Assembly: GCA_004565275.1 (NCBI GenBank)
Contig: SDOX01000159.1
Location: 65,002 to 129,001 of the forward strand
From: Nannochloropsis salina CCMP1776
Lineage: Eukaryota; Sar; Eustigmatophyceae; Eustigmatales; Monodopsidaceae
Reading direction: 5' to 3'
DNA length: 64,000 bases
The notes under the pieces are model-generated. The model was not told the DNA's origin. It was given only the letters and a program-made list of their open reading frames with translations, and made no database searches. This document shows positions 1 through 64,000 of the stretch, one piece after another. The position numbers and the translations under genes were made by a program. Within the stretch, counting starts at the first letter, position 1. Each line of letters opens with the position of its first letter.

Positions 1-968
1 AGTATAGCGTTTGTAAATTTCTCATTCTGATTGCTGCAGTAAATGGATGAAGCAGTTGAATGTTGAGATGAGTTCTTTTCATACGTCATTTATAAAAAAT
101 TAGGAAAAGGAATCATGGAATGAATGTCTCGTTGTTGTGGGGATGTGATTATTGAATCTTCAAGTTTTACACAATTTGTAAATGGTATGTCTCACATGGA
201 CTCATAATGCGAGGAATAATTTTCGCTCCCATCGTTGATTTCTTTCTCAATCTACGAATGTTACTCTTGCTACCAGCAAATTTCGCAACATATAGAGAAA
301 TTAGATCTTAATACTCTTAGAGTAAACACGAAACTGAAGTTTCGACGATGTTACAACACTTGTGAACTAATCGCAAATGTTTGCAATTTGAGAAGAAATC
401 GACAACACGTGAAACCAATTTACAAGTGTCGCCCTCAAGTGTGAGTGCAGACTCGGTTATTTAGCCCCAAAAGCTCGTTTATTTGTTACCTGCGAACTTG
501 AGGTCTGTCTGGCCCCAAAGTGTGAAGAGTGATGCTTAAGCTTGTTGCCCTCTTTCAAAGCTTTTGCCCACGCTGAATACTTCACGCGTCACGTTCCGAG
601 GTCGCTGCTCAAATAAATACCAGTAAAAGCCAAAAAAAAGGTGATGAATGTATTAATTTAATAATTTAGTACATCTTTATAAAAATACTGAATGCTTACT
701 TATATACATCTAGATGTATTCTTTTTCATTCCGTCCCTATATGAGCCCTGGTTGGGTATCCTACGAAATAACATTGTCTATATGAGGAATTTCTTCTTCC
801 CAATTTGATGTACAACCATGAGACGCAGCTACCCAGCAAAACATCGCATAGTATTGACCTCCACGATGCTTTGCTGTGTCTTTCTTGTGCTTCATTGATT
901 AAGCAGTGCTCAACACTTCCTCTTGAGTACAAAAGCATACAATACATGGAAGCCGTACGGCAGGTAGA
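1..968. other. Intergenic, no gene recognised
   Basis: Only short open frames without family-like sequence are present. Several stretches are AT-rich, for example around 60-200 and 640-720. The right end must hold the 3' untranslated region of the aldo/keto reductase that reads leftward into it. Confidence 0.5.
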
Positions 969-2114
969 TTACCTTACTGGCAACGTACAACTGGTAAAGT
1001 CACAGAAACCTACTGGAACGTCTACTCCCAATGGCGAGCCGTAAGTATTTTTCTGGTAATCGTTTGCGACATCATGCCACTCTCCATCATTTAGTTGCTC
1101 CCATCGACGATATTGAGAGACTGCAGAAGCACCCATGATCTGAGTCCATTGCGCCCGAGTCATATGCAACATTGTTGCTGCTGCTTGCCATCTAAGCCTG
1201 TACGCATTCACAGTTCCCAAAAGCGGTACGATTCGCGAGGGGTGTCGAAGAAGCCATGCAACGGCTACTTGGTCAGTCGTCACATCAGGTCCCATTTCCG
1301 TTGCCACTTCTTGAAGAGCAGCTAGAATTCGCCCCTGCCGCGCACCATTCGGGAAGTTGAATAACCGGTTGACACCAGCAAGAGGGTCTCCTCCTAGAGG
1401 ACCCCACGCAAGGGGTGCAATCCCCAATTCTTGAAGCTGATCCAGGCGGCCGTCGAAAAGAGCCGTAGGAGTGAGGACAGAGCATTCCAGCTCGGAGGTT
1501 GTCAGACTCAATTGCTGCTTTTCCATAGCAGCTTGGAGGAGAGAAAGCTTGCTTGGAGGATAGTTGGCCACACCGAAATAGCGGACTTTACCCTCACTCT
1601 TCAACTTTTTAAAAGTGGTAACTAGCTCCGTCGCATCAAGTAGTGGATCAGGTGCATGAGGCATAAGAACATCTATGTACGTGGTGCCCAACTGAGCTAG
1701 AGCGATGTCGACAGCATTTGCCACGTACTGACCACTACTGTCGAGATATTGTACAGGAGCGTCCGGGAATACAATACCTGTCTTGTACACAATCTGGAAC
1801 CTTTCTCGTAGTCCTGGTTGTAACGCGAACGCCTGCCCTACAAGCTCAGCGCTAGTGTTATACGCATAGATGTCGGCCAAGTCCAGCAGCGTGATATTGT
1901 TTTGAAGCGCAACAAGAAGGAGGTCTCTGAGCGCTGTTGCACCTCCACTTGCTTGCAGCTCAGCAAAGTGAAGTCCCCCCAACCCAATTTGGGAGGTTTC
2001 CATGCCGGACGGACCAGGAGCTAGTTTGATGCGTTTTACATCACCTTGCGCCTCGAAGACGACAGCCAAGAGGACTAATAGGGCAATCAGCCCTCCTCGG
2101 CCGTATACTTTCAT
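969..2114 (-). CDS. Secretory-pathway aldo/keto reductase (YdhF-like)
   Basis: This is an NADPH-dependent oxidoreductase of the aldo/keto reductase superfamily, 381 residues, intronless. The catalytic tetrad is visible: Asp78 and Tyr83 in DLADIY, Lys111 in YKTG and His153 in MPHAPDP. The WGPLGGDP stretch, followed by the late segment AWLLRHPSRIVPLLGT, fits the bacterial YdhF-type branch that binds the cofactor through the C-terminal half of the TIM barrel. I start at the ATG at 2114 because it opens directly onto a classic signal peptide (MKVYGRGG, a run of Leu/Val, then EAQG). An in-frame TTG lies 24 bases upstream. Most aldo/keto reductases are cytosolic, so the signal peptide is notable. 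A paralog with the same LGGDP motif lies at 23249-24604. The substrate cannot be told from sequence. Confidence 0.85.
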   Translation of the reverse strand: MKVYGRGGLIALLVLLAVVFEAQGDVKRIKLAPGPSGMETSQIGLGGLHFAELQASGGATALRDLLLVALQNNITLLDLADIYAYNTSAELVGQAFALQPGLRERFQIVYKTGIVFPDAPVQYLDSSGQYVANAVDIALAQLGTTYIDVLMPHAPDPLLDATELVTTFKKLKSEGKVRYFGVANYPPSKLSLLQAAMEKQQLSLTTSELECSVLTPTALFDGRLDQLQELGIAPLAWGPLGGDPLAGVNRLFNFPNGARQGRILAALQEVATEMGPDVTTDQVAVAWLLRHPSRIVPLLGTVNAYRLRWQAAATMLHMTRAQWTQIMGASAVSQYRRWEQLNDGEWHDVANDYQKNTYGSPLGVDVPVGFCDFTSCTLPVR

Positions 2115-2888
2115 GGGACGGGGTAAAACACTGCGCAAAATGTGTCAAATTTCTAGGCTGTGGTCTGTTATATGGGGAGTGGAATTAATTCCAATGACAG
2201 GGTGAAGCGAGCTCCTGACACGAGGAAGAGGGCATGGCACGAAGTTGAAGTCACCAATGCAAGACGTTCACTCAGTGTTTGCGTACATTGCTTAGTGTCA
2301 TACCAGAAAATGCGTTCTAAACAGCTTTACTGTGGAAGGCGCTTTTGCCAGAGGTGCAGTGACACTTGTCCTTCATCCCTGTAATGTGACAAGGCCGGAC
2401 AGGGCAGGGAGGCGAGCGGCCGAGGACGCATCGCTCAAGAGGAGGCCCCAGGCTCAAGAGCCGCTTGGTCCGCCAACAGTGCGCTTTTTGGCCCCCGCAT
2501 CGAACTCGTTTCGGTAAGGGTTATGTTAAATACATTTAGACGTAGTAAACTTAGTGCTTGTGGGGATTCCACTGACGTCTCGATGCAATTTGAGTCAAGG
2601 TACTGCTAGCAGTGCCCGGTGCATACTAGCTAGTACCTGCTGCAACGTGCAACTGCTCAACAGCCCGCGGAGGGAAGCCGCTTTTGGGGGGGCAACATGC
2701 GAGCAAGACAGCTTTACGGCCCTACCCACGACATAGTCGTCACTTCCCTTCTTGTCCGAGAAATAAATGAGAAACTGTGCATGTGAACGACGCCAAAATT
2801 AGGCAGGCTCACAAAGCACACGGCGCGTTAAATATACCTTTATTGTTCTATTCTATCTCATTTCTTTTGTGCCATGTATGTTATCCTG
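2115..2888. other. Intergenic, upstream of aldo/keto reductase
   Basis: This stretch holds the promoter side of the leftward aldo/keto reductase gene and the 3' side of the leftward LYR gene. Short open frames at 2160-2520 have no family-like sequence. I see no other gene. Confidence 0.5.
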
Positions 2889-3917
2889 TCAAAAAATGCC
2901 ACCCTTAGCGTGAGTGTTATCTCTAAAACCCATCCGTCGTAATTGATGCTGGTGGCGGCGCACGGCATCAGGGTCCATGCTGCTCCCGTCCCAGTTGCTG
3001 TAAGCGGACTTCTCGCGTGGCAGCGGCTCCCTAGACACACTACCTCCGTCTTTGTACACAATGTAAGTCCGCCCAGCCGATTGCGCTCCTCCCATCGCAT
3101 CTGAGTCTCCCGTATGTAAGGATTTCCACCGTTTCGGGGTTATCATCCTCAAATAACCCAGACTAGACGATGCTTGCTCCATTAGCTCGGTGATCCTGTC
3201 AGAGTAGGTTGTGGTAGTAAGGCTTCATGAGCATGGCCAAAATGCGAACAATCAGTGTGCCTTCATAACGTCCTAAACATTCGGTCGTGCCATAGTTGAG
3301 GAAGGGGGCGACTTCGTATCGGCAAGACATGCTTCATATAAGCAAACAGTCGCTCTCAGAAAAATGGCCTGGACGCATAAATGTGATTCTAGGGAACAAG
3401 AAGGCTGGGCACATTCGAATGATCATAATTGATGCATGACTTGGCCCGAATAATATTCTTGTCCAGTCTTCAAACTACTCCCACTGGTATGTCGCAGGCA
3501 CATCGATCAGTATCAAAATTGGAACCTCGGGGGGTGACGGGGTGAGCGACGTGGGTTGTCCCCTAGTGCGTCCCGGCCTGTCTCTTCCCAAGCTTCAGGC
3601 ACACTTAAAAGCATCAACAATAAATGACACCGAAACTGGCGTACAGACATATTTGACGATTTACAATGGTAGCAAGGCGAGAAGACTTGTCCCCGGCCAC
3701 CTGATAGATGATTGACCAAGCTATAAAAAGAGTGGGATAGCACGCTCACTACCTACCTCGCTCCGTCGGCCTCCTCTGCGTGTTTCCGAAACCCTTGACG
3801 TATCTGAAACAGGGCTTGATCCTGCTTGCTCTCCGGCAACCTTCTGGCTAGGCCAAGCAACCGACGATACATCTGCAAGACGTGTTGGTGCTTGGCTCCC
3901 CTTGCTGAAGAAGCCAT
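2889..3917 (-). CDS. LYR-motif (Complex1_LYR) protein, two exons
   Basis: A small basic protein of 155 residues assembled from two exons: 3917-3757 and 3195-2889, with a 561-base intron. The donor is AG|GTAGGT, the acceptor is ACAG|G, and the phase is conserved across an Arg codon. Residues about 14-70 form a LYR-like helical bundle: QMYRRLLGLARRLPES (Met in place of the first Leu of the LYR tripeptide), then a conserved Phe-Arg segment (QIRQGFRKH), then a third helix ending in LGYLRMITPKRW. LYR proteins are mitochondrial adaptors that pair with acyl carrier protein in iron-sulphur and respiratory complex assembly, so this one is probably mitochondrial. The C-terminal 80 residues are polar. 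The exact LYRM orthologue is not clear. The gene shares a 647-base divergent upstream region with NUP160. Confidence 0.68.
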
Positions 3918-4564
3918 GCTAAGGAAATGGCCACACAAGAAGGCCCAAAGACGAAGGCTTCGTTGTGTAAGGCCAAGGCGTGCGAAAGGAGGCTCTCTGT
4001 TCAGCCGAACACACAAAATTTGTTGGTGGATCGTCAATGTGAACCCTTGCAATTTGAGGTTGCATACTCAAACAAAACAGATCAAAAAGCGATCGTAATC
4101 CAAAATGTTTTAAAACGTCTATTTCGCGTCCTGGCGCCCACCATTCGACCGTCGCGCACAGGTCGAGTCTCAAAGATATCGCAGGTTGCAATTAATCGCG
4201 TTCAGGCCTTCCTTCGATGGATGACCTTCTTCCATGTCTTGATGGCTTTTGTTCTCCGTTGGGAAAGGAAGTGATGCATCGGTTGATCGCTTGCTTCGCT
4301 CCTCGCCTCGTCTCCCTCGCTCACGTCGCGCTCCCTCACCATCCTCTCCAAGCTCTTTTTGCGTTGCTCACCCTGATCCGTCGTCATATTTAGGGAGTGG
4401 CGGTCGATCGTAGTTTACACTTTGCAGTGGCATACTTTGAGTGTGCGTTGTTCCTCTGCGCCGTGCGCGCCGCTTCCTAGCCGGGCGGGCATCCCCAACC
4501 ACCTGGCTATCCCCTCGCAGCTGTCACAAGGCGCATTTCATTGAAAACCAGAAAAATCTGGGTC
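3918..4564. promoter_or_regulatory. Divergent upstream region of LYR gene and NUP160
   Basis: These 647 bases separate two divergently transcribed start codons and must contain both 5' untranslated regions and promoters. I recognise no defined element. A CAG followed by an open frame at about 4520-4564 could be the acceptor of an upstream non-coding exon of NUP160. Confidence 0.4.
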
Positions 4565-7500
4565 ATGAGTGTGGAAATTGAGGCCACATCCACATATTTT
4601 GATCGCATAGACGGATGGTATGGACGACGGCGCGTGCTGCCCATGGGCATCGAAACCGCACTGAAAGACTTGCCTCCTGCCGAGAATTGGGTTGGGGGGG
4701 GGCAAGAACTGCGAAGCGGGCGGCGGCTGGTCTGGCGATCCAGGGCAGGCAATTTGGAAGTTGCAGAAATCTCGACTCATCCGGATAGGCTTGGATCCCG
4801 CAATGGAATAGAATTGCCATTCTCAGTCCTCTCACGCGACGCAGTCTTCTTCGAGGAGGCGCCCGACTCGAGGGATGAAAGTTTAGTTGTCTGGGCCCTC
4901 ACGCGGGACTTAGTGCTGCACGCGGTGCCCTTCAAGGCGACAAGTGGTCAGGATGGGCGCGGTTACCCCGACGAAAGCAGCCAAGACGCCTCCCTTCTGG
5001 CCCTCCTGCCCCGGCGGGAGGCCTGTGACGGCGTGGGGTTGAGCCCTCCGTCCGGGTCCGAGTATCCAACATGCTGCACATTCGTCAATCGCCGAAACTT
5101 GATTATCGGTTATGGGACAGGAAGATTGCAAATCGTACGAGTCACGCGCGAACGTTCGGTTGCGGATGCCGCAGGAGGAGAAGCGCCGTGCATTCTGCAG
5201 GTACAGGTGGTCCGGGAGTTGCCTGCCGCGGGTTATCTCTCGTACCTGAACCCGCTCGCCTACCGGCAAAGTAATAATTCTCCTCCAAGCCCAATTATTG
5301 CTGTGGGCGGCTGCGCGGCAGATGGAGATGATCTACTCGTCTTCTCTCTACACGCAGATCGGAAGTTGAGGGCGTGGAGCTCGCGGTCGAAAGGCATGTT
5401 GAACGAAATCTCGCTGCCGGAGGCGGTAGATAGGGGCCTCCTGTATTCTAGCTGCAGTAAGATCGTTGTATACAATAGAAGTGGACGCGTTGGAGCTAAA
5501 AATAGCTACCACTTGGCGGTGAGCCTGGCCGAACCCTCGCATTCCCGCCTTTGGGTCTCAAAGCCTTTCTTCACAACCTCTGACGTGGAGGGCTGGAGGG
5601 ACGCGCACCTTGCGGCGTTTAGCTTCGAAGAGGATCAGCTCATTGCAGATATTTGTCTTCGTGAGACGGCTGAAGGCGACGGGAGGATGGGGGAACCCCG
5701 GTCTCGACTGAAGCTTTGGGCAGTGCTCGCGAAGGACGGACTGGTATATGCCTCCCTGGATAACAAGGAGGTCGGCGTTGTCGGAGGGCAAGAGTCAAGC
5801 AGACATAAAAGGGCGCCATCTCTTGTGCGATTGTGGCGAGCGCCATTCTCGGGGCTAGAAAATGTTGATGTGCTCCTGCGCTCGGTTGGTTCCGGGGGGA
5901 GAGAGTCAGGGGACCCCGTCGAAGGGTCTAGAAATGAGAGTTTTTCGCACGCTTTGCTCATTTTGCATAAATTTTTTGGTGCAGAATGGAAAGCGACTGC
6001 CAGGTACATAGAAACTTCCTTCTTGCGAGCTCTTTCTGTGCCGGATTCTGGCTTCTCCTGCATGGCCTTGATGAATGCAATCCGACGCATCAAGCCTGCG
6101 CCCCCTCCTGGGCGTGACACCGGGGAAGGGGCCACGTTCCAGGACCGCGAGGCCCCGCCCCCACAGGAGCGATTGTGGGAGCTGGTTGCTGACACAGTGC
6201 GTGTGGAGGCTGATCGGGCCCTGGCTGAGGCGCTTCGTCGGCGAGCGTGCCTTCTGTCGACTGGCGACGAGGTTGCTGAAATGGAGGGAGAACACAAGGA
6301 GGCCTTGGCGTTGCTCTCAGCGTGGACTCGCTTCTTGAACACAGCAGCAGAGTGTCGGGACGTATTGAGTCAACCATTAGGGTTCTTAGCAAACGCTGAT
6401 GATGGGGGTAGTGCTAGGGAAAGCGCGAGAACGATTTCAATAGTGCGAGTAGATCGTTGCTCCGCTGTAGTGCCAGTACGGTTGCCCCTTGGTCCGAAGT
6501 CGCATTTCCTCGACATGTTCGACGCGTGGGTGAGTGAATATGCGCCCGACGCCGCAATGGAAATAAACGGATACCTCTGGAAGACCCTGGTCAGCACCGG
6601 ACAATTACCAGACCCGTCGCACCTGAAAGCAAGGGCCGTCCACGCGCTTGAGCACCGGGCAGGAGCGGGAGAGGAGCCAGGCATGATCCTGAAGAGTAGA
6701 GAGGGAAATCATCGATTACAGGTAAAGCTGTCAACCGAAGGGGTTCAGGCGGTAAGGGAGGTGGAGGGTGTTCTGACCGCAGTCGGACATCTGCTCGAAG
6801 ACCTGGGCGACTCAATGGAAGCCACGTCACTATATCGCGGGGGCACGGTGCGGGCACAGAGTTGTGTACCACCCTCGGCAAATACAGAGGATCCAGGTGT
6901 ATACAGGGATAAGGAGCAGTCTGGCGGCGGTGAGAGCCTTTCGGTGGAGACAGCTGGGTTGGCGGCTTCTGCTGTCAGGGAAATATTACGTCACTCTCTT
7001 GCCCGCCTCGTCACCAGTTACTTGCTAGTGCTCCATCTTGAGACATTGGGTATGCACCACTTGTTTCCTCAAGACGTTAAGGGGCTTTCATTATCTTTCC
7101 GATTAGTCATCGCAATCAATTCTGCATGGCTCGTCTATTTTTCGAGTTCTTTACCACTTCAGGCCCCGACGCCTATTCGACCCCCTTCTGCAATAACCAT
7201 ACCTACGGCGCCATCACTGGGACTTCGCCCTGCCTATGTTTTAGAGAGCATGGCTATGAGCCTAGGGCTTCCCGGGACTTCTTTAAGTACCCTTGAAGCC
7301 GCTATCCACGCTTTGTGCCAAAGCCTTCCTGTGAAGCTGATGACACACCTGTTGAAAACGCAGCAATTTCGATATTTACTTCCCTGGGGCAGTAGTTTTT
7401 TAGATGGAGCTTTATTGCCTTCTTTCAGCTCTTCTCCTCCTCTTCTCTCGGATGGGAGGATGGAGGAAGAAGAAACGCCCTCAGCCTTGGCGCGGCAATG

Positions 7501-9964
7501 GCAGCGGCTTGTAGCCTACGCCTATTTGAGCGAGGCGCGGCTATTAAGCCGGGAGCCAGGTCAAGCACAGGCCGCTGAAATTCTTTTCCAGCGTGCAGTG
7601 AACTGCTTTAAAGAGTGGGATACATGTATGGCGCCTCCTTTTGCTGATTTCGACGAGGAAGTCACAGATGATAAGCGTATGCTTGATCAGGAGAAAATGC
7701 ACGAAAGCAGGATCCCTGGTCTGGCGCGACTCGCTCATTACGCACAAGCCATGGCTCTGCTTGAGCAGAGCGTCGGTATGCCAGGGTGCTCTCCAATTTT
7801 GTTAGTTGATCTTGCTTATGCAGGATTACGATGTGTGCCCTTGCTTCCTGGCGCGCTGTCCACAGGAGCGCAAAAAGGCGATCAGGCGGAATTCGAGCAA
7901 ATAAGGTGGGGCTTAGAACAAGCAGCAGCCTTGTGGGCGACTATCTTCCGAGCATGTACGGACCACTTGGGGCTTGACGTAGGTCGCTTTGCGAAAGAAG
8001 GGAGTGGTAGTGTCAGGAATGCCTCATCGGTGTACACGGGGTCGTTGGAAGAGGCCTTTCTCGCGATGCGCGCAGAGCTTTTTGTTGCGCAGAATTTGCA
8101 AGAGCTGATAGACCAAGACACGTTTGAACCCGCTGGAGTCTCGAGCGCAGCGACAATGGGTCAAAAGGGCAGGCACGGCAAGCTTTCCTACTTGGTGGTT
8201 GAGATCTGTGAACAAGGCCGCATTGATCTGATTTGTTCGCTTCCCTGGGCTCAGAATGACGCTGTTGATGAGGTGTTAGAAGTGGAAAATGTTCTGCGTT
8301 CATCTGCGCGCTTTTCTACTATTGAGGAGCATGAGGATATCGATCCAATGAATGTAGCAGGCAAAAGTCCAATGGGGGGTAACGTCGACTACTACAAGGC
8401 GGCTTTTGCATTCCTGGTAAGCCAGAACAACTTCCGACAGGCGGCCCTGGAGATGTATAGGTTGGCCAAACGCCTGGACTATGCAACAGTATACGAAGAC
8501 AATCTCGTCCGTTTAGATCAAAAGATAGAGGCACTCAGTACGGTACATGATTGTATTTGTCTCGTTGAGAACTCCGGCGAGTACCCTTTTTTACTGTGGA
8601 CCTATGAGGAAAAAAGTCTTCCATCGCCGGCATCGATCTCACACGCGACGGGTATGGACTCGAAACGGACTTGCGTAGTGACTCGAAAGCGCGTGGAGCA
8701 AGAGTTGAGCTATGCCTTAACAGTGCGGCAATACCTACTCGTTGCAGGGCCAAATGCCTCGCCTTTGCGGCCTCTGAACATGTCCTTCGTACATCCTCAA
8801 GGAGGATCGAGTGGCGGGGAATCAAATGGCAGACTGACCAAAACAACCTTGCACCAGGTGAAAACAGCTGCGGTTCTACTATGCAATTGGGGCTTATACG
8901 AGTCAGCGGTATCTTTGTTCAAAATTTTCGGTATCCCAATGCAGATGATTATCGCTGATCTGGCGAAGACATTTGCTTTGTTGCGAAAAGGGCGTGCGGA
9001 TGTACACATGGTTTTAGAGGATGGTCCTGGATGGCTTGTGGGGGAAGATGCCGGAATTGAGGAGGTAAGGAGCGTTGTTGCTGCGGAGTCAAAGATCTTT
9101 AATCGAGAAAGCAAGACGGAAGATGTCGAGACTCGGCGACAGGTGTATAACCGGCTTGCAATGACGTTGGCATCTGAGGGGGGTGAGGCCAAAGTCATTG
9201 CTGAGCATGCTGGGGCTGCGGAATGGCTGTTGAAAGACCTAGTGCAACGTTACGACTGGGCACACTCATGTGAGTTGCATACTGAAGCTGTGAGATTTAT
9301 TCTTGCCTGCGACTCTTTTAGAAAACCTCCCCGATGGCTTTCTTCGGCTTTCATTCGTGGTTTAGACGCTCGTGTTATCACACGATACGGAGGATGGGGT
9401 AAGAGCACCACAGATGACGGAAATGGAGAGTCAGGTTCTCACTTGGACCAGGAATTTACATCGGAAGGGTTGCGAATCCCACGAGCCAACACCGGCGCTT
9501 TTCTGCAAATGCATGTAGACAAGGCCATCTTTGTTGTAAACTCTTCTTTCGCGTCGGAGAAGAAAATTTCATACACAACTGATGTTTGTGGACCTAGCCG
9601 CTATGCAGCTTCCTCGATAAGCATGATACATGAGAGCCTGCATCTACTTGCACAGGCCCTCAATTATGCTGAAGAGATTGTTGAAAGAGCGACAGAGCAG
9701 CTATTTTCTGATGCCGTACTCGCGGTTTGGCTTCCAAGAAGATCCCTTACTGCTCTTTTGCAACGAACTCAGGAAATACTAGAAATGTCAGCTGAGCTTG
9801 AAGTGCCTGATAGAGACGAGAATGCACACAAAATTCACGATCTCCGGGTACAGGCTGAGGAAAGGCTTCTGGATTTGAAGGATAAAAAGCTGCTTGCTTT
9901 TGATATGCATCTGGAAGACAAAGAGCGCATTTTAGGGATCAAGTCTAATGTGATGAAAGCGTGA
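4565..9964 (+). CDS. NUP160: Nucleoporin NUP160/Nup120-like
   Basis: A very long single-exon gene for 1,799 residues. It matches the NUP160/Nup120 scaffold subunit of the Y-shaped (NUP107-160) nuclear pore subcomplex. The N-terminal third reads as the beta-propeller: FFEEAPDS..LVVWALTRDLVLHAVPF, GYGTGRLQIVRV, then LLVFSLHADRKLRAWSSRS, the characteristic Asp-x-Lys-x-Arg-x-Trp blade. The rest is alpha-solenoid. It includes YYKAAFAFLVSQNNFRQAALEM, followed by YRLAKRLDY, which is the conserved tetratricopeptide-like C-terminal signature of NUP160. The ATG at 4565 is used because the open frame upstream of it offers only a TTG. Protist Y-complex nucleoporins diverge strongly, so the assignment rests on blade motifs and the late solenoid signature. 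I am confident in the family and less so on exact subdomain limits. Confidence 0.78.
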   Translation: MSVEIEATSTYFDRIDGWYGRRRVLPMGIETALKDLPPAENWVGGGQELRSGRRLVWRSRAGNLEVAEISTHPDRLGSRNGIELPFSVLSRDAVFFEEAPDSRDESLVVWALTRDLVLHAVPFKATSGQDGRGYPDESSQDASLLALLPRREACDGVGLSPPSGSEYPTCCTFVNRRNLIIGYGTGRLQIVRVTRERSVADAAGGEAPCILQVQVVRELPAAGYLSYLNPLAYRQSNNSPPSPIIAVGGCAADGDDLLVFSLHADRKLRAWSSRSKGMLNEISLPEAVDRGLLYSSCSKIVVYNRSGRVGAKNSYHLAVSLAEPSHSRLWVSKPFFTTSDVEGWRDAHLAAFSFEEDQLIADICLRETAEGDGRMGEPRSRLKLWAVLAKDGLVYASLDNKEVGVVGGQESSRHKRAPSLVRLWRAPFSGLENVDVLLRSVGSGGRESGDPVEGSRNESFSHALLILHKFFGAEWKATARYIETSFLRALSVPDSGFSCMALMNAIRRIKPAPPPGRDTGEGATFQDREAPPPQERLWELVADTVRVEADRALAEALRRRACLLSTGDEVAEMEGEHKEALALLSAWTRFLNTAAECRDVLSQPLGFLANADDGGSARESARTISIVRVDRCSAVVPVRLPLGPKSHFLDMFDAWVSEYAPDAAMEINGYLWKTLVSTGQLPDPSHLKARAVHALEHRAGAGEEPGMILKSREGNHRLQVKLSTEGVQAVREVEGVLTAVGHLLEDLGDSMEATSLYRGGTVRAQSCVPPSANTEDPGVYRDKEQSGGGESLSVETAGLAASAVREILRHSLARLVTSYLLVLHLETLGMHHLFPQDVKGLSLSFRLVIAINSAWLVYFSSSLPLQAPTPIRPPSAITIPTAPSLGLRPAYVLESMAMSLGLPGTSLSTLEAAIHALCQSLPVKLMTHLLKTQQFRYLLPWGSSFLDGALLPSFSSSPPLLSDGRMEEEETPSALARQWQRLVAYAYLSEARLLSREPGQAQAAEILFQRAVNCFKEWDTCMAPPFADFDEEVTDDKRMLDQEKMHESRIPGLARLAHYAQAMALLEQSVGMPGCSPILLVDLAYAGLRCVPLLPGALSTGAQKGDQAEFEQIRWGLEQAAALWATIFRACTDHLGLDVGRFAKEGSGSVRNASSVYTGSLEEAFLAMRAELFVAQNLQELIDQDTFEPAGVSSAATMGQKGRHGKLSYLVVEICEQGRIDLICSLPWAQNDAVDEVLEVENVLRSSARFSTIEEHEDIDPMNVAGKSPMGGNVDYYKAAFAFLVSQNNFRQAALEMYRLAKRLDYATVYEDNLVRLDQKIEALSTVHDCICLVENSGEYPFLLWTYEEKSLPSPASISHATGMDSKRTCVVTRKRVEQELSYALTVRQYLLVAGPNASPLRPLNMSFVHPQGGSSGGESNGRLTKTTLHQVKTAAVLLCNWGLYESAVSLFKIFGIPMQMIIADLAKTFALLRKGRADVHMVLEDGPGWLVGEDAGIEEVRSVVAAESKIFNRESKTEDVETRRQVYNRLAMTLASEGGEAKVIAEHAGAAEWLLKDLVQRYDWAHSCELHTEAVRFILACDSFRKPPRWLSSAFIRGLDARVITRYGGWGKSTTDDGNGESGSHLDQEFTSEGLRIPRANTGAFLQMHVDKAIFVVNSSFASEKKISYTTDVCGPSRYAASSISMIHESLHLLAQALNYAEEIVERATEQLFSDAVLAVWLPRRSLTALLQRTQEILEMSAELEVPDRDENAHKIHDLRVQAEERLLDLKDKKLLAFDMHLEDKERILGIKSNVMKA

Positions 9965-10179
9965 CAAAGAGATATGATGACAACATAATTCTTCAAATAA
10001 TAAAAGATTCAAAGTAGGCTCCCAGATCTAATGTCGTCCATTGCGGACTTTTTGTCGGAAGTTGATACGTGCTTTCATTTTTGCATTTTGCACGTCGCAG
10101 CCCTCCTCTATTTCAGAGTACTTCTGAAGTCGTGCACTAGAGAAATTTATATCAAGGCTTAAAAGGGACAATTTCGCTT

Positions 10180-12051
10180 TCAAAGATTGGATTGCATGGC
10201 TCTCTCAGTCTTAGAACCCGATGGCGGAGGTCGATGAAACCAAAGGGCTCGAGCATTTTCAAGAACAATCTTCCAAAGCTCAGGAAACGTCAGATGTAAA
10301 TCGACCTCTTGAATACGACAAGCGGACAAAGGCACGTCTAAGATCATGACTTGGTGGGGAGCATTGGCTGTCAGATGAGGCCAGTCTGGAAGCACAGTGC
10401 TCTCAGAACCTGCGTCAGCTATGTCAAGGTACTTCTTTTCTTCCCCGCTCTGAAAATTTGGATCACCCGTCCTCGCAAAGTTGGTCCATGCACTAATGAC
10501 GGCCGCACTTACACGTGCATTGGAAGGGATATCAGCAGGACACAAACCGCCCGACACGGGCTTGACAGACCCGAATACGTATGCCAAATCGATGGCGTGA
10601 CATGCTCCATTCATGGTGGGAGAGTGCATGTCAAAGCGGCAGAGATACACTTTTTTGGCTCGTCCAGGCGCTTTGGTTAAAGTCTCAGCCGCTATATGAC
10701 TCGGTATGGCAAATTTCAACACGGAATTAAAGTCTACGGCCTTGTAAGTCCAGTAGTCGGCGTGTGACGGCGGGGTACAACCCCCCTCCCAGGCCTTGAT
10801 CTCCGCGACTACTTTTTGGGCCGCCGCCTCAAAGTCCGGTACGTCCATGACGGGGGGGCTCAAAGAGAACGTCACGCGCTTCTGGAGCTTCTGCTCGGTC
10901 TCTGAAGTGTAATTCGCCGGGAACAGTTTCAAAAATAGTAGCTCTTCGTGACGCGTGTAGGAGATCAGAAAATCTAGATTCCTTGCCACACCCGCTCTCC
11001 ATTTGTCGATGATGCGGTCCTTCAGGAGGTCTCCATCTACCACGGGTTGAAAGGGCATGATTCCGCATTTCTTTCCTCGTATGACTAAGTTCTGTGCTGC
11101 CAGCAAAGTAGGAGCGGGTATGTCGCCCATGGTCTCCAGAGAGCATTTGAAGATGTCCAGGGCTCTCGCTCCCTCCGCGGCCAGCCAGCCAGCCTCCTCT
11201 CGCGAAAGGCCCGTCTGGATCGAGCCCGACTGCAAGATGACGCGGTGGAAGAGGCGGCCCGCGAAATCGGTGGCCGATAGGAAGCCGCAGCTCATGCCCC
11301 CTGCCGACTCACCGAAAATTGTCACGTTTCCAGGGTCGCCTCCGAAGGCCGCGATATTTTCCTGTACCCATTGCAACGCCGCTACTTGGTCCCACATGCC
11401 ACAATTGTAATCCCCTCCTTCGACCTTGAGAAAGCCCAGGATACCAAGCCGGTAGTTGATCGTGACCACCACCACGCCTTTCCGCGCTAAGAAAGACTCT
11501 GGAGGCTGATAGACGAATTGAGAATTTGCCCCGAGCTGAAATGCGCCACCGTGAATCCAAACCATCACAGGCAGCAGCCTCGTCTCTCGACCTTCAGATC
11601 CGTCGTCCTCATGATCCTCCCGGAGCTCCCCTTCCAACGGCAGGAATGGCGTCTCCACGGTAAGGTTTAAACACTCCTCCTCCGAGCACGACCTCGGTAG
11701 AGCCATAGGCCTCTTCGGATTTAGATTGTAGATGGGATTGGAGTTGGTCAACCAGAGGCAGCCCCAGGCAAGCGCAGCGAGAAATTTCGGCAAAAAAGCC
11801 AGGACTATGATGCTCAGGCCTTGCACAGCGGTCTTACCGAAGTCTTCACATAGTTTCACGCCCTCCCATGCCGGATAAGGCTCTGGTTTTCTGAACCGCC
11901 GAGAGCCTGTGGGGGGTGCAGCAAACGGGATACCGCGAAAGACACAGACCCCTGTGTCCTTCCGCTTCCGCCCTTCTACTCTCCCTTGCTTGGTTCTAAC
12001 AATTACCGGCTCATCTTCTTTTACGAAGTGGAAGAGTTTAAGTAGACCCAT
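10180..12051 (-). CDS. Type-B carboxylesterase / lipase
   Basis: An intronless alpha/beta-hydrolase of 623 residues in the carboxylesterase type-B (cholinesterase-like) family, hydrolysing ester bonds. Landmarks in order are RGIPFAAPPTG near residue 40, the oxyanion strand VWIHGGAFQLG near 164-174, the NYRLGILGFL strand near 199, the nucleophile elbow FGESAGG with Ser249, an acid near Glu369-370 (SYTRHEE), and the catalytic His484 in GACHAIDLAYVFGS. It is odd that a strongly hydrophobic stretch of about 22 residues (residues 79-101) sits between the N-terminal strands and the SEEECLNL motif, where the family normally has a short disulphide loop. It could act as a membrane anchor. No N-terminal signal peptide is seen. 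The gene is convergent with NUP160 and divergent from the GH5 gene. Confidence 0.88.
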   Translation of the reverse strand: MGLLKLFHFVKEDEPVIVRTKQGRVEGRKRKDTGVCVFRGIPFAAPPTGSRRFRKPEPYPAWEGVKLCEDFGKTAVQGLSIIVLAFLPKFLAALAWGCLWLTNSNPIYNLNPKRPMALPRSCSEEECLNLTVETPFLPLEGELREDHEDDGSEGRETRLLPVMVWIHGGAFQLGANSQFVYQPPESFLARKGVVVVTINYRLGILGFLKVEGGDYNCGMWDQVAALQWVQENIAAFGGDPGNVTIFGESAGGMSCGFLSATDFAGRLFHRVILQSGSIQTGLSREEAGWLAAEGARALDIFKCSLETMGDIPAPTLLAAQNLVIRGKKCGIMPFQPVVDGDLLKDRIIDKWRAGVARNLDFLISYTRHEELLFLKLFPANYTSETEQKLQKRVTFSLSPPVMDVPDFEAAAQKVVAEIKAWEGGCTPPSHADYWTYKAVDFNSVLKFAIPSHIAAETLTKAPGRAKKVYLCRFDMHSPTMNGACHAIDLAYVFGSVKPVSGGLCPADIPSNARVSAAVISAWTNFARTGDPNFQSGEEKKYLDIADAGSESTVLPDWPHLTANAPHQVMILDVPLSACRIQEVDLHLTFPELWKIVLENARALWFHRPPPSGSKTERAMQSNL

Positions 12052-13050
12052 GGCTAAGCCTGAGTGCCAAAAAAGAATGTGTTAGCTGATTGAGGCAGAC
12101 GGGCCAAAGGTAGTCGAAAGGCTTCTCGATCGGAAGTCCTCATTTAACAAGTAGGCGGCATATGTAAGAGGCATCCACCTATAGCACAAAGCTTTCGCGA
12201 AGAAAATACAACGTGCTTGCAAATTTAATGCAGATCCGCAGAAATATCGAATTTTCGTGGGGAAAAAAGTCGCTCACACGACTTGGGTTCACTGCCGTGG
12301 TGAGACTAGCAGAGTCCTTCAGCAGTAACACGCACACTCCTTCGCACACGATTCGCGTCGCTAGAATTGCAGGTACGTAAGCAGCTTCAGACTTATGCTA
12401 GTTATAATGCTACCGCGGCGAAGCATGCGTGCGCGCACGATGTAAAGTGCCTGACGGAACATTTTTTCAGCATTGGGGTATAACACAGCGAGGTTGGCTT
12501 TCTTTACGAGGAGGCCGACTCCGAAACTTTTAAGACGGAGGGCGAGGGACCAGGACACGAATCGTCACACGATCCGCGGCATAACGCATTTTTTTGCTGT
12601 TTCAGGATAGCTTCATTATCCCTGGTGTATCCCCAGAACGTACTTTTTCCTTGGACGGCCTTCAAGGTCTACTTCATGATTTCCTCAAAAAAAGTCACGT
12701 CCTCGAAGCGAGAAAGCGTTGCCCTCTGCCTCCCTGGGCAATGCTTTTGGGCTGACTAAACTTATCTCAAGCAGCACTGTGACGACAAGAGGACTTTGTC
12801 GAGCACTCCAATAATCCTTGTTGTCGATCCTATTAAGTATTGACCCGCATGAGAAAATATGGGGTGGCCTGTGGTGAAGGGTGACGCTCCGCGACCCTGC
12901 CCGCTTACTGAGTACACGGCATGCACGTGCCAATCCGAAGGGCATGGACCTTTTTGCTTTTTGCGTCCACCTCATCTCGCCGTCACATTTTCATTCTTTA
13001 TCATAGTTCCTGGCCTCTCTGCTTCGAATTCGTCAGAGCGCTCTGGGGGA
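12052..13050. promoter_or_regulatory. Divergent upstream region, carboxylesterase and GH5 genes
   Basis: About 1 kb lies between two divergent start codons. The frame of the GH5 first exon stays open back to an ATG at 12859, but that extension is not family-like. No further gene or recognisable element is seen. Confidence 0.4.
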
Positions 13051-14722
13051 ATGCGTCGGGCATGGGGGGGTGCCCTGGGGACAAGCTTCATTTTCTTGGT
13101 GCATCGAACGCAGCCAGTGCTTTCAGCCGAGGGCTTCACATTGCGCAGTGACTTTAGAAGCGACAAATCAATTCACCGAGAATTTGTGTACGCGTCGGAA
13201 GACATTAAGCTGACCCTGGCTAAGCACAATGTATACTTACTACCCCAGCCGCCGATGCCCCCTTTGTATGCCGCCAAGGGCACGGAGTTTGAAGATCTTA
13301 CCACAGAAAAGGATTTCTTTCATGGTCCATCCAGAATCCCTGCTTTTCCGGCAGATTGGTGCCTTGATGTTGGACAAGAACCTAGGTATACCTCTGAGAA
13401 CGGTTCTGTCATGCTGAATGGGCATCCACTCTACCTGAAGGGGCTAAATTGGTGAGCACGCATAAATTGCATGTACGAGGCCCGCAGATATCGCTTCATG
13501 TCTTGCTTGAAAGTGTAATGGTCTCGTCTCCCTCCTAAAGGCGTCTGAGTCCCTGTCCCCTCGCTCCTTCCCGGGCAGGTATGGCTTCGAAGGAGAGCTC
13601 TTTGTGCTCGACGGGCTGGCGGTGTGGTCACCAGAGCGGTTCATGAGCTTTCTAGCAAGTCACCGCTTCAATGCACTGCGCCTACCTTTTAGCCTGGAGT
13701 GGCTGGCCAGAGGCCTCGACTCCCCGCTAGCCAACATCTACGTAGTGCAGGAGGACATGCGCGGCCTTACGCAAGGCCAGGTTATGGATCGGATCTTTGA
13801 CGCCGCGGCCGCCCAAGGCATCCTCATTCTACTTGACTTGCACGTTATTTCCGTAGAAAAGGGCATAACTGACCTGTGGTACGACGAGACCGCGGACGGA
13901 GCGCTTGTTCTCGACCTCTGGACGCTGCTGCTTCGCCGATTTGCGGGGCGCTGGAATCTCCTGGGCATCGACCTGAAGAATGAGCCCCACGGCATTGCCA
14001 GCTGGGGCCACGGGCATCCCAAGACAGACTGGAATGCGTTCGCCACCAAAAGCATCCAGACCCTGGCAGCCCGCGTGCCCGACTTTCAAGGAGTCTTCTT
14101 TGTGGAGGGCGTAGAAAGACCCCGGTGGAATAGTCCCCACGCCTACTGGTGGGGTGGGAACCTGGAAGGCGTGCGGAAGTACCCAATCTCCACGGGCAGC
14201 GAGGATCTGGACAGACGTGTGGTCTACTCGCCGCACATCTACGGGCCCGAGGTGTTCCCTAGGCATCGCTACTTTCAGGACTCCCGCTTTCCCGACAACA
14301 TGCCTGGCATTTGGGACCATCAGTTCGGTTGGATTGAGAAATCGACGTACCGAGCCGTCGTCCTCGGGGAATGGGGAGGCAGTATTGTAGGCGACAGGAA
14401 GGCGGCCGCAAACCAGCAGAAGCTCGCGGAGTGGCTGGTGCATGCCTGCATCCCCGACAACTTTTGGTGGTGCTTGAATCCTGCCACTGAGTTCAACGGG
14501 GGTCTGTTGGCCAGGGATTACCAGGCGGTCGACAAAAATGTGCTGCAAATGCTTCACTACGTGCAGCCCAAGCCCACTGCCTTCCACGGCGGCATCGGTG
14601 CGACTGATGCCCTTTGCGTTGTGGATGGTGCCTTCGCAAATGCCAGGTGTGCTGTGAAGATGGGCCTGCCTATTTCTACAAGTATGGCTGACCTGAAGGC
14701 CGAGAAAGAACGGCAACCCTAA
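13051..14722 (+). CDS. GH5 endo-beta-1,4-glucanase (E1/GH5_1-like), secreted
   Basis: A cellulase of glycoside hydrolase family 5, 514 residues from two exons (13051-13451 and 13579-14722). The 127-base intron splits a Trp codon in GLNWYGFE. The retaining catalytic pair is visible: acid/base Glu269 in LKNEPHG and nucleophile Glu398 in VLGEWGG. The segments RLPFSLEW, AYWWGGNLEGVRKYP, DRRVVYSPHIYGPEVFP and FPDNMPGIWD resemble the Acidothermus E1 type of bacterial cellulase from memory. The start at 13051 gives a signal-like N-terminus, and an in-frame ATG at 12859 is the alternative. Residues about 30-120 form a polar region before the barrel that I do not recognise. Its role could be remodelling of the alga's own cellulose wall. 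Bacterial ancestry is an inference. Confidence 0.85.
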
Positions 14723-15437
14723 CACCCCGGGGGAAGATTAAACAGCAGCAGAGTGGTCTGAAATTTTGTTTGGATTGAGGGTCTGTTATACATTTGGGGG
14801 AATTTAATGTAAACAGCAGCAACAGTAGACAGTTTCTGGTATTTTTCTTGACAGACTTGTTGCAAATGCGCGGAAAACTGTATGACACATGTGAGGGCAC
14901 AAAGCATGTAATATGTAAGCCGTATGGATTAATAATACTGGACGCCTATTGTTGATGCACGCTCCAACAGACCCTCATCCGGAGAGGGCGCAACTCTGGG
15001 AGAAAACATGCGAGTATAAAAAAATATGCCAACAAGAAACTGCACGAAGGTCCTCCAAATTGGTGACCTCCACTGGCCCCAGTTACCTCCTCCCCCTCGC
15101 CCTCGGGCGTTTCTCCGCCTCCGAGGCGGACGGGAGAAGCCAGAACACTATTTCCACCGTGAAGGCTGCCATTCCCAATGAGTCACCCGCCACCACATAT
15201 ACATTTGTGTAGCGGCTTGTGCGCAAGGCGTATTGTGATCGGGAATCTTTTCGGAGCTGAGAGACATGCGTTTGCATATCGGATGTAAGCAACGACCAGC
15301 CAGCTATAAGCAAGCCATCTATCTCTTGACACTGACAAGTTTTCTCGTATAAGTAAAAAGGCACGCAATTGAGCGACTCGACAATTTATCTTCTCTTGAT
15401 TGCGTGGTTTAAAAAAACAGGACACAGGCGGGACGTC
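14723..15437. other. Intergenic between GH5 and P450 genes
   Basis: This region holds the GH5 3' end and the P450 upstream region. The P450 frame remains open from 15369, but the first ATG is at 15438. No other gene is seen. Confidence 0.5.
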
Positions 15438-17156
15438 ATGGAACTTGTCGACCTGTTTGCGACATCAACACTAAGTTCAACATCTTTTTCTGGGTTATTG
15501 CTACTCGCGGGCTTTGTTGCTGTCGCAATTTGTTTGGGCACCAGCATAGGGGGATCGAAGCGGCAGAGTTTACCTACTCCTCCGAATCATGGATTTCTGG
15601 CAAACAGTCTTGAAGTTATGGCAAACCTGCCGCGGCTGCTCGATTGGTTCCTAGAACAATCATTAAAGTACGGGGGCGAGGGGGGTTTGGGCACCTGGAC
15701 CTTTCAAGTATTCATGCAGCCCCGCATGGTCGTCACCCATGATCCTGAAAACGTTCGGCACATCCTTACGAACGTGAACACTTATGGGAAAGGGCCTGTC
15801 TGGCGACAAAATTTTTATCCTATCTTGGTAAGACGCCGAAACAAGAATGCTTACTATAAGAAGTTGCAATTTATCTCTGATGCCAATATGCTACCCTTCA
15901 CTTCTCATCTACCCACATAGGGAGATGGAATTTTCTCAGCAGACTTCAATAATTGGTTCTTGCAGCGAAAGCGGGCCGCAAACATGTTTAAAATTTCGAA
16001 TTTCAAGAAGTCTATGCTTGATGCTGTGCGGAGCAAGTGCTTGAAGTGTCTGGACCTAATAAATGCTCAAGTTCGAAGCGCTTCTTCATCACATCCGGAG
16101 ACAGCAATTGTCAATCTTGAAGAGTATTTTTTCAAGATGACGCTGGATACGATCGGCGAGATCGCATTTGGCCAGGACCTGGGGTCTCTGAGTGGGAAGA
16201 ATATAGAGTTCATGCGGGCCTTTGATTTCTGCCAGATGTATGCCAGCGATCTCTTCTTCTTGCCCGGGCCCGCTTGGTTCTGGAACTATTGCACCCCCTT
16301 GGGCTGGCGCTTCCGAAGGCAGACGCAGGTCTTGGAGACGCACGCCACTTGTGTGGTGAAGGAGATGATCACGCGCGCCTTGGATGAAGGGGCTTTACAG
16401 GATGATCCTGAGGGCGAAAATCGCGAAGACGTTGGTGTAGGGCGGAAAGAGACAATTTTGTCCTACTTCCTGCAGAAGGAGTCGCAAGAGTCGCTGAAGA
16501 ACGATTTGCGAACCGTCAGGTACCTGAGCGATGTGATCATGAACTTCCAAATCGCCGGGAGAGACACAGTGGCGCAGGCCTTCTCTTGGGCTGTCCACCT
16601 GCTTTCACTGCATCCGGACGTACAGGAGAAAGCACACCACGAAGCGTTACTCGTACTGGGGTCTTTGAGGGCTGCGGAAGCAGCGACATTCGATCAAATC
16701 AATCGATTGGAGTACATGCGTGCTGTTGTGACAGAAGTGCTGCGTCTTTATCCCAGCGTGCCGAAGGAGGGTAAATGGGTCTTCAAAGATGACGCCCTTC
16801 CCGATGGCTCCCGCGTCTCGAAGGGGTCCTGGGTAGTCTTTTCTCCATATGTGATGGGTCGTTTGGAATCCCTGTGGGCGGATGCAGCGAAATTCAAGCC
16901 AGAGCGACATTTGGATAAGCCGAAGCCCTCGAATTTTGTCTTCACGGCCTTCCAAGGCGGGCCACGTATTTGTATGGGGATGAACCTGGCCTATATGCAA
17001 CTTCAGTACGGTCTAGCTTTATTGCTTCTTTCTTGTCAATTTGCACCGTTGAACGGAGGGGAAGATGTGCTGCCCCTGCAACACTCAACAACCCTGCCCA
17101 CGCAACGAGGTGTGTGTGTTAACGTCACTTTAAGGGATACTGCGAATACTTTGTAA
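15438..17156 (+). CDS. Cytochrome P450, CYP86/CYP704-like
   Basis: A haem monooxygenase of 541 residues from two exons (15438-15827 and 15921-17156, intron 93 bases, phase 0). An N-terminal hydrophobic anchor (SFSGLLLLAGFVAVAIC) precedes the Pro-rich hinge. The I-helix reads IAGRDTV (about 340-346), ExxR is Glu402-Arg405, and the haem loop is FQGGPRICMG with Cys481 as thiolate ligand. The N-terminal DPENVRHILTNVNTYGKGP and GDGIFSAD match the CYP86 clan, whose plant members are fatty-acid omega-hydroxylases. The protein should therefore sit on the ER facing the cytosol, and a fatty-acyl substrate is a family-based inference. The splice restores the conserved ILGDGIF segment, which supports the intron. 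It neighbours a lipase and an esterase. Confidence 0.9.
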
Positions 17157-17408
17157 AAAAACTGAAGGGGATGAGCAAGTGTGATAGCTACGAAAAAGGA
17201 TGGAGGAATAATAGAGCAGAAAGAATTGTCTAGATGTACAAAATGAGGAATTTGAAGACTTCGGTACAAGGGATTGGCCTCTGATGAATTGTGATACGAG
17301 AAAGAGAAATGTGATAGCGTGGCAGTACTACATCTTAACTTTTGGAAATGGTAAACCTCCAAATGAATTTGGCTTCGTCAGTCACGATATCGAACATAGT
17401 TGATATTT

Positions 17409-20400
17409 TTAATGTCGGCTGGGTATCTTTTCTGTGTACAGATGAAGTCCGCACTTATCATGCAATTCCACAAGAGTGTGGGAAAGTTCGTGGCAGCTTA
17501 GGGGATTGGGCTTGTGGCAATGCATCTTTAAAACCACACCCGTTAATCTGTCTATTTTCGGCACGATGTCTTCGGCAGCTATAAGGTTGACCTCGAATTT
17601 GTCCAGACTCTGAAGCGGCACTTGGAATATCTTATGACTAAGAGCAATGCCAGGAGACGATATGGCCACGATGGGAAGACAGAGCCTTGCAGCAACCACC
17701 TTGCCGATCCCCCCCCCTAACGAGTGCCCCGTAAGCACCACCTTTCGGTCGCGGATTCCCTCCACATAGTTTTGAATTTCTTGGTGGTAGTGTAGGGAGA
17801 GGCCTCGATAGGCATGGAGTGACTCAAACTTGACTCTGAGAGGTAAATAAGAGATGTAAAGAAGGTTTGCAGTCCACATGGAGGGAAGCCAGCGAACAAG
17901 CGGCACTAACATCCCCACCACGTCCCAGCAAAATGCTCTGTTGGATTGAACGGGATAAAGTGTGCCACCTGCAAAGTTAGGGCTTCGAAGAGTTTTCAAT
18001 CGGATTGAGGGACCTTACAGACGAACAACGTGTCCCCGCCCCTCCAGACACAATGAACTACATATAAATCACCGCAAATCAGCGAGAAATTGAGAAAACT
18101 TAACTATACTTTACGCAGGCAACAAGATACGTACCCGTTGAACATGATCATATCCTGAAAAACGTCGAAAAAATTGGTCGGATTTGTACCTCTGATGGCG
18201 ATTACTGACGTGTTGAGGCGACTGTTGTACATGTCAATGAAAACGGCGCCTTGCGCCCTTGGAGACGGTGTGTGCATCATTCTCCATTCGGTTGGATCAA
18301 AGGCGGCGGACAAAAACCCACGAAACGCCGGAGAGTCCCGCTTAAGATAAGCCAGGAACGATAAGGAGGTGTAGTCTAGGAGGGAAAGGCCGTGAAAGTC
18401 CATGCTGCAAAAGGGATACGCCGTGGAGGAACCGTGGATAGGGTTGAGAAGAGGAGGAGAACGCAAAGCAATGGACTCTAGTCCAAGCCTGGAAGTGATA
18501 TTAAGATGCGTGTCCGAAAGCTGAATTTCGAAAATACCGGCAGCATGCTGCGGGGTCGGACCGCTAGTGTCCGGGTCGAAAAGCGCACCTTGCCAGGCCT
18601 GGTGGAAAGTCATGAGGACGGCGAGGGTGGTCAATCCAAATGCCCAGATGTCTACATAATGTAAACGAATCTGAATTCGCCATGCCCAGAAGGCTGAGGC
18701 AACAAAAAGCGCGAGAAGCAGGGCGTCCGAAGGCGTGCGGGTAACAAGACCATAGGCAGCTAGGCCGACAGCAAATTTAACTTGGCGTCTGCGGATGATC
18801 TCCCACAGGGGTACAAGCGCTCGCTGAACCTCAATGCAAGCCCAGAGCGAGACCTTTGAGAGACTTTGACCATTGAAGACGACCAGAAGGGTGAAAAAAG
18901 ACGGTAGATATCCGTGCCGACGCATAGAGAGGCAATAAGCAAGGCACGTGAAAATGAGCGAGGCTTGACGAGAGTGAGCGATGGATGCAGTCCAGGTTGC
19001 GCGGTTCAAGATTTGGACCCCGTAGGTCAAGGCCTCGTACGTGAACATTCCGAAGGCTGCCAAATTGGTCAGGACCAGCGCCAAACTGTTGAAGGCCACC
19101 ACTCGCCGCTCCAGCTCGTCATGGTGGGTGTTCTGTTGGAGTTGCAGCAGCTCGCGGCCCTCTTTGCGGGTCAAGTAGTTTTCCACCAGGAAGAGAAGCA
19201 GGACAACATCCGATGCTGACACGTAGTACACCACGGCCTGGCGGAAAAATCGCAATGATCGACAATTGCGGCCTTTTTCTGCATAATTAGGAAGCGCAGC
19301 TTGACTCGGCACCTTTCCTCCGCTCCTCGCTCCGTTGCGCTCTTTTTTACTGGTTTTGCATTCAAAAATCAACCACAGAAGAAGCTTGATGACTGTGTTG
19401 CCCGCAAAAAAATGACAACGAGATAGCCAGACCGCGGGCAGGTTTCCTTGCTGTATGCCCAGGATGGTGAGGCCATAAAGAGTGACGCAGGATATTAGGT
19501 GCATGGCAGCGATGAGCCGCTGCAGACCGCGCGGCCGGACAGCTACGATATTTCGCAGCCGACTTTGAGGACAGAAAAAAGTCAGTATGATGGCAGTTAG
19601 CTGATATTAGCGGAATACCACCATGAATGCCCAATCGCACGACATTAAAGAAGACGTCGTATCCAGGTACTGTCGTCACCACCCCTTTCGTTGTTAGTTT
19701 CGTTGACACGGCCTTATACATGCAGAAGTACTATGTTCGTGTGAACAGAAATCCCTGACTGGTCGTACCTTAGCAACCTCGGATTCAATAAAGGGTACTG
19801 CGCCGTTGAGTCCAGAAGCAGCTCATACATTGAAACGAGCAAATTCCGTAAAGCTATCATGGTCCCGACGGTGGAAAAGCCGAGGCGCGCCCAGTCTGCC
19901 CATCCCTCCACATGAGGAACGTCGCCAACGGCCGTGAAGAGGATTCCCATGGCCATGTTTGAGCATATTGTCGCAATAAGCATTAAGAAAGGTAAAATAC
20001 TGAAGCCTTGCAGAAGGGTAGACCAAAACATCCCATCTTCTAATTCAATGATTATCGAGAAACTCCGATCGACCATACTCTGGCACACAGAGTGCAGCTT
20101 GTTGAAAGACTTATGGTACGACTTCGGTGAGAGACCTAGCCCTAAGCCTTCCCAACCGGCGCTCCAAGCGGTGTCCTTCGCTTGCTTACAATTTCTTAGC
20201 CCGTTAATCTGAGGATGTATATATCTCTGGTCAAGTCGGCGGTTCTTATTTGCAGCACTGCTGTTGCTGATCATAGTCTGACTCCGGAGTAATACTCTTC
20301 CTGACGCCGGCCCAGGCGGGGGAGCTGCTGGAAAATCCATTTCATCATCGTCGCTCATATAAGGTAGTGATGAGGGGGTTGTTTTGCTGTTTTTGGGATG

Positions 20401-20445
20401 CTTATTGCCTTGAACTTTCTGGAAGTGTCTCCGGCGTCGTGCCAT
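17409..20445 (-). CDS. Polytopic class-3 lipase (diacylglycerol lipase-like)
   Basis: A membrane lipase of about 892 residues from three exons: 20445-19769, 19562-18135 and 17982-17409. The introns are 206 bases (strong pyrimidine tract before CAAAG|T) and 152 bases (GG|GTACGT to GAAG|C). The first roughly 580 residues are polar at the start, then carry many hydrophobic segments (for example LPFLMLIATICSNMAMGILF, VVLLLFLVE, DALLLALFVASAFWAW). The C-terminal third is a class-3 lipase domain: IAIRGTNPTNFFDVFQDM, nucleophile elbow TGHSLGGG with Ser789, probable acid in AAEDIVPKID and a His in CHELSHTLV. A multi-pass N-terminus followed by a class-3 lipase domain is the layout of sn-1 diacylglycerol lipases. 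The substrate is inferred only by analogy. Confidence 0.8.
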
Positions 20446-21008
20446 TATTCAGAGGATCTTCCTGTCACGCCAAGTATGAATCAAAAATGAGATCAGTTAT
20501 CGCGCTACATTAATCTCAACTTCCGACATGATTTGTTTCAAGGAGATTTTTCCCCCCTTTGCGTCGTGTAATATTATTTCGTGGGAACTTGGCAGTAGGG
20601 AGGTCGACACGTTGAGTTGTTGCCCCTGGCGAGGCGGCGACGATGGGGGATATGATGTATTAGGTACCCGGCCCTCGCCGACTGGGGCGGGCGAAGCCGG
20701 AAGAAGGGCCTGCAACCTCTGATTTTGTTATTGACCTGAAAGTGGATATACATCCTTCGGAGACTTTTCCACCCGAAACAAGCACGTAGAGCGGCTTTGC
20801 CTGCCGTGCACTACACCGACCCTTGCGATGACGTTCTGTACTCACAGCCCGCCTGAACATTTACGGGCTTGCGCTTCCAGCGAAGTCGTCCATCTCAACA
20901 CATTTGTCCCTTCCCCATCAAACAGGCCAGCGTCAGACGTGTGCTCTTCCGGTACGACAAAAAAAGAAAATTCGTTCTCGTTTGCTGAAAATCTGACTCG
21001 CGAGATTC
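20446..21008. promoter_or_regulatory. Divergent upstream region, lipase and PSMB3
   Basis: 563 bases separate the two divergent start codons. A leftward open frame of 72 codons at 20497-20715 is Pro/Ser-rich and lacks family features, so I do not call it. No promoter element is identified. Confidence 0.4.
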
Positions 21009-22299
21009 ATGGTAAGTTTGTCATGACCTAGGTTTCTTGTTGTTAATCAAGTTTTCGTCGTTCGAGACAGTGCCGTGAACGAATTAAGCCGTCTTACAAT
21101 CGTTAGAGGACACATAGTAACGATCCTATCATCCCTTGGCAAATTCAGTCTATTCTCGAATATAATGGCGGAGCAGTTGTGGCGATGGTGGGCAAGAATT
21201 GTGTCGCCATAGCCAGGTGAGCATAATGAGAGGGGATAGAAGAACAGGGAACGTCATAGGACACTTGTGAAGATGATGTTGGTGATACTTGTGGTCTGCA
21301 GAATCGGTACGAATACTAATGTAGTTCAAAAGCAGAGCGCCTCCTTAGTGGTTGAGTGATCTCAGCAGTGCAACCCTTGACGATATCGTTTGGCATGAAT
21401 TTCCCTTTCCTGATTGCAGTGACTTGCGGTATGGCGTCCAGGCGCAGACAGTGGCCTGCAATTTTCCCAAGGTACGTGTCAGAAGCTGGAGAACTGGCTC
21501 GAAGATCAACCGCTCTGCCCCTTCTCGGTTTGTGTCATGCGCCCCTCGAGGATTGTCCCACCCACCTCTCCCGCCTGTGCCTGAAACAGGTCCACAAGAT
21601 GAGCGACCGCCTCTTCGTGGGGCTCTCGGGCCTAGCCACAGACATCCAGACCCTCGAGCAGCTCTTACGTTTTCGCCTCAACCTGTACAAGCTGCGAGAG
21701 GAACGAGACATAAAGCCGGAGACTTTCTCCGCCCTCCTCTCCCACATCCTATACGAGAAGCGCTTCGGACCTTACTTCGTGGAGCCCCTGGTAGCGGGGT
21801 TGAGGGCGGAGGACAACACCCCTTTCATTTCTGGCATGGATCTGATCGGCGCCCCTGTGTTCGCCAAGGACTTTGTGGTGGCTGGCACGTGCGCTGCCAA
21901 CCTGTACGGGCTGTGCGAGTCCTTCTTCAAGCCAGATTTGGAGCCAGAGCAACTCTTCGAGGTTCTCTCTCAGTCCTTGCTCGCGTCCGTAGATAGGGAC
22001 GCTCTGAGCGGCTGGGGCGCGGTCGTCCACGTCATGTAAGTGAAGGTCATTTGTATGCGCCAGAGGCCGGAGGGAGGACTGGGGAAGATGGAGATTGAAG
22101 GGTCCAGGGGGGTTGAATCGCTCGTGACACCTGAAGATGCGTCGAAGACACTGTCTTGCTAGGTGAAGGCGCAGATGGAGGGCTTCATTAAAAAAGCGTC
22201 AGTCTTCATTATGATATCCATCTTTCTATCACTTCTTTTCACAACTACAGCACTCCAGATGGTGTGACGTCGCGGACATTGAAAGCCAGACAGGATTAA
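21009..22299 (+). CDS. PSMB3: 20S proteasome subunit beta type-3
   Basis: A non-catalytic beta-ring subunit of the 20S proteasome core, 205 residues, the usual family length. Five exons: 21009-21011 (only the ATG, followed by GTAAGT), 21149-21216, 21420-21471, 21590-22035 and 22251-22299. Spliced, it opens SILEYNGGAVVAMVGKNCVA and continues with DLRYGVQ, DRLFVGLSGLATDIQTLEQ, ILYEKRFGPYFVEPL, DFVVAGTCAANLYGLCE and SVDRDALSGWGAVVHV. It ends in TPDGVTSRTLKARQD. As in other beta-3 subunits there is no propeptide with a catalytic N-terminal Thr. Every junction restores a conserved family segment with matching phase, so the model is secure apart from the tiny first exon, which still has textbook donor and acceptor sites. 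Confidence 0.93.
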
Positions 22300-23248
22300 A
22301 TGGGAGGTAGAAAAGGTGTACACACACGCAAAGGAACCACTATGGTACTAGGGGCGCGCAAAGAAAAGATCAAACAACAAAAAAGGAGATTGGCGTGCGC
22401 TCTAATTCTGCGGTTATTCGTTACCTAAACAAGCTTGTGGACAAGACTGCCACAGATTTATTTCTTTATCACGTTATTTATTCCTTTCTAAGTGGTATGA
22501 CTCACTCAAGTAGAAAGTAAAATTAATGGCCGCATCGTTGACAGAGACCAAGAAAAACTCCTTGCCTGTTGACCTACGCGTATCAAACCATTCAAAGTCG
22601 GCTATATCTTTTCTATTTCCCATTCCATCCCTGGCTTGTACTCAGAGTTGATGCGTGCAGGTGGAGGGAGGATGGGAGAAAAGGCATGGAGAACCAGGTC
22701 AAAATGATTACCTCCCTCCCTCCCTCCCTCCACCCAGTATCAGCTCTTTTAACCAGGAGCCATGTTTCATGGAAGGGCAAAATCAAGTTTCGCAGATAGG
22801 ACAAGGGCTTGTTACAGCCCAGTCGTTGACTATTTTTCCACACGTGCACTCAGAAAAAGTTGCCGGCCGATGTCCAATCCACAAGGGGGCCTAGGCTCGA
22901 GGCTGTTGAAGGCAGGGGCGCGGGATTTAGACACGCCCAAACCGCAAACACGTTGCACATTCCCCGCCTGCCGTTGCAAGTACGGCTTTCTCGGTGCCAT
23001 TGACCCTTTTTTGCCTCCGCTCACATGCACACGGACGATGTGTGGTGTGTGAAGTACCCCCTTTCCATGTTGTGACGCGACTTCACAGGAAGTTCAAGTC
23101 GAGGTCGGATGAGCCTCTGAGAGATGTCATACCCGAACCCCCCCTTCACCCGTGGCCCCGTAAATTTGCCCGCAAATAACCGCTTCAGTACCCTCTCGTT
23201 ATCGCAAAACAGATTGCAATTAACATCAAAAAGGGTTCACAGAAAGAC
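22300..23248. other. Intergenic between PSMB3 and aldo/keto reductase 2
   Basis: This region holds the PSMB3 3' region and the upstream region of the second aldo/keto reductase. It contains a short CCTC microsatellite, listed separately. Short open frames here look non-coding. Confidence 0.5.
22711..22731. repeat. CCTC microsatellite
   Basis: About five uninterrupted copies of the tetranucleotide CCTC. This is simple-sequence DNA with no evident function. Confidence 0.9.
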
Positions 23249-24604
23249 ATGGCACCAAGCAGCAACTTGCGGCGGCCTTGCCATGTGATATGTCGAGAAG
23301 AGAGTGAAGGGAGGGAAAGCAATGAAGACACTCAGCCTTCGCGCAACAGCTCTATGAGCTCGAGTTCCCGTCATGCCCCCGATGACAGTGCTCTACATGT
23401 TAAAAACCCTTTCAGCGGGCAAATAGGTACGAGATGCGAGGGCGGCAGATCATGGTTCTCGATGTTTGCCGCCGCCTGCCTCGTCCTTTTGGTTTTTGAT
23501 CGGGCGCCAGGGGCTGAAGCTGTCAACCGGGGCCTTCGAAAGCGGCGCTCTCAGACACCGCCAGAGCCGCCAACTTCAAATGCAACGACAGCTATGGATG
23601 CGGCTCTCACAGTCAAGCTGCCGGCGGTACCTCCGTTCAAAGTGGGACGCATTTCTGTTCCCCACTCGGACCTGACACTCTCTCGCATCGCCTACGGCTC
23701 TTTGCACTTCCCTGAATTTAAGGACAACGTGACGGGCCTGACTGCGGCCTTGGAGGCCTGCCAAAAAGTTGGCGTGACCACCATAGACCTGGCGGACGTG
23801 TATGGTTGGATTGAGGACGGACACGGCGCTGCTAACGATATATTTGCTGAGGCGCTCAAGGCCAGCCCAGGTCTGCGCTCTAAGCTGGAGCTTGTAACCA
23901 AATTTGGAATCCGTCTTAGCGGAGGATACCACATCGACCTCTCTCCCGAGTGGATCCACGAATCTTTGGACCGGTACCTCACGCTCTTTGACACGGACTA
24001 TGTGGACGTGCTCATGATCCACAACCCCGACCCGAACATGGACGTGCAGGCCGTCGCCCAGGCCTTCAAGGAGATCAAGGAGGCTCGCAAGGCCCGAGCC
24101 TTCGGGATCTCCAACTTCCACCAGTGGGAGTACGAAGCGCTGCGAGACGCCATGGCGGCGGAGGGTCTGAAGCTCTCGGTGCACGAAATGGAGACCTCCG
24201 TGCTCCACCCCGACCGCATCACCGACGACACCGTCTCGTACTTCTCAACGGGCGAGAACGAGCTTCGGATCCTGGGATGGGGCGCGCTGGGCGGCGATCC
24301 CTACGGGGGCTCGAACTTGTTGTTCGGGTCAGAGGGAGAGCGCGAGAAGCGCATCGTGGAGACCCTGGCGCTGAAGGGGCAGGAGCTGGCTCTGGAGGAG
24401 GATGCGGGCCTTGGGAAGAAGCAAACCGTGACCTTCGGGCCCGACGAGGTAGCGGTGGCCTGGCTGCTGCACCACCCGGGAAACATCGTGCCCATCATCG
24501 GCACGACGGCCGTGGCGCGCCTGATGGCGCAGACCACCCCCGCCGAGAAAATCCCCTTCAGGGATTTGGACTTCGACGACATCATGAGCGCCCTCCACTA
24601 CTAG
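23249..24604 (+). CDS. Aldo/keto reductase 2 (YdhF-like), membrane-anchored or secreted
   Basis: An intronless aldo/keto reductase of 451 residues with the full tetrad: Asp180 and Tyr185 in DLADVYGW, Lys218 in VTKFGI and His257 in MIHNPDP. It ends with EVAVAWLLHHPGNIVPIIGT, the phosphate-binding end of the barrel. It shares with the gene at 969-2114 the motif GWGALGGDPYGG (WGPLGGDPLAG there), the ASPGLRSK/LQPGLRER segment and the late AWLLxHP block, so the two are paralogs. Unlike its paralog it has about 67 polar residues before a hydrophobic segment (about 69-83, MFAAACLVLLVF). It may therefore be a signal-anchored membrane protein. An internal ATG at 23462 just before the hydrophobic segment could instead give a plain signal peptide. 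Substrate unknown. Confidence 0.87.
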   Translation: MAPSSNLRRPCHVICREESEGRESNEDTQPSRNSSMSSSSRHAPDDSALHVKNPFSGQIGTRCEGGRSWFSMFAAACLVLLVFDRAPGAEAVNRGLRKRRSQTPPEPPTSNATTAMDAALTVKLPAVPPFKVGRISVPHSDLTLSRIAYGSLHFPEFKDNVTGLTAALEACQKVGVTTIDLADVYGWIEDGHGAANDIFAEALKASPGLRSKLELVTKFGIRLSGGYHIDLSPEWIHESLDRYLTLFDTDYVDVLMIHNPDPNMDVQAVAQAFKEIKEARKARAFGISNFHQWEYEALRDAMAAEGLKLSVHEMETSVLHPDRITDDTVSYFSTGENELRILGWGALGGDPYGGSNLLFGSEGEREKRIVETLALKGQELALEEDAGLGKKQTVTFGPDEVAVAWLLHHPGNIVPIIGTTAVARLMAQTTPAEKIPFRDLDFDDIMSALHY

Positions 24605-25654
24605 GCCTTTGCGGGAGGGGAAGAGGTGGCATATGTAAAATTGGTGGACATGATCTTTGCGAGACGCGACTGGGCCTGAACGGCGCGTGCATGTAGACAA
24701 GCTGTTCGTCAGAAAGGTTGATGAGTTTGGAGGGTAGCATGATAGATATGGGAGGGGGTAACCGAAAGCGTCGCCGGGCTCTTTTCTAGAGTGTTTTGTA
24801 ACGTGTGACTCTGAGAGTCCTTATCAACTATTGTATGCGGCGTCTAACGGGTCAGGTGGGGAGATCTCACCTGATCCCTGTAGAGGCCGGGAGTGTTCCA
24901 GCCTCGACCTGTCAGAAGCGGAACTGCGAATGCGGGAAAAGGGCTATCGTATTATGGGTTTTAACCTCAGGGATCAGGAAAATGGAGTGTAGGCGACGGA
25001 ATTGGCGGATACAATGCTTTTTGGAAGCGGGGCCGAGGTTCCGAAACACATCGGACAGCGTTTTCCCGATGGTGGTGATTGGGTCGAGGGGAAAGGGCGT
25101 GACGAACAGTTGAAGTGGACGCGCGCATTCAAAGGTTCCTGATCGCACTTTGTGACGCAGTACACTTTTCAGGAAAGTGATGGCAGTGTGTTGAAGGGAG
25201 TGAAGCGCCTCTTGATATTCGGGTACGCTCGGGTTTGCTGTAGCGAGTGCGGGTCAAAAAGGCTCCACCATAGTTTGGAATGCGTTAAGAAAGAGAAGGA
25301 GGCGACTTTTTCTTCGCGAACAAGTCCGGATGACAAGAGTATACAAGAAAATAATGCTGAACGAAGCATAAGAAAATAATGCTGAACGAAGCATGAGAAA
25401 CATCTCGATTGAAAGGCCTCTCATTTGCAGAGGCGGGCAGCGCTCTGCGTAGGTAACTTGTTGGTTGAGTCTCTTTCCATCTTTCCTTGCAGTCAGCAGG
25501 CGTGCAAGATTTGTTTCTTCTTTTTCAGACTTTGACCTTTTGAAATGGTTAGCCTTCTGCAAAAGCACGATCCTCGCACACCGACCTTATTTGAAATTTG
25601 TTTGGGTTACTCCGGTTGCGTGCTGCCTTCTTTTGTGGACTCCCCTGGTCATTT
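24605..25654. other. Intergenic, convergent 3' ends
   Basis: About 1 kb between the rightward aldo/keto reductase and the leftward YbaB-like gene. Short open frames near 24805-25113 and 25152-25568 lack family features. It contains a 25-base tandem duplication, listed separately. Confidence 0.5.
25346..25395. repeat. 25-base tandem duplication
   Basis: Two adjacent nearly identical 25-base units, starting at 25346 and 25371 (AGAAAATAATGCTGAACGAA at the head of each). They differ in the last bases. This is probably a replication-slippage duplication in intergenic DNA. Confidence 0.85.
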
Positions 25655-26293
25655 CTACTGTCCACCGCCCATGCCCTTCCCCATCTCTTTCATTGCGGCC
25701 CCTAAACCTAGCTCATCGTAGAAGGCGGTGAGTTTGGATTGCTGGAGCTGCACAGATTTTGAATGGCCCTCCTTCATCGCTTCTGTCAGAGCCGCTGAAA
25801 GGGCGGCCGCGCCTGCACCGAGCACGTCCTCAGCAATTTCAACTTCCATAGGCACTTGGGTGCCAGTAAAAGTGACTTTTACCTTTCCGTCCATGGCTTG
25901 CCCCGAGACAATGGTTCCTGCCAGATCCTTAGTTAGAGTATTACTTTTGGTGGCCAGCTCGTTCATCTTAGACATGGCATCGAAAGGGTTGAGTTTGCTG
26001 CTCGACTTGCCGGCTGCGCTTTCCTCCTTTTTTTTCTTGTCACTACCACCAAACAGCATAAAAATCCGACCCTGATTTGTTAAGAAAATTCGATGAGGTT
26101 TACACACTCAGCTACTGGGTATTGACCAACTACAATTAGCATCGTGTATCTTCCTTACCTTGGCATCGCCGCGGGAGACGGATGGAGCCATTGTAGGGTG
26201 GGAAATCGAGGTGAAGGCCCGCCCGCTTGTGGGCACCATAAAAGCCGAAGCGAAAGAGGCCATGCTAAAGGCCAAAAACATTAAAATGCGCAT
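25655..26293 (-). CDS. Plastid YbaB/EbfC-family nucleoid-associated protein
   Basis: A 183-residue protein from two exons (26293-26159 and 26071-25655, intron 87 bases, phase 0). YbaB/EbfC proteins are small dimeric DNA-binding proteins of bacterial nucleoids. Exon 1 is essentially a targeting sequence: a signal peptide MRILMFLAFSMASFASAF, then a Ser/Thr-rich transit part. The ASAF motif is the hallmark of import into complex plastids. The mature part has the family core GKVKVTFTGTQVPMEVEI followed by a helix rich in Ala (LSAALTEAMKEG) and a Gly-rich tail. I chose the ATG at 26293 because it makes the signal peptide N-terminal; another in-frame ATG lies at 26353. A second YbaB-domain gene starts 565 bases away in the opposite direction. 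Confidence 0.85.
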
Positions 26294-26857
26294 AGTTGGA
26301 CGAAAAGTGTCTGTCAATTTAGGGGATCTTGGCGGTATAGAGAAATGAGACATGTGAGACAGGAAAGTGTTGCACCACCGGCAAGGTGATTGCTTAGGTG
26401 ATGTAAGAGTAAAGATACTTTCCCCTGCACCATACTATTTCCCTTGTAAGTCGTAACAATTGGCGTGATGACGACATGATGTCACGTACGTGACTTTGAA
26501 ACACCATTTGTCGACGGGAGGACTGCGAATGACACCGTAAACCGGGGTGGTGCAGGTGGAGAGAGAAAGCAATGCATCCTGATCGCCCTCCCCGCACGCC
26601 ACTATCAGGCATCACGACATCCCTACCCCGGGTACTTCCGTCTTATCCGCATCCACCGCCGCGTTGCATACATGCTTTCCTCATCGATCCTTCGTCTGCT
26701 GTCACACTTTTTGACTTTGACAGGTGTGCAATTTTAACCTTCTGTTGGCTCCACTTGTTTCTCTCTAGGTCGGCATTCTAACTCGCTCGCTTTCTTCGTC
26801 TGCGTGCAAAGGCAACATCCTGAAGCTGCGAGTCAAGGACACTGGAAACTGAGAAAA
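26294..26857. promoter_or_regulatory. Shared divergent upstream region of two YbaB-like genes
   Basis: 564 bases lie between head-to-head start codons of two paralogous plastid-targeted genes. It is a candidate bidirectional promoter, and no specific element is recognised. Confidence 0.45.
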
Positions 26858-27967
26858 ATGAGGAGAAATGATTGCATGTGGCAAGTGCCCATAATTATTA
26901 TGACCTACACTACCTTATGCTCTGCTTTCTTGCTTCCACGACCGTCATGCAAGGTTTTACGAACTCAGGTACGTGTGGTCGAGTGGAGGGGAGGAGTCGA
27001 GGCAGTATCTTGCTTTGCTGTTCCGCTTCTGGTTCCACTCTGCCTGGAAACATACAAAGTCCTCATTATAATGCATATTCTGACCAAATAGGTATGGAGC
27101 ACTGTGACGGACAGGTCACCGTCCTCTGTGACCTCCTCTAGCGCCAGCGGGACCTTAGCCCCTGTCCTACCGGGTATGGCGGAAGATGAACTCGATGATC
27201 CCAACGAATACTACGAGCCTGAGCCCGTGGACCCCACTGTAGACGAGCTCAAGGCACTGAGTGCGGAGGAGCTGGCGACGGTGCTTCCCGGCTCTGATGG
27301 GAAAACGATAGGGCAGTGGCTGGAGGAGGACAGACCTGTCTTCAGCGACGGCTCATTGGTGGGAGAGTGGGTCAAGGAGGCACATCGCCTGCGGTTACTG
27401 CCTTTTATGGAACGAGCAGAATTTCTCAAGGCTAAGTCGTTTGACGATTTAAACGTCTTTCGGGCCCGGCAGGTAGCATGGCGGGAAATGCTGGAGGCGA
27501 AGGGAGTGCTGGAGCCGTACCAGGGCATGCCTGAGACGGGGGTCACGGAGCTGTCCCCCGAGGCGCACGCAGCGAAGCAAGCGCGAGCCCAGGAGCAGTA
27601 CACCGCTGGTATGATCAACCACGAGGAGGCCTTGCTTGAGAGCGTGGACGTGCTGTGCCGGAACGCGCGCTTTGAGGGTCTGGCCGCGGACAACAAAGTG
27701 CGGGTGGTGATGAATGGGCGCATGGAGCCGCAGGAGGTGGAGGTGCTGGAAGGAGCGCCCCTCGGGGATGCCAGGCTTCTGGCATTAGCAGTGGAAGCGG
27801 CGATGGACGCGGCCTACAAGCAGAGCGCCGAATTTTACGAGGAAACCATAACGACGGAGTATCTGGCCCAGGCTGAAACGCCGACGGATGTGGAGGGGAT
27901 TGTTGAGGCGCTGGCACGCAAGGAGTTTGTGATTGATGAGCACGTGGTCGATCCAACCATGCTTTGA
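26858..27967 (+). CDS. Plastid-targeted protein with divergent YbaB-like C-terminal domain
   Basis: A 328-residue protein from two exons (26858-26968 and 27092-27967, intron 123 bases, phase 0). Exon 1 gives a signal peptide ending TTLCSAF, followed by a basic Ser/Arg stretch, again the complex-plastid pattern. Residues about 65-215 are an acidic helical region (for example DELKALSAEELATVLPG, SLVGEWVKEAHRLRLLPF) that I do not recognise. The last third aligns by eye with the YbaB gene next door: NKVRVVMNGRMEPQEVEV against GKVKVTFTGTQVPMEVEI, then LGDARLLALAVEAAMDAAYK against LGAGAAALSAALTEAMKE. It is therefore an enlarged YbaB paralog, probably a plastid nucleoid protein with an extra domain. 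The YbaB assignment of this copy is mine from visual alignment and is less certain than for its neighbour. Confidence 0.72.
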
Positions 27968-28345
27968 GTGGGTTGTCATGGAACAGAAAGAGGATCAAGG
28001 TGGAAAAAAATTGACAATTTTTGATGAAAGAGGAGACAGAGGTGGGAGATGAACTCAGGCGAAAATGCTACCGAGTAACACCAAAATTGCAAGGAGTTTT
28101 CTTGAAAACTGTAGTAGATATGGTTTTCTTTGTCGCGCAGTCGTAAATTCCCACATTTCTTTTAATTTAAATGGTACAGGTTTTCAAATTGCTCGACGCC
28201 ACACCGTATGCTTGACCTAGCCCTCGCCTGCGCCTGCGGGTCGACTTTGGGCCTGTTTCCGAGTTTCTATCCACCAGGCGCTGGCGCACGGGCATACACG
28301 GACGATCGCGCCTCCACCCACATAGGCTACGGCTTGAGAGCCCTC
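27968..28345. other. Intergenic, convergent 3' ends
   Basis: 378 AT-leaning bases between the YbaB-like gene and the AFG1 gene. No gene or element is seen. Confidence 0.6.
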
Positions 28346-30199
28346 TCACGACCCATCCGCCTGGCCGTGGCATCCCTCTCTGAGCGCTGCCTCCAGCTTG
28401 GCCCGTCCGTCGCCCTCCGTCATGAACTCCTCCATCCCCCGCGCCGAGGCGGTCAAGCGCGAGCCCATCATCCGTGTGACCAACGCGTCCGAGACCACGT
28501 CCCGCCGCTGCAGCGTCACCTCGGCCAGGTCCTCCAGAAAGGCGCGCACCTTGGCCGCCGAGTCCCACCGGTTCCTCCCGTCCAGGTTGTAGAAGCCAAA
28601 GAGCTCCTCAGGCCCCGGCCCCGACCACCCTCCGTCCCTGCCTCCCAAGGCCCTGCCCAGCAGCGTGGCCCCGTCGTTCTTGGAGAGGGCCGTCTGGTGG
28701 TGCTCCCGGTAGTCCGCCCCCTGCATCTCCATGAGCCGGGAGACGGTGCGACCGAAGGCGAAGACCTCATCCTGGGCGCTCTCGCTGTAGGCGGCCGCGT
28801 CGAAAAGCTCGGAGACGGGCGCGTCCGTCAGAAGTACCAGCTGGGTGCGGGCCTCGTAGAGGCAGTCGACGAGCGTGATGAAGCGGCGGAGCTTGTTTAC
28901 ATCTACGAGCGTCATAACGGGGACGTCGGCCAAGAAGAGCGTGGGGAGGGACTGCGACAAGGCGATGTAGTCCGCGGCGCCCAGGGGCTGCTCGCACAGC
29001 TCCTGAAACGTGAAGAGGGCCGTGCGCGTGCTCAGCCCCACACGAGGAACGTGGACCCTCCGGCCCTGTTGAGGGAGTGGGATCTCCACGGGGGTCATGG
29101 CTTGCCCCTTGGTGGCGCTCTTTAGCGCCTCCTTGAAGCCGAACCGCGCCTCATCCTCCTCCATCTCCTCGCCTGCATTCGGTACTGCCAAGGCTGGCGC
29201 TGCCTCGCCTTCCACTAACCCTGTCAGCCTCCAGCTGTGGACGAATAGCGTGTCGGTGGCGAGGCCGTAAGCCCGATGCACCAGCCGATAGTCGGTGGGG
29301 GAGTCGATATGATGCACTCGGTTCCTCTCCTTGAGGAGCTCGATGAAAGGTAGGAACAAGTCTCGCTGGAGTCCGTTAAGGTAGAGATCTTCGGGAGGTC
29401 GATTCGATGTGCTGATCATTACAGAGCCTCTCTGCAGAAGCCCCGAAAAAAGGCGTTTCAACACCATGGCGTCCGCTATATCAGTGACCTGAAACTCGTC
29501 GAAGCAGTGGAGCCACGCTTGTTGATAAAGATCCTCGGTGACTGTCGCCAAAGGATCCCCCCTGTGACCCTCTTTACGGAGTCTGTGGAGGCGCTCGTGG
29601 ACCTCGAGCATGAACTGATTGAAGTGCACTCGGCGTTTCTTCCAGCTCGAGGGGGCTTGGGCGTAGAACAAATCCATCAAAAAAGTTTTACCCGTCCCCA
29701 CACCTCCATACAGATACAAGCCTTTCGGCGGCGTTACTACCTCTTCTTTTTTAATTGCAAAATCAACGAATTTATACGTCACGCGCCGATATGCTTCAGG
29801 CCGGGAAGAAAAGTCCAGGACTTGATCGAAGACTTGCTGCAATTGGGCCACCACCTGCAATTGCTTTCCGTTCCATTCTATGCGTTGCTCTCCGACCATG
29901 TCGTTATAAGCCTGCAAAGGACCTTTCCCTTGCGGGGAGGACGACGTAGGAGCCAGATAAGACAGGCGGGCCTCCCTTTTCAGGGACGTGCCCTGATCAA
30001 TGAGTCTGGGAGATAATCGTGGACACAGGAAAGCCTTGCGACTCGACTTGACGTTCATCCGACGCAGCAGCGCCATGTTTTCCGCAAGGCCCTCGCAGCT
30101 ACCGTAATCTATTGTGGAAAAATGTCGATCGGTGGTAAGACTCGTCGTCGAGGGCGGCAGGACCCAAAGCCTTGAAGTTCGCCGGCAACGTGCTTGCAT
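28346..30199 (-). CDS. AFG1: AFG1/LACE1-like mitochondrial AAA ATPase
   Basis: An intronless ATPase of about 617 residues in the AFG1 (bacterial ZapE) family. In mitochondria it helps turnover of misassembled respiratory-chain subunits. Visible are the Walker A loop YGGVGTGKTFLMDLFY (about residue 165), HFNQFMLEVHERLH, Walker B LHCFDEFQVTDI (about 234) and the sensor region MISTSNRPPEDLY. Downstream come YRLVHRAYGL and the C-terminal conserved FTFQELCEQPLGAADYIAL and DVNKLRRFITLVDCLYE. I start at the ATG at 30199 because MQARCRRTSRLWVLPPSTTS looks like a mitochondrial presequence. The frame is open to another ATG at 30349, but that extension is Cys-rich and would overlap the neighbouring start. 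Family identity is firm; the start is not. Confidence 0.88.
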   Translation of the reverse strand: MQARCRRTSRLWVLPPSTTSLTTDRHFSTIDYGSCEGLAENMALLRRMNVKSSRKAFLCPRLSPRLIDQGTSLKREARLSYLAPTSSSPQGKGPLQAYNDMVGEQRIEWNGKQLQVVAQLQQVFDQVLDFSSRPEAYRRVTYKFVDFAIKKEEVVTPPKGLYLYGGVGTGKTFLMDLFYAQAPSSWKKRRVHFNQFMLEVHERLHRLRKEGHRGDPLATVTEDLYQQAWLHCFDEFQVTDIADAMVLKRLFSGLLQRGSVMISTSNRPPEDLYLNGLQRDLFLPFIELLKERNRVHHIDSPTDYRLVHRAYGLATDTLFVHSWRLTGLVEGEAAPALAVPNAGEEMEEDEARFGFKEALKSATKGQAMTPVEIPLPQQGRRVHVPRVGLSTRTALFTFQELCEQPLGAADYIALSQSLPTLFLADVPVMTLVDVNKLRRFITLVDCLYEARTQLVLLTDAPVSELFDAAAYSESAQDEVFAFGRTVSRLMEMQGADYREHHQTALSKNDGATLLGRALGGRDGGWSGPGPEELFGFYNLDGRNRWDSAAKVRAFLEDLAEVTLQRRDVVSDALVTRMMGSRLTASARGMEEFMTEGDGRAKLEAALREGCHGQADGS

Positions 30200-30334
30200 C
30201 GCCCAGAGCGACGAGCTTCCGTACACGACACGTCCAAAACCCGGACTCTGCCCCCGAAAATACGTCCATACCTGACTCCAGCAGCAGTTTTTACAAATAT
30301 CTAACGACGTAGTCACACAGCCACGCAGGTAGCG

Positions 30335-31927
30335 ATGATACGGGCACATCTTACCCGTGAAAGCGGAGGGCAGGCGACCTACCTGGCCAAGCACCGCCTG
30401 GCCAAGCTTCCTTCATCTTACCTCCGCGACAGCAGCAGTGAGGGGGAGCTGGATCGTTGCCTGTATGACAATGCGGCCTACATTCAGTACCTGGAGACTC
30501 AGTTGAAGCGAGTGACAGCCGCCAGTGAGCAGGCAGAGAACTTTCGTGAGAGCACACAAGCTCTGAACGACCTCGTTGAGAAAATGTCGGACCGCGTCAC
30601 GGCCTTGGATCGCGATTTTGAGGAGCGTTACAGCAGCCGTCAAGATGCCCTTTGCAAGCACTTGACATCTTTGGAGGTAAAATTAGAGCAGCAAGATCAG
30701 AGTTATAGGCGTGAACTGCAGCGACAGGTGGAGCGGCAAAGGGATGACCGTAAGGCGGAGGTTCCCGCCGCGATCCAGGACCGGATAAAAACAATGGAAG
30801 AAACCGTGAGAGAATTGCAAACGCGACTTGACCTTGTCGAATGCCAGCGTGGAACTGAAATAAATGGACTCGAAGCCCGGCTGGAGGCGGTCGAGAAGGC
30901 CAACGCGGAGCTCTCAGCGCGGTGCCGTGGTCTGGAGGCTGCACAGGTCGAGGCCTTGGCCGGCGTGCGGAGCGAGCTAAGCGGGGACATGGAGAGGCTC
31001 CGGCATGACGTGTCCATGGGCGATCATCGGATCCTGAGCTCCTGCAGCAAGCAGGGTGAGTTGGCACAGGAAGAGATTGGCCGCCTGCGGGAAGAACTCG
31101 TGCGCCTCCAGCGAGAGGTCGTGCGGCGAGAGGGCCACCTGCCCCCCCGGGAAGGATCCAGCTCGGCGTCACGCGATTACACGGCGGCGAAGGGAAGCGG
31201 GCTGAAGATGGGCGACGCGGGGGAGGGCTCGGCAGCAATGGAGCAGGGGAAGAAGTTGAGGGTGTTGACGGCCGCCTTTCATCACGCCGAGGAGGCGCAC
31301 CGACGGAGGTACCAGGAGCAGCGCGAAATGCTGGATAAAATGCAGAAAAATTTGACTGCGGTGGGTATTAAAGCGCTTGAGACAGCAAGCAGTCAGGCAG
31401 AGGCTGTACTCAGCGTGGTAGGGCAGCTGGAGGGGAGGGTCGCCTGCATGGAGGCTGAGCAGGAGCAGCAGAGAGCCTGGCGGAGGCCGAGGAGGGGGTG
31501 CGCCGCACGGAAAAAGGCGGACCGCTCGACGATAGCCCCGGGCACGCCCAAGGCTGCCTGTTTCCACGAATTCATCGAAGAACCGGCCGATATGTGGGAG
31601 GCAGAAGGCGTGAGAAGTGCCAGGCGGGGGGCGCAGGGGCTGGAAGAGGATGAAAGGGTCATGGAAGAGGAGCTCGTCCAGGCCACAGCTGCAGTCTTGG
31701 CTGTAGGCTCCATCATGGGCGCGCAGGGTTGTGAAGGACATGAAAAGCGGGGGGGAAGCGGGCTTGTATTGCCGGAGTCGGAGGAATGCCAGAGGGGTCG
31801 CGTCGTCAGGGCGCGCTCGGCGAGGGGGGGCGGGCCCGCCGGTGGCCGTGTGCAGGATACCCAGGGCGATGGACCCGGCCTTTGCCGCCCGCACTCCCAC
31901 GGCCAAAGTCGCCATGTACAACACTAA
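30335..31927 (+). CDS. Coiled-coil protein of unknown function
   Basis: An intronless open frame of 530 residues that I cannot assign to a family. Residues about 40-400 are rich in Glu, Gln, Arg and Leu with heptad-like spacing (AAYIQYLETQLKRVTAASEQ, ALNDLVEKMSDRVTALDRD, TMEETVRELQTRLDLVE, EEIGRLREELVRLQREVV), typical of long coiled coils in cytoskeletal or centrosomal proteins. The last 120 residues turn Gly/Arg-rich and less ordered. An unrecognised intron or a shorter true C-terminus is therefore possible. It starts 135 bases from the divergent AFG1 start as I place it. Confidence 0.6.
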   Translation: MIRAHLTRESGGQATYLAKHRLAKLPSSYLRDSSSEGELDRCLYDNAAYIQYLETQLKRVTAASEQAENFRESTQALNDLVEKMSDRVTALDRDFEERYSSRQDALCKHLTSLEVKLEQQDQSYRRELQRQVERQRDDRKAEVPAAIQDRIKTMEETVRELQTRLDLVECQRGTEINGLEARLEAVEKANAELSARCRGLEAAQVEALAGVRSELSGDMERLRHDVSMGDHRILSSCSKQGELAQEEIGRLREELVRLQREVVRREGHLPPREGSSSASRDYTAAKGSGLKMGDAGEGSAAMEQGKKLRVLTAAFHHAEEAHRRRYQEQREMLDKMQKNLTAVGIKALETASSQAEAVLSVVGQLEGRVACMEAEQEQQRAWRRPRRGCAARKKADRSTIAPGTPKAACFHEFIEEPADMWEAEGVRSARRGAQGLEEDERVMEEELVQATAAVLAVGSIMGAQGCEGHEKRGGSGLVLPESEECQRGRVVRARSARGGGPAGGRVQDTQGDGPGLCRPHSHGQSRHVQH

Positions 31928-32107
31928 ACTTTGGCCCTGATTAGAAAAAAGGGCACAGGGAGCGCGAGGGAGATCCGTGGCGCACCCTCATGATTCCCGA
32001 TGATTTATAAGGGCAGACGGCAAACGAATTCGATCAATAGATGCCAGCGCCCAGCATGTGCCACGCTCGCTTTCTCGGTGTAACCTATCCGCGCAGTAGC
32101 GTTGGCA

Positions 32108-32431
32108 TTATCCTTTATACTGAGGAGGCATCAACTCGATCCGCTTCACCCTCGGTACGCAAAACTGAGTGTTAACCCAAAAGATGGGCAGTACATGATC
32201 TTCTTCGTCGGATAAGAGGAATGAGGAGGGCAGGCGTTTGGACTTCCTTGCAAAGAAGCCTAAGCGATCATAATTGTGTAGAGAAAAGTATTTCATTTGC
32301 AGCATGTCTGTTCTGTCGTGATGCTTCTCGCATGAGGACTTGAGATATGCTGAAATATGCGCAAGCTGCACGACCAACTGGCCGAAGACTGGGCATGTAT
32401 TGATCGACGTAACGAAGCAATCTGTACCTGC
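32108..32431 (-). CDS. Possible 3' terminal exon of an unknown gene
   Basis: A leftward open segment of about 108 codons beginning after a plausible acceptor (GTCGCAG|GT at 32431) and ending in a stop at 32108. The translation looks protein-like rather than random: TDCFVTSINTCPVFGQLVVQ, RTDMLQMKYFSLHNYDRLGF, FLLSDEEDHVLPIFWVNTQF and a basic end RVKRIELMPPQYKG. I recognise no family. It may splice to the segment at 32722-32913, but the obvious donor there is in a different phase, so the join is unresolved. Confidence 0.3.
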   Translation of the reverse strand, partial: AGTDCFVTSINTCPVFGQLVVQLAHISAYLKSSCEKHHDRTDMLQMKYFSLHNYDRLGFFARKSKRLPSSFLLSDEEDHVLPIFWVNTQFCVPRVKRIELMPPQYKG

Positions 32432-32721
32432 GACACGGTGTCACAAGGCTAAAGCCCAATGAAGGCTGGATGGTGTATCATTACCGTTATTGCCGTTCGT
32501 AATTTTTAGTTTCCCATGCGTCTCACCAAATTTCCCATTTCAACGACATTTCAGTCATGCCTAAAAAGATGAAACGTTGCTACACCCACATTTCAGTAGC
32601 ACCAACGTTTCACCCTCCTCTTTTGTATGTCGCTGCCCTTTACGACCTTGTGAAATTAATACACGTTTTTACGGTTTCACCGCAGACCGCGGTATGCTCG
32701 GCGTACTTCTGCGTTGAGCAT

Positions 32722-32913
32722 TTAGAAAGGCTTCTTTTCTTCATCTTTTTCCTCTAGGAACCTCACGCGTCTAAGCAACCACGCAAAGACAGCTTCCTCC
32801 GCATTCACTTTTCTTGCAACTAGCACGCTTCGTTCCCCAAGGGCATATTGCTCGAGGACGTGACAAAGTGTACGGACGGTGACGCTTTCACGATCTGTCA
32901 CCCTCAGCTCCAT
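32722..32913 (-). CDS. Possible small protein or first exon, unknown
   Basis: 63 codons from an ATG at 32913. The sequence has a plausible amphipathic, soluble composition: MELRVTDRESVTVRTLCHVL, ALGERSVLVARKVNAEEAVF, AWLLRRVRFLEEKDEEKK. A GTGAGG donor candidate lies inside it after LLRR. It could be the first exon of the gene ending at 32108, or a free-standing small protein. No family is recognised. Confidence 0.28.
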   Translation of the reverse strand: MELRVTDRESVTVRTLCHVLEQYALGERSVLVARKVNAEEAVFAWLLRRVRFLEEKDEEKKPF

Positions 32914-33082
32914 GTCCTCGAAGCTTTCCCGTTCGTATTTGCTTGTAAGTCCCCAATTAATGCAAACATGTAGTACATTTTCCTGCTTCGAAAGCTTTAC
33001 TCTATGAATTACTTTACATGAAAAGTTGCAATGTTTTCAAGACATTTTCACGAGTATTGACATTGCTATGCTTCTTTCACGC

Positions 33083-34887
33083 TCAGTATGGAGGCCGCGA
33101 GATCTCTTTCTGCGCCGCCTGTAGCACATTTTTGACGCTATTTTTCTGCTCCGTTCTCGGCAACATACAGTATTCGTCGCCGACGCCTCCGACTGGGGTA
33201 ACGTGGCCGCTGCCGCTACTACTTGTCTTGATTTTCAAGACTGGCGGACTGCTGCTGGGCGCGCTGCTACCTTTTCCTTGACTTGGAATCCTGCCAATGG
33301 GGAGTGGCTTGGCGGGAGCGCCATTGGGAGGGGGCGTCGGGACCCGGCGACGATCCTGCGGGTAAGAAGCCGAACCGCGCTCTTTTGCGCCGCTCAAGTC
33401 TCTGTCAAGACTTCCCACACCGGGAGATTGCTGTCGCCCCTTACCTATTGGATGTATAGAAGGAGACAAGGGGGAGTGGCTTTCGCTTTTCGAGCCGGGA
33501 AGGCCAGCTCGACGGTGATGGGAAGGGCTTCCGGACGCGGGGTATTCCTGTTCCTGTTTTTGGCGATGGTGGATGGGACTAGCGAGCGTTGCCTTCTCGT
33601 TGACAGGAGAGGCATCATGGGCCAACATGATGGGTGTTGTGGGAGTGGGAGGGCCATCGGAGGGGTAGGAAGGCCCTGGAAGCTTAACACCGAGCTCACG
33701 TAGGGAACCTATGTGAATGGTAGGCATTAGCGCGTCCTCAGCTCCGTATCCGCCCACTCCTCCCTTCGAGTACAGCTCCTCCTCGCGCAGAACATTCTTA
33801 ACCAGACATTTGCGTGCGTTAACCTCCGGATAGGCTAAAGCCTCGGCAGCGGAAGGACGATCCCTGGCAGCAGGAAGAAGCATTCGCGCAATGACAGACC
33901 CCAAATCCTTCGAGTAAACCGAGGGGACGGGGTTGAAATTGCCTCCCAGCACGGCCGTTTTAAGTTCGCTCATATTGTTGCCAAGAAAGGGAGGACGCAG
34001 AGCACACAGCTCGTAAATAAGGCAGCCGAGAGACCAAATGTCAGTGGCATGGTTGTAAGGGCGGCGGGCCCAGATTTCGGGGCTCATATAGTAAGGCGTC
34101 CCGATCTGTGTCTTGGCGTTGCCGTCCTTCATGACTTTGGAAACGTTCATGTCCCCTATCTTGATAGAGCCGTCCTCCGCCAGGAAGCAGTTGGCGGGTT
34201 TTAGGTCACGGTGGAGGACGTTGCGCTCGTGGAGAGCTTTCAGGCCCTCCAAGATCTGGATCATGTAGACCCAGATGACGCGCTCATCGATGTACTCCCT
34301 GCGTTTCACATATCGCTTGATCTTCATCGCCAGGTCACCCCATCCACAATACTCCATGACAATGCACAAGTTGTTTCCATCTGCATGTGAAAATTTGAAG
34401 AAAAAGGGGTCTCAGAATAAGCAATTGACCTAGATGCGAAGCGTGACATCGAAGGAGGTGCTGAGAGCGAGCAGGAGGACCAGCAGGACTTTTTTGAAAA
34501 AGTTTTGCTAAGCATAGTATCTACAAAAGTATCTTGATCAACCTTCGTTCTACAGATCACCCTTCCACGCGCCTAAATCCCTCTCCGTTTACCCATGAAG
34601 GTCTCGTGAAGCCGCACAATACGAGGATGTCCGAAGGATGCAAGAAGGCGGATCTCATTCAATGCAGAAAGAAGTTCCTTGTCATCTAAAGAGCTCACAT
34701 CGACCTTTTTCAATGCATATGTTTTACCATCAACCAATCGTGTCACCTGCCGCGGAGGCAAAAAAGAATTTTATCAGTTAAAGAGGCGATGCGCTCAGGG
34801 AAGGTGTCCGGCTGTACTTACCTTGTGGACGCTGGCGAAAGCACCCTCCCCAAGGCTCTTCAAGATCTCGAATTGCTCAATTCCCAT
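33083..34887 (-). CDS. NIMA-related (NEK) protein kinase
   Basis: A Ser/Thr kinase of 505 residues from three exons: 34887-34822, 34746-34593 and 34380-33083 (introns 75 and 212 bases). The kinase domain starts at residue 6: Gly-loop SLGEGAFASVHK, VAIK-type Lys in YALKKVDVSSL, then DDKELLSALNEIRLLASFGH, the αC/β4 signature of NEKs, catalytic HRDLKPANCFL, then KIGDMNVSKV and TQIGTPYYMSPEIW. The canonical DFG is DMN here. Phe-to-Met/Leu and Gly-to-Asn changes occur in one protist and plant NEK branch, so this is unlikely to be an inactivating change. The C-terminal 160 residues are Ser/Pro-rich and disordered. NEKs of this kind act in mitosis or at flagella and microtubules. Both junctions restore conserved kinase segments (VHKVTRLVDGK and ETFMDGNNLCIVMEY). 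Confidence 0.9.
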
Positions 34888-35931
34888 GCTTCCTACTAGC
34901 TTTCCTGCATTCCGAGTGTGAGATGAAGCTATAAGATGACCAAGAATGCTCTCACATTCACTATCAGGAGTCCTTCACAGAGGTAGAAAATATTGTGTGA
35001 AAAGGACTGTTTGCCGACTAGAAAGGGTTTTCTATCCTAGTAAAAAGTTACTATATCTATAGCTCGTGTATTTTGACTACATATCGGTGCGTCTGTGCCC
35101 GCCAGTGTCCATCTGGTAAGCTAAGAAAACTTGATCAGAGAGGGAATCCCTACGAAGAGAAATGCGTCGTCGACCGACACACACACACACAGAGTTTGCA
35201 GAATAAAAGTGGGAATAATGAAATTCATCCCTTCTTTTCCATGGAGCGCAAAGCATTTTCTTTTAGTAAACTTTGTCGCCCTTATCGGAAAGACCGGAGG
35301 GACAGGCAGAGGACCGGCGGGGATGATACCGCATGGGCCGATGACGCCACTTATTTAAATCGACGGTTGAAGGACGCCGGCGGCGCAAGGGCAGGGGCTG
35401 ACTGGGCGGGGCCGGGTAAGTGGGAGTGCAGCTTTGCGGGCGTGACTGTGGTCTTTTTTGTTCCCTGTGCTCCAAGCGCATGCGATAAGAAGCACATTAT
35501 GCCATTGTGGTCATGTGACGCTTTTTGAGGCTTCGTCATTTGCGGCTGAAGCCTCCTCTTCTGCTGCTTGGAATGAGTCAGGCAAGATACTGGGCCGGTC
35601 ATGATCTCACCTCGCCTTTCCATTCCAAAAAGCATGCGAGCTCTCTACGTGTGCGAAGGATTGTGGATTTTAGCAGGCAGTGACACGCTCGGTGAATAAG
35701 TGTGTCAAGCGTGGCTGTTCTGCCATGCACGCACGGGAGGCACCATTCGTTGTCATGACGAAGTGCTGCTTCACAGGCTAATGCATGCAGAGATTGTGGG
35801 CCGCCCGTCGCCCGTGTCATTTTATAGTGCACGCCTCATTTTTTGGGGCTTTTTGATCAGGATCATCAGAATATCTCATAATACAACAATTCACAACACA
35901 TAGACAGCCGGCATCTCAGACACCAGTCGTC
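34888..35931. promoter_or_regulatory. Divergent upstream region, NEK and PDX1
   Basis: About 1 kb between divergent start codons. It contains a short AC dinucleotide run near 35177-35191. Open frames at 35073-35528 show no family features. Confidence 0.4.
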
Positions 35932-37574
35932 ATGAACGGGCACGCCAATGGCAACGGCAGCACCCACGGGGGACCTTCGTCCTCCTCGACCTCGACAGGC
36001 GCTGTGGGTACATTTCGCGTGAAAGCTGGCCTGGCGCAAATGCTCAAGGGCGGCGTCATTATGGGTATGTGACAGGGTGGGGCACGAGGTGGTGAAATGC
36101 GTGTCATTGAAATGGGGCAACTGGTTGGGTGATGTGGCCTCTACTGCAAGTGCGTGTCTCTGTGTGAGGCCAACTTGATTCGTTTTACGAGCCTGTCATC
36201 GCTTGGCGGGAGCTCTATTTTGTGGATGGCTTCAAGGAGTGAAGGCTAGCAGAAGTTTGCAGGCGTTGCTTTACAAAATAGTCTTCCTCCTGAGCCCGGG
36301 CGAGGAACAAAGCACCCATCCCTCCCGTCCCCGTCACTGCTTCTCTTGCCTTCAGTCCTGACATTGTTGTACTCATTTTTGGAACTTAGACGTGGTGGAT
36401 GTGGAGCAGGCAAAGATCGCAGAGGCTGCTGGTGCAGTGGCAGTGATGGCGCTTGAGCGCATCCCTGCCGATATCCGTCGTGACGGGGGCGTGGCGCGTA
36501 TGAGCGACCCGGCCATGATCAAGGAGATCAAGGCGGCGGTGACCATCCCAGTGATGGCTAAGGTGAGCCAGAAGTTGCGAGGAGAAGGCTGCAAGGAAGG
36601 TAGAAGTGACCGGCACATCTGGCTGTAGAAGTGAACGAGAAGTAATCAAGGCAAGAGGGCCGTGAGGAAAGATTGATGAACCATAAGCAGATAGGGACAT
36701 CAGAGCGCAATCTTTTTGTGCACATGCTGATTTCATCTACTTTTACGACTGAGCCTGAGAAATACATGACGTTTCAGTCCTCATGACAGTAAGGGCCATG
36801 ACTAACCGCTCGGTCGCTCCGTGTCTTTCCTCGTAGGCCCGCATCGGACATTTTGTAGAGGCCCAAATTCTGGAGACGATCGAGGTAGATTACATCGATG
36901 AGTCCGAGGTTCTGACCATGGCGGACGAGGACAACCACATCAACAAGAACAAGTTCAAAGTGCCCTTCGTATGCGGGTGCCGGGATTTGGGGGAGGCCCT
37001 CCGGCGTGTGGCCGAGGGGGCGGCGATGCTCCGCACCAAGGGAGAAGCGGGAACGGGGAATGTGGTGGAGGCGGTGCGGCACGCGCGCACCGTGCAACGG
37101 GAGATCAGGCGCTTGAAGACAATGGATGAGGACGAACTGTTCGTGTACGCCAAGGACATCAGGGCACCGCTGGAGCTCGTGCAAGAGGTGGCACGCACTG
37201 GGAAGCTTCCAGTCGTGAATTTCGCGGCCGGCGGGGTAGCCACGCCGGCGGATGCAGCGTTGATGATGCAGTTGGGTCTGGACGGTGTGTTTGTGGGATC
37301 AGGGATCTTTAAATCGACCGAGCCGGAGAAGCGCGCCCGGGCCATTGTTCAGGCGGTGACGCACTTCCGAAACCCGCAGGTGTTGGCAGAGGTTAGCACG
37401 AAATTGGGTGTACCCATGGTGGGCATATCGGACATCAAGGGGGACCCAGTGAACTTCCGGGACCGCGAGGGGGGTGTCGCAGGTGACGGCGTTCCCCCCA
37501 AGAAGCAGCTCCACGGTGCCACGGAGACCCAGCTGTACGGATCGAGCTGGAATGTGGGGCATCAGCACCGTTAG
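35932..37574 (+). CDS. PDX1: Pyridoxal 5'-phosphate synthase subunit PDX1
   Basis: The synthase subunit of the DXP-independent vitamin B6 pathway, making pyridoxal 5'-phosphate from ribose 5-phosphate, glyceraldehyde 3-phosphate and ammonia supplied by PDX2. 347 residues from three exons: 35932-36064, 36390-36562 and 36837-37574. The first 25 residues are Gly/Ser/Thr-rich. Then come [20 protein letters not shown] with Asp45, [27 protein letters not shown] with Lys102 (the Schiff-base Lys), [34 protein letters not shown], the second Lys170 in RTKGEAGTG, and [20 protein letters not shown] with GVFVGSGIF. Both introns fall inside conserved blocks and preserve phase. The C-terminus is longer than in bacteria and rich in charged and polar residues. 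No PDX2 gene is in the window. Confidence 0.96.
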
Positions 37575-38898
37575 AAAGGGAGGACGGGGAGAGTTACCGG
37601 TATGAGGTCGCGACTATCGCGTCCGAGCGCCTTGTCTGTTGAAACGTCCGAAGGCGTTATGACGTGAGAATGAAAACGATGCTATTCGAGACACACGGTT
37701 GGGGCAGGTGGGTGAAATGTAGGTGGACAAATGGCTTGGGTGTGAGGGTGGGAAGGACTTCAAGGAATTAACGCAAGTGAGCGGGTGGTGTAGCGGAGAG
37801 AGATCTTGCAGTTCCAGCATCATGTCAGAGCTCCACGGACGAGGACGCTCACGGCTGTATCTTTCATGCCGCACCGCGTTCCCATATATGTTAAGGAACT
37901 GGATGGTTAGTAGAGCAAAGTAGGGAACGTGAAAAAATTTAACAATGTCATCATACCCAAGGCTGAAGTATGTAGGTTAAAAGTCTGGAATGGCCCGTGC
38001 ATTCTTGTGTCCATGTCTCTGCTTAAGTATGATGACAGACGCAATGAAGATGACGAAAGGGGCCTGCCTGCGTACGAAGTGACCTTTACTTTCACTTATT
38101 TTTCAATTCTTTATTTACATCGTTTCACGATAAGTAGAATGATTGTCACATCGTTTGCATCGGCGACATCGACATTGCAACAAGGCGCATTCCGTGTAAA
38201 CCAGCGTTTTGATACTTTGCGACCCCAGAGGGCACGAATGAAACGAATGCGAAAAAGACATGAGATCGCCACGTCCGTAGTGTCAATACACATCACTCCA
38301 ACACGGACATAACATCGATAAAATGGACCCGGAGTCACACGTGATCAGGTGGATCGTCCAAGCTCAATTCCGCCCACATCGACCCAACCCGTGTTCCATG
38401 GACACGCTGAACGGAAAGTGAGGGGTTGCAGTGCGGTTTCTTCCCCGCTTCGAAGCTCGAGAAGCAGGCGCGTCACGCCCGATCCACTCTCGCAAGGAAG
38501 CATCTGCGCATGGCGCTCCTTGACCTACCTACTGCTTCCCTCCACTCGAAATAGTAGACAAGTCTGTCAGGGTCCCGACCGTGTCCTCTGTGCCAAGCCA
38601 GAGTCCTTCGAAAGAGCGGACGCCCAAGGCGAATCCTGGACCCATTTCCAGCGATGCGTTTGAATCCCAGCCCTGGCGCTCATGTTGGGTGGTACACCGC
38701 ATAAAACACCCGCACATCTCCGTTCGCTTGAATGAAATCCTTACGCAACTCCCTCAAAATCACAGTACTTGCACCTACGGACAAACATCGCTGCATTTTT
38801 CGCCACAGAGAAAGCAAAGCGCGCCACAACGTCCCCAAGAGGTCCTGCCCGCCGTGGAAGGCTCGATAGCTGGAGCGGGGCACCACAGCCTTGCTAGT
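37575..38898. other. Intergenic between PDX1 and La-motif gene
   Basis: About 1.3 kb. The frame of the downstream La-motif gene is already open from 38581 but has no ATG before 38899, so this part is probably 5' untranslated. Short open frames around 37929-38312 lack family features. Confidence 0.45.
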
Positions 38899-41800
38899 AT
38901 GCTTCAGAGAAGCCAGGTGATGGCTAACTACCAAATTCCTATTTCACTGGCATGTCTGTTTCTTCTATGGAGAGCCTCTGCAGCGAAAGCAAGACATGCG
39001 GGGGGCAATGAGAAAGTCGAGAGCTATCGGAAGGCCGGAGGAAATGGGGTCGAGGCGCCCCCTGCCCCCTCCGCATCCCCGATGGGTCTGCAACCTGTTG
39101 TGGACAGTGACGCAGCGTATAGAGTGCGGAAAGCACGCTACGATAAGGCGCATGGTCTTCTAGAATTGTATTTGGAGCAGGAGAACATGCTGGAAGCGGA
39201 CGCGATAAGGGAGGCCCTGGAGCTTCTGGAAGGCAATATGTCGGAGTGGGGAGCCCTGGAGGAAACTTTGGGGCATGGGTATCTACACGATGACGATTTC
39301 ATGCTGATGATCCGAGCACATGTCATTCGAGGCCAAATGTTGGCTGTCGCGGCGCGGTATGAGAGGCAGGGAGGGGAGCTCGCAAAGCTCAGTAGCCGAG
39401 GTAGCGGGAGGGACCCTCCCATGGTTCGAGCGCTTGAAGAGTTCGAATACGCCTGTCCGATGCTTTGGAAGGTACAATTGATGTCTGCGGCAGGTTCGTC
39501 GAGAGGAGAAAATTCTAATTTGACAGCCCTGGGTTCGGACCCCTTCTTCTTCTCCGCCATGCCCTCCTCCTGGGGGCCGCCGCCAGGATCAGGGCCTGCG
39601 GGCGGCAGCCTTGGCGCCCCGGAGGATGACTACCACTCCTGCTACGCTGTCCTGGCCGACCTCTATTCGGAGCTGCAGCTACATCAGCAGCAGCATGAGC
39701 GACAGAGGAAGGGCAAAGGCGCCGACTTGATGGCGCGGTACATGGTCGTGCGGCGGCAGGAGGAGGATCGGGAGAGGTCGGACGCAGGCGGGGAAGCCCA
39801 GCAACTGAATGAGCAGGGTCTAAAGCTTCGGAGGCGTACATGGGGAATGGTGGACCGTCTGGCCCTCTTGTCCACCTCCTGTCCTGCAGACGTCGTCGCC
39901 GCCTCGGGAAGCGAGAGCGACAGCCCCTACCCGAAAACCCATATCATCTGGAACGAGGCGCAGGTCATGCGGGCCCACATGCTGGGTATTGTCTGGCAGC
40001 TGTCTGCAGTCACAGAGCCATGGAATGCTCAGGCTTGTGTGGAACGCGCGAAGATCTGGCTGGGCATGATTAGGCAGCGGTCCCAGGCGCGGATGGCCTA
40101 CTACCTGCACCACAGGCAGGCGGCGGGGGGTGGAGCCGACAAGGGGCAGGGGCCACGGCTGGGGGGGAAGGTGAGAGAGATGCAAGCAGCGGCGGCGGCG
40201 ACGGTAGTGTCGGAGGGTCTGCAAGAGGAGGGAAATTGCTACTTGGGCGCGCTGACGGCCGTGGCGGAGAAGGGGTGGGAGGCCTTGGAGGTGGAGCGTG
40301 GGGAGGAGGGGAGATTGTGCGGGTTGCCGGGGGGAAGGAGGAAGGACGTGGTCTTGCCTGGCTTCCAATCCGGGGAGGAGATCTTGGAGGCTGTGAGAGA
40401 GTCCTACCAGCACGCGCTCTTGGCCCCCCGCCTCTCTCTGCGTGACTTCTTCGCCAAGAGAGGGGCCTTGAAGAGCAGGCCCTTAGGCTCTTCCTCGGCG
40501 GGCCCCGCTCCATTTCCCAGCTCCGCCTCGTCTTCTTCTCCCTCACCGACGTTCTCCTCCTCCAGCCCTCCGATCTCTCCGCCCCACTACACCTCCCTTG
40601 TCGGCCAGCAGACGGCGGGGGAGAAAGTGTCGCCCTTCGTCCTGGCCTCCTTGCTCGCTTTGCTCTGCCTACTCGGAGGAGGCTTTTACCACTACAGCCG
40701 CAGGCACTCTCATTCTCGCGGCGGGCGCCACAAGAAGAAGTCAGCCGTACTAGCAGCGGCTGTTGTCAAGCGTGGCGCACAGCGGAAGGTCCAGGCTGGG
40801 CAAGCGACCGGCAAGTGGTGCGCAGACGAGGGCCGGGGAGCCTGTCAGCAAGCGCGGTGGACCCTCTGGGAGCACGTAGCTTTCTGTCTCGAGACGGCGA
40901 CTTCCCTGTCACGCCCGTTCGTCGGCTCGCTCACGCGGCGCGCGAGCAAAATGTACTCAATCTGGCGTGTATGGGCGAGGAGGAGGCACCAAGGCACGGG
41001 AAGGTCGAAAGGACAACCCGAGTCGAATAAGGCCAAGGCGCAAATGCTGTCGCCGACACCAAAAGAACATTCTACCAAGAAAATCAAAGGAGAATATAGC
41101 AAACCAGGGACTCGCGATGGCAGCGGTGGCCGCCGTCGAAGGTGTTCTGGCAAGAGATGCGAACTTCAGCTTGTGCAGAAGCCGCCACAATGCGGGCACG
41201 AGAAACAGCAACCAGCGGCGCAGGCATTCGTCTCTACACCACCCGTCTTTCCTTCGCCAAGGTCTAGGCAAGGGATAGCAGGGCAAGAGCAGCGAATGGT
41301 ATCGGTGACGCCTGGGTTTGTGGAGGGGTCTGTTGTGGGCGACGCGTTCGAGTGGGTGGGGACGGGCGGGTCGCACTGTCCCAAGTCGAAGGCATCTACG
41401 CTCTCCAGATGGAACGCATCGTCTGAAAGGCTTACAGGTGAATCGGAAGCACCCAGGCCAGACATATACGATACCGAGAAAAAGCAGGGACAGGAGCCAC
41501 ATCTACCCACAGCCTCATGCTACCAGGCGGGCAACAAAAGAAAGGCTGGCGCGACGGCAAAGCTGCCATGTTTTCCACGTTCAAGAGCCGAAAAGGTGGA
41601 AGGAAAAAAAGAGAAAAGTGAAAATATTAAATCGACTGAGGCCAAAAGCAAGGGCCTGGAGGAGTCTGCGATGTCCCTGGACTCAGCCGACGCGCAGGAG
41701 GGCAAGGGGCCGGAGTCTGTAAGCGAGGGGCCAGGGGCGTCGAGAAAGGAAGAGGGCGGTGTGCCAACGGTGGCTGTGGGCAATCCGCAGCCAGAGGAGT

Positions 41801-43407
41801 GTCGACATTGGACACAGGACCAATATCCGCTTGAGCAAGAAGCCGAGGAGGGAGTGAGTGAGAAGTCAACGACCGTCGAAGTCAGCCGGAGCGATACTAC
41901 GGGCCCCAAGCGTTCGCGTCTCTCAACGTCAAATTCGACTTGTTCGAGCCAGTCTCCGGCCGCAGTGTCCCACCCCGTCATAGAGCAACCATTGCATGCG
42001 GCTTGCAACGCTGACAAGGTGATAGAACACCTTACTGAGCCGAGAAAACAGAAGCCGGAAACGGAAGAGAGAAACGAAGGCGTCGTCCAAGATGTCGACC
42101 AGAAGAGCACTTCAATTACACCGGCCACGTTCAAGTCCCGCAACGAGAAGGAAAATGCAAAAAAAGAAAACCCTCGTAGACTAGATTTCGATAAGAAACC
42201 TGCCCCAGAGCCTGCTCAGCTTCAGGATGCGCTCGAAAGTGAGGGTAACTTGAGCTATTCGACCCACACTACCGCTTCCTCCATCTCCTCCTCCTCATCG
42301 TCGCAGTCTCTTAACAGTTTCACTCCGACAAATGCTCAAGCCCGCTCTATTCAATGTAACAACGTCAACTGCTGCATGCATGGCTCCCTTAGCCGCAGCA
42401 CAAGCACCGACAGCAGCACAAGTACAAGTAGTGGTAACGACGCAAGCAATAGGGTCAGCAAGGTGGGAAGGAACGGTGATGCTGCCGGCAATCTCAGCAT
42501 ATCCAACGATAGTAAACGCTTGGATACGGAGAAGATTCAAAACATTTGCGAAACTATTTCCAAAGCCACGAAATACCGTCCTGACGTGCCTCAAAATAAT
42601 AAGACAGGCTCCAAAAGAGTATTCCACAATGGACCCACCGGAGACAAGCCTTTTCATTCTAGCTCTAAAGCAAACGGAAATGGCGCGTACATGGACAGAA
42701 CGCGTGGTCGGATATGCGTGCCCACATTGTACCCCGTCCTGTTCCACCAACTGCAGCGTCGACCCCCTCCCTTGCCCGCGCTCCACGGGCATGGAATAGC
42801 AGTCTCGATTCCCGGCAAAGATTACTACCACGACCCGTGCACTCTACAGCCGATGCCCCCTCTGGGCCGCACCGACCCATATTCTCATCGGCACGGCCAC
42901 GCGGACATGCGAAACTACCCTCCTGCCTACCATCAGCCTTCACCTTACCCTGTGGCGAATTACGAATCGTCTCCTCAAATTGAGCCTTCCGCTACCCGTC
43001 CCGCGCAAGCCGTCGATCGCAAAGAAGTAGAGGACAAGTTGCGCCGTCAGATACATTACTATTTCTCGCCTGAAAACCTGAAGAGAGATTATTACCTTCG
43101 ATCGAAAATGGACGGGCAAGGGTGGGTGATGCTCGCCGAGGTGGCACAGTTCAACCGAACTAAACATTTGCTGGGCCTGCTTGGATTTCAGGGTGAAAAG
43201 GAGGTTAAAGGGGCTCCATTGGACTTTTCACTCCTGCTTAGTATCGTGGCTGAGTCACCTAAAGTAGAGGTGCAGATCATGCCGACGGAAAAAGCAAGCG
43301 GAGACGGGAACGGGGGTAGACTAGTGTATAAGATTCGTCCACGGGAGAACCCGAAACAGTGGGTCGTATCCTCTCAAGAGCGACGAGAATTGTCGGGGAA
43401 AGATTAA
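38899..43407 (+). CDS. Membrane-anchored La-motif (LARP-like) protein
   Basis: An intronless gene for about 1,502 residues. Its order is: a signal peptide (QIPISLACLFLLWRASAAKA, residues about 10-29); a large lumenal region (about 60-515) with charged helices such as KARYDKAHGLLELYLEQENM and no family I know; a Ser/Pro-rich stem (about 528-574); one transmembrane helix (PFVLASLLALLCLLGGGFYH, about 579-599); a basic stop-transfer (HSRGGRHKKK); some 760 disordered Ser/Lys/Glu-rich residues; and a La motif at about 1377-1460. The La motif reads LRRQIHYYFSPENLKRDYYL, RSKMDGQGWVMLAEVAQFNR, then VAESPKVEV. La motifs bind RNA 3' ends or poly(A) in translation control. No RRM is seen after it. The positive-inside rule puts the La motif in the cytosol. 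ATG alternatives are 38899 and 38920. Confidence 0.8.
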   Translation: MLQRSQVMANYQIPISLACLFLLWRASAAKARHAGGNEKVESYRKAGGNGVEAPPAPSASPMGLQPVVDSDAAYRVRKARYDKAHGLLELYLEQENMLEADAIREALELLEGNMSEWGALEETLGHGYLHDDDFMLMIRAHVIRGQMLAVAARYERQGGELAKLSSRGSGRDPPMVRALEEFEYACPMLWKVQLMSAAGSSRGENSNLTALGSDPFFFSAMPSSWGPPPGSGPAGGSLGAPEDDYHSCYAVLADLYSELQLHQQQHERQRKGKGADLMARYMVVRRQEEDRERSDAGGEAQQLNEQGLKLRRRTWGMVDRLALLSTSCPADVVAASGSESDSPYPKTHIIWNEAQVMRAHMLGIVWQLSAVTEPWNAQACVERAKIWLGMIRQRSQARMAYYLHHRQAAGGGADKGQGPRLGGKVREMQAAAAATVVSEGLQEEGNCYLGALTAVAEKGWEALEVERGEEGRLCGLPGGRRKDVVLPGFQSGEEILEAVRESYQHALLAPRLSLRDFFAKRGALKSRPLGSSSAGPAPFPSSASSSSPSPTFSSSSPPISPPHYTSLVGQQTAGEKVSPFVLASLLALLCLLGGGFYHYSRRHSHSRGGRHKKKSAVLAAAVVKRGAQRKVQAGQATGKWCADEGRGACQQARWTLWEHVAFCLETATSLSRPFVGSLTRRASKMYSIWRVWARRRHQGTGRSKGQPESNKAKAQMLSPTPKEHSTKKIKGEYSKPGTRDGSGGRRRRCSGKRCELQLVQKPPQCGHEKQQPAAQAFVSTPPVFPSPRSRQGIAGQEQRMVSVTPGFVEGSVVGDAFEWVGTGGSHCPKSKASTLSRWNASSERLTGESEAPRPDIYDTEKKQGQEPHLPTASCYQAGNKRKAGATAKLPCFPRSRAEKVEGKKEKSENIKSTEAKSKGLEESAMSLDSADAQEGKGPESVSEGPGASRKEEGGVPTVAVGNPQPEECRHWTQDQYPLEQEAEEGVSEKSTTVEVSRSDTTGPKRSRLSTSNSTCSSQSPAAVSHPVIEQPLHAACNADKVIEHLTEPRKQKPETEERNEGVVQDVDQKSTSITPATFKSRNEKENAKKENPRRLDFDKKPAPEPAQLQDALESEGNLSYSTHTTASSISSSSSSQSLNSFTPTNAQARSIQCNNVNCCMHGSLSRSTSTDSSTSTSSGNDASNRVSKVGRNGDAAGNLSISNDSKRLDTEKIQNICETISKATKYRPDVPQNNKTGSKRVFHNGPTGDKPFHSSSKANGNGAYMDRTRGRICVPTLYPVLFHQLQRRPPPLPALHGHGIAVSIPGKDYYHDPCTLQPMPPLGRTDPYSHRHGHADMRNYPPAYHQPSPYPVANYESSPQIEPSATRPAQAVDRKEVEDKLRRQIHYYFSPENLKRDYYLRSKMDGQGWVMLAEVAQFNRTKHLLGLLGFQGEKEVKGAPLDFSLLLSIVAESPKVEVQIMPTEKASGDGNGGRLVYKIRPRENPKQWVVSSQERRELSGKD

Positions 43408-44365
43408 ATACCGGCATACCTGGGTGCTTGAGCATACTGAAAATCGTCATGGTAAGTTATCAGTGCAAGAGTTTGTTCTTGGTTCCTGCTTATGATGGTC
43501 CGCCTTGATTTTGGAGATTGAGTGTAACCTTCGCGGCGCTCTTTATTTATAGTAATTTAGCGAGGGTGTAAAAGCTAGAAGACTGACTTGGGTATGTGAT
43601 AATTGTGTGATACTGCGGTGAAGGGAGCATCCCTAACTGGTCTAGAAATTGAATTGTTCGCCTCAAGCATTCAAGGTGTTTGAGAATCAGCATTCTTTAG
43701 CGAGAAAATATAGAAATGAAAATTGAGCAAGCAAAATGCGTTGAATAGGGGAAGACGTATGTGTGAGAAGAATTTAAAAAATCAAATGAAGGGAAAGCAA
43801 TAGGCGTTACTAGTATTCTACACTTCGTAAAAAATCAAATGAAGGGAAAGCAATAGGCGTTACTAGTATTCTACACTCCTCGTTTTTAGTACTTCAGAAT
43901 ATGAGAGGAGTGGCGGTGTTTTTGGCCACACATAAATATCCAAGAAGGGCTTAGATGCGAGAAAAGGGATCCTAGAGCGGGATTTCAAGCATCGATGCTT
44001 CATTTGCTGCTCGCCACGGAGCGAGAAAAGTATTTGTCGTGGCTTACGTGAGCCCAGCAAACGACAGGCGAGGAAGCAATGATGAGTGCTCCGTTGAGCA
44101 CGTGATATATTTTTTATTTTGTGCCCGTTCATAAAGCTAAGGTTATCTGCGCTTTGTCTAGTAGCCTTCACACACCTCGGCCCGGGAGCATCGCCACGAG
44201 GACTACCGGATCTTCCCTTCCTAGTCAACAAACACACCATTCTCTCACATCGCTAAAATTACTCAGTACTTTGAGCGCCGCCAAGCTTGCAGTCATACTT
44301 TCTCTGGCAGCTCCTCTCTTTCATCGCCTTATATCCCTCGACTGGCCCCTGAAGACATTCAAAGT
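43408..44365. other. Intergenic, convergent 3' ends
   Basis: About 960 bases between the La-motif gene and SEL1L/HRD3. It is AT-rich in the left half and contains a 53-base tandem duplication, listed separately. No gene is recognised. Confidence 0.5.
43775..43877. repeat. 53-base tandem duplication
   Basis: Two adjacent copies with a 53-base period, starting at 43775 and 43828 (each begins TAAAAAATCAAATGAAGGGA). They look identical over about 50 bases, which indicates a recent duplication. Confidence 0.92.
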
Positions 44366-46561
44366 TCAAAGTCCCTCCGCCGCAGAGGATATTTGTCCCT
44401 CCACGTCCAAGATACCCTGTTGCGCCTTCTCGCCATCCTTCCTATCTCCCCCATGTAAGACACTTGCGAGGCCGGACTTCGCTGACAGGCTTGTTACCTT
44501 CCATTGCAGCTTCCCTATGTCCATCATAGAGGACCACGACAGCCTGTTGCCAATTTTTTGGGCCCTCTCGCTCCGTTGACTCCGCGATAGCAAAGCCACC
44601 AGGCGCTTATAGAGGCCTAAAGCCTTCACGGTGTCTTGCGCAAGCACACCCTCCTCGCCCACTTCGTACATCTCGGCAAGCTTCCTCAATGCCTGCACAT
44701 GGCCCATCTCCACTGCCTCCTCCAGGTACCCCATAGCCTGCCGCAGACCCGTGACAGGCCCCGGCACCGCGCTCGTTGATTTACCCTCCTTCTCCATCCT
44801 GAGCATGAGGTTTCCCAGGGCGAAGTAATGGTCGGGGGATTGGAGCGCAGCACGGTCGTAAAAGCGCAGAGCCAGGTCGTCGGCGTCAGGCAAGGCGTAG
44901 CCCATCCGGTGTTCAAGCATGTAGGCCGCGTTCGCCTGAGCGATCTCGTAGCCTTCTTCCGCTGCCATGGCGAGAAAAGTCACGGCATGCTCCATAAGCC
45001 CGGCTTTGTAAAGGTCGATGCCGTACCGCACGCCCGATATCCAGTATCCACTCTCACCCGCGCGCTTGTACGTGGCCGCAGCCGACTCGCAGGACCGGGG
45101 GAAATAAAAGTCATCCACGCCTTCCTCGTAGAGCTGGCCCAGGCGGAACGACGCCAGAATTTGTCCTTGTGCTTCTGCCTGGTGCAATGCTTCCAAGGCC
45201 TCCTCGAAGGCCTCATCCCTCAACAAGAGCTCTCCCCAGTTGAGTAAGGCTTCGGGGTGACCCGCTTGAGCCGCGGTCCGATAGAGCTCCGCCGCTTTGT
45301 CCACATCCCTGTCCACGCCCTTCCCGTGCAAGTACAGGTATGCTAGCGCATTCAGCGCCCCAGGATCGCCGAGAGCACCAGCCTTCTCGAACCAGTCGAT
45401 CGCGGTGTCCAAATCCTCGGCCAGTGATGACTGAGAAGCCGTCTCCCCCCCGTCCCTGTGGGGCCCGCTTGTCGTCGCGTACATCATCCCCAGCTGGGTC
45501 ATTGCTCCCGCGTGTCCATTCTCAGCAGCTGCCAGATAAAAGTCAAAAGCCTGGTCCTCGTCTTCCTCCATCCCGTAAGCCCCGGTTTCGTACATCTTCG
45601 CCACCTCAAACAAGGCCTCCGCGCTCTTTCCGGACGCCGCCTCTTTCAGGAGCTCCGTGCGAATCGCGGAGTCGCTCTTGCCGTTCGCCTTCCGGGACTC
45701 AAGCAGACTGATTAGATGCAGATCTTTGTCCAGCAAGAGGTCCGGATAGTAATTATGCTCCCTCATGGTGATCTCCGCCATTTCCTTGTAGGCCGCCAAG
45801 GCGGCCGAGCAGTTGACTGGAACGCCCGCCCCGAACAAGTGTCGAAAGCCCATGGCTAGATTAGCGCCTATAGACCCGCCTTCAGCCGCAGGTGCCTCGA
45901 AAGTCACTCCTGCTGCATCCTCCGGTGTCTTATTGCCGAAGCCCGTGCTCAAGAAAAATGCTAGGGTATGCTTGGCCTCGCTGAACCCCAATTGTACAGC
46001 CTCGCCCAGCCGTTGCACAGCCTTGGCCAGGTCCCGTTCCACCCCATTCCCACCTGTGGCATAGACCAATGCAGATTCATAAAGTGCGACCGCTTTCTCG
46101 GGCCCTGCCTTTGGCGCGTAGGCGACATCCTCGAAAATCTCCAAGGCCTCTGCGTCGTCCCGCACCCCGCTTCCCGGCCTTCCGTACCTCAATTCCTTCC
46201 CCTTTTCAAGCTGAACCACATAAATAGAATCAGCAGGCAGGGGGGGACGCTCAGCGGCCGGATCGAGGAATTTAGACTGCGCTTTGGCAATGTCATAAAA
46301 GTGGCTGAGGGAGCTTGGTCTCGAGGCCTGAGACTGTTGCTGCTCGCCACGACCATACTCCCCATTACCCATCCCGCCCATACCATGCTTGAAGTCAGAT
46401 TTGGTAGGACTATTCATACTGCGTTGCTGAGCCTTTGATGGCACCATGGCTCCCAGAAGTCCAAAGGCGGCTAAGCAGACAGCTCGAGTCCTGGCCCCTC
46501 TTGATTTAGCGACCCGACAGCGACGTGAGGCAGTACCACGAACACATCGCGTGGGCTCCAT
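44366..46561 (-). CDS. SEL1L/HRD3-like ERAD adaptor with Sel1 repeats
   Basis: An intronless protein of 731 residues built of Sel1-like repeats, matching SEL1L/HRD3, the lumenal adaptor of the HRD1 ubiquitin-ligase complex in ER-associated degradation. An N-terminal hydrophobic segment (RAVCLAAFGLLGAMVPSKA, about 27-45) acts as signal. Repeat hallmarks include ALVYATGGNGVERDLAKAV, MGFRHLFGAGVPVNCSAALA (the SEL1L-specific NCSAAL block), AKMYETGAYGMEEDEDQAFD, LAYLYLHGKGVDRDVDKAAE and KLAEMYEVGEEGVLAQDTVK. The start is the ATG at 46561; only a TTG lies further upstream. I see no C-terminal transmembrane helix, unlike animal SEL1L and yeast Hrd3, so it may be lumenal or anchored through partners. 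Confidence 0.82.
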   Translation of the reverse strand: MEPTRCVRGTASRRCRVAKSRGARTRAVCLAAFGLLGAMVPSKAQQRSMNSPTKSDFKHGMGGMGNGEYGRGEQQQSQASRPSSLSHFYDIAKAQSKFLDPAAERPPLPADSIYVVQLEKGKELRYGRPGSGVRDDAEALEIFEDVAYAPKAGPEKAVALYESALVYATGGNGVERDLAKAVQRLGEAVQLGFSEAKHTLAFFLSTGFGNKTPEDAAGVTFEAPAAEGGSIGANLAMGFRHLFGAGVPVNCSAALAAYKEMAEITMREHNYYPDLLLDKDLHLISLLESRKANGKSDSAIRTELLKEAASGKSAEALFEVAKMYETGAYGMEEDEDQAFDFYLAAAENGHAGAMTQLGMMYATTSGPHRDGGETASQSSLAEDLDTAIDWFEKAGALGDPGALNALAYLYLHGKGVDRDVDKAAELYRTAAQAGHPEALLNWGELLLRDEAFEEALEALHQAEAQGQILASFRLGQLYEEGVDDFYFPRSCESAAATYKRAGESGYWISGVRYGIDLYKAGLMEHAVTFLAMAAEEGYEIAQANAAYMLEHRMGYALPDADDLALRFYDRAALQSPDHYFALGNLMLRMEKEGKSTSAVPGPVTGLRQAMGYLEEAVEMGHVQALRKLAEMYEVGEEGVLAQDTVKALGLYKRLVALLSRSQRSERAQKIGNRLSWSSMMDIGKLQWKVTSLSAKSGLASVLHGGDRKDGEKAQQGILDVEGQISSAAEGL

Positions 46562-47290
46562 CACACGCCACAAAAGTCAAGATGTATCACGCTTAGAGCC
46601 TGCGATGAACGTTGTAAAAAAATAGAACACGTGTCGATTTTGTTTTCTTCGTCTTGAATCTTGGGTCGAGCAAGAAATTCGAGAGAGGCGCTAGCAGGAA
46701 AGGGCCGATGCAGGATAGGGGAGCTACCCTGCTTCCATTTCTGCGAGGCAACTCTACGTATGCCGTCATGGAACCAAGGGCGCCACATAAAAAATTTCAC
46801 CCAAAAGTTCACAATCAGTTGAGCGCAGGTCGGATTGGAAACCATTGGTGAGGGGCCTGAGGACAGTCCGGCTCGCCGGGGTCGGCAAAGAGAGAAAAAG
46901 CGAATGGCCCCGGGGGGAGGCTGGATGGCCCTGGCCGCGCCAATTACAGACACAAAAACCACCGGAAGAGAAACACGAAGGGAGCACACTTACAATGTGG
47001 TCGGAATCCAGGAACGGAAAAAAAAAATGGGCAGCCGATGTAATGAATCTTGGGCGAGAAACAATTTGTCCGACCAAATCTAATGTGACAAAAGTAGTTA
47101 TTTTCGCCCAATTCGGATTCTCCGTGACGACATGGCTATGTCCGTTCCCGTCCTGCATGTCTCGAAGATTCAAGATGTATTGTACGACGACAGGTTCAGT
47201 TTCGTCTCGACGTGAAATATGTGCTACTGCTGCGCTCATATCGATTTCTCGGTGGGGGTAATGCGAAAACATAAAATATACTTTATTTTC
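46562..47290. other. Intergenic between SEL1L/HRD3 and methyltransferase genes
   Basis: 729 bases in a tail-to-head tandem arrangement. Both strands have open frames over 46766-47272, but neither translation looks like a protein family. It is presumably the SEL1L/HRD3 promoter and the methyltransferase 3' region. Confidence 0.45.
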
Positions 47291-48908
47291 TTAAGATAAC
47301 ACACGGATCAAGTCAACTTGCCTCCGTGCTTCGGTTATTTCACATAGATTATTGCTTGACATATTCGTAGAGTTTATACACAACCTCCTGCGTGGCCAGT
47401 TCATTAAAGTGCAGAAAAAACATTTGATCAGCGCTGTCCGCCGCCTCTTCCTCCTGCGGGGAACCCGTGCTTCCTTCGACCCCCCCCCCCCTTCCAAGGG
47501 GTTGCCTAACAGCTCAGGTCCCGCCTCTTTTTCCGACACTTGAAACAAACCCGCTCTGTCTAAGAGCCCTTTCAAAAAGTCTTCCAGACCATCGCGTCCA
47601 GTGGCGGGGGCCACGTACAAAAAGCGGCCTCCTGGCTTCATCAGCCGGCAAAGCACCTGCGCCAAAAGCGGGGCTAGGCTCTTCTGATAGACCAGGTCGG
47701 ACCCCAGAACCAGGTCTACAGCACCCACAGCGCTCGGAGGATACGATTGCTCGTCCCCCCAATCCATGGCAGAGACATGCACGCACGCTGCGGTCTCAGG
47801 AACCAAGAAATTCTCTCGATTCATGGCCAGGTTTGCCCGCGCGTTCATCAGAGTCTCCGAATTCAGGTCCGTCAGGTGCAGAGCCCGGGGACGGCCATGC
47901 AATGCTGCTGCCAAAGCTGGAACCGCGCAACCACATCCTAGTTCCACGATAGTGCTCGCATCGAGTAGCTCCTTGCGCTCCTGGACTAGCCATTGCGCCA
48001 GCACTAGGGCGGCAGGCCACACCCCCAGTCCCGTGGTGTCGTCCGCAGCGGCCTTACCGAAGGGATCGTCTGCATGCTCGATCGCAAGCTCACGGATCTG
48101 AAGCACTCTGTCAGGATCGTTCTCCCGGTCCAATACCAACCGGTGGATAACCGTGGCCTCCCCACCACCGCCTGAGGCCTTGTTTGCTTTTTTTTCCGAT
48201 TGCAAGCCTGCTTTGAGCACCTCTCCCCCGTCGCTACCCTCGTGACACTGCCCTTGTCCTTCGCCGCCCATCAGCGCATCCTCATCCGCCGATGGGTGCT
48301 CAAGTAACAGCTTCAAAATTCCCTGACTCTTCCCAGCAAACCCCTCCGTCAAGACACTTTTCCCGAAGGCATTCCGCGCCAAGACATCTACATTCTCTAC
48401 TTTCTCCAGTAGAAGGCGCACTACAGCCTCATGCTGATTTTGTACAGCCCAATGTAAAGGACTGTTCCCGCTCTCATTCGCTGCGCATCCTTCTACCCCT
48501 TGGTCGATTAACCAAGCAACGCAATCGACGTGACCGTTGGCGCAGGCTGGCCGTGTTTGTAGGGTAAAGGAGATTGGGATTCGGTGAATGGCTACGGCAT
48601 TCGGATAGGAGCGGACACAAACCCACGAAGCGCACGGAGACATTTACTTGACTTTGCGTGTAAATAGTAAATTTTTGTTCTCGAGGAACAACACCAAATG
48701 AACAGCGCATTATAACACATGTCGACTTACCAAAGTGCAGCGCTGTGTTGCCTCCATACCCTCCACGAAACCCCAATTGGTTTTTCCCATAGGTATTCGT
48801 AAGCTCTTGCAAGTCTTCCACGTCTCCGTATCGAGCAGCATCGAGTATGGCTTGGCCCACTTCCTCGTCGCTGGGAGCAGAGGGGCTGGGCGTAGCAGCA
48901 TTGGTCAT
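47291..48908 (-). CDS. Ankyrin-repeat protein methyltransferase (MTase family 16)
   Basis: A 477-residue protein from two exons (48908-48731 and 48546-47291, intron 184 bases, phase 1). The N-terminal part has ankyrin repeats: DEEVGQAILDAARYGDVEDL, GGNTALHFACANGHVDCVAW, GNSPLHWAVQNQHEAVVRLL. The splice falls inside the TALHFACANGH repeat and restores it. After a linker comes a seven-beta-strand methyltransferase: LGVWPAALVLAQWL, SAM motif IVELGCGCAVPALAAAL, HLTDLN, DLVLGSDLVYQKSLAPLLAQ and a PGGRFLYVAP strand. The W-P-A and GSDLVY motifs are those of family 16 protein lysine methyltransferases (METTL21/EEF-KMT type), which modify translation factors and chaperones. The ankyrin part probably selects the substrate. 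The C-terminus is basic and Arg-rich. The specific target is unknown. Confidence 0.86.
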
Positions 48909-49801
48909 AATTATGCTCCCACCGTGAGCCCGAGACACGTGGCCGAGGCCCTGTCACCACTCATGCATCAATTTGAGTGCATTTATTAAATGTGGGCGCA
49001 AAAACATCCCGAATCAAGCCACCAAGCCCTCATCTAGGGCGTCTTCAGCCCCCGGGAGCGGCCGGACACGCGAAAAGATACTCGCGGCTCTCCCCTGAGG
49101 CTCCCCGCCACTCACGCACGTGTCTCGCTCAACCAGACGGCCTGCTTGGGGGCGTCCCGGAGCTGTCCCCACGTACTTGCTTGTCGTGAACGTACTCTTG
49201 CTGTCATGTGCAGGACGAGGGGCCGATTTGTGGCGCGACCGGCCAATGTAGTTTTGTCTGACAGGCAATACTGTGCTTAGCCAGCCACACGACCGCGAGG
49301 AGGGAGCCCTCAAGGAGCGCCCACAGGAGAGCCTCTCATGCGGACGCCAGTGTGTCCAGTCGACGGTCAACGTCTCTTGTGTTCACCGAATGCGGTCTCT
49401 AGACACTTGCTGTGCATGTAATTGATGTTCATGGGATTCTTCATTGGTTGTATCGAAGTGTTTGTACGGGAAGGGGTTGCTGTCTAAGCCGCTGTCTCGG
49501 AGCTTCTTCGTGGCCACCTACTAAACATCAACCCCCCCCATTCCCTAAATACCAGTGGATTTCGGCCGCGCCTACCGCGCGCTGGGTAGACAGGCGGCAA
49601 ACAACCACACTCAAGGAAGGAAGTCAGCGCAATTGACGTTAAATGAGTCTATCAGACGAAGCAGAGCTGGCCGACAACCATTGCAGATCGACAGCACAGC
49701 AACTCAGCCAGGCCCAACAGCAACCACATCCTCAGACCAGTGGCATCACTCCCGCGGACAGTTCCTTGGGTTTCAGCAGTAAAAGACAAAGACACAAAGG
49801 A
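48909..49801. promoter_or_regulatory. Divergent upstream region, methyltransferase and sigma factor
   Basis: About 890 bases between divergent genes. An in-frame ATG for the sigma factor at 49643 would lengthen that protein by 53 Gln/Ser-rich residues. No defined element is seen. Confidence 0.4.
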
Positions 49802-51556
49802 ATGAAGAGAATATTAACATTGGGGACCTGCTTTCTCGTGACTTTGGCCTCCTGCGGCAGTGTGTCTTCCTTCGTGGTGCCCAATCATGGCCTTGCAGGG
49901 AGTAGCATTTCCAACGCAAGGCGCACGTCATTACCGAGCAGTATCTACCATCCTCCAAATTTCCGCACCGTCCTGGAACAGCAGAGAATAGGTGAAGCTT
50001 CACCTTTCTTGTTTTCCCTCGCCTCTACGCAGAGCAACAACCCTGTGATCGGCGCCACAAACGATCCTGCTTCCAACACGGGACCCATGTCCGCCGCCGC
50101 CGCCGCCGCAGCGGCAGCAGCAGTCACCGCCGCAGCTACGACTGCTCCAGGCCCCATTTCAGCAATGCCGACCGGAGGTTTGTCCCCCCGGGGCCGACCT
50201 GGCAAGGACGGTGTGCCCCTCAACCCCCCCAATAAGGGGTCAGGCAAAGCCCCTCTGCGCGGCGAGGAGGAGGTAGACTTGGCCCGAAAGATGCAGGTGC
50301 GCGTGGCCTACATTCGCGTCAAATACCTGGCGCGGGAAGCGCTGGGCCGGGACCCGACCCACCGGGAGTGGGCGGACGTGTTGGGCATCTCGGACAGGGC
50401 ACTGGCCGAGGCCTTGACGGCGGCTGCGGATGCGAAGACTACCATGATCCGCGCCAACATGCGCCTGGTCATGTCCATCGTGCGCCGGTATCTCTCGCGC
50501 GGCGTGCAGCTCAAAGACCTGCTGCAGGAGGGCATGAACGGTCTGACCCGGGCCGCCGAGAAGTTCGACCCCGACCGCGGCTTCAAGTTCTCCACCTACG
50601 CGACCTGGTGGATCAAACAGTCCGTCATGCGGGCTGTGGCCGACCAATCCCGGGTCGTGCGCCTCCCCGTGCACGTACATGACCTCCTGAACCAGATCGG
50701 GAGGGCGGAGCGGGAGTTGTCCTCGCAGCTGGGTCGGCAGCCGACGGAGGCAGAGATCGCAGCCAGGGTGGACATCCCGCAGCGGAAATTACAATTTCTG
50801 CGCGAACGGACCCAGCACACTCTTTCCATGGACGCCACCCGGCCTTCAGGCGGGCGGAAGTCGGGTTCTGGGATCGGCGACGAGGTACGTGTCTCCGACA
50901 GCATCTCGGACGCGGAGCCCCTGCAGGACGTGAAGGCGGACGAGGCCTACATGCGAGAGCAGGTGGAGCGCCTCCTCGACTCGCTGAACCCTCGAGAGGC
51001 CGACGTGGTGAAGATGCGCTACGGCCTGGTCGACGGGCAGCAGCGGACCCTGGAGGAGATCGGGGTCGCGTTCAGGGTCACGCGGGAGAGGGTGCGTCAG
51101 ATCGAGGCGCGGGCGCTGCACAAGATCAAACAGCCGTACAGGGTGAACCATCACAAACTCCGAGACAACGGGCGAGGCGGCGGTTCCTCTGCGGGGGGGA
51201 AAGGGATCAGCCAGGGACACAGTGGGAGCCACTTGTCCATCTCGGTCTTCGGAGACTTTGTGGGCGTGGGGGAGAAGGGCGGCGGGCTGCACAGCGGAGG
51301 GGTGCTGGCGGTGGAAGAGAAGGTAGTGCGGGGGAGCGGGGGAGCGAAGCAGACGGCCGTGAGCAAGAACAAGGAGGGCGCCGGATCGAGGGGAAAGTAT
51401 CGCAAGAGGGGTGTGTTGGGCGCTGGGGATGAGGAGGAAGGGCTGTTGGTCGGGGTGGGAGCGCGACGAGGGAGAGGCAGGGGAGTCGGCGCCGCCTCCA
51501 AAATGGTGCCAAGCATGATGTCCTCGCACAACGAGACGCTTGCCGCCTTTCCATAG
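49802..51556 (+). CDS. Plastid RNA polymerase sigma-70 factor
   Basis: A nuclear-encoded sigma factor of 584 residues, intronless, for the bacterial-type plastid RNA polymerase. I start at the ATG at 49802 because MKRILTLGTCFLVTLASCGS, followed by VSSF, forms a signal peptide with the SSF variant of the complex-plastid cleavage motif. The ATG at 49643 is the longer alternative. A poly-Ala tract sits near residue 98. Region 2 is ANMRLVMSIVRRYLSRGVQL to LLQEGMNGL, FKFSTYATWWIKQSVMRAVA (2.3-2.4, about 245-275). Region 3 is AERELSSQLGRQPTEAEIAA. Region 4 is LDSLNPREADVVKMRYGL to TLEEIGVAFRVTRERVRQIE (helix-turn-helix, about 395-440). It ends with a Gly/Arg-rich tail of about 140 residues not found in bacterial sigmas. 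Confidence 0.93.
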   Translation: MKRILTLGTCFLVTLASCGSVSSFVVPNHGLAGSSISNARRTSLPSSIYHPPNFRTVLEQQRIGEASPFLFSLASTQSNNPVIGATNDPASNTGPMSAAAAAAAAAAVTAAATTAPGPISAMPTGGLSPRGRPGKDGVPLNPPNKGSGKAPLRGEEEVDLARKMQVRVAYIRVKYLAREALGRDPTHREWADVLGISDRALAEALTAAADAKTTMIRANMRLVMSIVRRYLSRGVQLKDLLQEGMNGLTRAAEKFDPDRGFKFSTYATWWIKQSVMRAVADQSRVVRLPVHVHDLLNQIGRAERELSSQLGRQPTEAEIAARVDIPQRKLQFLRERTQHTLSMDATRPSGGRKSGSGIGDEVRVSDSISDAEPLQDVKADEAYMREQVERLLDSLNPREADVVKMRYGLVDGQQRTLEEIGVAFRVTRERVRQIEARALHKIKQPYRVNHHKLRDNGRGGGSSAGGKGISQGHSGSHLSISVFGDFVGVGEKGGGLHSGGVLAVEEKVVRGSGGAKQTAVSKNKEGAGSRGKYRKRGVLGAGDEEEGLLVGVGARRGRGRGVGAASKMVPSMMSSHNETLAAFP

Positions 51557-52574
51557 CGGAGGGCCGGAAAGGGGGAAAGAAAGTGATCTCAGATTGGGGG
51601 AACGAATCGGAGTGAGATGGTGCCATTCTGGCAACCCCGTACATAGTTTAAGCAGGTAAAGACTTGGTTCCTAAATGTAGGGAAATAGGTGGGGAGGGTG
51701 CTTATCCCGCGATATAGTTTGCCGTTGGGGGGTGCCATGAACAAAAGGACGGCTCGATAATGTCTGCGCACAAGGGCTCAATGAAGTCTGCAGAGAAAGA
51801 AAAAGGGCGTGGCGACATCGTCAACAATAACACGTAGAAAAAGCTTGTGGGCACTTCGAATGTTATCACACAAGCGGGGGGGTAGGGATGTAGTCTGGGT
51901 TGGTTTTAAGAAAGGCCCATTCTTACCTTTATTACGATATAATCAAATTAAGTCAACAACGAACAAGGTTGTGGCCAATGAAAAAAGTCGTGTTTCTGCA
52001 TTACTTTCACGCGAGGAGCACTATTTTCCGCGTCACTTCCCCTCTTGCGTTTGTAGTCCTTAAAGCTTTGTTATCTTTCTTCCACACGTTTCGCCCCGTA
52101 CATCGTCAATTAAGGAACATTTTGCACGCTGCTTGCTCGTTGTGGAATTTCGGGGCAAAAGGATGGAAAGCGTGGTGGCCTGATGCCCGTTTCCTAGCCC
52201 AGGCGCGGGACGGGGGAGGAGGTTGAAGCTCGTCCGGGTTGAAGCAAGAAGGAACCATGTGGCCACCCTGGGGATCGCATTCCGCCTGTCCACAGGAATC
52301 ACGTGCTTTTTCAGGGCGCTTGCGGCTCGTACGTTCGGTTCAAGGTGGTTTATGACCGATTGGACGACGGCAGGGTGGCATGCCGTTGCTTCTAATTTTC
52401 CATTTGTGGTAGGAAGCGGAATTAGATGGTCAGGTGTTCCAACTTCTGGAGATCGACCCGAGGCAAGTAGAGCAGGACACACGGCGCAATCTGGAAAAAG
52501 GCGACAGCCTTGGGCTTGCAAGTCATGTGCATGCTGTCGATCTTGTGATGACTTGTCTTTTTGTTTAGGAATAG
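51557..52574. other. Intergenic between sigma factor and PPDK
   Basis: About 1 kb with AT-rich patches near 51930-52080. Open frames on both strands around 52060-52606 look non-coding. A 5' non-coding exon of PPDK could lie here (acceptor-like TTTGTTTAG just before 52570). Confidence 0.45.
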
Positions 52575-55500
52575 ATGCCGTTGACGAGACAGAAGGACCC
52601 TTCTAAAAACTCTCAGTTCTCACCGGTGAACTGCAACATGCACAGTCAACCGAAAGCTTGTGGGAATTCAAGACAACATCTTCCGCACAACAGTATGCCG
52701 GGGCCCAATCAAAAACGCGTATACATGTTTGCCGAAGGGCGCATCGATCAAAAGGAATTGCTGGGCAACAAGGGAGCAAACTTATGTAAGAAAGCAAGCG
52801 GTCGAGTTGGAGGAGGGAGAGTTCGCACAGTCCTGGGTGCATCAAGCTCGAATGTGGTCCTAAAATGACCTAAAATGCCCTTTACACAGGTGAAATGTCC
52901 CGCTTGGGCCTGCCAGTGCCCCCAGGTTTTGTCATTACCACCACTACTTGCCTTGACTTTTTCGAAGCCAAGAAAAAAATGCCGCCAGGGCTCAAGGAGG
53001 AGTACCTCACCGCCCTCGCCCAGGTCGAGAAGCAAGCAGGGAAAATTTTCGGTGATAAGTCAAACCCTCTCCTCCTTTCTGTACGCTCAGGCGCGGCCGT
53101 GTCCATGCCCGGCATGATGGATACGGTGTTGTCGCTGGGCCTGAACGACGAGATCGTGGCGGCGCTGGTGGAGTCGACGGGCAACAAGAAGTGGGCATTC
53201 GACTGCTACCGGCGCTTGATCCAGATGTACCAGAATGTGGTGCTGGGAAAGAGCACAGATCCCTACGAGGAGGTGATCAAGAAGATGAAGGCAGCCAAGG
53301 GCTACAAGTACGACATGCAGATGAGCGGGGAGGACTGGGAGGAGGTGGTGAGACAGTTCAAGGGCCTGGGGGAGGCGCTGCCCACGGACCCGCACGAGCA
53401 GCTCGAGACGGCCATCGCAGCTGTCTTTAACTCCTGGTTCACGCCCCGCGCGGTCCGGTACCGTGAGTACAACAACATCCAGGGCCTGCTGGGGACTGCC
53501 TGCAACGTCCAGACTATGGTAAGGGTGGTGCGCCCGTGGACGACGACTCCCTCCCTCATTCCCGGGCCCACCTCTCGTCTCATGGCCCTCTTCTACATTG
53601 CAGGTGTTTGGGAACAAGTCCGCGGACTCCGGGACCGGCGTGGCCTTCACCCGGAACCCGGCCACGGGCGAGAACGTCTTCTTCGGCGAGTACTTGGAGC
53701 AGGCCCAGGGGGAGGACGTGGTCAGCGGCGTGCGGACGCCGCACTCGTTGGCGTTCCTGCAGCAGCACATGCCAGAGGCCTACCAGGAGCTGGACAAGTA
53801 CCAGCGTTTGCTCGAGACGCATTTCCGTGATATGCAAGGTGAGGGGAACGTGCGATGCGTGGGGGAGGGGAGGAGAGGCGGCCAGGAGGGACACGACGGG
53901 GGGCTGTGGGTGCCCCCGACAAGTTTGCAGGGCGGGAGGAACGGGAGAGACGGCAAGTCGTGAGCCAGTCATGTCCCAACGCGAGGTTCATACATAGCAT
54001 TGCCCCCTCCCACGCGATCCTTCCTCCTCATGGCAGACTTGGAGTTCAGCGTGGAGGATCGGAAGCTGTACATGCTGCAGACCCGCACCGGGAAGCGAAC
54101 GGCCAAGGCTAGCGTGCAGATCGCCGTAGACATGGTCGCGGAGGGGATGATTACCGAACAAGAAGCCCTGCTCCGGATCGACCCCGAGCGAATGAACTAC
54201 TTCCTGCACCCCACCGTGGACACCAAGGCCCCCAAAACCGTCCTGGGCAAGGGGTTGCCAGCCTCCCCGGGCGCTGCCACGGGCGCGGTCGTCTTCTCCC
54301 CCGAAGTGGCCGAGACCATGGTCAAGGGCGATCCGAACGTGAAGCTCATCCTGGTCCGGACGGAGACGACGGCCGATGACATTCATGGGATGCGCGCCGC
54401 CACTGGAATTGTGACCGAAAACGGGGGCATGACGAGGTGAGGGGAAAATGGAAAAGCGCCACCTTTTCCCATGTCATCCGAAAGCTTCGGTGTGTCAAAT
54501 CTTTTGCATAATTTCCTCCTTAACGTCACGGATTTCTTTCTCGCCACCCAACGTAGCCATGCGGCCGTGGTGGCTCGGGGCATGGGCAAATGCTGCGTTG
54601 CCGGCGCCCACACGCTGCACGTGGATGTGGAGGGGAAGCAATTCATCACCAAAGACGGAACCGTGATCAAAGAGGGCGACGTGATCACCCTAGACGGGGC
54701 CTCGGGGCTGGTCCTGCTCGGAGACGTGCCCCGCATGCCCCCGGGGGCGGACGCCTGTTTCCAGACCCTCATGGGCTGGGCACACAAACACAGCCGACTG
54801 GCGGTAGCGGCCAACGCGGACAGTCCTGAGGACGCGCGCGTTGCTCTCTCCTACGGTGCCACAGGCATCGGTCTATGCCGGACGGAGCACATGTTTTTCC
54901 CGCCCGAACGCATCGACATCATGCGAGAGATGATCCTGGCGGAGACGGAAAAAGAGCGCCAGAAGGCCTTGGACCGCTTGTTCGCGTTTCAAAAAGCAGA
55001 CATGCGGGCCATGTTCGAAGTGATGACGGGAAAGCATGTAACCATCCGCCTCCTGGACCCGCCCCTACACGAGTTTTTGCCCACCAATCACCATGACGCG
55101 GAGGCCCTGGCAGCGCGCATCGGCAAGCCGGTGGAAACGGTGCTTCGGGAAATTTCTGAGTTGAAAGAGGCCAACCCAATGCTGGGCTTTCGGGGATGTC
55201 GCTTGACCATCAAGTTCCCCGAGATCACGCTGATGCAGGTCCGGGCAATCATCATGGCCGCAGTCGAGGCACAAGCCGGGGGGGCGATGGTGCACCCCGA
55301 AATCATGATTCCTCTGGTCGCAACCAGCACGGAGCTGGAGGTGATCGTCCCCTTGGTGGAAGCGGAGATCCGAAAGATCTTTGCGGAGTCGGGAGGTATT
55401 ACGGTGCCGTATCGGCTGGGCACCATGGTGGAGGTCCCACGGGCCTGCCTGACAGCGGAGAAGATCGCGCCTTTTGTCTCCTTTATCTCTTTCGGAACAA

Positions 55501-56069
55501 ACGACTTGACCCAGATGACCTGGGGATTCTCGCGCGATGATGTGAGGTACGTGGGAATGCCAACTGCGTCGTTTTCGCAAGAACATTTGTTATCCGAGTA
55601 TCTTACCGTGTTCTTGTGTTTCAAGATCGATATTTGCTGGGACATGGCTTATGCCCCAAAACCTCTTTCATACTACACTCTACATTTCCGGCCCCTTATG
55701 GAGGATAACTTACTGGTGCATTACCTACTCGCTTGATTTTTCATCGTACACAGTCATTTTCTGCCCCAGTATCTCGAGAAAAAGGTCATCCACGCGGATC
55801 CTTTCGTCTCTATCGATGAGGAAGGCGTGGGCCAGCTGATCAAGATGACGACTGACAAGATGAAAACACAGAAGAACGGAGGTTCCTTCACGGCTGGCAT
55901 TTGTGGCGAACATGGTGGGGACCCGGCAAGCGTTGCTTTCTTCTCCCGTGCGGGCCTTGATTACGTCTCTTGCTCGCCGTATCGAGTGCCAATTGCGTGG
56001 ATCGCAGCCGCACAATCAGCCGTCAAAGAGGGGTTTACAAAAGAGAAAGGACAAGAAAATGGAAAGTAG
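52575..56069 (+). CDS. PPDK: Pyruvate, phosphate dikinase
   Basis: This enzyme interconverts pyruvate, ATP and phosphate with phosphoenolpyruvate, AMP and diphosphate. 926 residues from six exons: 52575-52785, 52890-53518, 53604-53838, 54037-54436, 54557-55546 and 55754-56069; all junctions are in phase. The ATP-grasp domain shows [51 protein letters not shown] and [18 protein letters not shown]. The swivelling domain carries the phosphorylated His493 in [15 protein letters not shown]. The barrel ends with catalytic Cys875 in ICGEHGGDP and [19 protein letters not shown]. About 50 residues precede the conserved start and are not an obvious signal peptide, so a cytosolic or mitochondrial site is as likely as a plastid one. 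An in-frame ATG at 52638 could be the true start. Confidence 0.95.
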
Positions 56070-57271
56070 ATCGAGAGTGAGCCAACTGCACCACTTGCCT
56101 TCACAAGCTATTCACGCTAAGGCAGTTGATACCAGTATCTTTTACTCCCGGAGGCGCGAAGCGAAGACAAACTATTTGAGTCGCCAACTTATGGTATAAC
56201 TAGCACGGAAGAAGTCACAGAGGAGTCATTTTTGTTTTTAGGGAGCGATCGTGGTGTACAACATATCAATAATTGAAGCGTAGATGTGGTAGCGGTACAC
56301 CCATCAGGAACGACCATTTCGTGAGCTTTTTCCACAATACAATCCGAAAATGATTTTTGTTTCCAAGAAGAGAAATATAAAAGGGCCCTGAAAAGACAAA
56401 GATAAGCGTCAACTCTATCAAGTTCGCCTCGTGGGACGACTCGAGTATGTCTCGCCCCGGAAGTTTTCATTTATATTATATTTCATTTTATTATTTTCGA
56501 AAATTTGAATTTGTTCAACGGTTCTTTGAGTGTGTAAGAATGAGTCTCATTTCTCGCTTGGACATACTGGACCATTCCCACGCTCTGCTACATTTCAAAA
56601 TAAAACGATTAATTAGACATGCATGTATTTTTGGAAAGAGAGGGGATGGTTGAGGTGGCACCCGTGTTTATTCGATGGCATCTCTACTCTCCTCCTCTGT
56701 CCAACGGAAATCGTCTGCTGGAAGCATTGACCAAGGAAGGCGAGCTGGAGGAGAGGGGTACACATATCAAGCAACATATATCGCCCTCATGTACATTTAA
56801 AACATTTATGTATACTTTCAGCCGCCTGAAATATCACTCAATTATTGAATATACCACAGGAACAGGGGCACAAAACAAGTATAACTAGCAAGGGTATCCT
56901 CTTTTCCGTGCATACCTCGAGATTTTTTGACTCAAGTACGTGCAAAGGAATGCATGTCCCTAGCATCAAACAATAAATCATAAGAGTATACGTGACCGGA
57001 GAAGGATCGGATTCTGTATGCATGGTACCCTACTGTTCTATCATGCTCCTCCTCCTTGTACAGAATTGTGGGGACTCGATCAGGGCAAAATACCATTTGA
57101 TTGACCCTTTGAGCAATTAGCTTGTCTTATTACGCTTATGTGGTTTCGTTCTCTGCTTAGAAAGGGTCTTGTTGGATCCCATATGCACAATTTTCGTCAG
57201 ACACGCTTACGCTAATGCCCTCTTTCTACACCATTTCCGGTTGATAACCACCCAGGCCCCAGTCAATCCAA
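56070..57271. other. Intergenic between PPDK and CD36-like gene
   Basis: 1.2 kb, clearly AT-rich at about 56450-56620 and 56770-56890. No gene, repeat or RNA gene is recognised. Confidence 0.55.
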
Positions 57272-60200
57272 ATGATGGAACCCGAGAAAACCGAAAGCTG
57301 CGCTTCTCTACAAAGCGTTTCACCTAGCACGGTGCTCATTGACTCTGCCCGACCCTCGTCCACCTCAAAAGGAACCCGACCCGCCGATCCGCCGATTGAG
57401 GGGCTTCCGGCAACCACCACTCGAGGAAAGGGGAAAACATCGTCAAAATCACGACGAAACATTGATGTGGAGCGGGGTCGCTTGCGTTCTCGGTCGAATT
57501 CTAGGTCTCCTCCTCCGCCACCTAGCAGCAATGGGAGCGACAGAAGCGACAGGAGTCAACGCAGTGTGAGGAGCGACAGGAGTCAACGCAGTGAGAGGAG
57601 TGAAAGGAGCGCTCGGGGCGAGAGAAGGGATAGGAAAGATCGAGCTGACCGCAGGGAACGAAGCAGTCGAAGCGACAGGGGGGACAAAAAAGGTCGACGG
57701 GATAGGGAAGGGCAGGATCATTTGTATTACGGCGACTCGCATCAGACAGCATCGATGCGAAGTTCGGGTAGCGAGCGAAGCGCCAAAAGCACCAACAGCA
57801 TCGTCAGTGCTAGCAGTTCGCGGCCTCTTCAAGACAGCAACACCCTTCGCAGTCATCATCAAGACAACCTCGGCCGAACAGAAAGGCATCGAAGCAGGAG
57901 TTCAAGCCATACCCGGCGCACCGGCAGCATGGGGCAAGAGGAGTGGACTGCGCGTGTCAGCATGGACACCGTACCCCCTCGCCGCAGCTTGGTACGGAGC
58001 TGGCTACAGACAGCTTGGGCTTCTCGTCAGTGTCGGCGAGGATTCGGGCTTTTCGTGGCCGGCTTGCTTCTGATGGCGCTTGCTGGCGTCGTGGACATTG
58101 AGGGAAACGCGTACAGGCATGCCAAGATCCGAGAGGCTATAGTAGTAGACGCACCGAACCATCCAGAATTCAAGGCATGGGCGACAGGCGCCCAGCAAAA
58201 AACACCCCTCTTCTATACGTACCACCTGTACAACATCACGAATCCGGAGGAGTTCCTGGCGGGGCAACCTCCCCAAGTGCACGAGGTCGGCCCCTTCAGC
58301 TTTCAGCAAAGGACCAAAAAAATCAACGTAACCTTTTCGGACGAAGGCCGTCTGGTCTCATACATCACGCAGATACAGCACGAATTCACAGGGGACCCAG
58401 AAGAGTTAGACCGGCAGTCCGTCTATTCGCTCAACTTACCGTACTCGGTCGCGATCTACACGGCAGGAAGCGAGAGCAACTTGCTGAAAATCGGTTCTCA
58501 ACAGGGTTTGGCAGAAGTCTTATTCCAAATGAAAACATATTTTCTTCCCGCTCTGAAGGAAAACGCTGTGGTCATGGCTATACAGATGGCTGTGGACGCC
58601 ATGACCCAAATCCTCAATGCCATGCAAGCGCCGTCCGAGGCGACAGCCACCAGATGGGGCGGGGGCTGTACAAGCAACATGTTTGGAAAGATTTGCGGCT
58701 TCTCTGCGGTTGCAACTTTTTTCTCGGCTGTCGATAAGCGCAACAAGATGGACTTGAACCTGCTGCAGCTTTGCATCAACACCAAGCTGACAGAGGCCGA
58801 GCAGATACCCCTGGCGACGGTCCGCCGGCTATGGGACCCAACCGACGTGTATTCCATCATGAATGTGGACAGAGGGAGCGCCTCAGAGCGGTACGGTATA
58901 TCGTACTGGTTGTGGGGCGACGTGGACGTGCGGGACACTATCGCCATGCATTTTGGGATCACCATCCGACAATACAACGCGTTGCGGGCGTACTTGCTGG
59001 ATATATATCGAAGCCCCATGCTCGAAATGGCTGTGGTCAAGATATTCTTGGAGAGTCTACCTCCAGAAGATGCGGGTACGGCGGAGGTGGCGCAATGGAG
59101 TGATTTCTTGTGGCGGCAATGGGCAGTGGGGGACGTGGTCACACGTCTTAAGAACGAGTCAATGGCAAGGCCGGAGAGCATGCAGCCGGAGCTTCCCCCC
59201 GAATTCGCCTGGTACGCGGAGAAGGCAGGGTACAAGACCTTTACCTATGGCGGCAAACGGCTTAACCATACCCAGGCCAAGTGCACTTTTGACCTGGCTA
59301 AACGGCCCATGGTCTACTTCCAGACCTATGTCTTGGGCCTCTCAGGTCCAAGCGTCAGCCGTCCCACGTTTGTAGATTTTGGATTGGAGGACTCGGGCGA
59401 GCCCCTTATTGATCCCCGGGATTGCTTCCAATCAAAGAACGACTGGGCCCTCTTGCAGGGCTATTTAGCCTACCTGGCTGAATACTTCGTCGCCCCCCTG
59501 CTGCAGGAGGACGTGCTGGATAAGAACGGGGGGCTAGTTACGCGCAAGACTTTGCGAGAATGCCTGTACGGGTACTCCGCGCCCATTTTACAGCTAAGTC
59601 TGGCTAAGGATGACCCTCGGGCCATGAAATTCAGCCTGCTCGCCAACGATCCCAGCCTGGACGGCCCGGGCCGCTGTCTCTCCTCCAACGACGTGGAAAA
59701 CCCGTTCACGGCTTGCCGCTTTTCCTCGCGAAACATCACTCAGAATATGGACGGGAGCGAGCAAGTGGCTCGCATCTTCGACAAAGTGCCCAACACGTAT
59801 CACACGGGTCGGGACGATACCGTGCGCGCCGGAGCCTTCTACACGTACCGTGGCGACCGAAGCATTGCTGACATTTGGCCTGGCGGCTCTATTCCCTTTG
59901 CTGGAGGAACGAAAGATTTGCCCGGATCCATTCAGTACGGTTACTCCGATGGTATGCAGTTTCCTCCCTTTGGCGCCATCGACGGACCAAACGTGGTGCT
60001 CTCAGTCTTCGTACCAGGCTTTGTCCTGCCCCTGCGGTTCGCGTTCTCGGAGGACGTAGACGTGCAAGGCGTCAAATTGAAGCGCTTTCGCCTAGTGCCC
60101 GAGACTTTTAGCAGCTCTCGAAGCGACGCCAAGACCTTTGGGATGGACAAGGTGCAACAAGAAGGACTTTTCAACCTGACGGGCCTCATGACCGGCCTGA

Positions 60201-60847
60201 CGTACTTTAGTAAGCCCCACTATCGCCCGACTCCGCCCTTCGATATGTCCGACGTTGGGGGTCTGGCAGGGTTTGACCCCGCTCGAGATGATAGCTACAT
60301 TGACGTGGAGCCTGTGACTGGGAAGACGATGAACGCGAACATACAACTACAGCTCAACGCAGGGATCACGCCGGAGGCCTTTGACAAGTTCCACAACAGC
60401 GTTTATCCTGTCAAGGCCTTGCCGGTTCTGCACGTTGCACAGCATGCCGGTATCGTCCCCGAAGACGCAAAGTTCTTCAAAAATATGGTCTATGGGACGG
60501 AGAAGCTAATCAAATTGACCACCATAATATCGGCCAGTGTGGGAGCCGTGCTCCTTCTGATAGGGCTGGCCCTGCTTTTACACCATGCTCTGCGACACGG
60601 TGCTGCGGTAGCAGCAGCAGAGCTGGGACTTGAAAGCGACTCTTTAAAGGGAGTGCGTTCGAAGGAAGCGACCGCTGTGGAAGAGGGAGATGTCGAGATG
60701 GCGATTACCAAGCGCGTTCGTGCGTCGTCTTCATCTTTGTCGACTGGCACCCCGCCCGATGCAGCTGGCATGACAACATTGTCAGCAACGTCAGCGAAAA
60801 ATTTGACGCCTCCTCGTAAACCCTCCTCAAGGCGTGGGGAATTTTAG
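57272..60847 (+). CDS. Giant CD36/LIMP-2 family membrane protein
   Basis: An intronless protein of 1,191 residues in the CD36/LIMP-2/SR-B scavenger-receptor family, which has two transmembrane helices flanking a large lumenal or extracellular lipid-tunnel domain. The first helix is GFGLFVAGLLLMALAGVV (about 257-274) and the second TIISASVGAVLLLIGLALLL (about 1083-1103). The ectodomain opens with the family signature TPLFYTYHLYNITNPEEFLA and PPQVHEVGPFSFQQ. It later has FVPGFVLPLRF and HVAQHAGIVPEDAKFFKN. The ectodomain of about 800 residues is nearly twice the animal length. The cytosolic N-terminus (about 255 residues) is unusual: residues about 89-145 are an Arg/Ser/Asp/Glu repeat tract. 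It may serve in lipid or sterol uptake at the lysosome/vacuole or cell surface; the location cannot be told. Confidence 0.82.
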   Translation: MMEPEKTESCASLQSVSPSTVLIDSARPSSTSKGTRPADPPIEGLPATTTRGKGKTSSKSRRNIDVERGRLRSRSNSRSPPPPPSSNGSDRSDRSQRSVRSDRSQRSERSERSARGERRDRKDRADRRERSSRSDRGDKKGRRDREGQDHLYYGDSHQTASMRSSGSERSAKSTNSIVSASSSRPLQDSNTLRSHHQDNLGRTERHRSRSSSHTRRTGSMGQEEWTARVSMDTVPPRRSLVRSWLQTAWASRQCRRGFGLFVAGLLLMALAGVVDIEGNAYRHAKIREAIVVDAPNHPEFKAWATGAQQKTPLFYTYHLYNITNPEEFLAGQPPQVHEVGPFSFQQRTKKINVTFSDEGRLVSYITQIQHEFTGDPEELDRQSVYSLNLPYSVAIYTAGSESNLLKIGSQQGLAEVLFQMKTYFLPALKENAVVMAIQMAVDAMTQILNAMQAPSEATATRWGGGCTSNMFGKICGFSAVATFFSAVDKRNKMDLNLLQLCINTKLTEAEQIPLATVRRLWDPTDVYSIMNVDRGSASERYGISYWLWGDVDVRDTIAMHFGITIRQYNALRAYLLDIYRSPMLEMAVVKIFLESLPPEDAGTAEVAQWSDFLWRQWAVGDVVTRLKNESMARPESMQPELPPEFAWYAEKAGYKTFTYGGKRLNHTQAKCTFDLAKRPMVYFQTYVLGLSGPSVSRPTFVDFGLEDSGEPLIDPRDCFQSKNDWALLQGYLAYLAEYFVAPLLQEDVLDKNGGLVTRKTLRECLYGYSAPILQLSLAKDDPRAMKFSLLANDPSLDGPGRCLSSNDVENPFTACRFSSRNITQNMDGSEQVARIFDKVPNTYHTGRDDTVRAGAFYTYRGDRSIADIWPGGSIPFAGGTKDLPGSIQYGYSDGMQFPPFGAIDGPNVVLSVFVPGFVLPLRFAFSEDVDVQGVKLKRFRLVPETFSSSRSDAKTFGMDKVQQEGLFNLTGLMTGLTYFSKPHYRPTPPFDMSDVGGLAGFDPARDDSYIDVEPVTGKTMNANIQLQLNAGITPEAFDKFHNSVYPVKALPVLHVAQHAGIVPEDAKFFKNMVYGTEKLIKLTTIISASVGAVLLLIGLALLLHHALRHGAAVAAAELGLESDSLKGVRSKEATAVEEGDVEMAITKRVRASSSSLSTGTPPDAAGMTTLSATSAKNLTPPRKPSSRRGEF

Positions 60848-61567
60848 AAATGGCGCTGTGGAGGCCTTTCGCCTTCCCACACTGCATTTTAAGGTACTTC
60901 GATTCACCAATGAGTAGTGAGAAAAAATTACTATTCGGATTTTTTGGGCGCTGTCAAATACGAAGCCTTGTGAACGGGAAATTTTGCTCTTGGTCACTTT
61001 TAATTGAAGGTGGTATGTTAATTACCTGCGTCTGTCGATCCATTCCCGTATAGTCCAGCGGCCTTAGGCATAGAATGTTATCTTTCGTGAGAGATCAGTT
61101 GTGCCACAAAATATGACACACCGGCGACGAGCGATGAATTATAACATCCTCTTGCTTTTGAAACTTTTGTCATTTAATACACATCACCTGTTGTGTCTGG
61201 AACTTATGCACAAATCTGCAGACGCAGATTTGTGCATGACATATAGCTCATCGTCACATCATGTTTTTGCAACAAGGAACAGTGTGTGCGTGAAATTGAT
61301 TGTTATGGACTTATCCAAACTCCATTTCAAGTAAAAATTGATCCATTGTCAAGTCTGTGTACTGAATCGTAAGAGCACAGCGCTTGTATTCGCATACATC
61401 CGCGCCAGCTATAGTGCTGTAAGACCTGCGTAATCGCTAAAACTCAAAAATTCGAAATCCCAATCGATCCCTCCCCTGTCGGGCGGGCCAGCAAGAACGA
61501 GTCCTGGTGGCTTCAACACTCACGACTAAGTTAGCGGCACTCACATCCTTCACGACGAAACAGAGAA
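60848..61567. other. Intergenic with a perfect hairpin
   Basis: 720 AT-rich bases between two rightward genes. They contain a 14-base-pair perfect inverted repeat, listed separately, and a tRNA A-box-like string near 61050 that I reject as a tRNA. Confidence 0.5.
61206..61237. repeat. Perfect 14-bp inverted repeat (hairpin)
   Basis: The left arm ATGCACAAATCTGC (61206-61219) is exactly complementary to the right arm 61224-61237, with the loop AGAC. It lies in the intergenic region 3' of the CD36-like gene. It could be a transcript-end hairpin, a small RNA fold or a small element remnant. Confidence 0.9.
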
Positions 61568-62347
61568 ATGACAATGGAGGAGATGAAGCCATTGTCTACC
61601 TTACATTACCGCATTATGCAGCTACAAGCTACAATGAATTCGCCGGCTGCAGCGCCCGAACCTGATGTGCTGCCCTCGGTTCAACCTGTGGGGGGCGTTC
61701 CCATGTCCTATCCCCCCCCTGAAGAAGAATTTGCATTACAACACGAGCAAAATACAGAGATAGGTAAGGATCGTTCGATAAAGCCCAGCACGCCATCAAA
61801 TAATTTTGGAAAAAGTGCCACTGATGTCGGAAAACCAGTTGAAAAGCATGCTACGAAGAATCGGCATCAGCAGCTTCTTGACAAGATAAACAGACTGGAG
61901 GTGGCCTTACTCCTGGCCCAAAATCAAAACGCGACAAACGAGCGATTAGTAACGCAACATGCACAAAGGGCTTTGTGCGCGGAAAAGGATGTGTTGCAAA
62001 TGAAGCGGGAGACGCTGACACGGACCTCTGAGTTGAAAGGACAAGGTGTGCACAGACAGCGCCTTGAGAAAGAAACTAAACGATTACAAGCCGCACTTAA
62101 AAAGGACAAATCTACCCGAGAAACGGAGATGAGGCAATGTCAGATTGCCTTGGACCAAACGGAGCGAAGGGCTAGGCATCTGGAAAAGGAGAACGCTCAG
62201 TTGCGAGCAGCTCTTCAAAAACAGGGGGAGTTGTTGCAAGTACTCGATCGACAGGTGGAGCACGCGCAGGCTATGCAGCTCTTATCTATCATGGAGGAAG
62301 ATTTCGACAGTTTGGTCGCTGATCTGCGACGCTCGGGACGGGAATGA
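61568..62347 (+). CDS. Coiled-coil protein, unknown
   Basis: An intronless 259-residue protein. Residues 1-95 are polar and Pro-rich. Residues about 98-245 are a continuous helical coiled coil, with HQQLLDKINRLEVALLLAQN, EKDVLQMKRETLTRTSEL, RQRLEKETKRLQAALKKDKS and ERRARHLEKENAQLRAALQK. It ends with an acidic LSIMEEDFDSLVADLRRSG. The ATG at 61568 is the first of the frame. Such short coiled-coil proteins are common at centrosomes and basal bodies, but nothing here fixes a family. Its 3' end is 226 bases from that of the PP2C gene. Confidence 0.68.
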   Translation: MTMEEMKPLSTLHYRIMQLQATMNSPAAAPEPDVLPSVQPVGGVPMSYPPPEEEFALQHEQNTEIGKDRSIKPSTPSNNFGKSATDVGKPVEKHATKNRHQQLLDKINRLEVALLLAQNQNATNERLVTQHAQRALCAEKDVLQMKRETLTRTSELKGQGVHRQRLEKETKRLQAALKKDKSTRETEMRQCQIALDQTERRARHLEKENAQLRAALQKQGELLQVLDRQVEHAQAMQLLSIMEEDFDSLVADLRRSGRE

Positions 62348-62572
62348 GGTCAAAGAGAAAACTTGAAGAGCGACTCGGCGAAAGGGTTCGCCTGTATATG
62401 CGATCTGGGGTATTGCTGAGATTTCTTTCCTCGTAGTTAAAGGCAGCCTTTCGTTTATTTATTGACTTTGCGCTGGTAGGCCCCAGTCCCTCCTCCATGG
62501 CGCGGCAAGCGCTCTTGACATACTCCCCTCTTTTCCTTTCCTCAACCCCCTCCCCCTCCTTCCTATCCGTCT

Positions 62573-63691
62573 TCACAAGAGCACCACAATGCACGTTATG
62601 TTGTCCGACGAGCCTCTTCGCATCGCCTCTTGTACCAGCAAGCCCGCCGCGTCCACCTCCGGCCTCCGGCCCTCCCTCTCCCATCGCCCCCTCACGAGCC
62701 CCACTGCCTCGTCGTCCGAGAGCACGTCCCAGACCCCGTCGCAGGCGAGAATCAAGAAAGGGCTTTCCTCGGGTGTACTGTCCTCCACGATGGTGGTGGA
62801 CGTGTAGGGTACCCCGATAACGTAGTCCTTCATCCGATGGTCTCCGAAGCTCCGCGTCACGGCCAGGATGCCCAAGACGCGGCTCCGCAAGACAAAGCCC
62901 CCGGCGGCCTCGATTCGAGCCTGCTCCCCTTTATCCTCTGCCTTGTGGTCGTATGTCAAGCGCACACCCTTCCCCTGGTGACAGAGCACGGCCCGGCTGT
63001 CCCCTACGTTGGCAGTGTATATCTCTCGGACGGTCTCCCCCGCCCCCTCACCCTCGCCCTCCCTCCTGGCCTTGATCAGGCACGTCACGGCGGTCGCCCC
63101 GGAACCCATCAGTTCCGCCTGTCGAGATTGCACGTCCGTCAACAGATATGCCCTCTCCAGTCTCTCCGGCACGCTGGCCCCGTCTTCAACTTTAAGCTCA
63201 CGCGCCACGTTCTTTTCGAGCTCCGTGGCAAGGAAATCCACTATGTCCCGCCCCCCATGCCCATCGTAGATGCCCACGAAGCTCATACATGCATCGCCAT
63301 CAAAGACAGGTAGGACTCGGTGCACGTCTTCCATGGTGCTCCGCCGCAGCGGGTTCATTTCTTCCGCCACGCTCACTCCCTTGAAGGTGCCGCTGGCGGG
63401 GTAAATGGTGCCTTTAATTGACTGAATGGCCGCCGTCGCTGAGGTAGCCAAGGAGGAAGCCGTCGATGAGTCCAAGGTGCTCGAAGCTCCATCGGAATTT
63501 GACGTCTCCCGGGGTAGAGAAGGAGTGGCGCTCTCCTGAATTGTTCGACTGATGCCGTTGCCATTGGTGCTGGACTTCGTACTCCTGTCGCCCTCAACAC
63601 CGGACTCCACCTCAGGCTGGGCACGACACTTCGAAGGCACTTGGCCGGACAACGTAGAAATGCAACTCTGGGTCTCCAGGACAGGTGTCAT
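62573..63691 (-). CDS. PP2C-type Ser/Thr protein phosphatase (PPM family)
   Basis: A metal-dependent protein phosphatase, 372 residues in the exon visible. After about 100 Ser/Thr-rich residues come the PP2C motifs in order: MNPLRRSTMEDVHRV, FVGIYDGHGG (metal-binding Asp), GSGATAVTCLI, YTANVGDSRAVL, RLTYDHKAED, LAVTRSFGDHRMKDYVIGVP, FLILACDGVWDVLSDDEAV and the final GSSDNITCIVVLL. All metal-binding aspartates appear present, so it should be active. The ATG at 63691 is the first in this frame after a stop. A protein-like stretch in another frame just upstream (about 63700-63790) could be an earlier exon, so the N-terminus is provisional. Substrate unknown. Confidence 0.9.
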   Translation of the reverse strand: MTPVLETQSCISTLSGQVPSKCRAQPEVESGVEGDRSTKSSTNGNGISRTIQESATPSLPRETSNSDGASSTLDSSTASSLATSATAAIQSIKGTIYPASGTFKGVSVAEEMNPLRRSTMEDVHRVLPVFDGDACMSFVGIYDGHGGRDIVDFLATELEKNVARELKVEDGASVPERLERAYLLTDVQSRQAELMGSGATAVTCLIKARREGEGEGAGETVREIYTANVGDSRAVLCHQGKGVRLTYDHKAEDKGEQARIEAAGGFVLRSRVLGILAVTRSFGDHRMKDYVIGVPYTSTTIVEDSTPEESPFLILACDGVWDVLSDDEAVGLVRGRWEREGRRPEVDAAGLLVQEAMRRGSSDNITCIVVLL

Positions 63692-64000
63692 CGTGAGGGC
63701 ACGCTTTCTTCACAGACTCGAAGACCTTGCGGCGGGACGTAACCTTGTCGCCAATGTCTCGCAAATTCGATTGACGTGCTGCAGGTGATAGAGGGAATAA
63801 AAACAGAGAAGAGTCTAGTGAGAGGTCACACCTGTGGTCACGTCGTCCAAACCCTATCTCAACGTCACACAAAGTGCGCATGATTCCCCTGTTTTGGCAA
63901 AGCCAGCAAATATAGCCCCGTGGTCGGTCAGGCCCTCCCTCTCCGTCGCCGAGACGCCGGGAAGAAGGAGCTCTGCGCCCTTTCTTCCTTGGCGCTCTCA
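63692..64000. other. Upstream of PP2C gene, window edge
   Basis: 309 bases to the window end. A leftward frame open over about 63700-63880 gives SNLRDIGDKVTSRRKVFESV, which is protein-like and may be an upstream PP2C exon. No clear join can be read. Confidence 0.35.

Follow-up and report, generated by a model that had tools for sequence, protein, structure and literature searches.

A putative single-pass membrane protein of Nannochloropsis salina carrying a C-terminal LARP1-type La motif

Overall, after analyzing a 64,000-nucleotide stretch of the Nannochloropsis salina CCMP1776 genome (hereafter, the window), we found one long open reading frame with hydrophobic segments and a C-terminal La motif that carries RNA contact residues. 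We propose that it encodes a type I single-pass endomembrane protein whose cytosolic LARP1-type La motif tethers poly(A) mRNA, and we give this proposal about an even chance of being right. In this putative mechanism, a signal peptide would send residues 30-576 into the lumen, and the helix at residues 577-599 would stop the transfer. About 900 residues would be left in the cytosol, ending in the LARP1-type La motif, and the endomembrane in question would most likely be the ER. The La motif would bind the 3′ ends of poly(A) tails and thereby tether mRNAs to the membrane surface; alternatively, mRNPs might be tethered through the long flexible tail. The proposal presupposes a single transcript, and the architecture is drawn from one genome stretch. 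Its features are as follows.

38899..43407, + strand: open reading frame (ORF) of 1,502 aa, starting at the first in-frame ATG after 38524, where the stop-to-stop frame begins
38899..38985, + strand: signal-peptide-like N-terminus, residues 1-29, with h-region ISLACLFLLW and candidate cleavage site RASA|AKA
39109..40443, + strand: predicted lumenal region, residues 71-515, probably helical, of no known family
40444..40626, + strand: Ser/Pro-rich stem, residues 516-576, with weak coding signal; pyrimidine-rich, splice acceptor possible (exon start 40609/40612)
40627..40695, + strand: predicted transmembrane (TM) helix, residues 577-599, from hydropathy and shuffles
40699..40740, + strand: basic stop-transfer RRHSHSRGGRHKKK, residues 601-614, after the TM helix
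40741..43008, + strand: long hydrophobic-poor tail, residues 615-1370
43027..43170, + strand: La motif core, LARP1-like, residues 1377-1424, from Pfam and PDB sequence matches
43330..43362, + strand: KIRPRENPKQW, residues 1478-1488, resembling KVRRREEPEKW, with which the La motif of LARP1 ends (1.1 bits, weak alone)

The uninterrupted frame described in an earlier, sequence-only reading of this DNA was recovered exactly (38899-43407, +); a second ATG lies at 38920 (Met8, context GTGATGG). No stop was observed in the 1,502 codons, compared with 56 expected from base composition, and the remaining five frames across the ORF contain 34, 56, 29, 45 and 43 stops. Therefore, the ORF is coding as a whole. 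Codon scores, trained on 11 stretches of the window with 7,038 codons in total and compared for nine segments in six frames each, were highest in frame +0 in seven of the nine. The strongest coding signal in the ORF was at 39109-40446 (0.27, z 8.6), and frame +0 was also the best of six at 38899-39108 (0.13, z 2.5), over the TM helix and the sequence after it at 40627-40959 (0.08, z 2.0), at 41320-41859 (0.19, z 3.7) and in the La region (0.19, z 4.6). At 41860-42978, it scored 0.00 against -0.15 or lower elsewhere (z 3.0, best of six), and at 40960-41319 (residues 688-807) it was the best of six, but hardly (0.01, z 0.3). Frame +0 was not the best in the Ser/Pro stem, where it scored 0.00 and an antisense frame 0.35, or upstream of the ATG, where it scored -0.04 and antisense 0.02. 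Frame +2 is likewise stop-free over the stem, the TM helix and the following stretch (171 codons). Two antisense open frames inside the gene, 40070-40765 (-) and 41520-42215 (-), of 231 codons each, are probably composition effects.

The weak point of the single-protein reading is continuity at the RNA level, because the coding signal is poor in the stem and in part of the tail and because plausible candidates for in-frame introns are present. Splicing or two overlapping transcripts might yield two products instead of one: a protein with the signal peptide and TM helix, and a soluble protein resembling LARP1/Slf1 whose translation begins at an ATG within the tail. We consider such a gene-model artefact unlikely, though a serious contender, given the weak coding signal in the stem and at residues 688-807 and the character of local introns. 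Three introns were placed in the window through two conserved genes, PDX1 (SOR/SNZ family) and PPDK (Pfam matches), and are listed with the best candidate in the ORF.

36563-36836: PDX1 intron, 274 nt, donor form GTRAGC
53839-54036: PPDK intron 1, 198 nt
54437-54556: PPDK intron 2, 120 nt
40171..40611, + strand: possible in-frame intron, AAG|GTGAGA ... CAG; this candidate would remove residues 425-571 and keep the TM helix

Two of the three placed introns are divisible by three, each with a single in-frame stop, and one of those has a GC content of 0.66. Because such introns would leave a frame nearly open, an open frame is no proof against introns here. Additionally, six GTRAG donor-like sites lie within the ORF (40171, 40393, 41719, 41854, 41858 and 42239), of which AAG|GTGAGA at 40171 is the best. 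The donors at 40171, 40393, 41854 and 42239 were paired with YAG acceptors that have at least 13 of 20 pyrimidines and lie within 700 nt. In-frame pairs from 40171 or 40393 to 40609 or 40612 would take away some of the lumenal region as well as stem sequence, and pairs from 41854 to 42226 or 42307 would shorten the tail. However, the in-frame candidates near the stem leave the TM helix in frame with the La motif, and the 1.1 kb of 41860-42978 is open in that same frame, both of which argue against a split into two proteins. So does a scan for introns across the TM helix, in which GTRAG or AG|GT donors before it were combined with YAG acceptors after it at 60-900 nt: five pairs had at least 12 of 20 pyrimidines, one of them at least 13 of 20, and all five are 3n+2 long and would therefore put the La motif in a different frame. 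Although splicing may make the protein shorter, no candidate intron drops the TM helix yet leaves a fused product.

The C-terminal La motif proposed earlier was borne out by Pfam, in which La (PF05383) matched residues 1381-1424 of the whole protein with E=3.7e-14 and 52.8 bits (cut-off 37.1), spanning profile positions 1-46 of 59; the C-terminal fragment alone scored 57.2 bits. With PF05383 above its curated cut-off, the protein falls within the La-motif superfamily. A PDB sequence search with the C-terminal 142 residues returned a LARP1 fragment (1.2e-10) and full-length LARP1 (4.4e-10), next Schizosaccharomyces pombe SPAC1527.03 (3.9e-9), and further 2cqk (8.5e-6), La (4.7e-5), LARP4 (7.1e-5) and LARP6 (1.6e-3). 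The 2cqk entry was deposited as C-Mpl binding protein, which we take to be LARP4B. Judged by match ranking rather than by a tree, the La motif is of LARP1 type, LARP1 being the closest among La-motif proteins with solved structures.

Kozlov et al. (2022, PMC9458460) single out Q333, Y336 and F348 of LARP1 as the residues that matter most for poly(A) and assign the grip on the RNA 3′ end to N342 and D346. Four of these five named contacts, Q333, Y336, N342 and D346, are identical here as Q1384, Y1387, N1393 and D1397, and the fifth, F348, is conservatively replaced by Y1399. The position of LARP1 His368, which is described as stacking on RNA in one structure (PMC11259064), is occupied by N1419. 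No RRM was matched by Pfam at E up to 1 in the whole protein or up to 10 in the C-terminal fragment. The U1A entries in the PDB search (E=0.08) align over the La core and not after it, and we rejected them as a sign of an RRM. Therefore, the protein has a La motif alone and no La module; what the sequence-only reading had termed a La-motif module is retained as a motif and abandoned as a module. A lone La motif is enough in LARP1, because LARP1 itself is described as having no RRM (PMC9458460). Human LARP1 (PDB 7soo) thus resembles the present protein in its La core fragment (45% identical), its poly(A) contacts and its lack of an RRM. It differs in its C-terminal DM15 region (PMC4652764), whereas the present protein ends 78 residues past its La core, is longer than LARP1 by about 31 residues between the core and the motif end, and has an added signal peptide and TM helix. 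The longer spacing and the N1419 substitution count against our proposal. The protein was not assigned to LARP1 proper, as La was its sole Pfam match below E=0.1, provided that Pfam holds DM15.

The N-terminus agreed with the earlier suggestion of a signal peptide and is signal-peptide-like by hydropathy: a hydrophobic core at about residues 13-24 is followed by RASA|AKA, the first acidic residue is E38, and a 12-residue window as hydrophobic was found within the first 40 residues in 7 of 1000 shuffles (a count separate from that for the TM helix). One predicted TM helix with a basic stop-transfer was likewise recovered. The TM core VSPFVLASLLALLCLLGGG (577-595) is the most hydrophobic 19-residue window of the protein, with a mean Kyte-Doolittle value of 2.08 that was reached in 10 of 1000 whole-protein shuffles. 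The N-terminus at 13-31 ranks second (1.37), and a stretch of the N-terminal region at 134-152, which includes two arginines, ranks third (1.29). Membrane helices can be oriented by the positive-inside rule, and because the basic RRHSHSRGGRHKKK trails the helix, the C-terminus is predicted to be cytosolic. The net charge across residues 601-780 is +30, and the Ser/Pro stem and long tail were found as described before. Hydropathy and shuffle counts agree on a putative type I single-pass layout. A signal peptide, a single TM helix and a cytosolic La motif together form the natural reading of this frame.

N-terminal hydrophobic stretches were also observed elsewhere in the window. The products of 969-2114 (-), an aldo/keto reductase (Pfam E=2.9e-34), and 23252-24604 (+) each have one; they are 35% identical over 294 aligned positions, are encoded about 21 kb apart and are paralogues. 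A CD36-family protein at 57272-60847 (+) (E=1.9e-47) carries a long basic Ser/Arg-rich N-terminal extension ahead of its first hydrophobic stretch.

Alternatively, the N-terminus of the La-motif protein might be a plastid or mitochondrial targeting signal, with a different topology, and the absence of acidic residues from its first 37 positions would fit such a signal. In algae with secondary plastids, a plastid-type cleavage site has an aromatic residue at +1. The window contains an example in a sigma-70 factor with regions 2-4 (49643-51556, +), whose ATG at 49802 starts a signal-peptide-like hydrophobic stretch ending in SVSS|F, as would be expected of a nuclear-encoded plastid protein. In contrast, RASA|AKA has no aromatic residue at +1, so we prefer the secretory route over the plastid. 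Additionally, it is hard to see what a La motif would do in the mitochondrial intermembrane space. We therefore give organellar targeting little chance.

The predicted lumenal region is less clear. The sequence-only reading had proposed a large folded-looking N-terminal region (60-515), which our data did not confirm as one folded domain. For residues 27-538, Pfam gave nothing significant, a match to SLATT_5 (E=0.053, 13.3 bits against a cut-off of 29.5) being dismissed, and a PDB sequence search gave nothing significant either (best E=2.8). AlphaFold2 on the single sequence produced helices only; its models, built without relatives, had a mean pLDDT of 41 in the N-terminal region and 59 in the La region and are too poor for fold claims, so the region may only loosely be called helical in nature. 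An internal repeat was not detected in it, since 88 and 251 of 300 shuffles reached the two scores. The N-terminal part has glycosylation sequons at N113 and N207.

The neighbouring gene, convergent with the La-motif gene at 44366-46561 (-), encodes a Sel1-repeat protein of 731 aa (Pfam Sel1 E=1e-24) with a hydrophobic N-terminal stretch, which we assume may be a secretory-pathway Sel1L/Hrd3-like protein. A relationship of the N-terminal region to Sel1/TPR repeats was rejected, as 28 of 300 shuffles reached its score against this neighbour and BLASTP gave E=0.73. After the La-motif gene, an intergenic perfect tandem duplication occupies 43775-43877 (period 53, 1.9 copies), and RNA families had no match in 36000-46600.

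The lumenal domain had been suggested to sense or bind something, for which we found no support in a region without a recognisable relative. Thus, in the earlier proposal of an RNA-binding domain on the cytosolic face of an endomembrane, the frame as it most naturally reads and the LARP1-type contacts favor the placement, and the lumenal role is unsupported. Lumenal sensing is allowed by the layout and is speculation. As a long shot, the protein might be an mRNA receptor at the ER or another endomembrane: its 440-residue lumenal domain would sense a ligand or stress, and the grip and protection that the cytosolic LARP1-type La motif gives to mRNA tails would shift in response, so that conditions in the lumen bear on what becomes of poly(A) mRNAs. 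Ire1, a transmembrane ER-stress sensor whose cytosolic side is described as recruiting an mRNA (PMC4279078), is an analogy only, since no kinase or RNase family was found in the Pfam search here. Regulated intramembrane proteolysis, which would shed the lumenal part and free the cytosolic tail with its La motif to act elsewhere, the nucleus included, appears very improbable. A type I layout, a Ser/Pro stem and a long, initially basic tail fit such substrates generally, but nothing speaks positively for this route.

Among La-motif proteins, S. pombe SPAC1527.03 (PDB 9cb2) has a La core 50% identical to the present one. LARP1 is a soluble protein, and we know of no membrane anchor for SPAC1527.03 or for yeast Slf1 and Sro9. 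Slf1 and Sro9 are described as LARPs with a La motif and no known RRM that associate with mRNA and polysomes (PMC4287443). Their La motif is central, whereas it is C-terminal here, and in Slf1 a distinct N-terminal region contributes alongside the La motif (PMC4287443). Since translating ribosomes and poly(A)-binding protein are among the partners of Slf1 and Sro9 (PMC4287443), the same membrane protein might mainly hold ribosomes or PABP-bound mRNPs and serve local translation at the membrane instead of gripping poly(A) ends. However, ribosome binding by Slf1 was assigned to its N-terminus (PMC4287443), and the present protein had no match to one simple PAM2-like pattern, which represents a single form of this motif of the PABP binders LARP1 and LARP4. 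We regard this variant as improbable.

For tethering by the La motif, which we prefer, p180/RRBP1 provides a precedent as an mRNA receptor, with no homology claimed. This protein crosses the ER membrane once and, from its cytosolic side, promotes the anchoring of mRNA there; it differs in that its lumenal part is very short and that a lysine-rich region, which is likely non-specific for RNA, stands in place of a La motif (PMC3362647). Searches of viral and prokaryotic contig collections with the whole protein and with a La-motif alignment, and of viral contigs with the N-terminal region, yielded no confirmed relative and none with the same domain order. As the collections consist of viruses and prokaryotes, these searches say nothing about algae. 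Among the matches listed in our literature searches, which had partial coverage, no membrane-spanning LARP was found.

How the ER retains mRNAs independently of ribosomes is an unsettled question. A membrane-spanning La-motif protein would do so in an unusual manner, and in a new one if the frame is expressed as one transcript. If our proposal is true, the La motif in a transmembrane protein would equip an mRNA receptor for a defined RNA target, namely the 3′ poly(A) end; its lumenal part could report on the compartment. The LARPs would then extend from soluble to integral membrane proteins.
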